NCBI GenBank assembly: GCA_035765895.1
Contig: DASTWL010000002.1
Span: 1 to 41,550 of the forward strand
Reading direction: 5' to 3'
Source: Verrucomicrobiia bacterium
GTDB taxonomy: Bacteria > Verrucomicrobiota > Verrucomicrobiia > Limisphaerales > DSYF01
Length of the DNA stretch: 41,550 bases
This document shows, piece by piece, positions 1 to 41,550 of this stretch. The first letter of the stretch is position 1. Each line of letters begins with the position of its first letter. Made by a program: the position numbers and the translations under genes. The notes below the pieces were generated by a model. That model did no database searches. It was not told the origin of the DNA and saw only the letters and a list, made by a program, of their open reading frames with translations.

Positions 1-807
1 AAATCCACCCTGCTGAACGCGCTCGTTGGGACGAAAGTCTCGATCGTGACACCGCGCCCGCAAACCACCCGCGAGGCCATTCACGGCGTGGTGAACCGGC
101 CGGAGGGGCAGATTGTGTTTGTGGACACGCCGGGATTCTTCAAGACGCACGCGAGCGCCCTGGTGGAAACGCTGCACAAACGCGCCAAGGAAGCGCTGGC
201 TGACGTGGATGTGATCGTGCACGTGGCGGACCCGACCCGGCCGATTGGCGAGGAGGACGAAATTGTCCTCGCGGTTTTGGCGAAGCAATCCAAGCCCAAG
301 ATTCTCTGTTTGAACAAGACGGACGTGCCGTATCGGCGTTACCGCAGTCCGTGGTTCATGAAGCAGAACGATTACGCGGCGGTGGTGGAAGTTTCGGCCA
401 TTGACCGGCAAAACCTTGCGGCGTTGACCGACGCCATCATCCAGCAACTGCCTGTCGGGCCGGCGTTGTATCCGCCCGAGCAGGTCAGCAATGCCACGCG
501 GGAGTTCACCTTTGCCGAAGTGATTCGCGAGCAGATCTATCTCCAGACCGGCGAAGAGGTGCCTTACCGGACCAGCGTCGAACTGGACGCCATCGAAGAA
601 GCTGTCAGTGAAACCGGAAAGCCGGTTTTACGGGTGAAGGCAACCATCCTCACGCCCAGCGACCGTTACCAACGGATGTTGATTGGCGCCAAGGCCCGCA
701 TGGTGAAGTCCCTGCGGCTGGCCGCGCAGCAACAGTTGCGCAAGCTCACGGGCAAGAAGGTGTCACTCGACCTCGAAGTGCTGGTGGACAAAAAGATGTT
801 GAAGTGA
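1..807 (+). CDS. era: GTPase Era, 5'-truncated by the window edge
   Basis: Era is a Ras-like GTPase with a C-terminal KH domain that binds the 3' end of 16S rRNA during 30S maturation. The frame is open from base 1, beginning at the Walker A lysine (KSTLLNALVG), so about 20 N-terminal residues lie outside the window. G2 (QTTRE), G3 (DTPGF), G4 (NKTD) and G5 (SAI) are visible in order. The last ~80 residues are KH-like, ending GKKVSLDLEVLV as usual for Era. Oddity: the KH GxxG loop, normally like IGKGG, reads IGAKARMVK and lacks the second glycine. The internal GTG at 46 is not the start, because coding similarity continues upstream of it. A strong hairpin terminator follows. Confidence 0.95.
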   Translation, partial: KSTLLNALVGTKVSIVTPRPQTTREAIHGVVNRPEGQIVFVDTPGFFKTHASALVETLHKRAKEALADVDVIVHVADPTRPIGEEDEIVLAVLAKQSKPKILCLNKTDVPYRRYRSPWFMKQNDYAAVVEVSAIDRQNLAALTDAIIQQLPVGPALYPPEQVSNATREFTFAEVIREQIYLQTGEEVPYRTSVELDAIEEAVSETGKPVLRVKATILTPSDRYQRMLIGAKARMVKSLRLAAQQQLRKLTGKKVSLDLEVLVDKKMLK

Positions 808-836
808 GGCGCTGAGCCGGTCGCGCCGGAAAACAA

Positions 837-865
837 AAAGGCCAGCCCGACGCGGGCTGGCCTTT
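837..865. terminator. Bidirectional rho-independent terminator between era and the YlbF-like gene
   Basis: A perfect inverted repeat, GGCCAGCCCG at 840-849 and CGGGCTGGCC at 853-862, encloses a 3-nt loop and is flanked by AAA on the left and TTT on the right. The A-rich left flank and T-rich right flank let it work in both directions. It sits between convergent genes, 30 bp after the era stop and about 20 bp beyond the stop of the minus-strand gene. Confidence 0.9.
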
Positions 866-883
866 GTTTGTCGGAAAGGTCTT

Positions 884-1378
884 TCAGTGGCTGCAGCCAC
901 AGCCACCATGGCTGTGTTCGTGGCCGTGAGCATGATCATGGTCGTGGTCATGATCGCCACCACAGCAATCGCCGTCGCCGTGACCGCCGCAGCAGCCGCC
1001 TTGCTCAAAATCCTCCGCCTTGGGCAACCGGCCCAGTTCGATGGTCTTGGAAACGTAGTCCTGGATCGTGTCGCGCAGCCCGTGCAATTCCTCCTGGGCA
1101 TCGATGAATCCGCGCGCCACGGGATTGGCGAGCAGGGCATCGCGGCTTTGCTCGAAATCCGTGATTTCCTCACCGCTCAAGGGCAGCGACTGGTGCTGCT
1201 TTTCGTGCAGCGCGCGGCCTTTGCGCATGACGGTTTCATACTGGTTGCGCGCGGCTTCGTCGCCCATGAAGGCGTCGATCCGCTGGCGCATCGTGCGCAT
1301 GGTGGACTGGTTCAGAATGGTCTGGCAAAGGTCCTGGGTTTTTTGCAGGACGACCGGGTCTTGAGCGATGGCTGACAT
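884..1378 (-). CDS. YlbF/YmcA-family protein with a His/Cys-rich metal-binding tail
   Basis: 164 residues. Residues ~1-125 are a soluble helical domain resembling the YlbF/YmcA family (Com_YlbF), which in Bacillus acts with YmcA and YaaT and influences RNase Y; its role in this lineage is unknown. The last ~40 residues are low-complexity, with three Cys pairs (CC, CC, CGC) and about ten His in a DHDHDHDH-type stretch, ending GCGCSH. Such a tail should bind Zn, Ni or Cu. I chose the ATG at 1376-1378 (MSAIAQD) because the longer frame upstream is compositionally different and unlike the family; an AGAAG-type weak ribosome site lies just before it. Family assignment is moderately sure. The tail is seen directly; its function is inferred. 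Confidence 0.75.
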   Translation of the reverse strand: MSAIAQDPVVLQKTQDLCQTILNQSTMRTMRQRIDAFMGDEAARNQYETVMRKGRALHEKQHQSLPLSGEEITDFEQSRDALLANPVARGFIDAQEELHGLRDTIQDYVSKTIELGRLPKAEDFEQGGCCGGHGDGDCCGGDHDHDHDHAHGHEHSHGGCGCSH

Positions 1379-1570
1379 GTTCTTCTTTGGTTTTGGCGGC
1401 CCGGTGACGGGGCGAACGAATGCTCCGGCGCGGCCGCGGCGGGATAGTTCCACAGCTTGCCGGCGAATGCAAATGCGCGTTTTGCCGCGCTTGTCGGGCC
1501 GGGTTAAATACCTCATTTTCAAGCGGTGCATGCCGCTTCTTCCTCAGCCGCAACCGCCCGTGCCCAAGGA

Positions 1571-3136
1571 ATGCCGGTTTTTCGCGTTGGTCTGAGGCTG
1601 ATGCTGGCCGGGTGGCTGTTGGTCGGCGTTTGTCCAGGTCCGGTGCATGCCGCCGGGACCAACGCGTTCTTCCGGATTTGCGTGGTCGATTCCGCCACTG
1701 GACGGGGCGTGCCGTTGGTGGAGCTGCGAACCGTGAGCCAGGTGCGTTACTACACCGACAGCGCCGGCCTGGTGGCTTTCGCCGAGCCTGGCCTGATGGG
1801 GCGCGACGTTTGGTTTCACGTGTGGAGCCACGGCTATGAATTTCCCCGCGACGGCTTTGGCAATGCCGGTGTGCGTTTGCGGCCCGAGCCCGGCGGCCGG
1901 GCCGAAATCAAACTGAAGCGGATCAACATTGCCGAACGGCTGTATCGCATCACCGGCGAGGGCATCTACCGCGACACCGTATTGCTGGGCGAACCTGCGC
2001 CCATCGCTGAACCGGTCTTGAACGGCGACGTCGTGGGGCAGGATTCATCGGTCCCTGCATTGTATCACGGACACATCTACTGGTTCTGGGGGGACACCTC
2101 CCGGGCGGAGTATCCGCTGGGTAATTTTGCCACTGCGGGCGCCACCTCCGAACTGCCGGACCACGGCGGGCTTTCCCCATCGCAGGGCGTCAACCTTCAC
2201 TATTTCACCGACGCCAACGGTTTCAGCCGCGGCATGGCGCCCGTTGCCGGCGGCGGTCCGGTTTGGATCGAGCAGCCGGTGGTCGTGACGAATGCCGGCC
2301 GCGAAGTGATGGTAACGCATTACCGTCGCATGAAAAATCTCGGCACCAAAGTCGAACAGGGATTGATGATTTTCGACGATGCCCGGGAGCAGTTTGTAAA
2401 GGTCCGGGAGGAGGACTTGCGGGAAAGCTGGCGGTTCATTGCCGGGCGACCGTTTGAGTGGCGGGACGCGGGCACAAACTATTTTGTTTTCGCCCGTCCG
2501 TTCGCCACGGTGCGGGTCAAGGCCGACCTGGCCAGCGTCACGAATCCGGCGAGCTATCAGGCATTCACATGCCTCGCTCCCGACAGCACGCCGGCGCAGC
2601 CGCGCATTGGGCGCGACGCGCAGGACCATGTCGTTTGGAACTGGCAGAACAGGCATCCACCATTGACCCAGAAGGCGGAGCGTGAACTCGTTCGGCGCGG
2701 GCGGCTGCGGCCCGACGAGGCGCGCTATCAGTTGATCGATGTCGATTCGGGCGACCCGGTCGAAATGCAGCACGCCTCAATTCATTGGAACGCCTTTCGC
2801 CAGTGCTGGATTCTGATTGGCGTGCAAATCGGCGGGCGCTCCCATTTGGGCGAAGTCTGGTATGCCGAAGCGACGAGCCCGCTCGGTCCCTGGCGCCAGG
2901 CGAAGCGCATCGTGACCCACGAGAAGTATTCGTTCTACAATCCGGCGCAGCTGCCGTTCTTTGATGAGGCCGGCGGCCGTTACGTTTACTTCGAGGGCAC
3001 TTACAGCCACACCTTCTCCGGCAATGACCAGCCCACGCCGCGCTACGATTACAACCAGCTCATGTATCGCCTCGATCTGGCCGACCCGCGCCTGCGCTTT
3101 CCAACGGTTGAACAGGGAAACTCAAATTCCCGTTGA
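1571..3136 (+). CDS. Secreted beta-propeller-like protein of unknown function
   Basis: About 521 residues. A signal peptide is evident (RLMLAGWLLVGVCPGPVHA, then AG). After a ~100-residue N-terminal beta-rich region, repeated YWFWGD, WIEQPVVV, YNPAQLPFF and YVYFEGTYSHTFSG segments resemble five-bladed propeller glycoside hydrolases and the DUF4185-type proteins common in Verrucomicrobiota and Planctomycetota. I cannot identify catalytic acids with confidence, so no enzyme activity is claimed. The start is uncertain: ATG 1571 is preceded directly by AAGGA, and the frame also opens at ATG 1526. The gene is followed after 50 bp by a sugar kinase on the same strand, so a role in carbohydrate use is possible but unproven. 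Confidence 0.65.
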   Translation: MPVFRVGLRLMLAGWLLVGVCPGPVHAAGTNAFFRICVVDSATGRGVPLVELRTVSQVRYYTDSAGLVAFAEPGLMGRDVWFHVWSHGYEFPRDGFGNAGVRLRPEPGGRAEIKLKRINIAERLYRITGEGIYRDTVLLGEPAPIAEPVLNGDVVGQDSSVPALYHGHIYWFWGDTSRAEYPLGNFATAGATSELPDHGGLSPSQGVNLHYFTDANGFSRGMAPVAGGGPVWIEQPVVVTNAGREVMVTHYRRMKNLGTKVEQGLMIFDDAREQFVKVREEDLRESWRFIAGRPFEWRDAGTNYFVFARPFATVRVKADLASVTNPASYQAFTCLAPDSTPAQPRIGRDAQDHVVWNWQNRHPPLTQKAERELVRRGRLRPDEARYQLIDVDSGDPVEMQHASIHWNAFRQCWILIGVQIGGRSHLGEVWYAEATSPLGPWRQAKRIVTHEKYSFYNPAQLPFFDEAGGRYVYFEGTYSHTFSGNDQPTPRYDYNQLMYRLDLADPRLRFPTVEQGNSNSR

Positions 3137-3186
3137 GTTCGCGCGGGTTTGGCGCACCATGCGCGGACCATTCAGGAACGAACACC

Positions 3187-4287
3187 ATGGCGACACTGCA
3201 AATCCGACCGGCCGGCTCCTGCGAATACGACGAGCTTTCCCTCGGCGAAATCATGCTGCGCCTTGACCCCGGCGAGGGCCGCATCCGCACCGCGCGCGAA
3301 TTCCGCGTCTGGGAAGGCGGCGGCGAATACAACGTGGCGCGTGGTCTGCGCCGGTGCTTCGGACTCCGGACGGCCGTGGCGACCGCGTTTGCGGACAACG
3401 ACGTGGGCCGGCTGCTCGAGGACTTCATCCTGCAGGGCGGGGTGGCCACCGACTTCATCAAATGGCTGCCCTTCGATGGCGTCGGGCGCAGCGTGCGCAA
3501 CGGCCTCAATTTCACGGAGCGCGGTTTCGGCGTGCGCGGGGCCTTGGGCGTGTCCGACCGCGGGCTCAGCGCGGCGTCACAACTCAAGCCGGGTGATTTC
3601 GACTGGGACCACATTTTCGGCACGCTCGGGGTGCGCTGGCTGCACACGGGCGGCATCTTCGCCGCCTTGAGCGACACCACGCCGCAACTCGTGATCGAGT
3701 GCGTCAAGAAGGCCAAGGAGCACGGCACCGTGGTCAGTTACGATTTGAACTACCGTCCGTCGCTCTGGAAATCCATTGGCGGCCAGGCGCGCGCGCAGGA
3801 GGTGAACAAGGAAATCGCGCGCTACGTGGACGTGATGATCGGCAACGAGGAGGACTTCACCGCCTGTCTTGGCTTTCACGTCGAAGGCGCCGATGAGAAT
3901 TTGCTGCACATCGACGTGACGGCGTTTCAGCGCATGATTGAAACGGTCATCAAGGAATACCCGAACTTCAAGGCCACCGCCACCACGCTGCGCGCCGCCA
4001 AGACCGCGACCGTCAATGATTGGGGCGCGATTGCGTGGCATGACGGCAAATTTTACGAGAGCCGCCCTTATCCGGATCTGGAAATCCTCGACCGCGTCGG
4101 CGGTGGCGACAGTTTTGCGTCCGGCTTCATTTACGGGATGATGACCACCGGCCATGCGCAGGCGGCGGTTGACTACGGGGCCGCCCACGGCGCGCTGGCG
4201 ATGACCACTCCCGGAGACACCAGCATGGCGAACCTCGCCGAGGTTGAGAAGTTGGTGAGGGGCGGCGGGGCGCGCGTGCAGCGTTGA
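3187..4287 (+). CDS. PfkB-family sugar kinase, 2-keto-3-deoxygluconate kinase-like
   Basis: 366 residues in the ribokinase/PfkB fold, a cytoplasmic ATP-dependent sugar kinase. The N-terminal substrate motif (GEIMLRLDPGEGRI, then GGGEYNVARGL) resembles KDG kinases. The C-terminal PfkB signature DRVGGGDSFASGF lies at about residues 301-313, with its Asp as the catalytic base. NEED (GNEEDF) corresponds to the Mg/ATP region. ATG 3187 was chosen because AGGAACG lies at good spacing upstream; the longer frame from 3133 overlaps the previous stop. The exact sugar cannot be read from sequence. KDG fits best, with fructose or another aldonate derivative as alternatives. Confidence 0.85.
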   Translation: MATLQIRPAGSCEYDELSLGEIMLRLDPGEGRIRTAREFRVWEGGGEYNVARGLRRCFGLRTAVATAFADNDVGRLLEDFILQGGVATDFIKWLPFDGVGRSVRNGLNFTERGFGVRGALGVSDRGLSAASQLKPGDFDWDHIFGTLGVRWLHTGGIFAALSDTTPQLVIECVKKAKEHGTVVSYDLNYRPSLWKSIGGQARAQEVNKEIARYVDVMIGNEEDFTACLGFHVEGADENLLHIDVTAFQRMIETVIKEYPNFKATATTLRAAKTATVNDWGAIAWHDGKFYESRPYPDLEILDRVGGGDSFASGFIYGMMTTGHAQAAVDYGAAHGALAMTTPGDTSMANLAEVEKLVRGGGARVQR

Positions 4288-4376
4288 CGTTTTCGCGCCG
4301 GCATTGCGCCTTGGTTGGAGGAGACGACTTGCGCTGCGCTGGCAGTTGAGGCCGGCGCCACGAACAAATTTCAACT

Positions 4377-4712
4377 TCACGCGGCGGCGCGCTTTTCCAT
4401 TTCCGGCGGCGCGTAAAGAAAGCAACCGCAATGCGGGCAGCTGTGAATTTGTTCTGTGGCCCAGTGGATGTGGAGCACTTGCGAAGGGGTCAGCTTAAGG
4501 TGGCAATTCCCGCAGGCCCCGGATTCGGTGAGGGCTGCGACGGGCGAGCGGCCGTGGTGAAGCAGATGTTCAAAGTGCCGCCGCAGGTCGGCGGGCAGCC
4601 GGTGCCGGACCTTTTTGATTTCCGCTTCCTGAATCCGCTGCAACCGGCGCGGCACGGCGGGTTGCCGGAGCAGGGCTTGCAGTTGAAGCATGTTTTGCAG
4701 CGCCTTGTGCAT
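4377..4712 (-). CDS. Small C4 zinc-ribbon protein
   Basis: 111 residues. The N-terminal half is helical and basic. The C-terminal half has a zinc ribbon with two CxxC knuckles: CGNC (in SGACGNCHLKL) and CPHC (in HSCPHCGCFLY). This is the pattern of the C4-type zinc ribbon family (zf-RING_7/DUF164-like), although these proteins usually carry a longer N-terminal coiled coil, so this is a short member. The ATG at 4710-4712 is preceded by AGGGTGAGG, a good ribosome-binding site. The partner nucleic acid or protein is unknown. It may be cotranscribed with the TIM-barrel gene, which ends 87 bp upstream. Confidence 0.7.
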   Translation of the reverse strand: MHKALQNMLQLQALLRQPAVPRRLQRIQEAEIKKVRHRLPADLRRHFEHLLHHGRSPVAALTESGACGNCHLKLTPSQVLHIHWATEQIHSCPHCGCFLYAPPEMEKRAAA

Positions 4713-4798
4713 GCCTCACCCTGCCACAACGCCGGCCATCGTGCAGGCTGCGCCGGGCTATGTGCCTGCCCTGCACGCAAATCAGGCGCCAGGGTGGA

Positions 4799-5695
4799 TT
4801 ACACGTCGCAAATGAGCACGCCCTGCTTGAGCGACGCGAGGGCGTCGGGGCGCCTGGGCACGAACTCCTGGGCCACGTAGCCCTTGTAGCCGGTGTCCAC
4901 GATGGCCTGCATGATGCGCGGGTAATGCAGTTCCTGGGTCTCGTCAATTTCGCCCCGGCCCGGCACGCCGCCGGTGTGGTAATGGTCGAAGTATTGGTGG
5001 TTCTCCCGGATGGTGTCGCACACGTCGCCATCCATGATCTGCATGTGGAAAATGTCGTAGAGCAGCTTGAACCGCTCCGAGCTGATGCGCTTGACCAGTT
5101 CCACGCCCCACGCCACATGGTCGCATTGGTAATCCTTGTGGCTGCGCTTGCTGTTCAGCAGTTCCATGCACAAGGTCACCTTCAGCTTTTCCGCGAGCGG
5201 CAGGATGCGCTTGAGGCCCGTTTCGCAGTTGTCCAATCCCTTGTCGTCGGCGAGTCCGTCGCGGTTCCCCGAGAAGCAGATCAGCCGTTCGAAACCCGCG
5301 TCGGCCGTTTCCTGGAGGCGCTTTTCATAGGCCTGCACCAGCTTGTCGTGATGTTCAATGCGGTTGAACGCCTTGCCGATGCCGCCCAAACCATCGATGA
5401 CCGGGAAGCTGACCATGGAGCAGGTCAGCCCATGCTTTTTGACCGTGGCGAATTCATCCGGATTGAGCAGGTCGATCGCCACCAGCCCGATTTCCTTGCC
5501 CGCCACACACAGGTCGTCGAGCGAAATCTTGCCGTAGCACCAGCGGCACGCGCTGTGATTGATGCGGCCCTTGAGCTTGGTGGGCGCGGGTGATTCGGCC
5601 CGGGCCAGTTGGGGCAGGGCGGTGGTGGCGGCGGCCACGGCGGCGCTGCCGGCAATTTTGCGGATGGCGGAGCGGCGGGACATGGTGGATTGCAT
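4799..5695 (-). CDS. Tat-exported xylose isomerase-like TIM barrel (hydroxypyruvate isomerase-type)
   Basis: 298 residues. The N-terminus carries a twin-arginine signal (SRRSAIRKIAG, hydrophobic Ala-rich core, cleavage near ARAES), so the enzyme should be folded in the cytoplasm and exported. The rest is an AP-endonuclease-2/xylose-isomerase TIM barrel. The expected metal ligands are present: Glu in LCMELLN, Asp and His in LLYDIFHMQ, His in FDHYHTGGVPGR and Glu in VAQEFVP, an arrangement typical of the Hyi/hydroxypyruvate isomerase group. Start ATG 5695 has AAGGA seven bases upstream; the longer frame to 5872 is rejected. Exported sugar isomerase/epimerase relatives are common in Verrucomicrobiota and Planctomycetota. 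The substrate is unknown. Confidence 0.85.
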   Translation of the reverse strand: MQSTMSRRSAIRKIAGSAAVAAATTALPQLARAESPAPTKLKGRINHSACRWCYGKISLDDLCVAGKEIGLVAIDLLNPDEFATVKKHGLTCSMVSFPVIDGLGGIGKAFNRIEHHDKLVQAYEKRLQETADAGFERLICFSGNRDGLADDKGLDNCETGLKRILPLAEKLKVTLCMELLNSKRSHKDYQCDHVAWGVELVKRISSERFKLLYDIFHMQIMDGDVCDTIRENHQYFDHYHTGGVPGRGEIDETQELHYPRIMQAIVDTGYKGYVAQEFVPRRPDALASLKQGVLICDV

Positions 5696-5859
5696 GGCCA
5701 ATCCTTTAGCAGGACAGCCGGGGAATGCACGCAAATTGGGCGCGGATGATTCGCCGGCCGTTGCGAAACGGCGGTTGCGACGCCCGCGGTGATTTGCCAA
5801 GTTCGGTGGCCGGCCAAAACCTTCCGGACCAGCCGAACTGGGATGCAGACACCGCGAAA

Positions 5860-7242
5860 ATGAAACTTCCAACTACTGTTCTTACGATGGCTATTGGCCT
5901 GTTGTGGGCGTGGTCCGCGGCGGCGCAGTCCAATGAAGCCTTGCTCAACAAGCTCGTTGAGAAGGGCATTTTGACCACGGACGAAGCGAAGCAGCTCAAG
6001 GCCGAATCAGAGCACCCCGCCGCGACGGCCTTCACCGCCAAGGCGGGCATGCCGCCGTGGGTCACGGCCTTCAAACTCGGTGGCGATTTTCGTGGCCGCT
6101 TTGATGACATTCTGCCCGACAATCAGGCGGGCGTTGACCGGTTGCGATGGCGCTACCGGATTCGCTTCGGATTCGTGGCGACGTTGCAGGACGACTTCGA
6201 GGTGGGCTTTCGGCTTGCTTCCGGCGACATGGACAGCGCCCTGGCCGCCGGGGCGAGTCCGTTGTCACCCAACCAGACCCTGCAGAACAACGGCTCCAAA
6301 AAGGGCGTCCTGATTGACCAGGTTTACGGGCGATGGATGCCCCTGCACACCGGGGCTTGGAAAGGTGACGTGGCGTTTGGGAAGCTGCCCGAGCCCTTTG
6401 TATTTTCCGAAATTGGCCTGGGCATCGATCCAGATTACTCGCCCGAGGGTGGTGCGCTGCAGTTGCAATACGAGCTGCGTCAGGGCCAAACCTTGCGCTG
6501 GATCAACGGCGGTTTCGTGCTCGATGAGATTTCACTGTCCAGCCACGATCCGTTCCTGCTTGGCAGCCAGTTGCGGTGGGAATCGCAATGGGCTTCGCAG
6601 TGGTCGTCGTCCCTGGGGCTGATGGTTTTTTCGTTTGCCAATGTGGACGAATTGAGCAACGGGGCGGTGCCCAACATGAACACGGGCAACTGGCGCGTGC
6701 TTCCCGCCGGCAGCGTCAGCGCGGCGGCGGCGGTTCCGCAGTTCAAGTTCAACCCCGTGCTGGCGGATGCCGCAATCACCTGGCGGGCCGCTCAAGTGCC
6801 GTGGTCTGCGGGGCCGTTTCCCGTCACGCTGGTGGGCACGTATTTGAACAATCCCGCGGCCCCCGCGAGCGCCGACAACTTCGGCTGGTCGGCGGGACTG
6901 GTCCTCGGCCGGACCGGCAAAAAGGGCACATGGGAGCTTTCCTATGAATACAAATGGCTTGGCGCAAATGCCATCTGGGAAGAGGTGGTGGACGACGATT
7001 TTGGCGGCTACTGGGCTTCCACGAGCGGATTGAACTTTGGCGTGAACGACGCACCCGGCTACTACACTGGCACCAACGTGCGCGGGCACATCGTGAGGCT
7101 GGCCTATTCCCCCTACGATTCTTTGACGCTCAGTGTGAAGTGGTATCTTACCGGCCTCATCAATGAACCGACGGTGAATGGCGGGACCGACCCCGCAAGC
7201 CTGGTTAACCGGGTCCAGGTTGACGCGCTCTGGCGGTTTTAG
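5860..7242 (+). CDS. Putative outer-membrane porin, tandem copy 1
   Basis: 460 residues. Signal peptide MKLPTTVLTMAIGLLWAWSAAAQ, then a short helical module (LLNKLVEKGILTTDEAKQL), then an aromatic-rich beta-barrel region ending in a terminal Phe (VDALWRF), the usual outer-membrane insertion signal. It belongs to the putative porin family (Porin_5-like). It is a clear paralogue of the next gene: shared segments include LNKLV-KGILT-EAK, FKL-GDFRGR, DPDYSPEGGALQ/DPDYTPEGGALQ and SSHDP-LLG. ATG 5860 gives a normal signal peptide; the frame opens earlier at 5725 but there it lies in the divergent promoter region. Solute specificity is unknown. Confidence 0.8.
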   Translation: MKLPTTVLTMAIGLLWAWSAAAQSNEALLNKLVEKGILTTDEAKQLKAESEHPAATAFTAKAGMPPWVTAFKLGGDFRGRFDDILPDNQAGVDRLRWRYRIRFGFVATLQDDFEVGFRLASGDMDSALAAGASPLSPNQTLQNNGSKKGVLIDQVYGRWMPLHTGAWKGDVAFGKLPEPFVFSEIGLGIDPDYSPEGGALQLQYELRQGQTLRWINGGFVLDEISLSSHDPFLLGSQLRWESQWASQWSSSLGLMVFSFANVDELSNGAVPNMNTGNWRVLPAGSVSAAAAVPQFKFNPVLADAAITWRAAQVPWSAGPFPVTLVGTYLNNPAAPASADNFGWSAGLVLGRTGKKGTWELSYEYKWLGANAIWEEVVDDDFGGYWASTSGLNFGVNDAPGYYTGTNVRGHIVRLAYSPYDSLTLSVKWYLTGLINEPTVNGGTDPASLVNRVQVDALWRF

Positions 7243-7380
7243 CTTCGTCCAGCGGAGCCGCGCCGGGCCGGAGGCCGCGTGCGGACGACGCGGAACAGCA
7301 TTGTCCAAGCCAGACTCCGTGAAATCCGGCCAGTGACCGAACTTGATCGCTGCCAATCCGAGATTTTCAAGGCGGGATCC

Positions 7381-7398
7381 TTGTCACCGAATTGTCAC
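7381..7398 (+). promoter_or_regulatory. PHO box (PhoB-type direct repeat) upstream of porin-pst operon
   Basis: Two identical heptamers, TTGTCAC at 7381-7387 and TTGTCAC at 7392-7398, are separated by CGAA, giving an 11-bp period. This is the architecture of a PhoB box (consensus close to CTGTCAT N4 CTGTCAT). A TGTAAC hexamer at 7415-7420 could be the -10. The box lies 61 bp before the porin ATG at the head of the phosphate uptake cluster, which strongly supports phosphate-starvation control. Motif and position are seen; binding is inferred. Confidence 0.8.
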
Positions 7399-7458
7399 AA
7401 TGCCGCCGCATGGGTGTAACACGCCCGTCACAGTGTGTCCGTGCAACGCAATACTTGC

Positions 7459-8730
7459 ATGAAACACACCATGACCAAATACACGAAACTCGCACTGACC
7501 GCCGCCGGCGTCGCCGCCTCCGTGGCCTGCGCCAACAAGGCAACGGCCCAGTCGGATGACGCGCTGCTCAACAAGCTCGTTCAAAAGGGCATCCTGACCG
7601 AGGCCGAAGCCAAGGACTTGAGCAAGGAGAACGACAGGGAGTTTTCCAAGAACCTGTCTGCCAATCTCGGCTTGCCCGCCTGGGTGAGCTCGTTCAAGTT
7701 GAACGGCGATTTCCGCGGCCGGCTCGATTACCTCGGCTCGGACAACTCGGCGTTTACGGATCGTTACCGGCTGCGCTACCGCGTGCGCGCGGGCATCACC
7801 GCCAAGCTGCAGGATGATTTTGAAGTGGGCCTGACGCTGGGCAGCGGGGATTCCGGCGGCAACGCGCTGTCGAACAACACGACGCTCGAAAACAACGGCA
7901 CCAAGAAGCCCATCTGGATTGACAAGGCTTACGCGAAATGGACGCCCATTCACGACGGCGAGTGGACCCTCGGCACCACCATCGGCAAGATGGGCAACCC
8001 GTTCCAATTGTCGGCCATGGTGTTTGATCCGGATTACACGCCCGAGGGCGGGGCGCTGCAAGCCGGTTACAAGATCAACGACCAGCACTCGCTCCAGTTC
8101 AACACGGCCGGCTTCGTGGTGGATGAGCTGGGTGGTTCGTCGCACGATCCCTACCTGCTCGGCGCCCAGGCGTTGTGGAATGCCAGGTGGAGTTCCAAGG
8201 TGGACAGCTCTGTGGGCATTGCGGCCTTCGGCCTCGGCAACCGCGCGGGCAATGACGCCGCACTCGCCAACGGCAACACCGGCAACACGCAGAACAACTT
8301 CAATCCCTACGTCCTCAGCGGCAGCGCGACCTACAAGCTGGATCATTTCCCGCTTTTCCCGGGTGAATGCCCGATCAAGCTGGCGGGCGAATATATGGAC
8401 AATCCGGCGGTTTCGAGCAACGGCGAGGGGTATTCGATCGGGGCCACGCTTGGCAAGGCCGGCAAACGCGGCACGTGGGATCTCTCCTACCGCTACCAAC
8501 GCCTGGAGGCGGATGCCTGGTATGAGGGTTTTGTGGACGACGACAACGTCGCCTACAACGGGGGCATGATTCACGGCACCAACATCAAGGGCCACCTCGT
8601 CAAGCTGAACTACGCCCTCACTGATGCGCTGACCTTCACCTTCACCGGCTATTTCAACGATCTCATCAACGCCGGTCCGGCGAACAACGGCGGCACTCAC
8701 ATCATGGCTGATTTGATGTGGAAGTTCTAA
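7459..8730 (+). CDS. Putative phosphate-starvation porin, tandem copy 2, head of pst cluster
   Basis: 423 residues. Signal peptide (KLALTAAGVAASVACANKATAQ), helical LLNKLVQKGILTEAEAKDL module, then an outer-membrane barrel ending MADLMWKF with terminal Phe. It is paralogous to the porin just upstream but shorter. The PHO box 61 bp in front and pstS only 54 bp behind suggest it is cotranscribed with pst and admits phosphate or phosphorylated compounds across the outer membrane, in the role OprP/OprO play elsewhere; this is inference. ATG 7459 was chosen; ATG 7471 (MTKYTKLAL) is equally plausible and would leave the same mature protein. Confidence 0.8.
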   Translation: MKHTMTKYTKLALTAAGVAASVACANKATAQSDDALLNKLVQKGILTEAEAKDLSKENDREFSKNLSANLGLPAWVSSFKLNGDFRGRLDYLGSDNSAFTDRYRLRYRVRAGITAKLQDDFEVGLTLGSGDSGGNALSNNTTLENNGTKKPIWIDKAYAKWTPIHDGEWTLGTTIGKMGNPFQLSAMVFDPDYTPEGGALQAGYKINDQHSLQFNTAGFVVDELGGSSHDPYLLGAQALWNARWSSKVDSSVGIAAFGLGNRAGNDAALANGNTGNTQNNFNPYVLSGSATYKLDHFPLFPGECPIKLAGEYMDNPAVSSNGEGYSIGATLGKAGKRGTWDLSYRYQRLEADAWYEGFVDDDNVAYNGGMIHGTNIKGHLVKLNYALTDALTFTFTGYFNDLINAGPANNGGTHIMADLMWKF

Positions 8731-8784
8731 AGTTTCTCAACTGTAACCTGAATCCCAAATCATTTGTGGTCTAATCCCACGGAC

Positions 8785-9816
8785 ATGAAGAACCTCATGA
8801 ATACCTCGAAACTGTTTGCATTGGCCGCCGGCGCCCTCGTGGCGTTTGCGGGGCTCACCCAGGCGGCGGAACCGCTGCTCATCAACGGCGCGGGCTCCAC
8901 CTTCGACCTCCCGGCATTCTCCAAGTGGTTCGACGCCTACGCCAAGCTCGATCCCAACACGCGCTTCAACTACCAGTCCATCGGCTCCGGCGGCGGGCAG
9001 CGCCAGTTGCTCAACGAAACGGTGGACTTTGGCGCCTCCGATGCCCCCATGACGGACGAGGCGATGGCCAAGGGGCCGGGCAAAATCCTGCACCTGCCGG
9101 TTGTGGCCGGCGGCGTGGCGATCATCTACAACCTGCCCGGGAATCCGAAGCTCAAGCTCGACGGCGCAACGCTCGCGGACATTTTCCTCGGCAAGGTGGC
9201 CAAGTGGAACGACGCGCGGATCGCGGCGTTGAACCCGGGCGTGAAGCTGCCCGACATGGAAATCATCGTCGTGCATCGCTCGGACGGCAGCGGCACGACC
9301 TTCATCTTCACCGACTACCTCAGCAGCGTCAGTCCGGCGTGGAAATCGCAGGTTGGCAAGGATGTTTCCGTCAAGTGGCCCACCGGGCTGGGCGGCAAAG
9401 GCAGCGAAGGCGTGGCGGGCCAGGTCAAGCAACTGCCCGGCGCCATTGGCTACGCGGAACTCGCCTACGCCAACCAGAACAAGATGCCGTATGCCGATGT
9501 GAAGAATGCGGCGGGCAGTTTTGTCTCGCCCTCGCCGGAATCCGTCAGCGCCGCGCTCGCCACGGCCACGATTCCCGACGACTTCCGCTTCTCGATGGTC
9601 AATCCGCCGGGCGAAAAGGCCTACCCCATCGCCGGCGCCAGCTGGATTCTGGTGTATCAGCATCAGAAGAAGGCCGATCATGGCGAGAAGCTTGCCGGGT
9701 TTCTGAAATGGGCCGTGACCGAAGGGCAGAAGCTGTCGGCCCAGCTGGACTACGCGCCGTTGCCGGAAAATGTCCAGCAACGCGTGCTCAAGCTGGTTGG
9801 CACAATTAAATACTGA
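8785..9816 (+). CDS. pstS: Periplasmic phosphate-binding protein PstS
   Basis: About 343 residues. It delivers phosphate to the PstCAB ABC importer. A signal peptide ending LTQAAE has no lipobox, so the protein is soluble in the periplasm. Phosphate-contact segments are present: GAGSTF near the mature N-terminus, SGGGQRQLLNETVDFGASDAPM-type loop, and HRSDGSGTTFIFTDYLS. Length is normal for PstS. ATG 8785 was chosen; ATG 8797 is an alternative and no clear ribosome site separates them. It follows the porin by 54 bp and is separated from pstC by 102 bp holding a strong hairpin, consistent with higher expression of the binding protein than of the permease. Confidence 0.95.
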   Translation: MKNLMNTSKLFALAAGALVAFAGLTQAAEPLLINGAGSTFDLPAFSKWFDAYAKLDPNTRFNYQSIGSGGGQRQLLNETVDFGASDAPMTDEAMAKGPGKILHLPVVAGGVAIIYNLPGNPKLKLDGATLADIFLGKVAKWNDARIAALNPGVKLPDMEIIVVHRSDGSGTTFIFTDYLSSVSPAWKSQVGKDVSVKWPTGLGGKGSEGVAGQVKQLPGAIGYAELAYANQNKMPYADVKNAAGSFVSPSPESVSAALATATIPDDFRFSMVNPPGEKAYPIAGASWILVYQHQKKADHGEKLAGFLKWAVTEGQKLSAQLDYAPLPENVQQRVLKLVGTIKY

Positions 9817-9853
9817 CACTTTGTTGGGGCGCCCGTTAACCTCGGGCTGGCGC

Positions 9854-9892
9854 GGGACGAAGAGCGAACAGTTCCTCCTCGCTCTTCGTCCC
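9854..9892 (+). terminator. 14-bp stem hairpin between pstS and pstC (attenuator or processing/stabilising element)
   Basis: GGGACGAAGAGCGA at 9854-9867 pairs perfectly with TCGCTCTTCGTCCC at 9879-9892 across an 11-nt loop. A short T run (ATTTTTA) follows a few bases later. Such elements after the binding-protein gene of an ABC operon commonly give partial termination or protect the upstream transcript from 3' decay, setting PstS above PstCAB. The hairpin is seen; the role is inferred. Confidence 0.7.
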
Positions 9893-9918
9893 CATCATTT
9901 TTACGGAAACCGGCGGCC

Positions 9919-10896
9919 ATGCCAGACGTTGCAACAACCGTTCCGAAGTCCGCGCCGGGTGAGCATCACCTGACGCAACACAAGTTCGGCGATCATGCCT
10001 TCAAATGGCTGACGCTGTTCATGGCATTGAGCGTGTTCGCCCTGATTGGGCTGATCGGCTACGAACTGGCGCACGGCTCGACGCTCGCCCTGAAGAAATT
10101 CGGCTGGCGCTTCCTCGTGAGCAGCGACTGGGATCCCGTCAGCGAACAGTTTGGCGCGCTGCCGTTCATCTTCGGCACGCTGGTGTCGTCGCTCATCGCG
10201 CTGGTCATCGCGGTGCCGCTCAGCGTGGCCAGCGCCGTGTTTCTCACCGAAATGGCGCCCCGCTGGTTGCGGCAGCCGCTGACCATCTTCATCGAGCTGT
10301 TGTCCGCCGTGCCGAGCGTCATTCTCGGCCTGTGGGGCATCTTCGTCATGGTGCCGTGGCTGCGGGTGCATCTCTTTCCCTGGCTGAAGAGCACGCTCGG
10401 TTTTTTGCCGCTGTTTCAAGGGCCGATCTACGGCGTCAGCATGCTGGCGGGCGGCATCATTCTCGCCATCATGATCATTCCCATCATCACGTCCGTCTCG
10501 CGCGAGATCATCCGTTCCGTGCCCGGCCTGCAACGCGAGGCGGCCTACGCGCTTGGCGCGACGCGTTGGGAGGTGACGCGCATCGCCGTCCTGAGCTACG
10601 CGAAGAAGGGCCTGTTTGGTGCGACGATTCTCGGACTCGGCCGCGCGTTGGGCGAGACGATGGCCGTGACGATGGTCATCGGCAACCGCCCGGAAATCGC
10701 CAAGTCCCTGTTCGCACCGGGCTACACGCTGGCCAGCGTGGTGGCGAACGAATTCACCGAGGCCACCACGGACCTCTACCTGCACGCGCTGTTTGAACTC
10801 GGGCTCGTGCTGCTGGGCGTGACCATTCTCGTCAACGCGCTGGCGCAGCTCCTTTTGAAAACCTTGGGCGGTCCGGGGGTGAAGGGACAACGCTAG
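9919..10896 (+). CDS. pstC: Phosphate ABC transporter permease PstC
   Basis: 325 residues. Inner-membrane permease of the PstSCAB importer. Multiple hydrophobic segments are visible, starting with WLTLFMALSVFALIGLIGY. The central BPD_transp_1 region shows the coupling loop REAAYALGATRWEVTRIAVL, with the EAA motif that contacts the ATPase. The N-terminal ~28 residues are a hydrophilic cytoplasmic extension. pstA begins 2 bp after its stop, indicating translational coupling. Confidence 0.95.
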   Translation: MPDVATTVPKSAPGEHHLTQHKFGDHAFKWLTLFMALSVFALIGLIGYELAHGSTLALKKFGWRFLVSSDWDPVSEQFGALPFIFGTLVSSLIALVIAVPLSVASAVFLTEMAPRWLRQPLTIFIELLSAVPSVILGLWGIFVMVPWLRVHLFPWLKSTLGFLPLFQGPIYGVSMLAGGIILAIMIIPIITSVSREIIRSVPGLQREAAYALGATRWEVTRIAVLSYAKKGLFGATILGLGRALGETMAVTMVIGNRPEIAKSLFAPGYTLASVVANEFTEATTDLYLHALFELGLVLLGVTILVNALAQLLLKTLGGPGVKGQR

Positions 10897-10898
10897 TC

Positions 10899-11753
10899 AT
10901 GAACGCGCCGAACCATCGCTGGCGGAAGTTCAAGAACGTCCTCATGCAGATCGTCACGCTGGCCTGTGCGCTGCTGGTGATTGCGCCGCTTTGCCTGCTG
11001 TTCTATCACCTGGTCAAATCGGGTTTCAGCGCGCTGAACTGGGCCTTCTTCACGCAACTGCCCAAGCCGGTCGGTGAACCGGGGGGCGGCATGGCCAACG
11101 CGATTGTCGGCACGTTCATCCTGCTCGGGCTGGCTGCGACGATCGGGGTTCCGGTCGGCGTGCTGGGCGGCGTTTATCTTTCCGAATATGGCTCGAACCG
11201 CTTGAACCGCTGGATCCGCTTTGGCGCCGATGTGTTGAACGGCGTGCCCTCAATCACGTGGGGCATGGTGGTCTATGCGCTGATGGTCGTGCCGATGAAG
11301 GGATTCTCCGCCTGGGCCGGCGGCATCGTGCTGGGCATGATGATGGTTCCGCTCATCATGCGCACCACGGAGGAGGTGCTGCAGCTGGTGCCCAACGGCT
11401 ATCGGGAGGCGTCCCTCGCGCTGGGCATCGCCCAATGGCGCACCATCGTCCAGATCGTCGTCCGCACCGCGCTCAAGGGCATTGTTACCGGGGTCCTGCT
11501 CGCGCTGGCCCGCGTGGCCGGTGAAACCGCGCCGCTGCTCTTCACGGCGTTTGGCAACCGCTACTGGAACCACAACCTTTCCGATCCCATCGCCGCGGTG
11601 CCGTTGCAGATTTTCAACTACGCCATTTCGCCCTACGAAGACTGGCACCGGCAGGCGTGGGCGGGCGCCCTCGTGCTGCTGCTGCTCATCACTTTCATCA
11701 ACGTGAGCGTTCGCGTCTTGACCCGCGACCGTCTTGCGCAAAAAAATCACTAA
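10899..11753 (+). CDS. pstA: Phosphate ABC transporter permease PstA
   Basis: 284 residues, second permease subunit of Pst. Six or so hydrophobic segments are visible, with a long periplasmic region after the first. The EAA coupling loop reads [21 protein letters not shown]. Conserved periplasmic segment [22 protein letters not shown] near the C-terminus is typical of PstA. It starts 2 bp after pstC and ends 2 bp before pstB, within a tightly packed operon. Confidence 0.95.
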
Positions 11754-11755
11754 GC

Positions 11756-12634
11756 ATGCCGACTCCCTTCGTTGCCGAACCGCCCCAGCCGAATCCGCCC
11801 GCGCCGGCGAACGCGCCCGTTCCGCCGCGCGCCGAGCCGGCCGCGCCCGCCGGCATCCAGGCCGGAACCGCGTCGCCTGAACTGGCGCTCACGGTCAAGA
11901 ACCTGAGCATTTTCTTCGGCGCCAACCAGGTGTTGAAAAACATTTCCATCAACATCCAGGCGCGTGCCGTGACGGCCATCATCGGCCCCAGCGGCTGCGG
12001 CAAATCCACCTTCCTGCGCTCGCTCAACCGCATGCACGAACTCGTTCCCGAGGCGCGCATGGAGGGCGAAATCCGCCTGTTCGGCCACGACATTTACAGC
12101 CACCAAGTTGATCCGGTGGTGGTTCGCCGCCGCGTCGGCATGGTGTTCCAGAAGTCCAACCCGTTCCCGACCATGTCCATCGCGGACAACGTCACGGTCG
12201 GGCTCCGGCTCAACGGCGTTCGCAACCGCAAGCTGCTCGTCGAACGCACGGAACAGGCGCTGCGCATGGGCGCCCTGTGGGACGAGGTCAAGGACCGCCT
12301 GAATGCGCCCGCCATCAGCCTTTCGGGCGGTCAGCAGCAACGCCTGTGCATTGCCCGCGCACTGGCGGTGCAGCCGGAAGTATTGTTGATGGACGAGCCC
12401 GCGTCGGCGCTCGACCCGATTGCCACTTCCCGCATCGAGGAACTGATCCTCGAATTGAAACAAAACCTCACCGTCGTCATCGTCACCCACAACATGCAGC
12501 AGGCGGCGCGCATGTCGGACTTTACGGCGTTCTTCTATCTCGGCTCGCTGGTGGAATTCAACACGACCGAAAAGATTTTCACCGCGCCGGCCAACAAGCA
12601 GACCGAGGATTACGTCACCGGCCGCTTCGGTTGA
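11756..12634 (+). CDS. pstB: Phosphate ABC transporter ATPase PstB with Pro/Ala-rich N-terminal extension
   Basis: 292 residues. Cytoplasmic ATPase powering phosphate import. Walker [10 protein letters not shown] (~76-84), Q-loop [15 protein letters not shown] signature LSGGQQQR (~189-196) and Walker [13 protein letters not shown] are all intact, followed by the switch His in IVTHNMQQA. The first ~42 residues are an unusual Pro/Ala-rich, probably disordered extension before the usual PstB start ([13 protein letters not shown]). ATG 11756 is 2 bp after pstA; no later ATG precedes the conserved core, so the extension is probably real. Confidence 0.95.
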
Positions 12635-12647
12635 TTTCATTTTGTCC

Positions 12648-13319
12648 ATGCAAACGCATCACGAGAAGGAACTGTCCGACCTCAAGGACCGGCTGCTCAT
12701 CATGGCCAGCCACGCGGAAATGGCCGTCACGCAGGCTGTCGAGGCCGTGGTCAACCGCGACGAGGCGCTCGCCCGCAAGGTCCGCGCCGACGACGAGACG
12801 CTGGACCGTTTCGAGGTGGAACTCGACGACATGGCCGTGCACCTCCTGGCCAAGGCGCCGCTGGCCACCGAACTCCGGCTCGTGCTCATGGTGATGAAAA
12901 TGTCCCAGAACCTGGAGCGCATCGGCGACGAGGCCTCGAAGATTGCCAACCGTGCCCGCGACCTCGCCCAGGAACCGCCGCTCAAGGTGAACGTGGACAT
13001 TCCGCGCCTCGCCCGGCTCGTCCTCGACATGTTGAAGGGCGCCCTCGACGCCTTTGTCCGCCGCGATGCCGAGGCCGCGCGCGCCTTGATCCCGCGCGAC
13101 AAGGAGGTCGATGCCCTCAACAAGCAGTTCCAGAACGACTTGATCGCCCTCATGGCCGAGAATCCGGAGAACATCCGGCGTGCGCTCTGGCTGACTGTTG
13201 TCTCCAAGAGCCTCGAACGCATTGCCGACCACGCCAAGAACGTGGCGGAAGACGTCGTATATCTCTGCGAGGCGCTCGACATCCGGCACAGTGGCAAGTC
13301 GGCGCCGACGGCCGCCTAG
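12648..13319 (+). CDS. phoU: Phosphate signalling/transport regulator PhoU
   Basis: 223 residues, all helical, two tandem PhoU domains (~1-105 and ~115-210). Each carries the acidic helix motif, LERIGDEASKIANRA in the first and LERIADHAKNVAED in the second. PhoU restrains PhoR/PhoB signalling and Pst activity when phosphate is plentiful. ATG 12648 lies 13 bp after pstB; the frame also opens at TTG 12642. The presence of phoU at the operon end supports Pho-regulon control of the unit. phoB/phoR are not in the window. Confidence 0.93.
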   Translation: MQTHHEKELSDLKDRLLIMASHAEMAVTQAVEAVVNRDEALARKVRADDETLDRFEVELDDMAVHLLAKAPLATELRLVLMVMKMSQNLERIGDEASKIANRARDLAQEPPLKVNVDIPRLARLVLDMLKGALDAFVRRDAEAARALIPRDKEVDALNKQFQNDLIALMAENPENIRRALWLTVVSKSLERIADHAKNVAEDVVYLCEALDIRHSGKSAPTAA

Positions 13320-13430
13320 CGCCCGCAGAACACCCGGCCTTGCCGTTGCGACCCGCGCCTCCGTGCGGCCAGCCGCTTGACGGAAACTGGCCCCGGCGGG
13401 GGGGAATCCCAATTGCTTCAACCGCGGCCC

Positions 13431-13458
13431 TTGACGTGCCCTCCCTCCATGCTTAAAT
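13431..13458 (+). promoter_or_regulatory. Candidate sigma-70-type promoter of the ars operon
   Basis: TTGACG at 13431-13436 and TTAAAT at 13453-13458 are spaced by 16 bp, a reasonable -35/-10 pair. The ArsR operator palindrome begins at the last base of the -10, so a bound repressor would occlude RNA polymerase. The predicted transcript has only ~20 nt of leader before the arsR ATG. Confidence 0.55.
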
Positions 13459-13483
13459 ACATTTCGATGTTTGGCGAAATGTA
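13458..13483. promoter_or_regulatory. ArsR operator palindrome
   Basis: TACATTTCG at 13458-13466 and CGAAATGTA at 13475-13483 form a perfect 9-bp inverted repeat around 8 bp. The repeat starts at the putative -10 and ends 3 bp before the arsR ATG. ArsR/SmtB dimers typically bind such AT-rich dyads, giving arsenite-relieved autorepression. Seen directly; binding is inferred. Confidence 0.75.
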
Positions 13484-13486
13484 GAA

Positions 13487-13852
13487 ATGAAAGAATTCCT
13501 GAACCTGACCCGTGCGCTGGCGGACGAAAACCGTCTTCGCCTGCTGCTGGCGCTGCGCGGCGGCGAGTTGTGCGCCTGCCAGCTCACCGAACTGCTGGGG
13601 CTTGCGCCGTCCACCGTCTCCAAACATTTGTTCCTGCTCAAGCACGCCGGCCTTGTGGAATCGCGCAAGCAGGGGCGCTGGATTTACTTCCAGCTCACCG
13701 GCAAAGGCGCGCCGGTGGCGGTGCGCGAGGCGATGGACTGGGTCAACAAATCCCTCGGACGGTCATCCGCCGCGCTCACCGATGCCGGGCGGTTGAGGCA
13801 AATTTTGAAAGAGGATCCGAGCGAACTTTGCAAACGATTATGCCAAAACTGA
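13487..13852 (+). CDS. arsR: ArsR-family arsenic-responsive repressor
   Basis: 121 residues. Winged-helix ArsR/SmtB repressor that releases DNA on binding As(III)/Sb(III). The metal-site motif reads GELCACQLTELLG, with the CxC pair (ELCxC) at the start of the recognition region. The recognition helix (APSTVSKHLFLLKHAGLV) and wing (RKQGRWIYFQL) follow. It heads an ars operon and lies directly behind a palindromic operator. It overlaps arsC by 13 bp, so the two are translationally coupled. There is no clear ribosome site before the ATG. Confidence 0.93.
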   Translation: MKEFLNLTRALADENRLRLLLALRGGELCACQLTELLGLAPSTVSKHLFLLKHAGLVESRKQGRWIYFQLTGKGAPVAVREAMDWVNKSLGRSSAALTDAGRLRQILKEDPSELCKRLCQN

Positions 13853-14274
13853 AGGTTCTCTTTCTCTGCACCGGCAACTCCTGCCGCAGTCAGATGGCCG
13901 AAGGCTGGGCGCGGCATCTGAAGGGTGACGTGATCGAGGCGTATTCCGCCGGCATCGAGAAGCACGGCATGAATCCGCACGCGCTCAAGGTCATGGCCGA
14001 GGCGGGCGTGGACATCTCGAAGCAGTTTTCCAAGGCGCCGTCGGATCTCGGGCCGGTGGAGTTTGATTATATCGTCACCGTGTGCGGCCACGCGGATGAG
14101 AATTGCCCCGTGTTCCCCGCGAAGTCGAAGGTGGTGCACGTCGGCTTCGAGGATCCCCCCAAGCTCACGAAGCATCTCCCGGATGGCGAGGAGAAGCTGG
14201 CGGTGTATCGAAGGGTGCGGGACGAAATCCGGCGGTTTGTGGAGACGTTGCCCGGGGTGTTGCAAAACCGGTAG
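13840..14274 (+). CDS. arsC: Arsenate reductase, thioredoxin-coupled LMW-PTPase type
   Basis: 144 residues. It reduces arsenate to arsenite for export or methylation. The P-loop CTGNSCR (Cys10 to Arg16) and the redox pair Cys82/Cys89 (VCGHADENCP) reproduce the Cys10-Cys15-Cys82-Cys89 layout of the thioredoxin-linked Bacillus/Staphylococcus-type enzyme. The longer frame from 13471 runs through arsR out of frame and is rejected; ATG 13840 overlaps the arsR stop region. Confidence 0.94.
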   Translation: MPKLKVLFLCTGNSCRSQMAEGWARHLKGDVIEAYSAGIEKHGMNPHALKVMAEAGVDISKQFSKAPSDLGPVEFDYIVTVCGHADENCPVFPAKSKVVHVGFEDPPKLTKHLPDGEEKLAVYRRVRDEIRRFVETLPGVLQNR

Positions 14275-14292
14275 CGAGACGGGCGCCCGGCG

Positions 14293-15219
14293 ATGGATGA
14301 ACAACAATCGAAGAGCAAAGTTATGATCGAAACTCAATCTGAAGAAATTAGAAAGCTGGTGCGCGAGGGCTACGCGAAGATTGCGGAGGAAACCGCGAAC
14401 GGTGGTTGCGGATCAGGCGTTTCATGCTGCGGTTCGGCACCGCAGGACGCGAACAAACTGGCCAGCAAACTCGGTTACACAGTGGCTGAGCTGCAGGCGT
14501 TGCCCGAGGGCGCGAACATGGGCCTCTCGTGCGGCAATCCCGCCGCGCTCGCGGCGCTGAAGCCGGGCGAAACCGTCCTCGACCTCGGCAGCGGCGGTGG
14601 CTTCGACGTGTTCATCGCCGGGCGCAAGGTTGGCGCAACCGGTCGCGCCATCGGCGTGGACATGACGCCTGCGATGTTGTCCAAGGCACGCACGAATGCG
14701 GCGCAATACCGCGCGACGACGGGTTTGGACAACGTCGAGTTCCGGCTCGGCGAAATCGAGCATCTGCCCGTGGCGGACAATGCGGTGGACGCCATTATCT
14801 CGAACTGCGTGATTAATCTTTCGCCCGACAAGCCGCAGGTCTGGCGCGAAATGGCGCGCGTGCTCAAGCCGGGCGGACGCGTGGCGGTGTCGGACATGGC
14901 GCTGCTCAAGCCGTTGCCGTCGGAGGTGCTGAAGCTCGTCGAGGCGCTCGTCGGTTGCGTGGCCGGGGCGGTGCTGGTCACGGACACGGAGCGATTCGCA
15001 CGTGAGGCCGGACTGGAGAACGTCGCCGTGCGCGTGAAATCCGAATACGTGGTGGCGATGGAGCATTTTGAAGATCCGCTTTATCAGAAGATCACGGCGG
15101 CGCTGCCGGCGGGCGCGAAGCCGGAGGACTACGTCGCAAGCGTGGAAATCACCGCGTGCAAACCCGGCGGTCAGGATTGCTGCGGCACCGAGTGCTGCGA
15201 CGGAACACGGAACACGTAG
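14293..15219 (+). CDS. arsM: Arsenite S-adenosylmethionine methyltransferase ArsM
   Basis: About 308 residues. Class I SAM methyltransferase converting As(III) to methylated arsenicals. SAM motif I is VLDLGSGGGFDVF (~95-107). The three catalytic cysteines expected for ArsM fit LSCGNPA, SNCVINLSP and LVGCVAGAV. Additional Cys clusters flank the core: GGCGSGVSCCG at the N-terminus and QDCCGTECCDG at the C-terminus, which may bind arsenite or metal. ATG 14293 is used; ATG 14323 (MIETQSEEIRKLV) is a good alternative, since conserved family sequence begins about there. It follows arsC by 18 bp. Confidence 0.92.
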   Translation: MDEQQSKSKVMIETQSEEIRKLVREGYAKIAEETANGGCGSGVSCCGSAPQDANKLASKLGYTVAELQALPEGANMGLSCGNPAALAALKPGETVLDLGSGGGFDVFIAGRKVGATGRAIGVDMTPAMLSKARTNAAQYRATTGLDNVEFRLGEIEHLPVADNAVDAIISNCVINLSPDKPQVWREMARVLKPGGRVAVSDMALLKPLPSEVLKLVEALVGCVAGAVLVTDTERFAREAGLENVAVRVKSEYVVAMEHFEDPLYQKITAALPAGAKPEDYVASVEITACKPGGQDCCGTECCDGTRNT

Positions 15220-15258
15220 CACGGGCGTGACAGGATCAAGATTTCAATCAGGACCAAG

Positions 15259-16347
15259 ATGAAGGGCGAAAACGACACCCCGCACTCTGCGCCGTCCAAG
15301 CGTCTCGCCTTCTTCGAGCGTTACCTCACCGGCTGGGTGTTCGCCTGCATGGTAGTGGGCGTGGCGCTGGGCAAACTCGCGCCAGGACTCACGACGAGCC
15401 TGAGCAAGCTGGAGTTCGGCGAAGGCTCGCAGGTCAACGTCGCCATCGCGGTGCTCATCTGGTTGATGATTTACCCAATGATGCTCAAGGTGGACTTCGG
15501 TGCGATTGGCGGCGTGGCGCGGCGGCCCAAGGGACTTGGCGTGACGCTGTTTGTGAACTGGCTGGTGAAGCCGTTCAGCATGGCATTGCTCGGCTGGCTG
15601 TTCATGCAACACGTCTTTGCCACGTGGATCACGCCCGAGGCGGCGCGCGAATACACCGCCGGCCTTATCATCCTCGCCGCGGCACCCTGCACGGCGATGG
15701 TGTTCGTCTGGAGCTATCTCACCGACGGCGACCCGGCCTACACGCTCGTGCAGGTCGCCGTGAACGACCTCATCATGCTCTTCGCCTTCGCGCCCATCGT
15801 AATGTTTCTCTGCGGCGTGGCGAACGTCGTCGTGCCGTCGAACGTGCTCATCACGTCCGTCGTGGTGTTCATCGTGATTCCTCTGGCGGCGGGCTGGCTG
15901 ACGCGGACGGCGCTGCTGAAGTCGCATGGCAGGGAGTGGTTCGAGCAGAAGTTCCTGCCAAAGTTTCACCCGGTGACGATTGGCGCGCTGCTGCTGACGC
16001 TGGTGCTGATCTTTGCGTTCCAGGCGGAGAATCTGACCTCGCGCTGGTTCGCCGTGTTGCTGCTGGCCGTGCCGATCACGTTGCAGGTCTATTTCAATTC
16101 GTCGCTCGCCTACCTGCTGATGCGCTGGCTCAAGGTGCCGCACAACGTCGCCTCGCCCGGCGCGCTCATCGGCGCGAGCAACTTCTTCGAACTGGCGGTG
16201 GCGGTGGCCATCACGTTGTTCGGCCCCGGCTCCGGCGCCGCGCTGGCCACGGTGGTCGGCGTGCTCGTCGAAGTGCCCGTGATGCTCTCCGTCTGCAAGA
16301 TTTGCAACCAATCCCGTGGTTGGTATCAGCGGCAGGAGCAAGCGTAG
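15259..16347 (+). CDS. acr3: ACR3-family arsenite efflux permease
   Basis: 362 residues, about ten hydrophobic segments, inner membrane. It exports As(III). The conserved TM4 cysteine motif AAPCTAMVFVWS and the TM9 glutamate segment ASNFFELAVAVAITLFG, both essential in characterised ACR3 proteins, are present. It is the last gene of the arsR-arsC-arsM-acr3 operon, 39 bp after arsM. Often named arsB in annotations, but the sequence is of the ACR3 type, not the ArsB antiporter type. Confidence 0.94.
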   Translation: MKGENDTPHSAPSKRLAFFERYLTGWVFACMVVGVALGKLAPGLTTSLSKLEFGEGSQVNVAIAVLIWLMIYPMMLKVDFGAIGGVARRPKGLGVTLFVNWLVKPFSMALLGWLFMQHVFATWITPEAAREYTAGLIILAAAPCTAMVFVWSYLTDGDPAYTLVQVAVNDLIMLFAFAPIVMFLCGVANVVVPSNVLITSVVVFIVIPLAAGWLTRTALLKSHGREWFEQKFLPKFHPVTIGALLLTLVLIFAFQAENLTSRWFAVLLLAVPITLQVYFNSSLAYLLMRWLKVPHNVASPGALIGASNFFELAVAVAITLFGPGSGAALATVVGVLVEVPVMLSVCKICNQSRGWYQRQEQA

Positions 16348-16442
16348 CCGCGTGGAAACCCGGCGTCGCCCGGCAGTGTTGCGAACGGCATTTCACTCCC
16401 CGCTTTCAATGTCGGGAGAACCATCGCACAGTGCGGCCCAAC

Positions 16443-18692
16443 ATGAATGACATTGAATCAAGGGTGCTCCGCCTCATCGCGGAGCGGAATTACGTCCCGC
16501 TGAACGTCCCGGAACTTTTGCGGGCACTGCGCCTGCCGCCCAGTCGCCAGCAGGAGTTGCAGCGCGGGCTGCGTGGCCTGGAGCAAGCCGGCCACGTCGC
16601 CCGCATCAAGGGCAACCGCTACATCCAGCCGCGCGAGGCGGATCTGATTCCCGGACGGATTCGCATGAACCGCCAGGGCAAGGGTTTTCTCGATCCGGAC
16701 GATCCGGGTCTGAAGGAGATTGCCATTCCGGAAAGTGCCACGGGAACGGCCCTGCATGAAGACCGTGTGCTGGTGCGGCGGGATGTTCGCGCCAAGGGCC
16801 TGCGTGCGGATGCCGCGGAGCAGGCCACGGGCGCGGTGGTGCGCATTCTCGAACGCCGCCGCACGCAGATCGTCGGCACCCTGCAACGCGGGCGGCAGTT
16901 TCTCTACGTCATTCCCGATGACCCGCGCATTCCGCACGACGTTTATGTGCCCGAGCCGCGCGACCAGGGCCGCCCCGCGCGCGTGGGCGACAAGGTCGTG
17001 GTCGAGCTGAAGGACTGGGAATCGCGCCACACGAATCCCGAGGGTGAGATCATCGAGGTTCTCGGCGCGCCGGATGCCGAGGGGGTGGACATGCTTTCGG
17101 TGCTGCGCCAATACGAATTGCCGCTGCATTTCCCCAAGGCCGTCCTGCACGAGGCGCACGCCATCGGCAACGCCGTGCTGCCGCGCGATCTGCATGGCCG
17201 CGTGGATTGCCGCCGGCACCGCGTCATCACGATTGATCCCGATGACGCGAAGGACTTCGACGACGCCATCTGTCTGGAGCGCGCGGAGAACGGTCACTGG
17301 CGGCTGTGGGTGCACATTGCCGACGTGTCGCATTACGTAAAGCCGGGCACGGCGCTTGACACGGAGGCCCGCAAACGAGGCAACTCAACCTACCTCGTGG
17401 ACCGCGTCATCCCGATGCTGCCGGAGGCGTTGAGCAACGAACTCTGCTCGCTCAAGCCGAACGTGGATCGCCTGACCAAGTGTGTCGAGTTTCTGATCGC
17501 ATCCGACGGGCGCGTGCTGAACACGAAGTTCCATGCCGCCGTGATTCATTCGCAACGGCGGTTCACCTATCAGGAGGCGCTGGCCATTCTGCAACGCAAG
17601 CCCGCGTCTGATCCCATCGAGCAGATGCTGCATCAGACGCATGAACTGGCGCAGCGCATCCGAAAGCTGCGCTTCCGGAACGGCTCGCTGGATCTGGACT
17701 TTCCGGAAACGAAAATCCGGCTCGACGAACGCGGCCGCATCCGGCGCATCGAGAAGACGGTGAACGACGTGTCGCATCAGCTGATCGAGGAGTGCATGTT
17801 GCTCGCGAATGAAGCGGTGGCGGCGCGGTTGATGCAGTTGGGCCGGCCCGCCGTGTATCGCATTCACGAAGCGCCCGACGAACGGCGGCTGCAGGAGTAT
17901 CGCGAGGAGGTGTTGAGCCACAACGTGCCGTGCGGCAACCTCCGCCAGCCCGCCGAGGTGCAGAGGCTGTTGCAACGGCTCGGCACGCTGCCCATCGGCC
18001 AGGCGCTCAAGATCGGCTTCCTCAAGTCGCTCATGCGGGCGCGTTACGCCGTCGAGCCGCTCGGCCACTACGGGCTGGCGAAGAAGAAATACACGCACTT
18101 CACCTCGCCGATCCGCCGCTACGCGGACCTCGTGGTGCATCGCGCGTTGTTCGATCAGAAGGCCGCCGCGCCGGCTGCGCTCAAGCAGACCGCCGAGCAC
18201 ATCTCGGTCACCGAACGCAACTCGGCCGACGCCGAACGCGACAGCAAGGATGTGAAGCTCTTTGCGTTCCTGAATGCACAATTGAAGTCGGGCCGGCCGG
18301 AGCAATATCCCGCGCTGGTGACGGACGTGCGCAACTTTGGTTTCTTTGTCGATGTGCCCGGCCTGGCGATGAGCGGCGTGGTGCCCCTGTCCACAGTCGA
18401 GGATGATTTTTTTGTATTCGACCAGCGCCGGAATCAGCTTGTCGGCCGCCGCACGCGCCGGGTGATCCGGCTTGGCGACAAGGTGACCGTGCAGGTGGCG
18501 AAGGTGGACCGCTTCAAGAAGCAGGTGGACTTCCGGCTGGCGCCGACGGCGCGGACACCCATCCGCGCCAGCCAAACACTCCGCCGCGCGCCGCACCGGC
18601 CGGGCGCCAAACCGGTGGCGTCGAGGCCGGCCTTTACGCCCCGGCCCGCCGGGAAGCGGACGTCGTCAGGGCGGCCGCGCCGATTGCGGTAG
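16443..18692 (+). CDS. rnr: Ribonuclease R
   Basis: 749 residues. Processive 3'-5' exoribonuclease that degrades structured RNA. Domain order: winged helix (~1-60), cold-shock OB domains (~65-230), RNB catalytic domain with HRVITIDPDDAKDFDDAI (~260-277; the Asp cluster binds Mg), S1 domain (~620-700, YPALVTDVRNFGFFVDVPG), then a basic Arg/Pro-rich tail. Length is at the short end for RNase R. ATG 16443 (MNDIESRVLRLIAE) is chosen. The frame is open back to 15624 through acr3, but that part is a GC-driven shadow. It is 95 bp after acr3 and probably separate from the ars operon. Confidence 0.93.
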   Translation: MNDIESRVLRLIAERNYVPLNVPELLRALRLPPSRQQELQRGLRGLEQAGHVARIKGNRYIQPREADLIPGRIRMNRQGKGFLDPDDPGLKEIAIPESATGTALHEDRVLVRRDVRAKGLRADAAEQATGAVVRILERRRTQIVGTLQRGRQFLYVIPDDPRIPHDVYVPEPRDQGRPARVGDKVVVELKDWESRHTNPEGEIIEVLGAPDAEGVDMLSVLRQYELPLHFPKAVLHEAHAIGNAVLPRDLHGRVDCRRHRVITIDPDDAKDFDDAICLERAENGHWRLWVHIADVSHYVKPGTALDTEARKRGNSTYLVDRVIPMLPEALSNELCSLKPNVDRLTKCVEFLIASDGRVLNTKFHAAVIHSQRRFTYQEALAILQRKPASDPIEQMLHQTHELAQRIRKLRFRNGSLDLDFPETKIRLDERGRIRRIEKTVNDVSHQLIEECMLLANEAVAARLMQLGRPAVYRIHEAPDERRLQEYREEVLSHNVPCGNLRQPAEVQRLLQRLGTLPIGQALKIGFLKSLMRARYAVEPLGHYGLAKKKYTHFTSPIRRYADLVVHRALFDQKAAAPAALKQTAEHISVTERNSADAERDSKDVKLFAFLNAQLKSGRPEQYPALVTDVRNFGFFVDVPGLAMSGVVPLSTVEDDFFVFDQRRNQLVGRRTRRVIRLGDKVTVQVAKVDRFKKQVDFRLAPTARTPIRASQTLRRAPHRPGAKPVASRPAFTPRPAGKRTSSGRPRRLR

Positions 18693-18792
18693 GCGCAGCA
18701 GCCAAACCATTGGTTGCGTCCTCGTCCTGCCGGCGGTGGGTGGCCGGCCCGCTGCGCGCCGTAACGAAACCGTCACCTCGTTTTTGCTGACG

Positions 18793-18816
18793 CGCCTGCG
18801 CGTTGTAACGCAGGCG
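18793..18816. promoter_or_regulatory. Inverted repeat with TTGTAACGCAG element upstream of AraC regulator 1
   Basis: CGCCTGCG (18793-18800) and CGCAGGCG (18809-18816) form a perfect 8-bp dyad around CGTTGTAA. The 11-mer TTGTAACGCAG at 18803-18813 recurs exactly upstream of the second AraC gene (38757) and at the RCC1 gene (25160-25170, other strand). A further GTAACG lies 44 bp upstream at 18761, four helical turns away. It could be an operator or the -10 part of a promoter. Confidence 0.5.
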
Positions 18817-18853
18817 TTGCACCCTCGCCATTGTGAGTCAGGAGTGGCCATTG

Positions 18854-19717
18854 ATGCTTGCCGAGGAGGTGCTTGCCCCGGGCGAAGAACGCGAGTTTGT
18901 CGCGGGGGGATGGCGATTCATTTTGGTTGAGGAGGGCGTGTTGTATTGGCTGGGGCGTCCGCGGGCGCGGGAGGTTGTCAGGCACGAATTGTTGGTCGCA
19001 GCGCCGGGCACGGCGGGCAGCGTGCGTGCCAGCCAGATCAACGGCGCCCGCGTGCGGCGGTTCAGCGCCAATTTGGGGGCGTTGCTGGGCGTTTTCAGTC
19101 TGGCGGAGCGCGACGCGTTGCGCCGGCTGGAAGCGCCCGATGCGTTTGGGGTCGAAGTGCTCCCCGCCACGCACGCGGCCGCCCACCGACTCGCCCAACT
19201 GGGCGTTTCCGAAACGCTGCCCCAGCGGGCCTTGGGGCGGGGCGAACTGCTGCACGTCGCACTGCTGGCGCTGGCGGATGACATCAGGCGGGCCGACGAA
19301 TCCCGGCCGGGCATTTCCACGGCGGAGCGGCGTTTGCGGGAGCTGATGCTGAACGCGCCGGATGCCGATCTGTTGGCGCGCTCGCCCGAGGACATCGCGG
19401 CGATGTGCGGCTGCAGCGTGCGCCATCTGCGCCGGCTCTTGCGAACGGCGTTCCAATTCAACCTGCGTCTGGCGCGGGAAGAAGTGCGGCTGCACAAGGC
19501 GCGCGAGCTGGTCGAGCAAACCGGCATTCGCATCGCCGACGTGGCGCGCAGCGTTGGTTACCGGCATGTGGGACAATTCAACGCCTCCTTCAAGCGCATG
19601 TTTGGCCACACGCCTTCGGAATGCCGGTTACGGCGGGCCGCGTCGCTGACGGCAGCGGTTCCTGATTCGGCGGGCCGGCTGGGCAAGCTGTCGTCGCCGG
19701 AGGAGCAGGAACCGTAA
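18854..19717 (+). CDS. AraC-family transcriptional regulator 1
   Basis: 287 residues. The N-terminal ~150 residues are a cupin-like sensor domain (EEVLAPGEE, GGWRFILVEEGVLYWL, SVRASQIN). The C-terminal ~100 carry two AraC helix-turn-helices (SPEDIAAMCGCSVRHLRRLL and IRIADVARSVGYRHVGQFN), then FKRMFGHTPSECR. The N-terminal domain aligns by eye with the regulator at 38821, so the two are paralogues. ATG 18854 is preferred over GTG 18833 because AGGAG lies 9 bp before it. It converges on the TonB cluster, which it may regulate. The ligand is unknown. Confidence 0.85.
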   Translation: MLAEEVLAPGEEREFVAGGWRFILVEEGVLYWLGRPRAREVVRHELLVAAPGTAGSVRASQINGARVRRFSANLGALLGVFSLAERDALRRLEAPDAFGVEVLPATHAAAHRLAQLGVSETLPQRALGRGELLHVALLALADDIRRADESRPGISTAERRLRELMLNAPDADLLARSPEDIAAMCGCSVRHLRRLLRTAFQFNLRLAREEVRLHKARELVEQTGIRIADVARSVGYRHVGQFNASFKRMFGHTPSECRLRRAASLTAAVPDSAGRLGKLSSPEEQEP

Positions 19718-19729
19718 CGCAGCCGGGCA

Positions 19730-20140
19730 CTATTCACCCTCGGTGGCGAGGCCCACTTTGGTGATATCGAGCTGCTGCAACACGTCCAGCACGCTGATCA
19801 TGCTCTGATAATCCACGTCATCCGAACCTTTCACCACGACCCGCACATCCGGATCGCCGGCCTTGAGTTGCTGCAGATCACTCTTCAATGCCGGAATCGT
19901 CACGGGCTGGTCGTTCAGAAACGTCTGGCCCGCGGCGTCCACGCTGATGCGGTTGATTTTTGGTTTCGGCTGCCGGGTGGGCGGCGGCGGTTTGCCGGAG
20001 GGCAGGGTCATCTCCAGGTTGTTCATCATCTGCGGCGTGGTGATGATGAAAATGACCAGCAGCACGAACACCAGGTCGAGCAGCGGCGTGATGTTCAGCT
20101 CGTTGAGCGTGCCGTGATGAGACTGGGAGGTTTTTTTCAC
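19730..20140 (-). CDS. exbD: ExbD/TolR-family proton channel subunit (second copy)
   Basis: 136 residues. Single N-terminal transmembrane helix containing the conserved Asp (LNITPLLDLVFVLLVIFIITT), then a periplasmic domain. With ExbB it uses the proton gradient to drive TonB. It is the last gene of the minus-strand cluster, 4 bp after tonB. It is related to the exbD upstream but not identical: the linker PSGKPPPPTRQPKPK is Pro/Lys-rich here. Confidence 0.92.
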   Translation of the reverse strand: MKKTSQSHHGTLNELNITPLLDLVFVLLVIFIITTPQMMNNLEMTLPSGKPPPPTRQPKPKINRISVDAAGQTFLNDQPVTIPALKSDLQQLKAGDPDVRVVVKGSDDVDYQSMISVLDVLQQLDITKVGLATEGE

Positions 20141-20144
20141 GCGG

Positions 20145-20828
20145 TCAGTCGATCGGGGCTGTGGCGAGTTCCTGCACGTCGAAGCGCACGACGAAGTGGG
20201 GCGGGAAATTCGTCGGCGGCGGGCGCTCCATTTTGGTTATTGCGGCGACAGCCTCGCGCACGGACGCATCCCAGCGCGGGTTGCCCGAGCCCTTGAGCCA
20301 CTCGGGATGGCTGATCCGGCCGTCGGGCCCGATGGAAACGCGCACCTCGGCCACGAAGCGGGCGTCGTCGATGTTTTCAGGCTTGTCCCAGCGGCTGGTG
20401 AAGGCGTATTGCAGCAGGCCGCGATAGATTTCAACAGGATTGGAACTCGTCTCCACGGTTTTGCCCCCGGCGAACTCAAACGCCGGCAGGTCCGCAGCGG
20501 GCGGTGCGACGGCCGGCGGCGCCACGGGGGCGGGCGGCGCCGTGACCTTCGGCGCCTCCACCAGTTTGGGGGCTTCCACCTTCGGGGTTGGTTTGGGCGT
20601 TTCGACTTTCGGCGGCTCCGTCTTGGGCTTGTCGGGCTCCTTGGGTTTCTCGGGCGGTTTTTCCTTCACCATTTCCACCGCGATTTTCTTCATCTGTTTG
20701 CCCAGCAGGCCGCCGCGCGCCGCGAGGTAAAGGCCCAAGGCCACGATGAGCCCGTGAAAGGTCAACGAGATGAGCAGGTTGACCTTGGACGAATTGCGGG
20801 CGGTGCGTTTCCGGGTTTGCGGAACCAT
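20145..20828 (-). CDS. tonB: TonB/TolA-like energy transducer
   Basis: 227 residues. An N-terminal membrane anchor (LLISLTFHGLIVALGLYLA) is followed by a Pro/Lys/Glu-rich periplasm-spanning region (~45-115, PPEKPKEPDKPK type) and a C-terminal TonB_2-type domain (RFVAEVRVSIGPDGRISHPEWLKG, WDASVREAVAAI). It transmits energy from ExbBD to outer-membrane proteins. ATG 20828 is 1 bp after the exbD stop, so they are coupled; the frame extending to 20858 overlaps exbD and is not needed. A TolA-like role is an alternative, but no tolB or pal is nearby. Confidence 0.88.
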   Translation of the reverse strand: MVPQTRKRTARNSSKVNLLISLTFHGLIVALGLYLAARGGLLGKQMKKIAVEMVKEKPPEKPKEPDKPKTEPPKVETPKPTPKVEAPKLVEAPKVTAPPAPVAPPAVAPPAADLPAFEFAGGKTVETSSNPVEIYRGLLQYAFTSRWDKPENIDDARFVAEVRVSIGPDGRISHPEWLKGSGNPRWDASVREAVAAITKMERPPPTNFPPHFVVRFDVQELATAPID

Positions 20829-20829
20829 G

Positions 20830-21240
20830 TTACTTGATCGGGTCGGTGGCGAGGTCAACCTTGGGCACGTTCGCCTGCTGGCAAACGTCGAGCACGGCGC
20901 GGATCTGGCGATACTTGGTGTGACTGTCGCCGCGCACGATGACGTTCAGGTCCGGATCATCCATCCGCAGGGCCACCAGCGTGTTCAACATTTCCCGGGC
21001 ATCGGCCACGCGCTGCTTGTTGAGAAACAGCGCGCCATCCGCCCGGACCGTGATGTAGTTCGCCTTGTGCGGCGGGTCCTTCAACCGTTTGGCGGCGCTG
21101 GGCAGCTTCAAATCCAGATCATTCACGGGCGGCGCCGTCGTGATGATGAAGATGACCAGCAGCACGAAGGCGAGGTCGAGCAACGGAGTGATGTTCAACT
21201 CCGTCACCGAATGATGCGCCGAATGGGAGCACTTTTTCAT
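20830..21240 (-). CDS. exbD: ExbD/TolR-family proton channel subunit (first copy)
   Basis: 136 residues. Transmembrane helix with the proton-carrying Asp (LNITPLLDLAFVLLVIFIITT) and a periplasmic domain ending KVDLATDPIK. Its start overlaps the exbB stop by 4 bp, and tonB starts 1 bp after its stop, so it is fully embedded in the operon. Two different ExbD proteins in one operon suggests a hetero-ExbD complex, as in several Bacteroidota and Xanthomonas-type Ton systems. Confidence 0.92.
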   Translation of the reverse strand: MKKCSHSAHHSVTELNITPLLDLAFVLLVIFIITTAPPVNDLDLKLPSAAKRLKDPPHKANYITVRADGALFLNKQRVADAREMLNTLVALRMDDPDLNVIVRGDSHTKYRQIRAVLDVCQQANVPKVDLATDPIK

Positions 21241-22109
21241 GCTCCCACGAGCGCGGCTTCACGTTTTTCCAGCGTGTGAATGAGCTGGCGGGCGAACGCC
21301 TCGTTGGCGCTGCGCAATTCCTCGGCGAGCGGGCGGTGGTCCACATAGACGTGCTCGACCTGGTTCGCGTAACGGCTGGCGAAGCCGTCAAGTTCCTGCG
21401 TGATGTGCCGGATGGTGGTGACCATGAAGTTGTAGGCGAACATGGCAGGAATCGCGACGAGCAGGCCCGTGACCGTGGCCACCAGTGCCGCGGCAACGCC
21501 GGGTGCCATGGCCGTCAAGCTGGCCGAATGGCTCTCCGCGATGCCGGCAAAGGTGGACATGACGCCCCACACCGTGCCGAGCAGGCCGATGAATGGCCCG
21601 CCCGCCACGGCGGTGGACAGCACGATCATGCCTTTTTCCAGGGCCATCGCCTGTTCCCCGGCGGCTTCCTCCATGACGACCTTTACGGCTTCGAACGAGC
21701 CCTGGTTGATTTTGACCCGGTTGGCCCGGGCCAGATGCTCCGTGGCGCCGTGCTGGCTGGCGTGGGCGGAGTGCACGGCGGGCCGCGTTTCGACGGGGTT
21801 GTTCTTCAAGTGATAGCCCAGCTCATCCGCGCCGCGGATGTAAAGCTGGTAGGCGGGCGCGCCTTCAAACGCTTCGCCCTTGCGTTGCACGTCCAGCGGG
21901 TCATGCGTCGCATTGTAAGCGGCCATGAATTTTTTGGTCGCTTTCCGGGCAATGTGAATTTGCCGGTATTTGGTCAGGATGACCGTCCAGCTGAACAGCG
22001 ACAGGGCGAACAGCACACCAACGGTGATCAGGCCTTCGGTCGTGGCGTTCTTGATGGCATAGACCGCCGCGTTCGAGGCGAACAAGGGGTGGAAGAATTC
22101 AGGGTTCAT
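21237..22109 (-). CDS. exbB: ExbB/TolQ/MotA-family proton channel protein
   Basis: 290 residues, inner membrane. Three transmembrane segments are visible: GLITVGVLFALSLFSWTVIL, STAVAGGPFIGLLGTVWGVMSTF-type and ATVTGLLVAIPAMFAYNF, with the conserved family motif GLLGTVWG. The long cytoplasmic segment between TM1 and TM2 is typical. It follows the porin gene by 35 bp and overlaps exbD by 4 bp. Confidence 0.92.
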   Translation of the reverse strand: MNPEFFHPLFASNAAVYAIKNATTEGLITVGVLFALSLFSWTVILTKYRQIHIARKATKKFMAAYNATHDPLDVQRKGEAFEGAPAYQLYIRGADELGYHLKNNPVETRPAVHSAHASQHGATEHLARANRVKINQGSFEAVKVVMEEAAGEQAMALEKGMIVLSTAVAGGPFIGLLGTVWGVMSTFAGIAESHSASLTAMAPGVAAALVATVTGLLVAIPAMFAYNFMVTTIRHITQELDGFASRYANQVEHVYVDHRPLAEELRSANEAFARQLIHTLEKREAALVGA

Positions 22110-22124
22110 AAGCGGTGCAACATT

Positions 22125-22142
22125 CCGGTCCGGCGGGACCGG
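22125..22142 (-). other. Intercistronic hairpin between porin and exbB
   Basis: CCGGTCC (22125-22131) and GGACCGG (22136-22142) form a perfect 7-bp GC-rich stem with a 4-nt loop. It starts 2 bp beyond the porin stop codon and lies just before exbB. No T tract follows on the transcribed strand, so a full terminator is unlikely. It may protect the porin mRNA or attenuate read-through into exbB-exbD-tonB-exbD. Confidence 0.5.
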
Positions 22143-22144
22143 GG

Positions 22145-23770
22145 TTAAAACTTCAGTGTCAGGTCAACTTGAAAGAGATTGAAGTTGTCGATGGGGTTGA
22201 TCTGCGGCAGGTCCTGGTTGCTGCCGCCGGTGCCGAGACGCTTGTTGATGCGTTGGGCGTGGGCGTAGCGGAACGAGCCGATGAAATGGCGGCTCAGCCC
22301 GTAGGAGACCTGCACGTTGATGCCTTCCAGGTTCTCGCGGCCCTCGAACGTGTCCGAATCGATGAGGTTCGGGTCGAGCGAATACTGTTCGGTGTGCTGC
22401 CAGAAGGTCTTGAACTCCCACGGATGCCGCGCGGCCCAGCCCGTGTCGCTGCCGAGCGCAAACCCGATCTGGTAGGCCATGTTTTCGTCCGTTTGCGGCG
22501 CGAACGGCTGCACGTTGGGGGTGGTGGGTTGATTGGCGAGCCAGTTCGCGTAGCCGGCGGCGGCGGCCTTGGCGCGGTCGGAGCCTTGGAGATTGTAGGC
22601 CACGTCGCCAAACACGCGTGCGTCCAGCTGGCGCAGCTTGAAATTCAGTTCAAACGGCACCTCGACCACGAGCAGGTCGTTCAGACCCACTTGATTGAGC
22701 GGAAAGCCCGTGCTGCCGTAACCGGGCAGCGAACTGGATGTGCCGTAGCCGCTGGAGCCGTTGACGGTTCCCGAACCGGGCCCGAGATACGCACCCTCGC
22801 CAACATACGGATCGCCAAAATACGGCGACAATGCTCCGGGGCCCGTGGTGGAACTGCGCTGCCGGCCGAGGTAGTGATAAATCGTGGCGGCAACTTTGGC
22901 CGTGGTGTTGGTGGTGAGGTGGTATTTGAAACCGGCCTGCCACGCGAGTTGGAAGACGTTTTCGGTGTTTTGTCCGGCCAGTCCGTTGAAACCAAGCCCG
23001 CCGTCGGCCGAAGCCGGATTCACGTCCTGGTAGATGAACTGGCCGAATGTGGCGAAGAAATCCGCTTCGCCCACCACGTAATGGAAACGTTCCGCCGCGC
23101 CCTCGACGTTGAGGTCGGAATCCCACACGAGCGGCGTCGTGAAGAGAGGGTTCGGCATCTTGCCGACGGTGAGATCCATCCAATCCCAACGGGCGGGATG
23201 CCAGCCGACATACGCCTGGCCGATTGCGATGCCGGCCGATGACTTGCCGAAGGGCCCCTGGTAGGGCGAACCACTGGATGACGTGCCTAAGCTCACCCAG
23301 GACGAGCGCGGGTTGGCGGAGGTGTCCAGCCGGACGCCGTAATAAAAGTCGTCAAAAAAATCGCCGTGCAAGCCCACGCGCACGGCATAGCGGAAGCGCT
23401 GCAAATCCACGCTGCCGCCCGGCGCCTCGACCGAGCGGTCTTCGTAGCGCAACCGCACGTCGCCGAACAATTCGAGCTTCTGGACGGTGTCGCTAATTTT
23501 CCAACGCGACGGGGGAATATGCGGCATCTCGGTCCGGTTCGTGCGCAGCGCTTCAATCTCGGAGCGTGCCTTGGCCGCTTCGCCTTCCGTGATGAAACCC
23601 TTTTGCAAAAACAAATTGATGATCGGGTCGGAAGTGTCTTCGCCCCGGCCCGCCAAGCGCCCGGCGGCGAGCAGGGCGGTGGTCAGAACTACCGTCCAAC
23701 GGACGGATAGAAACCTGGTCTGGCTGCGGAGCGGGTTGGAGCTCCGTGTCGCGGCGACATTAATTCGCAT
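22145..23770 (-). CDS. Putative outer-membrane porin heading the TonB-ExbBD cluster
   Basis: 541 residues. A long signal region (TVVLTTALLAAGRLAGRGED) is followed by the same short helical module as the other two porins (LFLQKGFITEGEAAKARSEIEAL) and a large aromatic-rich barrel ending FQVDLTLKF with terminal Phe. The family is a putative Porin_5-like protein. No plug domain or TonB box is recognised, which makes its position at the head of a TonB operon notable. A palindrome lies ~45 bp upstream of the ATG. Confidence 0.8.
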   Translation of the reverse strand: MRINVAATRSSNPLRSQTRFLSVRWTVVLTTALLAAGRLAGRGEDTSDPIINLFLQKGFITEGEAAKARSEIEALRTNRTEMPHIPPSRWKISDTVQKLELFGDVRLRYEDRSVEAPGGSVDLQRFRYAVRVGLHGDFFDDFYYGVRLDTSANPRSSWVSLGTSSSGSPYQGPFGKSSAGIAIGQAYVGWHPARWDWMDLTVGKMPNPLFTTPLVWDSDLNVEGAAERFHYVVGEADFFATFGQFIYQDVNPASADGGLGFNGLAGQNTENVFQLAWQAGFKYHLTTNTTAKVAATIYHYLGRQRSSTTGPGALSPYFGDPYVGEGAYLGPGSGTVNGSSGYGTSSSLPGYGSTGFPLNQVGLNDLLVVEVPFELNFKLRQLDARVFGDVAYNLQGSDRAKAAAAGYANWLANQPTTPNVQPFAPQTDENMAYQIGFALGSDTGWAARHPWEFKTFWQHTEQYSLDPNLIDSDTFEGRENLEGINVQVSYGLSRHFIGSFRYAHAQRINKRLGTGGSNQDLPQINPIDNFNLFQVDLTLKF

Positions 23771-23814
23771 CGCCTGATGCTAAGGAAGGCGAAGCGACGG
23801 TTTGGTGGCGCAAG

Positions 23815-23832
23815 CGTTACGATCTCGTAACG
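23815..23832. promoter_or_regulatory. Palindrome upstream of the porin-exbB-exbD-tonB-exbD operon
   Basis: CGTTACGA (23815-23822) and TCGTAACG (23825-23832) form a perfect 8-bp inverted repeat around TC, 45 bp upstream of the porin ATG. The right half continues CGTAACGAACCCC, resembling CGTAACGAAACCG at 18760 upstream of the neighbouring AraC regulator. It is a good candidate operator for this operon. Confidence 0.5.
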
Positions 23833-23885
23833 AACCCCGGGCGGCGGAAAATTTTTCGCGACGGCATGGCAAACGCGCCGCGGCG

Positions 23886-25103
23886 TCACCAACGTTGCAC
23901 CCGATAGAACCGCTGGCTTCCGGGCGGGGCCGGATCCGTCAATGTCAGGAGACCACCGGAGCCGGCGTGGAGCGGCAGCGCGTGCCAGGTCACGTCCGTC
24001 AGTGAGTCCTGATATTCGAGTTGATACACGCGACCGTTTTGGGTCGGCAGCGAGACGTTGAATCCCGCGGCCGTGAAGCCGTCAACGGTCACCGGCACTT
24101 GGGTGACCGGGGGTGCTGAGCCTTGCAGCGCCAGACTGTGCAATCGCCCGGCGGCAATGCGCACGACGTTGCTCAAGCCGGGCGGCACGGTGCTCTGGCC
24201 GAAATCAACATTCGTGTTCGCACCGCTGCCCGCGCCCCACGCCGCCACCGTTCCGTCGCGTCGCAAGGCGAGACTGTGCCAGCCGCCGGCGGCGATTTGC
24301 ACCACGTTGCTCAAGCCCGGTGGCACGTCGGCTTCGCCGTAGGTGTCCAGTCCCCAGGCCGCGACGGTGCCATCTGATTTCAACGCCAGATTATGGGCGA
24401 CGCCTGCCGCGATGGCGACCACGTTGCTCAAGCCCGGCGGGAGATTGGTCTGCCCGCTGTCGCCGCGGCCCCAGGCGCGGAGCGTTCCGTCGGCTTTCAG
24501 CACCAGGCTGTGCCAGCCGCCACCCGCCACGGCGACCACGTTGGAAAGACCGGCCGGCACGGCTGCCTGGCCGTAATTGTAGGCGCCTTCGCCGCCCCAC
24601 GCGGTCACGGTGCCGTCCGCCTTGAGGGCGAGCCCGTGATATGCGCCGCCCGCCACGGCCACGGCGTTGCTCAACCCGGCCGGGACATCCAGCTCGCCGT
24701 AGAAATTGTCATCGCCCGTGGCGGCCACCGTGCCATTGGTCCGCAACGCCAGGCTGAACAGGTCGCCGCATGCGACCGCGAGATAGTTGCTGGTGGACGG
24801 GAAATCCGTTTGGCCCAGGGTGTCTTCGCCCCAACCCAGCAGCGTGCCGTCATTGCGCACCGCCAGGCTGTGACGCCAGCCGCCCGCGAGCTGCGTCGCG
24901 TTGGTCAAGCCGGTGGGCACGAGGGACTGCCCGGCCTGGTTGTAATTGTTGGGATTCACAACGGTGCCGGCGCCCCACGCGACAACATTGGCCGCCGAGC
25001 CTGACGCGGCGGCGTTCAGCAGGACGACGAGCGCTGCGTGGCACAGCCAGGCGGGTGAACCGCAACGCGCAGCGGGTTGGCGGGGTGATGAGAAGTGGTT
25101 CAC
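23886..25103 (-). CDS. Secreted RCC1-repeat beta-propeller protein with C-terminal FYRV module
   Basis: About 405 residues from GTG 25103. The signal peptide has its hydrophobic core at AWLCHAALVVLLNAAASGSA. Seven RCC1-type repeats follow (pattern VVAIAAGVAHNLALKSDGTVAAWG, with spacer VPPGLSN), predicted to form a propeller. The last ~65 residues form a beta-rich module (VYQLEYQDSLTDVTW to QRFYRVQRW) also seen at the end of the protein at 29839. The frame runs back to ATG 25190, but that would give a ~66-residue pre-sequence and place a palindromic regulatory element inside the gene, so GTG 25103 is preferred. Function is unknown; RCC1 propellers usually mediate protein binding. Confidence 0.75.
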   Translation of the reverse strand: MNHFSSPRQPAARCGSPAWLCHAALVVLLNAAASGSAANVVAWGAGTVVNPNNYNQAGQSLVPTGLTNATQLAGGWRHSLAVRNDGTLLGWGEDTLGQTDFPSTSNYLAVACGDLFSLALRTNGTVAATGDDNFYGELDVPAGLSNAVAVAGGAYHGLALKADGTVTAWGGEGAYNYGQAAVPAGLSNVVAVAGGGWHSLVLKADGTLRAWGRGDSGQTNLPPGLSNVVAIAAGVAHNLALKSDGTVAAWGLDTYGEADVPPGLSNVVQIAAGGWHSLALRRDGTVAAWGAGSGANTNVDFGQSTVPPGLSNVVRIAAGRLHSLALQGSAPPVTQVPVTVDGFTAAGFNVSLPTQNGRVYQLEYQDSLTDVTWHALPLHAGSGGLLTLTDPAPPGSQRFYRVQRW

Positions 25104-25537
25104 GAGGATTGAACGATGTTGTTTCGTCGCGCGCGAGTCTGCCACGGTAGGCCGATTGTCTGCGTTACAATCGTGAAACAACCGGCGCATTGCTTCGCGT
25201 TGCTCTTACAAATGCGCGGTCCGGCGCAAGCTCACCGCGCGCGTGGTTCTTTCTGGGCAGCCGCGCATTTTTTTGCGGCACCAAACCGGGTGGCGTCGCA
25301 CAACCGATTTGCGTGACCTTTCAGCGACGATGTCCGGTGGAACGGCGACGGCGGCCGCGATGGTCCCGCAAATGGTTCATCGCCAAGCGATTCGTCGCCC
25401 GCCGCGCAGTTCCTAAAACAGAACCCGCGTGTCCGCAGGCATGAAGTGATTTTCCGGACAGAACCCTAGAGTGAGCGCGGGTCAACTCATTGCTTTGGGG
25501 AGATCACGCGACACACAAGCAACAGAAATCAACAACC
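25104..25537. other. Divergent intergenic region between RCC1-repeat and PEP-CTERM genes
   Basis: About 430 bp without a convincing gene. It holds the TTGTAACGCAG-containing palindrome at 25153-25173. The frames that cross it are short and have no family features. A TAGAGT hexamer near 25468 could be a -10 for the PEP-CTERM gene, but I see no matching -35. Confidence 0.5.
25153..25173 (-). promoter_or_regulatory. Palindrome with TTGTAACGCAG element at the RCC1-repeat gene
   Basis: On the plus strand CGATTGT (25153-25159) and ACAATCG (25167-25173) form a perfect 7-bp inverted repeat around 7 bp. Read on the minus strand, TTGTAACGCAGAC spans 25170-25158; the 13-mer is shared exactly with 38757-38769. 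The element lies 50-70 bp upstream of the preferred GTG start. Confidence 0.55.
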
Positions 25538-26311
25538 ATGAAATTACTTACCAAACCAGCGGTATGGGCGGCTGGAGTCAGCCTGATCGCAGCCGGTGCG
25601 CAGGCGTTCACGGCCAATGACATTTATCTCGGCTTCAGCCAATCGGGCGCGGCGGGCGATTATCTCATCGATCTCGGGCAGGTCAGCGCCATTGGCGTGG
25701 GCGGTTCGACCGTGGTGGATCTGAGCAGTTCCGTTTCACTCAGCCAGTTCAACTCCACGTTCGTCAGCGGTCCCAACGGCGTCAGCGTGGGCGCGGTGGG
25801 TGGCGAGAGCGCGTTTCCCTCCAGTTACAGCATCTTCGCCACCACGCTGCGCATCACGGGCCCGGGCAACCCGGCCGTGGCCGGCTCCGATCTGAGCAGC
25901 GCCAGTCACAGTCAATCGGTCATCTCCAGCGCGGTGTCCGACCTCACCCAGGTGGCCTTTCCGACGGCGGGCAACGGGACGGTGGATGCGGGTAAAACGT
26001 GGGCCAGCCACGTGTTGACCCTGGGACCGGGCTCGTTTTATGGCGATTCGGGGATCAATCCCAGCTCAACGATGGACGCTTCGGGCGTCGTTTATCAGGA
26101 CTTGTGGGGGGCCACTCCTTCCGGCGCCTACACCTATCTGGGTTACTTCTCGCTCGATCTCGGCGGCTCAGAGGCCAGCCTGACGTTTACCCCCACGGCG
26201 GCGCCGGTTCCGGAGCCGAGCGGCATGGCGCTTTTCGGCCTCGGCGCGGTGGTCTGCCTCTTCACGCTCCGCAACCACAATCACAACCGGCGCCGCGGCG
26301 ATTACGTGTGA
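25538..26311 (+). CDS. PEP-CTERM surface protein
   Basis: 257 residues. N-terminal signal peptide (AVWAAGVSLIAAGAQAF), a beta-rich extracellular domain, then the C-terminal sorting signal: VPEPSG, a hydrophobic segment (MALFGLGAVVCLFTL) and a basic end (RNHNHNRRR). PEP-CTERM proteins are processed by exosortase; none is in this window. The tail after the TM is longer than usual and includes HNHN. ATG 25538 gives a normal signal peptide; the frame opens at 25490. The ectodomain resembles that of the protein at 29839 (DIYLGF, YLIDLG, AYTYLGYFSLD), so the two are paralogues with different C-termini. Confidence 0.85.
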   Translation: MKLLTKPAVWAAGVSLIAAGAQAFTANDIYLGFSQSGAAGDYLIDLGQVSAIGVGGSTVVDLSSSVSLSQFNSTFVSGPNGVSVGAVGGESAFPSSYSIFATTLRITGPGNPAVAGSDLSSASHSQSVISSAVSDLTQVAFPTAGNGTVDAGKTWASHVLTLGPGSFYGDSGINPSSTMDASGVVYQDLWGATPSGAYTYLGYFSLDLGGSEASLTFTPTAAPVPEPSGMALFGLGAVVCLFTLRNHNHNRRRGDYV

Positions 26312-26364
26312 ACCCGATTCACGAAAACCAGTAACAGCAACCAAAAAGAAACAGCAACCAGAAC

Positions 26365-27606
26365 ATGAACATGAAATCAGCAACCACGGCCGCCCTCATC
26401 GCCTTGGGCCTCATCTCCCAGGCCAGTGCCGACAACGTTGTTTACCTCACCGGATCAACGGCGTTCCGTTCCACCGTTTACAACGTGCTGGCCGGCACGA
26501 ATGTGTTTGACGTGGCGCCCACGTATGTCAGCCGCAAAGGCTCGGGCAGTTCGGCCAGCTACATGCTGTTCCACGGCGACATCAACGGCACGCCCACCTA
26601 CATCAACTGCGTGTGGAGCGGTTCCGAAGCCGGCATCGCCTCCGTCGCAAACGTGACGATCGACAACGACGGCAATCCGCTGCCGGGCTCGCCGGCCACG
26701 TGGTTGAAAGCCGATGGCTCGGTGACGGGCAACGACACCGGCGCTCCGACGTCGGGTGAACTGGAAGCGTCCAGCCACGGTGCCGATCTGGCCATGGCGG
26801 ACACGTCGCAGGCCGTTTCGCTGACACCCAAGGTGGCCAACACCTCGACCGATTTGAAGGACTACGGCACAGTCGGCATCGTCACATTTGTCTGGGTCAA
26901 GAACCTCAACTCCAGCCCCTCGGCGGAGTGGAGCGCGCTGACGAACGTCAGCATTCCGCAGCTCAACTCGCTGATCAGCGCCGGCTATCAACCGGCGGCG
27001 TTCTTCACCGGGAATGTGGCGCACACCAACAACAACGTCTATCTCGTGGGCCGCAACAAGGGCTCCGGCACGCGCGCCAACACGCTGGCCGACACGCTCT
27101 ACGGCACCACGCGGAGCGTGCAGCAGTTTTCCATCGGCGGCGGGGTTTCCACGCCGACGGACGGCACGCTCACCCTCGCCTATGAAGGCAACAACGGCTA
27201 CGAAAGCGGCGGCGGCGTGGCAGGCGCGTTGAAAGTGGACGGCAGTTGCGGGCAGACGGATCCGTTCTTCCCCGGCAAGCCCGGCTGGCTGGCCATTGGC
27301 TACCTCGGCATCGGCGACGCGGGCGGAACGCTGGCCAACAACTGGCTGACGCTCGATGGCACGGCCGAGTCCGACGGCGCCATTGCGGAAGGCCGGTATT
27401 CGTTCTGGGGCCATGAGCACGTGTTCGGCAAGCAGAACATCAGCGGTTTCCTCGACACGGTGGGCGGCAAGCTGCACGACGGCATCATCGCCAACCTGGA
27501 AACCGCCGGCGCGGGCAGCAATCCGGCCGCGCACTCCGGTGCCATCGCGGTGAAATACATGCACTGCGACAAGGCCAGCGACGTGGCCTTCCCGACCCGC
27601 AACTGA
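26365..27606 (+). CDS. Exported PstS-like (PBP-fold) protein
   Basis: 413 residues. Signal peptide (AALIALGLISQASA). The mature protein begins NVVYLTGSTAFRST, resembling the GAGSTF phosphate loop of PstS, and later has VYLVGRNKGSGTRANTL, matching the RSDGSGT loop of PstS. This suggests a periplasmic-binding-protein fold of the PBP_like_2/PstS type, though it is longer and otherwise diverged. It lies 53 bp after the PEP-CTERM gene and may be cotranscribed. No permease or ATPase is adjacent, so a soluble scavenging or sensing role, or another ligand, is possible. No PHO box is seen upstream. Confidence 0.65.
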   Translation: MNMKSATTAALIALGLISQASADNVVYLTGSTAFRSTVYNVLAGTNVFDVAPTYVSRKGSGSSASYMLFHGDINGTPTYINCVWSGSEAGIASVANVTIDNDGNPLPGSPATWLKADGSVTGNDTGAPTSGELEASSHGADLAMADTSQAVSLTPKVANTSTDLKDYGTVGIVTFVWVKNLNSSPSAEWSALTNVSIPQLNSLISAGYQPAAFFTGNVAHTNNNVYLVGRNKGSGTRANTLADTLYGTTRSVQQFSIGGGVSTPTDGTLTLAYEGNNGYESGGGVAGALKVDGSCGQTDPFFPGKPGWLAIGYLGIGDAGGTLANNWLTLDGTAESDGAIAEGRYSFWGHEHVFGKQNISGFLDTVGGKLHDGIIANLETAGAGSNPAAHSGAIAVKYMHCDKASDVAFPTRN

Positions 27607-27629
27607 TCGGGCCTCGCAAAATCATCATC

Positions 27630-27659
27630 AGCCAGCGCGGACGTTGCTCCGCGCTGGCT
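27630..27659 (+). terminator. Hairpin terminator after the PstS-like gene
   Basis: AGCCAGCGCGGA (27630-27641) pairs with TCCGCGCTGGCT (27648-27659) across a 6-nt loop, followed by TTGAACTTT. It lies 24 bp after the stop of the PstS-like gene. The T tract is weak but the 12-bp GC-rich stem is strong. Confidence 0.75.
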
Positions 27660-27687
27660 TTGAACTTTCCCATCCGGTGATGAACGC

Positions 27688-28596
27688 ATGAACCGCGCAT
27701 TGAAATGGTCGCTCGGCCTGAATCTGCTGGCGTTGGCCGGCTTGGGGCTGACGCTGAGTTCGCTCCCCCCGGCGCGTAATTCCTACGAGGAGTCTCCTTC
27801 CATTCCGCCGCGGCATGTCGCCGCCGCCAAGGTCGCGCCGGCGGCCGCCGCGTTTCACTGGGATCAACTCGGCGATGCGCGCGATTATCCGGCTTACGTG
27901 GCGAACTTGCGGGCGGCCGGCTGTCCGGAAGCGACGCTGCGCGACATCGTGAGCGGCGACGTGGCCCGCGCCTTTGCGCTTCAGCGGCGCTGCCGGGGGC
28001 TCGATGGTTCCGGTGATGGCCCGTGGTCGCGCGCGCGGGAAACCCAGCTTGTCACTGCGCTCGTGGGGACTGCAACGCACGTTGACGACACGCTGGCCAT
28101 GGCACACCGGCAAGAGGCGATCCCAACGGCGACGGCGGAAACCGCAGTCGCTGCGAACGATTTTGATCAAGCCGCAAGCCGCCCTGTGGTCGCGCCGGCT
28201 CCGACCGCAGCGGCCGGGATGCCGCCGACCACGATGCGCGAGCAATCCGCGGCGAACACCCCCGCACGTTTGCCTGCGCCGCATTATCCGGTGGTGTATC
28301 AGGACGCCGTTGCGGCGGCGCCGCAACTGAGCGCAGCCGAACAGGCGGTGATCGCACGGGTGCAACAGCAGTTCGTGGCGGACATCGGTGGTCTGAATCA
28401 GAATCCGCAGGATCCGGCGTATCGGGCGCGCTGGCAGACGGCCCAGCAACTGGCGGATGATGCGCTGCGCGCGAATCTTGGCGCGCAGTTCTACCTGAAT
28501 TCCCGTTTGCAGCAGTATTTTCGGAACTTCCAGCAGCAGATTCTGTCCGCAGGCACCGGACCGTTGAGCATTAATCCGGACCGGCTGGCGGAGTAG
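27688..28596 (+). CDS. Membrane-anchored or secreted protein of unknown function
   Basis: 302 residues. An N-terminal hydrophobic segment (LKWSLGLNLLALAGLGLTLSSL) is a signal peptide or anchor. Residues ~55-100 hold a segment (FHWDQLGDARDYPAYVANLRAAGCPEATLRDI, given here only for its W, DY and GCPE residues) that I believe recurs in hypothetical Verrucomicrobiota proteins. The middle (~130-205) is Ala/Pro/Thr-rich and probably disordered. The C-terminal ~90 residues are helical and Gln-rich (EQAVIARVQQQFV, RLQQYFRNFQQQI). No function can be assigned. It converges with the Sel1-repeat gene. Confidence 0.65.
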   Translation: MNRALKWSLGLNLLALAGLGLTLSSLPPARNSYEESPSIPPRHVAAAKVAPAAAAFHWDQLGDARDYPAYVANLRAAGCPEATLRDIVSGDVARAFALQRRCRGLDGSGDGPWSRARETQLVTALVGTATHVDDTLAMAHRQEAIPTATAETAVAANDFDQAASRPVVAPAPTAAAGMPPTTMREQSAANTPARLPAPHYPVVYQDAVAAAPQLSAAEQAVIARVQQQFVADIGGLNQNPQDPAYRARWQTAQQLADDALRANLGAQFYLNSRLQQYFRNFQQQILSAGTGPLSINPDRLAE

Positions 28597-28633
28597 GACC
28601 GAGCGCGGGGCCACGGCGGGGCGTGCCTTCAAT

Positions 28634-29563
28634 TTAATCAGCCGCGTGCGGGGGCGATGCCGGGGCCGATTCGGTGCCGGTCGGCCGGCTTGTCAGGAAC
28701 GCTTCCACCCGCCGGCGAGCCTCAGCCAGTTGGGTTGGTGTCAGCCGTCGCAGGCGATCGTATTCGTCGCAGAAATGCCGCCCCACCATGTCGCCTTGCC
28801 GCGCGCTTAAGGCAAACCACTTGTAGGCTTCGACGAGATCGCAAGGCACGCCGTTTCCGTCCTGATACATCACGCCCAAGTTGGCTTGAGCGCGGGCCTC
28901 GCCGTGCTCGGCAGCGCGGCGATACCAGTGCAGCGCCTGCTCAAAGTCGCGGGTCACCCCAAAACCAAATTGATGGAGGAATCCAAGATTGTTCATGGCG
29001 GGGACGTAGTCTTGTCTGGCGGCCTGGCCAAGCCAGCGGGCTGCGCTGGCATAGTCCGTGTGATTGGTGTCCCCGCGAATGCCGCCGTTCAGATACAACT
29101 GGCCCAGGGCGTTGGCCGCTTCGGGTTGACCGTGTTCGGCAGCACGCTGCCACCAGCGCACGGCGGCATTGAGATCAGGCGCAACCCCGGCGCCGTGGGC
29201 GCAGGCGTAACCGAGACTGTATTCGGCCAGGGAATCCTGCTGGGCCGCGGCCTGGCGAAACCAATGCACGGCTTCGGCCAGGTTTTTCTCCACGCCCAGG
29301 CCACGGGCGTAATAGGCGCCCAGTTCCGTTTGGGCCGGTGCGAAGCCCAGCCGGGCGGCGCGCCGATAATGTTCGGCGGCCCGCGAAAAATCCTGCGGCA
29401 CGCCGTCGCCCTGGGCGAAGCGTTTCCCGAGTTCGTATTCGCGGCGGGCCGCTTCCTGATTGGCGGCGGGCGCGGCTATATGGCGGCAGGCTGCCAGCGT
29501 CAGGGCGAGCAACAACGTGCCGATCACGCTTGCGCCACAGATCCACGGAGTTTTTCGGTTCAT
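28634..29563 (-). CDS. Sel1-repeat lipoprotein
   Basis: 309 residues. A lipoprotein signal peptide ends LALTLAAC, with a lipobox cysteine. About six Sel1-type TPR-like repeats follow, with the period visible as A--WYRRAAEHG-A-AQ-NLG--Y--G-GV--D (e.g. ALHWYRRAAEHGEARAQANL). Such solenoids mediate protein-protein interactions in the periplasm or at the outer membrane. The C-terminal ~50 residues are non-repeat. An ATTGTAAC element lies ~95 bp upstream (29656-29663, minus strand). Partner unknown. Confidence 0.85.
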   Translation of the reverse strand: MNRKTPWICGASVIGTLLLALTLAACRHIAAPAANQEAARREYELGKRFAQGDGVPQDFSRAAEHYRRAARLGFAPAQTELGAYYARGLGVEKNLAEAVHWFRQAAAQQDSLAEYSLGYACAHGAGVAPDLNAAVRWWQRAAEHGQPEAANALGQLYLNGGIRGDTNHTDYASAARWLGQAARQDYVPAMNNLGFLHQFGFGVTRDFEQALHWYRRAAEHGEARAQANLGVMYQDGNGVPCDLVEAYKWFALSARQGDMVGRHFCDEYDRLRRLTPTQLAEARRRVEAFLTSRPTGTESAPASPPHAAD

Positions 29564-29838
29564 GCAACCGCCAGTTTAGAAAATGGGATTTGCGAAATAC
29601 AAGTGACGGTCCGGTTGCGCTTGGGTGACGACGCGATGGCGAAAACCGCTTCGATGTTACAATCGCGTGTGGTGGCGGCGGCAGTGGGAGCCAACGGAAA
29701 TAAGAATCCGGGCAACCATGTGTCGCTGGCCGTTCTGCCGGCAGCCGGCGTCCCCGGCCGGCGCGTCCGGAAGCAGGCAGTCGATGTCCGTCGACTGGTG
29801 GTTGGCCGGGGGCGTTCTTCAGTAGGTTGATCCTGCAA

Positions 29839-30897
29839 ATGACAATCATGACACTCTTCAAGATGACTTCGCGTGTTTCCAAGGCCCGCGTGTGGGCGAT
29901 GATTCTGGCGGCCGGGCTGCTCACGCCCGTGTTGAGCCAGGCGCAGTATTTCGATTATGCCAGAAGCACGTCCGGCCGGGGCGCCTTGCTGGCCGGTTTT
30001 CGGAAGCCGGGCGTGGGCACGTATGAACTCGTGGTGAATGCGGGCAACATCACCGATTTGCTGGCCGTTCCGGCCGGAACGACCACCACCATCGGCACGT
30101 TCACCCCGGGCCAGCTGGCCGCCGCCTTCAGCGACCTGAATAATTTGAACTGGTCGGTGATGGGGACGTTTTACAATCCCGAGTTCGGCACCTGGTCGGG
30201 CTTCCACGGCAGCACGCTCTGGTTCACGCTGCCCCGCGGCAATGTGGCGGTGCAGACGGCGGCCCCCGCGCGTCGTTCCTATTCCTCCCAAAGCGCTGTC
30301 ATGGTTTCCGTGGACTCCATCGGCACCGGTGCGAACTACATTTCGACGACGCTGGGCACCACGAACAACAACAACAATCTGACCCTTGTGCGGGAACCGG
30401 CCGATGGCGATCCACATACGCTCAGCTACAACCTCGACGCGACGAGCGGCCTGCTGGCGAACATGCCGGCTTCGATTGAGAACACGACGCCGGCGAGTTT
30501 CACCGCGGCCGTGCGCTCCGACTTGTATCAGTCGGTGCCCAACGGTTACGCGGATCCCTACAGCGGCACGACCAGCGGTGCGGCATACTACGCGGGCTAT
30601 TTCACGTTCAACCCGGATGGCACGCTGACGTTCACCCGCGCATCCGGCACGGTGCCGCTGCCGCCGGCGCCGCAGATCACGCAGATCATAAGGGCTGGCA
30701 ACACCTCGACCGTCTCGTTCACGACCGCCAGTGGCAGCTACACCTACTCGTTGCGTTACACCAATGCCGCGGGCTTGACGGCGCCGGTGAGCACCTGGCC
30801 GGTGGCGGCCACCACCGTGACGGGCGACGGCACGGTGAAGTCGTTGTCGGACACCACCACGGAGGCGGGACGCTTTTACCGCGTCAGCGCACAGTAG
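29839..30897 (+). CDS. Secreted protein, PEP-CTERM-protein paralogue with C-terminal FYRV module
   Basis: About 352 residues. Signal peptide (VWAMILAAGLLTPVLSQAQ). The ectodomain (RGALLAGFRKPGVGTYELVV, NITDLLAV, AAYYAGYFTFNPDGTLTFT) resembles the PEP-CTERM protein at 25538, but there is no PEP-CTERM tail. Instead the last ~70 residues form a beta module (YTYSLRYTNAAGL, STWPV, EAGRFYRVSAQ) shared with the RCC1-repeat protein. Several in-frame ATGs (29827, 29839, 29848, 29863) make the start uncertain. A strong terminator follows. Function unknown, presumably at the surface or outside the cell. Confidence 0.7.
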   Translation: MTIMTLFKMTSRVSKARVWAMILAAGLLTPVLSQAQYFDYARSTSGRGALLAGFRKPGVGTYELVVNAGNITDLLAVPAGTTTTIGTFTPGQLAAAFSDLNNLNWSVMGTFYNPEFGTWSGFHGSTLWFTLPRGNVAVQTAAPARRSYSSQSAVMVSVDSIGTGANYISTTLGTTNNNNNLTLVREPADGDPHTLSYNLDATSGLLANMPASIENTTPASFTAAVRSDLYQSVPNGYADPYSGTTSGAAYYAGYFTFNPDGTLTFTRASGTVPLPPAPQITQIIRAGNTSTVSFTTASGSYTYSLRYTNAAGLTAPVSTWPVAATTVTGDGTVKSLSDTTTEAGRFYRVSAQ

Positions 30898-30936
30898 CGG
30901 CGTTGACCGGAACGTTGCTCCAGACTTTCACGCTTG

Positions 30937-30967
30937 AACGGCCGGCCCGAGATGGGCCGGCCGTTTT
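30937..30967 (+). terminator. Rho-independent terminator
   Basis: AACGGCCGGCCC (30937-30948) and GGGCCGGCCGTT (30954-30965) form a perfect 12-bp stem with a 5-nt loop, followed by TTGCTTT. It lies 40 bp after the stop of the secreted-protein gene and should end its transcript. Confidence 0.88.
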
Positions 30968-31231
30968 GCTTTGTGAGTGTGCCGTGCCGGGGCCGAATTA
31001 CTCGCGGCCCGGCGTTCTTGGAGTGCACTTTTTTGCGGTTGCTGTGCAGATATTGGCGAGGGGCACCGCTACAATGCGCCACATGTTCCACCCGCTCGCG
31101 GCTTTCCCCCGAGGAGTCCATGCCTCGGTCCAGCGCGTCTTTCAAGGCCGGTGTGGGGTGCAGCCTTTCGCCGGTCCGGCCGCTTCGCTTTGTTCAGTTG
31201 GATGAAATCACCCAGACCCAATACCAAACGC
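30968..31231. other. Intergenic region upstream of the frameshifted secreted-protein gene
   Basis: About 265 bp with no supported gene. It contains a TACAAT hexamer near 31070 that could be a -10, but no -35 at acceptable spacing. The frames crossing it look like shadows. Confidence 0.4.
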
Positions 31232-31886
31232 ATGAAAGCACGACACCATCCCCGCGCCGTGGCCACGCTGCTGTCGTTGGCCCCGACTGCTCCCCTGTGG
31301 GCGCAGTTGCAATGGAATGTTTACAGCACCAGCGGCGCGCTCGTCACCGCCAACGTGGCGACCGGCGGCGATGCGACTTACGGCGGCAGCGTGACGTTCA
31401 CGGTGCCGGCCAACACGGAACGCATCTTCATCACGCGGTCCTTTGCGCCGGTGGACCTTTCTGCGGCCAGCGCCAGCGCCAAAATCAACTTCACGCTCAG
31501 CGTGGGCGGCGGCTTGTATCCGCTGTCCGGTCGCGTCATCGGCATGGGGCTGCTGAACGATCCGGGCACGCCCGGCCCGGCGCTGGACGGCACGGGTTAT
31601 TGGACAGACCTGCACACGGGCAACAATCCGCCGTCGTTCGAACTGTTTTACCGGCCGGCCACCGTGGGGAACTTTTTTTCAATATGACAGCAGCCACAAG
31701 CTGGGCTCGGGCAAGATCAGCTCCGGCCATCCGTCCAACAACATTCCCTACGGGATAAAGTTTCAGTTGAACGAAAACGCCAGCGCGAGCGCCATCAGCA
31801 TCGGCACGAGTTCCTCCACCTCATCTCATCGCCCTGAGCGAACGGGCGTGGTTGGCAACCCGTGCCCGGGCGAGTTTAACAGGTGA
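31232..31886 (+). pseudogene. Secreted beta-rich protein gene interrupted by a frameshift at a T7 run
   Basis: The first frame (31232-31687) encodes a signal peptide (AVATLLSLAPTAPLWAQ) and a beta-rich exported domain, then stops shortly after ATVGNFF. At that point is a run of seven T (31673-31679). With six T the frame would continue QYDSSHKLGSGKISS, IPYGIKFQLNENASAS to the stop at 31884-31886, with sensible composition. So the gene is split by a +1 change at a homopolymer: sequencing error, real mutation or slippage-based phase variation. No family is recognised. It lies between two terminators. Confidence 0.6.
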
Positions 31887-31895
31887 TTCACAGGC

Positions 31896-31936
31896 ACCGG
31901 AGCGTCGGCCTTGTGCGGGCGCTCCGGTTTGCTTTT
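31896..31936 (+). terminator. Rho-independent terminator
   Basis: ACCGGAGCG (31896-31904) and CGCTCCGGT (31920-31928) form a 9-bp stem with a 15-nt loop, followed by TTTGCTTTT. It lies 10 bp after the end of the frameshifted gene and just before the convergent end of tpsA. The T tract is on the plus strand only. Confidence 0.7.
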
Positions 31937-31962
31937 CGGGTGGTGCGTGCCCGCCGCGCGGC

Positions 31963-34900
31963 TCAAGCCTTGGGCAGAATGATTGTCACCCGCTTCACCC
32001 GGCGGAGCAGTTGGGCCGGGCCTTTTTTCTTCTTTTTCTCGTCGTCATCGTCGCCGGCGGTGTTGCTGGCGACTTGCTGGCCGTTGTCGCTGGATTGCTG
32101 GGCGGCGGCCTGGCTGGTGCCGGTGGCGGAAGCGGTGGTGCCCAGCGTGGACTGGGCGGTTCCGCCGTTGACGGAAACATTCTGGCCCAGCAAGGCGGCC
32201 GACACGCCGCCGACGCCGCTGGCGTTGACGCCTCCGACGCCAATGATCGTGCCCGAGACACTGCCGCCGGCCGCGAGATTCGCGGTGCCGCCCGAGAGCA
32301 CCGTGCCGCTGAAGTTCTGGCCCGCGTCCACGCTCGAATTCTCCCGCGAAATTACGAGCCCGCGAATGTCGCCGCTGGCCTTGAGATTGACGGTCACCCC
32401 GATGACGCCCGAGTTGCCGAGGTCGATGTTGCCCACGTAATCGTCGCTTCCGGCGACGAGCGTGATGGTCGGGCCGGAGGAGAGGTTGCCATTCAACGCC
32501 TGCTGGAGGATGCCGCCGAGCCCGGCAAGGATGTCGCCCTGCGGGGCTTCGACCAGGATGTTGCCGGGAACGCCGGAACTGCCGGGCACTTGCGCGGCGT
32601 TCACCAGCGTCTCGGCCACGATGCCGTTGGCGTAAACATATTCGAACGGTTCGGTCGGGATGTGCACGAAGGGGGAGAAAACGTTGATCGGAATTTGAAT
32701 GCGCCCGCCGCTCCCGGCGTTGACGTCGCCGGTTTCGGAGCGCACGTGAATGTCGCCGCCGTTGAAGGTCGCAATGCGCGAGCTGTCCACATTGATGTCG
32801 CCCAGCGCCAGGACGGTCACATCGCCGCCGCCGGAGGTGTAAATGCCGAGGCCGAGATTGTTCCGGCGCATGATCTGGCCCTCGAAATCGACCAGATCCT
32901 GGGAGCCGAGGTCCATGGCGCCGCCGAGGCTGTTGACCGTGACGTCGCCGCCGCAGAGGGAGGCAATCGTGGAACTGGGCATGTTCAAATCGCCATCCAC
33001 CGTGACGTTGAGGGCGGCACCCGATTGGATGTAGGGCGCGAGCGTTGAATAATCGCGCCCCAGCAATTTGCCGCTGCCGAGGGAAAGAATGCCGTAGGAG
33101 TTGCCGAGTGAAATCGATCCGGCGTGCACATTGAACGTCCCGGTGCCGCCGACCACGAGCCCGCCGCCCGCGTTGTCCAGCGAGGGAGCGCCCTGGCTGG
33201 CGAGGAACAGGCTGTTGATGGCACTGGCCGGAGCCCACGTGATCTGGTCGGTCACGAAATGGAGTTTGCCATCGCTCAACCGTTCCACCACGGGGTTGCC
33301 CAATGCGTCGTAGCGCAAAACCGTCAGCGGCTGGCTCAAGGCGGCGAGGACGCCCGAGGACATGGGCCCGATGAAGGTAAGTTTTTTCGTGGTCCCGTTG
33401 TAGGCAAAACTGTTTTGCAGGGAATTGCCGAACTGCAGCACCTGCGAGATGTAACTCGCGTAGGCCGACGGATCGGTTCCGCTGGGAATGCCGAGAGCCG
33501 CCACCTTGACGGGATCGACGGCCAGGGCCAGGAGGGTTTGCCAGTTGTTGATGGTGTTGGGCGGAAGATTGTCCAACGGTGCGATCGGGGGGGCACTGGG
33601 AAGAATGACCGAATTGAACGAGCCCGGGCTGTAAATCTGCCCGTGCACGTCAATCGACGTGACATCGTCCGCGTGGAGATTCTGGCCGGAGAACTGGCTG
33701 TTGATCAGGTCGCCGCCCACGGAAATTTCGGCGGCCTTGCTGGTTTGCAGGATGACGTTTTTCATGTCGCCATCGATGGAGACCGTCGCCGGGTCGGTGT
33801 TCTCCAGCGCGACGGGCGTGCTGGCGTGGTCGGCAGGACTGAATGGCTGCAACCCGGTGTTGCTGACATACCAGTGCGTTTCGCCGCTGTCGGACATGAT
33901 CAGGCCCGAGCTGTTGAAGCCGATGAAGTCGCCGCCCGTGCCCGGCCGGTTCACCAGCGTCAGGTCGGCGTCTGGCGACGGAAACAGCGTCATGTTGCCC
34001 AGCAGATTGATGCCGCCTGCGCCGGCTGAAATGCTCAGGCTGGGCGGGAGGAGGACGGGCACCGCGCCGTTGGGGCGGGGCAAATTCTGGCCCGTCAAAT
34101 ACACTCCCGATCCGGCGGTCAAATCAACGGCGGCGTCCGGCGCGTAGTCGAACCAATGGTAACCCGCGCTGTTGGCGCCGCCCTGGACGTTGAACACGCC
34201 GTTGGGATTGCGCACTTCCTGCAGGTAAATGTCGCCCGCGCCTTCGGTCACCGTTTGCGCGGCGGCGTTCCAGCCGGCGTTCACGTCCCAGCTCCCGTTG
34301 GCAAGGCTCAACGCCACGTTGTGCGTGGCCGAGCCGACGTTGGCCTGGGCGTTGATGGAGCCCGTGCCATTGACCACCATGTAATGTCCGTAAACGCTGC
34401 CGCCGGCGTTGATGGTCACATTGCCGGGCTGCGAGCCGAAGGCGCCGGTGCCGGGATCGCCTGCGGGCGCCGCGGTGGGATTGCCGGCGTTGCCCACCGG
34501 CAAATAGCTCGTCACGTCGCCGCCGGCCGTGATCGTGACATCACCGCCCGCCGCAGTGCTGATGCCGCCCAAGGTCGAGGTGGTGCCAATCGCGCCGCTG
34601 AAGGGGTTGACCGAAAAGGGCGTGTAGAACGGGGCGTTCTTCAGGTAATTGAAACCCGACGTGCTGCTGCCGGTGTTGACGTCGCCGAACAACGTCGTCA
34701 CCGCGATGCTCCCGCCGCCGAGCGTCACGATGCGGCCCGTGCCGGTGTTGGCCGTGCCCGCGCCCAAACGGGTGCCGGACCAGCCCACCTGCACTTCGTT
34801 GGCGGCCCACAGGTTGATGTTGCCGTTGAAGCCTTGGAGATAGGCGCTGCCGTTCAAATAAATGCCGTAATCACCCGCGCCGGGCGTCGTTCCGGCCGGC

Positions 34901-36234
34901 AGGGCCGTGCCGGCCGTAAGGTCGAGATTCCAGTGATTGCCCGCCCGTAGCGAAGTGCCGTTGTTGAAGGTGATGTTGTGCCCGGCCGACAGGCTCAACT
35001 GCGCGTCCGCCGTCTGGTCGGCCAGGGACCATGCAGTGGTCAGCAGAATGTCGTGGTCGGCCTGCAGCGAGATTTGCGACAGCCCGCCGCTGATCTGGCT
35101 GTTCAGTGAATTCACATACGCGGCGTCCAGGGTGATGTCGTAAGGATCGATGCTCAGCGTGCCGCCGGTGAAACCAGCCTGCGCGCCGCCGCTAATGCTG
35201 GATGCAATCGGACCCATCTGCGCGGCGGAAAGCTCCACCTGACCACCCTGGCCGCCCTCGGTGCCGCCGCGAATGTCGATGGTCGAGCCCGCCTGGTCGG
35301 CAAACGTCTGGCCGGCTTTGACGGTGACAGAGCCGCCCGCACTGGCCCCTGCGGTGTCGCCGTGCGCGCTGATGAGCGAGCCGGCGCCGAGGTTGACGCT
35401 GTCGCCGGCCACGAGTTCGATGGTGCCGTTGACGTCGCGGACGGAGTTGGCTTGGATGAGATTGTTTTGGTTCACCACTTTCGCCTGCAAGGCGATGCTG
35501 CCGCCATCGGCGATCAGGCGGCCTTCGTTGTCCACCGAACCGGCCGGCAACGTGACTTCGGCGCTGATGCCGCGGCCGTCCGGGCTGGTGGACACGAGCA
35601 CCGTTTGACCGGCGTAAAGCCCGATCTTGCCGCCGGGCGCGGCAATCGTGCCGTGGTTCTGAATGTCGCTTGCGATCAAAAAGGCCGGCGCGCCGCCCGC
35701 GACGTTGATCTGGCCGTAATTGACGATCTGCGCCGTCGGCGGTGGGGTGTCGAACTGCCAGGCGCCGCCGCTGAACACGTCGGGCGCGTGAAGCGGCGCG
35801 GTGGTCATCAACAGCCCGTGCGTCGAGATTGCGGCCTGGCCGCCGATGTAAAAGCCCGCGGCATTTTGCAGCACGACGTAGCCGTTGGCGTTCAGGTTGC
35901 CGAGAATTTGCGAGGGGTTCGGATCGTTGATCCGGTTCCACACCAACGACGAGGCCGAGGGCTGAACGAATGTGGTCGTTTCGCCGGCGCCGATGTTGAA
36001 GCTCTGCCAATTGATGAAGGCATGATCGGAGGTGGTGACCGTCAACTGCGCGCCGAACGTGGCGAATGAGGCCGTGCCCTGGGCGACGGTGCCTCCCTGC
36101 GGATTGGCGTGCACCAGGGCGGATGGCCAGCTCAGCAACAGCGTGCCGGCGAGCAGGGCAGGGCGCAGAACGATCCGGAACCGGCACAAGCGCGCGGTGC
36201 CGCCGGCGTTGGGAGATATAAATGAAGTGCTCAT
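31963..36234 (-). CDS. TpsA exoprotein, filamentous-haemagglutinin type two-partner secretion substrate
   Basis: About 1423 residues. A long signal peptide (core LRPALLAGTLLLSWPSALVHA) is followed by the TPS secretion domain starting NPQGGTVAQGTASF and continuing INWQSFNIGAGETTTFVQP, RINDPNPSQILGNLNANGYV and ISTHGLLMTT. The body is Gly/Asn/Ser-rich beta-helix repeat (GGDVTITAGGDV type). The C-terminus is unusual: DDDDEKKKKKG then a basic RRVKRVTIILPKA tail. ATG 36234 is chosen; the frame to 36324 runs into the PHO box. It is transcribed after tpsB, 100 bp downstream, with a PHO box and a hairpin between, so it may have its own phosphate-regulated promoter. Role (adhesin, toxin or exoenzyme) cannot be read from sequence. 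Confidence 0.88.
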   Translation of the reverse strand: MSTSFISPNAGGTARLCRFRIVLRPALLAGTLLLSWPSALVHANPQGGTVAQGTASFATFGAQLTVTTSDHAFINWQSFNIGAGETTTFVQPSASSLVWNRINDPNPSQILGNLNANGYVVLQNAAGFYIGGQAAISTHGLLMTTAPLHAPDVFSGGAWQFDTPPPTAQIVNYGQINVAGGAPAFLIASDIQNHGTIAAPGGKIGLYAGQTVLVSTSPDGRGISAEVTLPAGSVDNEGRLIADGGSIALQAKVVNQNNLIQANSVRDVNGTIELVAGDSVNLGAGSLISAHGDTAGASAGGSVTVKAGQTFADQAGSTIDIRGGTEGGQGGQVELSAAQMGPIASSISGGAQAGFTGGTLSIDPYDITLDAAYVNSLNSQISGGLSQISLQADHDILLTTAWSLADQTADAQLSLSAGHNITFNNGTSLRAGNHWNLDLTAGTALPAGTTPGAGDYGIYLNGSAYLQGFNGNINLWAANEVQVGWSGTRLGAGTANTGTGRIVTLGGGSIAVTTLFGDVNTGSSTSGFNYLKNAPFYTPFSVNPFSGAIGTTSTLGGISTAAGGDVTITAGGDVTSYLPVGNAGNPTAAPAGDPGTGAFGSQPGNVTINAGGSVYGHYMVVNGTGSINAQANVGSATHNVALSLANGSWDVNAGWNAAAQTVTEGAGDIYLQEVRNPNGVFNVQGGANSAGYHWFDYAPDAAVDLTAGSGVYLTGQNLPRPNGAVPVLLPPSLSISAGAGGINLLGNMTLFPSPDADLTLVNRPGTGGDFIGFNSSGLIMSDSGETHWYVSNTGLQPFSPADHASTPVALENTDPATVSIDGDMKNVILQTSKAAEISVGGDLINSQFSGQNLHADDVTSIDVHGQIYSPGSFNSVILPSAPPIAPLDNLPPNTINNWQTLLALAVDPVKVAALGIPSGTDPSAYASYISQVLQFGNSLQNSFAYNGTTKKLTFIGPMSSGVLAALSQPLTVLRYDALGNPVVERLSDGKLHFVTDQITWAPASAINSLFLASQGAPSLDNAGGGLVVGGTGTFNVHAGSISLGNSYGILSLGSGKLLGRDYSTLAPYIQSGAALNVTVDGDLNMPSSTIASLCGGDVTVNSLGGAMDLGSQDLVDFEGQIMRRNNLGLGIYTSGGGDVTVLALGDINVDSSRIATFNGGDIHVRSETGDVNAGSGGRIQIPINVFSPFVHIPTEPFEYVYANGIVAETLVNAAQVPGSSGVPGNILVEAPQGDILAGLGGILQQALNGNLSSGPTITLVAGSDDYVGNIDLGNSGVIGVTVNLKASGDIRGLVISRENSSVDAGQNFSGTVLSGGTANLAAGGSVSGTIIGVGGVNASGVGGVSAALLGQNVSVNGGTAQSTLGTTASATGTSQAAAQQSSDNGQQVASNTAGDDDDEKKKKKGPAQLLRRVKRVTIILPKA

Positions 36235-36260
36235 GAGCAACGTAGCGCGCGGCCGGGTGG

Positions 36261-36302
36261 CCGGTTCGCCAGAGCGGGATTTTATCATCTCCCGCGAACC
36301 GG
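36261..36302 (-). other. Hairpin in the tpsB-tpsA intergenic region
   Basis: CCGGTTC (36261-36267) pairs with GAACCGG (36296-36302), and the inner GCGGGA (36274-36279) pairs with TCCCGC (36290-36295), with a 6-nt bulge on one side and a 10-nt loop. It lies between the PHO box and the tpsA ATG and would form in the tpsA leader. No T tract is seen. On the minus strand a TAAAAT hexamer in the loop region (36279-36284) could instead be a -10. Confidence 0.5.
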
Positions 36303-36317
36303 TTGAATGCCTCCGCG

Positions 36318-36335
36318 GTGACATTTGGGTGACAT
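36318..36335 (-). promoter_or_regulatory. PHO box upstream of tpsA
   Basis: Read on the minus strand, ATGTCAC (36335-36329), CCAA (36328-36325) and ATGTCAC (36324-36318) form a perfect 7-4-7 direct repeat with 11-bp period. This is the same architecture as TTGTCAC-CGAA-TTGTCAC before the porin-pst operon, with 15 of 18 positions identical. It begins at the last base of the tpsB stop and lies 84 bp before the tpsA ATG, in the correct orientation. Binding by PhoB is inferred. Confidence 0.7.
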
Positions 36336-38671
36336 CAGAATTGCGCCGTCAGCGCGAAGTTGAAGAACGGCTCGTGGGCGTTGATCGTGCCGGCGTCCAG
36401 CAGCGGCAGCGAAAAGAGGAAGCGCGCCTCCCAGTAGGAACCGAGGGAAGCCACCGTCCCAAAGCCTACGCCCCACAAGGCGGTGCGGCCGTCACGGCCC
36501 TGCGGATCCAGCAAATAGGTTTCGGCGTAGTCCATGTAAACCGAACCGCGCACGGTCAACGGCAGTTGGCCGGCGACCATGCCGACGACGTGCGGTGGCG
36601 TCTTTTGTTCCAAGGACACGTGCCAGCCGGTGTCGCCGAACACCTCGCCTTCGTGATAGCCGCGGACGCTTGCGATGCCGCCCGCGCCAAACTGTTCGTT
36701 GCTGATCAACGGTTCGCTGGCCCAGCGACCGTTGGCGCGCAGCGACAGGACCCAGTTGGTGCGCACCACGATGTCGGCGGAGAAATTCGGATCCAGCGTG
36801 ACCCAGTGACCGGAGGCCTTGGTGGAGCCGGCGATGTTTTGGAGATTGCTCGTGGAGCCGGAGAAGCTGGTGTTGGCGCTCAGGCCCAGGCCAAAACCCA
36901 GCGTGGCGCGCGGCACGCGCCACTGGGCGTTGTAGGCCAGCGAAACGGGCAGGTAATCGAGCGACTGACGCGTCTCGGGCACCGGCGAATTCACGGTGCT
37001 GACGACCGGCGGATTCTGGTTGCCGTTCGCATCGTAGGTGATTTCCGACAGCACAAAGCTGTTCGTTTTGCCGGAATTCAGCGCGTAGGACTTGAAATCG
37101 AGTCCTTCGGAGAAGCTGGAGCTGAACGTTTCCGTGCCGCGCGCGGGCTGGTTGAGGCGGAACCCCAGGGACTCGTTGACGGTGAGGTCCTGTTGCGAGT
37201 CGTTGCGCGTGATGCGCCGCACGCCCGGAATGTCCAGCAGCGTGGCGCTCGACAGGTTTTGAACGCCCGTGTCGATCGTGGCGCGACTGGCATACACCGT
37301 CAAATCCATCTGCCCCGAGGGCGGCGGCAGCACGAACCGGCGTTCCCCTTCATTGTAACCGAAACTGCCCGGGTTGCTGGCAATGACGTCCGCCACCGCC
37401 TCGGGGTTGAACAGCGGCAGCCGGTAAAAGGCGCTGTAGTTGGCGACCAACGGCAGGTCGTAGGTGTTCCACTGGTCGCCCGCCTTCCAGGCCTCCGGCG
37501 AGAAACTGTATTGCACGCCGAGCGAGTGCTCGTGCTGCCACAGGTTGTTGTAGGCCGCCGAGGCGTTGACCCGCAAATCCGGCGTGCCCGGCGTGCTCTG
37601 GTTGTTCAGCTCCAGCTTGCCGTGCAGCGGGAGGTGATCCTTGACATTGAGCGTCAGTTCGCTGGTGCCGGGATCGAAGCCCGGACCAATCACTGGATAG
37701 ATCTGGCGATCCTGGTTGGCGTTGGCGCGATTGAGTTCGGATTGAAAGACGAGGCCGTTCAGAATCATGTTCGTGTGCAGGCTCGGCAGCGCGCGCATGA
37801 CGTTGTTGGAGCTGAAGTAATGGTTGCCCCGGACGTTGATGGTCGCCAGCCGGCCTTCGGTCACGCGCAGGCGGACGCTGGCGTTGGTGAGCTTTTGCTG
37901 CGGCAATCCGACTGATGCGGTCACGTAGCCGCGGACGCGATAGGCTTGTTGCAGCTCGGACAGTGCCGCCTGAATGCCGCCCAGGGTGACGTTGGTGCCG
38001 AACGCCGCCGGCGCGTTGGTGATCGCCCGGGCGATTTCGGCCGACGACAGCAAGGTGTTGCCCTCAACCAGATACTTTCTCACTTCGAATGCCGGTCCGC
38101 TGTTGGTGGCCGTGGCACTGGCGGTGGCCGGGGATGCCGGTGAGCCGGCTGGTTCAGCGGGCGCAGGATTGGCCGCGGTGACTTCGCCCTCCGGCGAAAT
38201 CACGTAACGCCGGCCGGCCAGCACGATTTGCGGCAGCGCGCCGTGAAACACGTTGAGCGTCACCACGCCGTCGCCCGCGTGCTGCGTGCCGATGACGACG
38301 CTCAGGTCCGGATGACCGTGGTCGCGATACACCGTCTGCACTTCGGCCGCCACGCGCACGAGTTCGTCCGGTGCAATGTTGGTGCCGGCGTGGCGGGAAA
38401 AGATCGGCGCGAGCAGGTTGGTCGCCGGGGGAATGGTTCCTTCGATGCTGAAGGAACGCACGTTGAATCCGGTGAGCGCGGCCGGTGCGTCAGCTTTGCC
38501 GGCGGGCGGGCTGACTGCGGCCGCCGTCGCATCGGCGCCGTGGGCTTGCCCCATGGCCATCAGCCCGGTCAATCCGGGCAACAGGAGCAGGGTTCGGAGA
38601 TGCGTCCATGAGAACAACACCGAGGGAAGCTGGGTGGCGTGTATTACGGTTCTTTGTCGGCGCCGTGACAA
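36335..38671 (-). CDS. TpsB outer-membrane translocator (ShlB/FhaC/HecB family)
   Basis: Up to 778 residues. It forms the 16-strand outer-membrane pore that exports TpsA. After the signal peptide (LLLLPGLTGLMAMGQAHG) come a first POTRA-like region (~67-145, FNVRSFSIEGTIPP), a Pro/Ala/Thr linker, a POTRA_2 domain (~192-272, FEVRKYLVEGNTLLSSAEI) and the barrel, with the conserved loop-6 motif SVRGY (~670, GGIASVRGYHEGE) and a C-terminal Phe (FALTAQF). The start is uncertain: TTG 38671 gives the longest frame, and GTG 38620 would give a more normal signal peptide. It heads the tpsB-tpsA pair and is divergent from an AraC regulator. Confidence 0.88.
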   Translation of the reverse strand: MSRRRQRTVIHATQLPSVLFSWTHLRTLLLLPGLTGLMAMGQAHGADATAAAVSPPAGKADAPAALTGFNVRSFSIEGTIPPATNLLAPIFSRHAGTNIAPDELVRVAAEVQTVYRDHGHPDLSVVIGTQHAGDGVVTLNVFHGALPQIVLAGRRYVISPEGEVTAANPAPAEPAGSPASPATASATATNSGPAFEVRKYLVEGNTLLSSAEIARAITNAPAAFGTNVTLGGIQAALSELQQAYRVRGYVTASVGLPQQKLTNASVRLRVTEGRLATINVRGNHYFSSNNVMRALPSLHTNMILNGLVFQSELNRANANQDRQIYPVIGPGFDPGTSELTLNVKDHLPLHGKLELNNQSTPGTPDLRVNASAAYNNLWQHEHSLGVQYSFSPEAWKAGDQWNTYDLPLVANYSAFYRLPLFNPEAVADVIASNPGSFGYNEGERRFVLPPPSGQMDLTVYASRATIDTGVQNLSSATLLDIPGVRRITRNDSQQDLTVNESLGFRLNQPARGTETFSSSFSEGLDFKSYALNSGKTNSFVLSEITYDANGNQNPPVVSTVNSPVPETRQSLDYLPVSLAYNAQWRVPRATLGFGLGLSANTSFSGSTSNLQNIAGSTKASGHWVTLDPNFSADIVVRTNWVLSLRANGRWASEPLISNEQFGAGGIASVRGYHEGEVFGDTGWHVSLEQKTPPHVVGMVAGQLPLTVRGSVYMDYAETYLLDPQGRDGRTALWGVGFGTVASLGSYWEARFLFSLPLLDAGTINAHEPFFNFALTAQF

Positions 38672-38756
38672 AACGGCAACAACCGCCGCGCCGCGGGCCG
38701 GGCGGTGCGGGAATGTCGGCGACAGTTTGCGTTGTTTTTTCCCAACCGTCGCGGGT

Positions 38757-38767
38757 TTGTAACGCAG
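38757..38767 (+). promoter_or_regulatory. TTGTAACGCAG element in the tpsB/AraC divergent region
   Basis: Exact copy of the 11-mer found at 18803 and, on the minus strand, at 25160-25170; it continues AC as in the latter. It lies 54 bp before the AraC ATG and ~90 bp from the longest tpsB start, so it could serve either gene. The flanks GTTTGT and ACGAAC are nearly complementary, giving an imperfect dyad. Confidence 0.5.
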
Positions 38768-38820
38768 ACGAACTAGCTCTCTCCGTCACGCGGAGCCAAC
38801 CGCCAACACCCACATCGCCC

Positions 38821-39687
38821 ATGAGATCTTCCACCCGTGCGCACGAACCCCACCTGGCCTTGCGGGAGAGGGTGGTTCCGCCGGGTGGGGAATGGGCGCC
38901 ACGTTCAGTGGGCTGGCTCGTGCTCCGTATTCGGGCCGGCGACGGTTACTGGCTCCAGCCGAATCAAAACCTGCCCCTGACGGCTGGCGCGGTCGTGGTG
39001 GCCCCGGGTGAGGCGCCGGTGGTTCTGCGCGCCAGTCATTTGAGCCGGCTGGAAGTGCAGTATTTCACCGTTGTGCCGCGGCGCCTGGGCGGTTTGCTGA
39101 CCTTGACCGAGCAAAACTTTCTGCAAGCCGCCAGCCGGACCGGCGCCTTTCAAATTTTGCCGCCGCACCATCCGGTCGCGTTGCGGATGCAGGAATGCTG
39201 CGCGAACGCGGGCCAGCCGCGGCTCGCGGACCGGCTGAAGCTGCTGCAGGTGTTCGTGGAGGCGGTGGGCGACGAGCCGGGTCCGCCGCCATCGGACCAG
39301 GGTCCGGCGGAGGCGCGGGAACGGCTGCGCCAATTTCTGGCAGCCACGCCGGCTTCGGAGCTGCTGGAAATGAGCACGCACGAACTCGCGCAGCGAACGC
39401 ATTGCACCCCGCGGCACCTGAGCCGCATCTTTCGCGAACTCGTGGGCGTGTCGTTTCAGGAGAAGCGCGCCGAGTTGCGGCTGGCAAGGGCGCGCGAGCT
39501 GCTCGCCACCAGCGATTCCAAGATTGTGGACGTTGCCTTGGAGAGCGGTTTCAAGTCGCTCAGTCTCTTCAACCTGATGTTCTCCCGACGGTTTGGCGCG
39601 AGTCCGGGCCAGTGGCGTCACCGGCACGGACGACCGCGCGCCCAACGCGGGAAACGCGCTCCAGCACCGGCCGCGGCGCCGGCCTGA
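38821..39687 (+). CDS. AraC-family transcriptional regulator 2
   Basis: 288 residues. N-terminal cupin-like sensor (RERVVPPGGEW, GWLVLRIRAGDGYWL, VVLRASHLSRLEVQYF), C-terminal double helix-turn-helix (STHELAQRTHCTPRHLSRIF and KIVDVALESGFKSLSLFN), then FSRRFGASPGQWR. The sensor aligns by eye with the regulator at 18854 (PGGEW/PGEER, GYWL/LYWL, LRAS/VRAS), indicating paralogy. ATG 38821 is chosen; the frame opens at 38608, but that would include the divergent promoter region. It is divergent from tpsB and a natural candidate regulator of it. Ligand unknown. The C-terminal tail is Arg/Ala/Pro-rich. Confidence 0.85.
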   Translation: MRSSTRAHEPHLALRERVVPPGGEWAPRSVGWLVLRIRAGDGYWLQPNQNLPLTAGAVVVAPGEAPVVLRASHLSRLEVQYFTVVPRRLGGLLTLTEQNFLQAASRTGAFQILPPHHPVALRMQECCANAGQPRLADRLKLLQVFVEAVGDEPGPPPSDQGPAEARERLRQFLAATPASELLEMSTHELAQRTHCTPRHLSRIFRELVGVSFQEKRAELRLARARELLATSDSKIVDVALESGFKSLSLFNLMFSRRFGASPGQWRHRHGRPRAQRGKRAPAPAAAPA

Positions 39688-39762
39688 TGCAGGATGTCAG
39701 ACTCCGTGGGTGCGTGAAGAACGTCCGCCGATGCCACGCCCGCGCCGGCTTGGGATGCGGCA

Positions 39763-40557
39763 TCAACTTTCCAACGGCCCCGCCAAAGCCTGCAATGCCC
39801 GCTGCTTCGGCGCGGCTTTACGCTGTTGGTTCAGCTCCGTCTGAATCTGCCGCCGCAGTCGGGTCACTTCGCGGGACCGGCCGCATCGGGCCAGACTGTG
39901 CCCGATGACCTCCCCATCTTGCACGGCGCCGAGAACTTCCTGTGCGGCGATGAGCGCGCGCACGACGGGGCTGTGGGCCATCTCGCGCCGCGGCAGCACC
40001 AATTCCTCCAGGTAACGCCAGCGGCGGATGCGGCGCCGCAAGGCGTGCAGCTCCGGGGTTGCAAACGTGGCCGCCTGCGCGACGTCCGCGCGGCAGCGGG
40101 CGGCCAGTGCGTGCCGCCATTTGGTGAAGCGTGCCGCCAGTTTTTCCGCCCCGACTTTTGCAAGGGCACGCGACTTGGGTGGGCGCGCTTCGCGTCGCAA
40201 CGTCCGGAGGTGGCGTTCGGCCGGCTGCCAGGATTGGGCGCGCTCTTGCAGCACGCGGGTCAGCAACGCCGGGGAAGCCTGCTGGGCGCGGACCCATTGC
40301 AGCGTGACGTCAAAATCGCGGATGGGCGCCAGCACGTCCATGATCTGGCGGGCGGCGGCGCGGAAAAGCCGGGTGCGGTGGTGGTCGCGGTGTGGGTTGC
40401 CCAACTGCAACAGCAGCCGGGCCCGGCGCAGCGCCACGCGCAAATCATGCACGGCGGTCGCATTGAGCGGACCGCGTCGCCGCAGCAAGGTTTCGGACCG
40501 TTTGAGGCTGGCGGTCAGGGCGCGCTGCCATCGTTTGCGCAAACGGCCGGGTTTCAT
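39763..40557 (-). CDS. CHAD-domain protein
   Basis: 264 residues, basic and helical. Conserved CHAD segments are present in order: VHDLRVALRRARLLLQL, LAPIRDFDVTLQWV, ELHALRRRIRRWRYLEELV and AAQEVLGAVQDGEVIG, with the conserved histidines. CHAD proteins are known polyphosphate-binding proteins, often found near polyP or phosphate genes. No CYTH/triphosphatase domain is fused. ATG 40557 (MKPGRLRKRW) is preferred to the frame start at 40698, because a palindrome with TTGTAAC lies between them. Its presence in a window with two PHO boxes is suggestive, but no PHO box is seen here. Confidence 0.85.
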   Translation of the reverse strand: MKPGRLRKRWQRALTASLKRSETLLRRRGPLNATAVHDLRVALRRARLLLQLGNPHRDHHRTRLFRAAARQIMDVLAPIRDFDVTLQWVRAQQASPALLTRVLQERAQSWQPAERHLRTLRREARPPKSRALAKVGAEKLAARFTKWRHALAARCRADVAQAATFATPELHALRRRIRRWRYLEELVLPRREMAHSPVVRALIAAQEVLGAVQDGEVIGHSLARCGRSREVTRLRRQIQTELNQQRKAAPKQRALQALAGPLES

Positions 40558-40599
40558 GGCTTGGGCAGGATTGCCGGTTCGCCGGCCGACGGCAATTGC

Positions 40600-40617
40600 C
40601 GAATTGTAACACATTCG
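40600..40617. promoter_or_regulatory. Palindrome with TTGTAAC upstream of the CHAD gene
   Basis: CGAAT (40600-40604) and ATTCG (40613-40617) flank TGTAACAC, forming a short perfect dyad 43 bp before the CHAD ATG. It resembles the dyads around TTGTAAC at 25153 and 29651 but lacks the GCAG extension. This is a weak candidate on its own. Confidence 0.3.
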
Positions 40618-40857
40618 CCGCGCGCCTGAAACACGCTTCCAGCAGTTTGGGGGCGTCGTTTGAATCATACCGTTGCCGCCATGAACGTGTCCCGTCATTC
40701 CTGTTTCCGCTCACCACGCCTGTCGATGGCCGGTTTGCCGGTTCCTCCGCCCGGCCGGCGGATTCCCATCGTGGCGGGGAGCCCGGTTGAATTTTTGGTC
40801 CGCCTCCGTGAGGTGCGACGCCGGTCGCGGCGGAACTGGAGCCGTTCCTGATTGAAC

Positions 40858-41178
40858 ATGAGAACCAGGCACCAACGCGGGCCCGGCGCCGTCCGGTGTC
40901 GGCGTCCCAGCCCACGAACGACGGAGGAGGCTTCGCGCTTGGCGTTCTGGCAGATGGAGCCGACGCCGCTGGAACGGCTCATGGCCCGGTTGCTGGCGCA
41001 GGCGTTGTGCACGTTCGAGGAACCGCATTTCAACGCGCCGTTGCGGCAGGCGGCGCGGGAAGCGGGCGAACTGGCGGAGGCCACGGGGTTTGGGCTGCTG
41101 GTGTTTCCCGAATTGTTCACCGAGCTGGCCATTGCCGCGATGGTCCGGGCCGAATATGACCATGCCGGGCGCTTTTGA
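40858..41178 (+). CDS. Small hypothetical protein
   Basis: 106 residues from ATG 40858; ATG 40954 (MEPTPLERLMARLL) would give a 74-residue protein with more natural composition. The second half is amphipathic and helical (LLAQALCTFEEPHFNAP, EAGELAEATGFGLLVFPELF, AAMVRAEYDH), unlike typical shadow frames. The first ~30 residues are Arg-rich and may be non-coding. No domain recognised. No antisense frame here looks more convincing. Confidence 0.4.
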   Translation: MRTRHQRGPGAVRCRRPSPRTTEEASRLAFWQMEPTPLERLMARLLAQALCTFEEPHFNAPLRQAAREAGELAEATGFGLLVFPELFTELAIAAMVRAEYDHAGRF

Positions 41179-41325
41179 AGGGCAAGCTTTGCGCGTCAGG
41201 CGATGTCTCCTTCAAACCTGGCCTCATGCCGGCCAGGCGCCAAAGCGCAGGCGCTCTGGACTCATGCTTTTCGCAATCGCGTTGACCGGACCTCTCACTT
41301 TCCAGATCCGGCCGCTTTGCTGAAT

Positions 41326-41550
41326 TCAATCTCCTGGCGCTGCTTCATCCCGCACCCCAACAACCGACGTCCCGCTGCCGTCCACGACCAGCGACTTGTA
41401 ACGCCCGCCGAACAGATGTCCGAACAACTTGTGCCGCCGGTTGAAGCGCGCCGTGTAGGTCCCCAGAAACCATTTCATGCCGGCCACCAGATTCGCCCGC
41501 GGCGTTTCCACCACCAGATGAAAGTGATTGGGCATCAGACAACAGGCATG
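41326..41550 (-). pseudogene. REP-associated tyrosine transposase (RAYT/Y1_Tnp) fragment, cut by the window edge
   Basis: The frame enters from the right edge (HACCLMPNHFHLVVETP) and shows the HUH motif (HFH) of Y1/IS200-like RAYT transposases, then LVAGMKWFLGTYTARFNRRHKLFGHLFGGRYKSLVVD-type sequence (described by its GRYK core). After VVDGSG the sequence diverges (TSVVGVRDEAAPGD, stop) where RAYTs normally continue to a YVHLNPVRA-type segment. So the 3' part is missing, and the gene is probably an inactive remnant. The N-terminal part lies outside the window. Confidence 0.75.

Follow-up and report, generated by a model that had tools for sequence, protein, structure and literature searches.

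Gene content of the locus

The window, i.e. the whole stretch of 41,550 nucleotides that was analysed, is one entire contig of a 4.64 Mb draft genome. It contains three genes of the Porin_5 family, one of which (porin1) heads a cluster of phosphate uptake genes:

5863..7242, plus strand: porin0, another Porin_5 gene, adjoining the pst cassette on its upstream side
7471..8730, plus strand: porin1, Porin_5 family, 419 aa, signal peptide, predicted 16-strand barrel
8785..9816, plus strand: pstS, phosphate-binding protein of the TIGR00975 type, NCBIfam cut-off exceeded
9919..10896, plus strand: pstC, permease (TIGR02138)
10899..11753, plus strand: pstA, permease (TIGR00974)
11753..12634, plus strand: pstB, ATPase (TIGR00972)
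12642..13319, plus strand: phoU (TIGR02135)
22145-23779, minus strand: third Porin_5 gene

The five genes from pstS to phoU each score above the respective NCBIfam cut-off and follow one another in this order on one strand, and the window's PstS resembles solved structures of the E. coli type (about 1e-88). The start of porin1 is placed at the ATG at 7471, with an alternative in-frame ATG at 7459. As the original prediction had it, pstS-pstC-pstA-pstB-phoU begins 54 bp after the porin, which ends at 8730, the ATG of pstS being at 8785. This gap has neither an unusual hairpin (z 0.08) nor a listed terminator. Relatives of the locus were collected by two peptide patterns in the porin, regardless of neighbourhood, and the best 80 of 137 were kept, most of them recorded as Verrucomicrobiota and a few under other taxa or none. 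In these the porin–pstS gap has a median length of 54 bp, and only 1 of 72 measurable loci contains five consecutive T in it. Thus, the short gap, with no unusual hairpin or listed terminator, fits one transcript.

The upstream neighbour, porin0, lacks a PHO-like box: the best site in 5600-5863, on either strand, has 5 mismatches. We rejected the idea that it is a tandem duplicate of porin1, since it pairs with L253, an unlinked porin of the congener G319 (56% identity, 100/100 support). Downstream of the third Porin_5 gene and in the same orientation lie genes of the ExbB and TonB types and an ORF that by eye resembles ExbD (19730-23779, minus strand), so that here a porin adjoins a TonB energising system.

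A PhoB-type promoter upstream of the porin

The region preceding porin1 contains the following elements:

7381..7398, plus strand: distal PHO box with two perfect TTGTCAC half-sites (7381-7387 and 7392-7398), conserved in relatives
7403..7420, plus strand: proximal PHO box; its half-site at offset 33 shows conservation across the 61 aligned loci
7431..7436, plus strand: -10 element CAGTGT at offset 50 (A51 in 57/61, T55 in 60/61)

The perfect PHO box that had been noticed ahead of the porin, TTGTCAC-CGAA-TTGTCAC at 7381-7398, indeed has 0 mismatches. PHO-like sites with up to three mismatches occur in the window at chance level (5 versus 2.6 expected), and therefore the perfect site alone counts there. 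Only two perfect boxes exist in the whole genome (4,636,328 bases), at 7381 and at C87:4763, against an expectation of ~0.04 (calculated for 14 fixed bases with equal base use on two strands). Directly behind the latter site comes a gene whose product combines response-regulator and winged-helix domains; the next gene encodes PAS and HisKA domains, and we take the pair as phoB and phoR (OmpR-type regulator and PAS-HisKA kinase, the kinase being read to the end of the locus only). A single PHO-like site of the genome has one mismatch (L006, G000:C7:21284-21301, minus strand); it overlaps the start of an oppositely oriented gene whose product has a VTC (polyphosphate polymerase) domain.

Half-sites at offsets 0, 11, 22 and 33 read TTGTCAC, TTGTCAC, CCGCCGC and GTGTAAC in the window and TTGTCAC, TTGTCAC, CCGTCGC and CCGTCAT at the C87 site. 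Given the offset-33 half-site and the -10 element, the box at 7381 is the distal half of a four-unit array. The proximal half of this predicted array, composed of the degenerate CCGCCGC (7403-7409) and GTGTAAC (7414-7420), occupies the position expected of a -35 element, and transcription would start near 7443.

Conservation was assessed by scanning the 260 bp upstream of the porin for TTGTMAC-N4-TTGTMAC and taking the best match, in 79 of the best 80 of 137 relatives (L183, with 1 base upstream, was left out). The box is found with at most one mismatch in 46/79 and with at most two in 61/79 loci, as compared with 0 and 0.4% of 1580 shuffles and 0/79 and 3/79 on the opposite strand. The 61 loci within the two-mismatch limit were then aligned on the box without gaps. 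Almost nothing is conserved directly before the box (-22 to -1), and an extra half-site follows at 33-39 (G in 60/61, A in 60/61), as does a -10 element, CAnnnT, at 50-55. Since the loci were picked by the box, its own conservation in the footprint is partly a product of selection; that of the offset-33 half-site and the -10 element is free of this effect. Collectively, the box, its conservation and the promoter footprint argue for the PhoB-type control implied in the original prediction, and the traits of a Pho regulon are present, namely, PHO boxes ahead of a -10 element and PhoB/PhoR-like genes behind the same box.

Linkage of the porin to two types of Pst system

A pstS gene lies downstream of the porin on the same strand in 74 of the best 80 of 137 relatives. 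In 14 of these it is of the window's type (TIGR00975) and in 60 of another type by similarity; three PstS of the latter type, two from these loci and one from congener G319, were compared with NCBIfam and correspond to TIGR02136. The aligned porin and pstS segments are no more than 295 bp apart in 73/74 loci, the remaining one (L159) having phoU in between. The six relatives with no downstream pstS are L113, L124, L127, L129, L146, which has 1.3 kb of contig left after the porin, and L184. An ORF at 26335-27606 of the window contains GSTAFR and by eye resembles phosphate-binding-like proteins, with no Pfam match; L127 and L129 have comparable ORFs close to their pst-less porins. In a reverse search, 20 of the 30 best pstS loci, the window included, have a related porin as the longest upstream ORF; the other 10 comprise one porin remnant at a contig edge and nine with none, some of which are short of upstream sequence.

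Linkage extends beyond the order. In a sample of 288 genomes of the phylum, the porin is matched in 61, the window's own included, and no other matching genome is marked as belonging to the same order. The other 60 genomes yield 62 matches, 43 of which have pst or phoU within 3 kb (pst in 37, on the same strand in 35) and 19 of which are unlinked at that distance. Linkage is found for 27/29 of the best-scoring and 16/33 of the weaker matches, as separated by profile-score thresholds set in this analysis. Several of these porins adjoin phoB or phoR, and their places vary (before pstB, beside phoU, between phoR and pstS) within the cluster. The box is weak outside the window's order, being found with at most two mismatches ahead of 10/43 linked and 2/19 unlinked porins, at a shuffle rate of about 2-3%. 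Because relatives share ancestry, none of these locus counts are independent. With this reservation, the physical link between porin and inner-membrane importer that had been read from the single locus holds in 74 of the best 80 of 137 relatives, and the synteny check across Verrucomicrobiota, at 43/62 matches outside the order, bears it out. In the literature searched, no title or abstract start that was listed describes the porin–pst linkage, and we claim no priority.

The distribution of the two Pst types was mapped onto a maximum likelihood tree of 85 porins. At least four changes between TIGR00975 and the other type are forced by well-supported branches; bootstrap trees give 4-5, and a quicker tree with five outgroup rows gives 5 instead of 4. 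For example, L147 and L133 are sister porins (100/92) with different Pst types. By these sequence assignments, the porin subfamily stands at the head of Pst systems of two kinds, and the porin tree implies at least four exchanges between them. Within the window's own genus, a porin of the congener G319 precedes a TIGR02136-type system, the G319 PstS has no match in the window genome at 1e-5, and porin1 groups apart from the pst-linked porin of G319. Porin and importer thus both differ, and the whole porin–importer cassette may have been replaced within the genus.

These data bear on whether the porin might be a bystander that sits in the cluster by history and serves another solute. Six of the best 80 of 137 copies and 19/62 outside the order are indeed located elsewhere, and porin0 and the third Porin_5 gene exemplify family members apart from PHO control. 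However, the gene order persists at porin identities of roughly 40-60% and through at least four Pst exchanges, the porin outside the order shifts its place yet remains in the cluster, and three relatives devoid of pstS (L113, L127 and L129) retain the box with one mismatch. We consider a bystander role very improbable.

Downstream of phoU, the window has arsR, arsC, arsM and a gene for an ACR3/SBF-type transporter (13487-16347), and it could be asked whether an arsenic island explains the arrangement, porin and Pst serving arsenate handling. Among the 40 relatives in which the sequence continues for at least 2.5 kb beyond phoU, arsR is found downstream within 2 kb in five (L117, L123, L136, L141 and L188), with either Pst type. 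By contrast, 35/40 have no arsR match at this place, and the porin linkage is general, which leaves arsenate handling as the least probable of the explanations weighed here.

A sequence-conserved hairpin between pstS and pstC

9855..9891, plus strand: sequence-conserved hairpin between pstS and pstC (region z -2.78)

The hairpin, with a 12-bp stem and a TTCCTCC loop, is nearly letter-identical in 12 of the 14 relatives with the window's Pst type, diverged yet recognisable in L134 and absent in L145; it was not found in the 60 relatives with the other type. A model search gave 24 matches in 23 of 320 genomes, 23 of them at the end of pstS (a broken pstS in G300) and one at a contig end before pstC. 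The hairpin is not a dispersed repeat, being present in one copy in the genome, nor could it be assigned to a known RNA family, Rfam giving three matches only, all far below gathering scores. None of the 12 pairs changed on both sides, i.e. covariation is nil, and an RNA structure is thus not proven. The hairpin is likely a processing, stabilising or attenuation element that would keep PstS above PstCAB.

Porin family and predicted barrel

The assignment to Porin_5 rather than to the OprP/OprO family, as originally predicted, is supported by profile comparisons. Porin1 matches Pfam Porin_5 (PF16930) at 1e-34 (120.5 bits, curated cut-off 22), and at E <= 1 all 80 aligned members match this family and none matches that of OprP/OprO, Porin_O_P, which we take to be PF07396. 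The alignment (A2) comprises 78 of the best 80 of 137 loci and two window porins; L163 and L183 were left out. No sequence relatives of porin1 were found among solved structures at E <= 1. An AlphaFold2 model built from the 80-row alignment (pLDDT 88.9, pTM 0.84) has 16 strands and a less certain N-terminal helix. Its best solved fold match is OmpM1 (Z 26.2 over 284 residues, 19% identity), followed by OprO (Z 21.2), Vibrio OmpT and OprP (Z 20.9, 301 residues), at values close to those of many general porins. Since the 16-strand barrel is common to general porins, it is not distinctive for OprP/OprO.

The predicted wall includes a cluster of arginines:

7714..7788, plus strand: codons of the seven-arginine cluster R49, R51, R65, R67, R69, R71 and R73 (residues counted from 7570)

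In the model, R65, R67, R69, R71 and R73 form a row on strand 2, and R49 and R51 are on strand 1. Taking the more polar face of the strands as the lumen side, the seven arginines probably face the lumen, and the wall so assigned has 16 K/R versus 8 D/E. Within the order (78 loci) the arginines reach 92-100% conservation, and in 43 linked loci outside it 95-100%. They are also present at 80-100% in 20 rows without pst or phoU within 3 kb, comprising the 19 unlinked matches of the 62 outside the order and the window's third Porin_5 gene, although some of these rows have relevant genes past the cut-off (pstS at 3.9 kb in L244, phoR at 3.8 kb in L237) and L223 has phoB 1.7 kb away. Likewise, the mean net charge of the lining is +6.2 in the order, +8.6 in linked porins outside it and +7.9 in unlinked ones. 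The occurrence of the arginines in linked and unlinked rows suggests that an anion-friendly wall is likely a family trait. The arginine cluster was accordingly discarded as a diagnostic signature of phosphate. As regards the Arg/Lys lining that had been proposed as a check, a basic lining is likely, with seven conserved arginines along the polar side of the first two strands, whereas a phosphate-specific character is not supported so far, the unlinked relatives having the arginines too.

How far, then, does the porin discriminate in favour of phosphate? A truly phosphate-selective porin, i.e. a counterpart of OprP from a different family that binds its substrate at the constriction, would be in keeping with the starvation promoter, the operon position and the net basic lumen-facing residues of the model. 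The basic lining, however, fails to separate linked from unlinked porins, and the OprP family has no sequence match here. We regard such a porin as unlikely, though well ahead of a bystander or an arsenic island, and the phosphate-selective channel of the original prediction is not supported so far, given the arginines of unlinked relatives and OmpM1 as the closest fold. A general pore, at most mildly anion-preferring, which is induced by PhoB for permeability and has no phosphate-binding site, has nearly an even chance. It agrees with the arginine cluster shared by unlinked relatives and with the fold comparison, in which OmpM1 (Z 26) comes first and OprP and OprO (Z about 21) are level with general porins; transport by OmpM1 is described as non-specific and size-limited, with many small solutes carried (PMC10628300). 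Yet a general pore would not need so constant a position within the pst operon across much of a phylum.

The porin as the probable outer-membrane entry for phosphate

The best explanation is that porin1 serves as the PhoB-induced outer-membrane entry of the Pst phosphate uptake line, to which we assign a probability of roughly 70%. It draws on the box, the promoter footprint, the gene order and its conservation, the porin family and the predicted fold. When phosphate is scarce, PhoB would bind the tandem half-sites, with their 11-bp spacing, at the -35 position, and transcription would run from near 7443 through the porin into pstS-C-A-B-phoU as a single message. The barrel, its wall probably bearing a row of arginines, would admit phosphate, presumably its main cargo, and other small anions to the periplasm, where PstS would bind it and PstCAB would carry out the import. 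The outer-membrane and inner-membrane parts of the uptake route are thus probably produced together, in this bacterium and in most of the relatives examined. This explanation does not include strict phosphate selectivity, the model pointing to a basic pore; a general pore departs from it only in that phosphate would be one of many solutes.

A broader proposal is put forward tentatively, at slightly less than even odds and a shade below those of the general pore. A porin subfamily outside the OprP family would be dedicated, in much of Verrucomicrobiota, to the outer-membrane step of phosphate uptake, coupled so firmly to Pst that the importer (TIGR00975 versus TIGR02136) was exchanged at least four times beneath it, porin and Pst forming one trans-envelope uptake line. 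The crossing of the outer membrane by phosphate is known in detail for few bacteria, and a porin in a pst operon with a conserved PhoB-type promoter gives this large and mostly uncultured phylum a candidate that can be tested. As it lies outside the OprP family by sequence, a homology search starting from OprP would miss it. Furthermore, the association of the porin subfamily with two Pst systems offers a direct test of functional coupling versus mere co-induction of pore and importer.

Comparison with known systems

PhoE and OprP are starvation-induced porins. OprP and OprO of Pseudomonas aeruginosa resemble porin1 in the 16-strand fold, in starvation control, which is predicted for porin1, and in having an arginine cluster, which in porin1 probably faces the lumen, but belong to a different family (no Pfam match in 80 members at E <= 1). 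Their genes are located apart from pst, whereas porin1 is inside the pst operon. PhoE of E. coli is, like porin1, a PHO-box-controlled porin, although of another family and encoded outside the pst operon, and is usually described as a general pore induced in starvation, without a phosphate-binding site. In E. coli, half-sites with 11-bp spacing are placed ahead of a -10 element, and the pstSCAB-phoU operon with its PHO boxes is like that of the window in this layout and in the TIGR00975-type PstS. The window operon differs in that the porin gene comes first and a conserved hairpin follows pstS.

The nearest solved fold, OmpM1 of Veillonella parvula, is a tether and a general pore, with no phosphate link seen in the passages describing it (PMC10628300). 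In Bacteroides fragilis, BF0375, a gene for polyphosphate-selective porin O, is listed among the Pho-regulon genes, another porin O gene, BF2289, changes in the opposite direction in the same table, and pstS is described as head-to-head with pstCAB-phoU (PMC3547664). There, the porin O genes are annotated as members of a family other than that of porin1. For freshwater Planctomycetes, another study infers OprO/OprP together with PhoR-PhoB (PMC6461901). By analogy with these systems, a PhoB-induced outer-membrane entry for Pst is a known kind of function; what differs here is the family of the porin and its lasting place in the pst cluster.

Follow-up and report, generated by a model that had tools for sequence, protein, structure and literature searches.

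In the Limisphaerales genome studied here, a direct repeat lies between tpsB and tpsA, the two genes of a two-partner secretion (TPS) system. Its sequence makes it very probably a PhoB binding site, and we give a probability of about 0.8 to the prediction that it drives an internal tpsA promoter under low phosphate. The repeat is part of a window of 41,550 nucleotides (the whole stretch of DNA that was analysed), in which all parts of the tps locus fall between 20.1 and 38.7 kb, with the pst-phoU operon 7 kb away (Table 1).

Read on the minus strand from 36335 to 36318, the repeat is ATGTCACCCAAATGTCAC. Its two identical 7-mers have an 11-bp period, fit the genome's own PhoB half-site, and become 8-mers once the following C is counted. 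This bears out exactly the 7-4-7 direct repeat that the original prediction had placed on this strand. The likeness claimed for it to the box in front of the porin-pst operon was also confirmed, with TTGTCAC-cgaa-TTGTCAC at 7381-7398 of the plus strand showing the same architecture. The tpsB-tpsA box overlaps the tpsB stop codon, TGA (36337-36335), by one base, its first A, and the tpsA ATG (36234) lies 83 nt past the end of the box. The second 7-mer contains an in-frame ATG (36324), which we discounted as the start of tpsA: an alignment to 15 orthologues favours 36234, and the 30 residues that the earlier ATG would add appear unrelated.

Table 1 Genes and predicted regulatory elements of the tps locus and the pst-phoU operon, by position in the window
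Feature	Position	Strand	Basis or remark
PHO units TTGTCAC, TTGTCAC, CCGCCGC, GTGTAAC, CCGTCAC	7381..7431	plus	11-bp period; matrix score 24.7
Porin_5, pstS, pstC, pstA, pstB, phoU	7435..13319	plus	Pfam; PhoU TIGR02135 above cut-off
exbB, exbD, tonB	21237-22109, 20830-21240, 20145-20858	minus	Pfam
Porin_5 gene of tps locus	22145..23770	minus	PF16930, 101 bits; conserved neighbour
PHO box of tps-locus Porin_5, TCGTTAC-gaga-TCGTAAC	23816..23833	minus	Matrix score 16.2
PstS-like exported protein, phosphate-binding-protein fold	26365..27606	plus	Profile and structure model
Conserved exported protein of ~330 aa	29827..30897	plus	tps neighbour in 37 loci
tpsA, TPS exoprotein, 1423 aa	31963..36234	minus	Pfam PF05860, 76.8 bits; NCBIfam TIGR01901
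Predicted extended -10 TG-A-TAAAAT of tpsA promoter	36279..36287	minus	TAnnnT phasing
Weak -35-like TTCAAC	36302..36307	minus	Sequence only; unconserved
PHO box ATGTCAC-ccaa-ATGTCAC between tpsB and tpsA	36318..36335	minus	Matrix score 16.5; box recurs in relatives' spacers
tpsB ORF, POTRA and ShlB-type barrel transporter	36335..38671	minus	Pfam PF08479, 76.2 bits; PF03865, 52.3 bits
Predicted tpsB -10 TAATAC	38641..38646	minus	18 nt past TTGTCAC; TAATAT or similar in relatives
tpsB PHO box TTGTTGC-cgtt-TTGTCAC-ggcg-CCGACAA, three units	38654..38682	minus	Matrix score 16.3 (38682-38665)

The transporter gene has a PHO box of its own. The same arrangement recurs at seven loci of relatives (L147, L152, L156, L157, L166, L167 and L177), whose tpsB boxes likewise have a third unit of the YYGAC type and a TAAT-containing element at about equal distance. 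Because tpsB carries this conserved box (38682-38665), tpsA is not uncoupled from its transporter gene, as the original prediction had supposed it to be. What the sequence predicts is an additional internal PhoB promoter for tpsA, on top of a tpsB promoter with read-through, and the likely purpose of the extra promoter is to make exoprotein in excess of transporter. The true tpsB start is probably GTG 38620 or nearby. Divergently from tpsB runs an AraC-type gene (38608-39687), and a CHAD-domain protein is encoded upstream of tpsB (39763-40698, minus strand); the CHAD domain is a known polyphosphate binder.

TpsA begins with a signal peptide, predicted by eye, and an N-terminal TPS domain that scores 76.8 bits against a PF05860 cut-off of 33.5; the Pfam scan recognised no other domain in it. 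We found 79 TpsA loci, nearly all in Verrucomicrobiota. Full-length orthologues are 37-53% identical from end to end, and in relatives tpsB and tpsA are neighbours at almost every readable locus. The C-terminus of TpsA (residues 1405-1423) is acidic, then lysine-rich, and has a strongly conserved end motif with the consensus RxVGRVTVILP, possibly a sorting or retention signal.

The neighbours of the tps genes also recur. Counted by locus, they are an exported protein of ~404 aa (43 loci), the exported protein of ~330 aa (37), ExbB (35; in relatives mostly directly after tpsA), ExbD (32), TonB (26) and Porin_5 (19). The ~404-aa family had no match in Pfam. Searched as a profile against the PDB, it found PstS (4exl, E 5.9e-17), and a model of the window's member aligned to the PstS structure 4lat with a TM-score of 0.79 by target length. 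For the ~330-aa neighbour, there was no Pfam match and no confident fold match. Linked Porin_5 genes have a same-strand PHO box in 14 of 18 cases and an opposite-strand box in none; in the tps locus of the window, TAGCAT (23782-23777) follows the Porin_5 box by 33 nt, a spacing equal to that of tpsA. TPS matches on plasmids of Thalassospira and Azospirillum had no phosphate, TonB or porin neighbours, and a Porin_5 query among plasmids returned nothing informative.

After phoU (13471-16347) come genes for a low-molecular-weight phosphatase-like protein (ArsC-like), a methyltransferase (ArsM-like) and an SBF-family permease (Acr3-like), which look like an arsenic operon beside pst. A PHO-like site, CCGTAAC-gaaa-CCGTCAC (18759-18776, plus strand, score 14.8), precedes an AraC-type regulator gene (18833-19717, plus strand), and another, TTGTTTC-acga-TTGTAAC (25164-25181, minus strand, score 14.5), is located at the start of a gene for an RCC1-repeat protein (23886-25190).

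The parallel drawn in the original prediction with PdtA/PdtB of Pseudomonas aeruginosa (PA0690/PA0692) is wider than proposed: both are TPS pairs under pho boxes in which the exoprotein gene has its own promoter, and ExbB-ExbD-TonB and porin genes are common to both as well. In P. aeruginosa, the pdtA promoter is separate from that of phdA-pdtB-exbB2D2-tonB4-PA0696-PA0701, and both hold PhoB-binding pho boxes; the pdtA box sits upstream of a -35 region, and its mutation abolishes activity (PMC4971064). PA0696 is listed as a presumed porin of the outer membrane (PMC7035377), and TPS, ExbBD and PA0696 are found together in other Proteobacteria as well (PMC2729926). By gene content, the Limisphaerales locus resembles a PUMA3-type locus, with linked exbB-exbD-tonB and porin genes and a nearly equal gene set. 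It differs from the Pseudomonas locus in the order tpsB-tpsA, the box in the spacer, the sigma-70-like -10 elements and the PstS-like neighbour, whereas the Pseudomonas sigma-VreI/PhoB regulon also requires the ECF factor sigma-VreI with the anti-sigma VreR and has the Hxc type II system and LapA. None of the window ORFs covered by the Pfam scans encoded VreA, VreI or VreR. The Pseudomonas locus ends with LysR and AraC regulators, and the window also has AraC-type genes.

A putative pho box has also been described before cdiB2 of Acinetobacter baumannii (PMC6831553). In this case, the cdi2 locus of strain DSM30011, a TPS-type contact-dependent inhibition locus, the box was reported for the transporter-gene promoter only, and TpsA differs from the cdi2 system in lacking a recognised domain besides TPS. 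The literature that we searched held no description of a phosphate-controlled TPS in Verrucomicrobiota.

TpsA may serve phosphate acquisition or attachment during starvation. There is not quite an even chance that it acts in starvation as a general adhesin or as a biofilm fibre and has no part in obtaining phosphate, an explanation compatible with the proposed promoter. Its TPS domain resembles the HMW1 and EtpA adhesins, which fits attachment, and PdtA, for which no phosphate role is known, has been connected with virulence in a nematode model (PMC5422565). However, the steady neighbourhood of PstS-like protein, PHO-boxed porin and TonB-ExbBD fits phosphorus uptake and points in that direction. 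A further proposal is that a single outer-membrane machine, built of TpsA, the PstS-like protein, the PHO-boxed porin and ExbB-ExbD-TonB, captures extracellular phosphorus and is common to Verrucomicrobiota and the Pseudomonas sigma-VreI/PhoB locus; this seems to us unlikely.

Comparison of tpsB-tpsA spacers across relatives showed that the position and strand of the box are conserved, although many members of the family do not have it. Of the 60 distinct spacers with a length of 40 nt or more, 16 had a coding-strand box scoring at least 12, and no spacer had one on the opposite strand. The number of boxed spacers expected was 0.15 from shuffled spacers and 0.45 from other windows of the same loci; the boxed spacers are from related genomes and are incompletely independent. 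The box typically begins no more than 3 nt from the tpsB stop, which also holds for the source genome, while the flanking bases vary. On the TpsA tree, the box label is clustered (9 changes against a shuffled mean of 13.9), and six of the eight members of the source genome's TpsA clade have the box. PHO control does not extend to the whole family: of 65 loci in which both regions could be read, 37 had no box scoring at least 12 before either tpsB or tpsA. Some spacers are too short for a promoter, and the unboxed members may have lost the box, may never have had it, or may carry one below the threshold. In the closest genomes (same genus, same family), the tps operon is absent.

Downstream of the box, TAAAAT (36284-36279) lies at a distance of 33 nt and is predicted to be an extended -10 because TG stands one base upstream. 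Of the 17 boxed spacers, 15 had a TAnnnT element 22-24 or 31-33 nt after the box, compared with a mean of 1.5 and a maximum of 7 in shuffles, or a maximum of 8 with windows chosen post hoc. The two distance classes are separated by roughly one turn of the helix. The -35-like TTCAAC is placed 10 nt past the PHO box and 17 bp ahead of the -10; a simple sigma-70 scan found no promoter in this region and left TTCAAC unrecognised. An inverted repeat, CCGGTTCGC/GCGAACCGG (36261-36302), spans the predicted -10, and its hairpin would be possible in tpsB read-through mRNA and impossible in mRNA from the internal promoter. We rejected it as a terminator: on the coding strand no T-run follows the repeat, and the folding energy of the spacer is ordinary (z -1.0).

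In classical E. coli PHO promoters (pstS, phoA), two 7-bp direct repeats with a 4-bp spacer stand on the coding strand upstream of the -10, which is about 10-11 nt from the box. The Limisphaerales promoters share the repeats, the spacer, the strand and the place ahead of the -10, and they differ in the distance to the -10 (22-24 or 31-33 nt) and in the half-site, YYGT(C/A)AC. The greater distance counts against the reading as a PHO promoter, although the pdtA box of P. aeruginosa also stands ahead of a -35 region. It could still be that PhoB binds the tpsB-tpsA site without transcriptional effect and that the tpsA transcript arises by tpsB read-through only. PhoB sites inside E. coli genes are mostly inert and unconserved (PMC10294691), and the box lies right at the end of tpsB, while the spacers of many relatives have none. 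We nevertheless regard an inert site as improbable, as strand and position are conserved across many species, nearly always before a phased TAnnnT.

The distribution of the motif across the genome links it to phosphate control. With zero mismatch, TGTCAC-N5-TGTCAC occurs at only three sites in 4.64 Mb (96 contigs): at 7382 (porin-pst), at 36318 (tpsB-tpsA) and on contig C87 at 4764, before phoB-phoR. The only exact sites other than that of the tps locus are those of core Pho genes. With TGTMAC half-sites, the genome has four sites against one for a reversed control pattern; the fourth (contig C7, 21284; L227, about 1785) is found at the start of a VTC-domain gene (polyphosphate polymerase type), on the opposite strand. 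In 19 genomes, exact TGTMAC-N5-TGTMAC gave 64 sites against 15 for the reversed control, with 8 at tps loci, 9 at phoB and the rest including PstS or Porin_5 genes. Genome G019 was omitted from this count; it has 19 copies of TGTCACTTTCxTGTCAC-type sites on many contigs, a dispersed repeat family mimicking PHO boxes. A loose pattern search of the window alone had no significance (3 matches against 1.9 expected).

Tandem YYGT(C/A)AC units with an 11-bp period were detected in 20 phoB promoters, mostly at one position relative to the gene. The working matrix was derived from 18 two-unit sites of relatives' phoB promoters, with the source genome and its congener omitted. On it, the tpsB-tpsA box scores as a PHO box, at 16.5. 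Training on phoB promoters also allowed pst promoters to be recovered in 4 of 7 genomes. The conserved ATGGTA/ATGCTA of the phoB promoters, an apparent -10, was set aside, since phoB may start in frame at these bases.

The site on contig C87 is directly upstream of a gene for a PhoB-type response regulator of the OmpR family. The best NCBIfam model for this regulator is PhoB, at 243.9 bits, below the NCBI cut-off of 296.2, and the gene is followed by that of a PAS-HisKA-HATPase kinase, the expected PhoR. It is the single regulator in the source genome matching at E<=1e-60, and a phoB orthologue was present in 24 of 25 genomes searched. In three genomes without a phoB box (L074, L086 and L089), the sequence just before phoB resembles by eye the end of phoU, which supports the phoB identity. 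In one relative (L145, contig C48 of G070), phoB lies within about 10 kb of tpsBA.

These data also bear on whether PhoB is the protein that reads the motif. Direct-repeat sites are common to OmpR-family regulators, and an AraC-type regulator is encoded beside tpsB, in divergent orientation, so that another protein of either type might bind here. This is very improbable, considering that the remaining exact sites in the genome are only at pst and phoB, that one regulator of the genome matches at the above threshold, and that phoB promoters were the training set of the matrix. Least credible is a chance repeat beside a stop codon: loose matches are expected, as in the window, but the genome-wide exact count, the conservation, the strand bias of 16:0 and the -10 phasing all speak against it.

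If the repeat is a PhoB site driving an internal tpsA promoter, PhoR would phosphorylate PhoB when phosphate is scarce, and PhoB bound to both 7-bp units would help RNA polymerase to start at the TAAAAT element 33 nt further on; the resulting tpsA mRNA would carry a leader of about 38 nt. The second PHO promoter, before tpsB (-10 TAATAC), would provide the transporter and, via read-through, more tpsA, and the internal promoter would raise the exoprotein relative to the transporter. A single Pho regulon would in this way take in tpsB, tpsA, the Porin_5 gene close by, the pst operon and phoB. The products may form a phosphate-starvation surface module in which TpsB exports the TpsA fibre, while the PstS-like exported protein, ExbB-ExbD-TonB and the porin act at the outer membrane.

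Phosphate-controlled TPS has so far been worked out in P. aeruginosa, with a tentative case in Acinetobacter, and the purpose of the Pseudomonas sigma-VreI/PhoB locus has so far been read mainly as virulence. That nearly the same PHO-boxed gene set spans an order of another phylum suggests a primary role in phosphorus starvation, with host interaction no more than a secondary one. With the Limisphaerales PHO-box matrix and the promoter spacing, the Pho regulon can be predicted for a large group of mostly uncultured bacteria. Because tps genes, regulatory sites and phosphate-related neighbours recur across the order, its members appear to export a giant surface protein in phosphate shortage.
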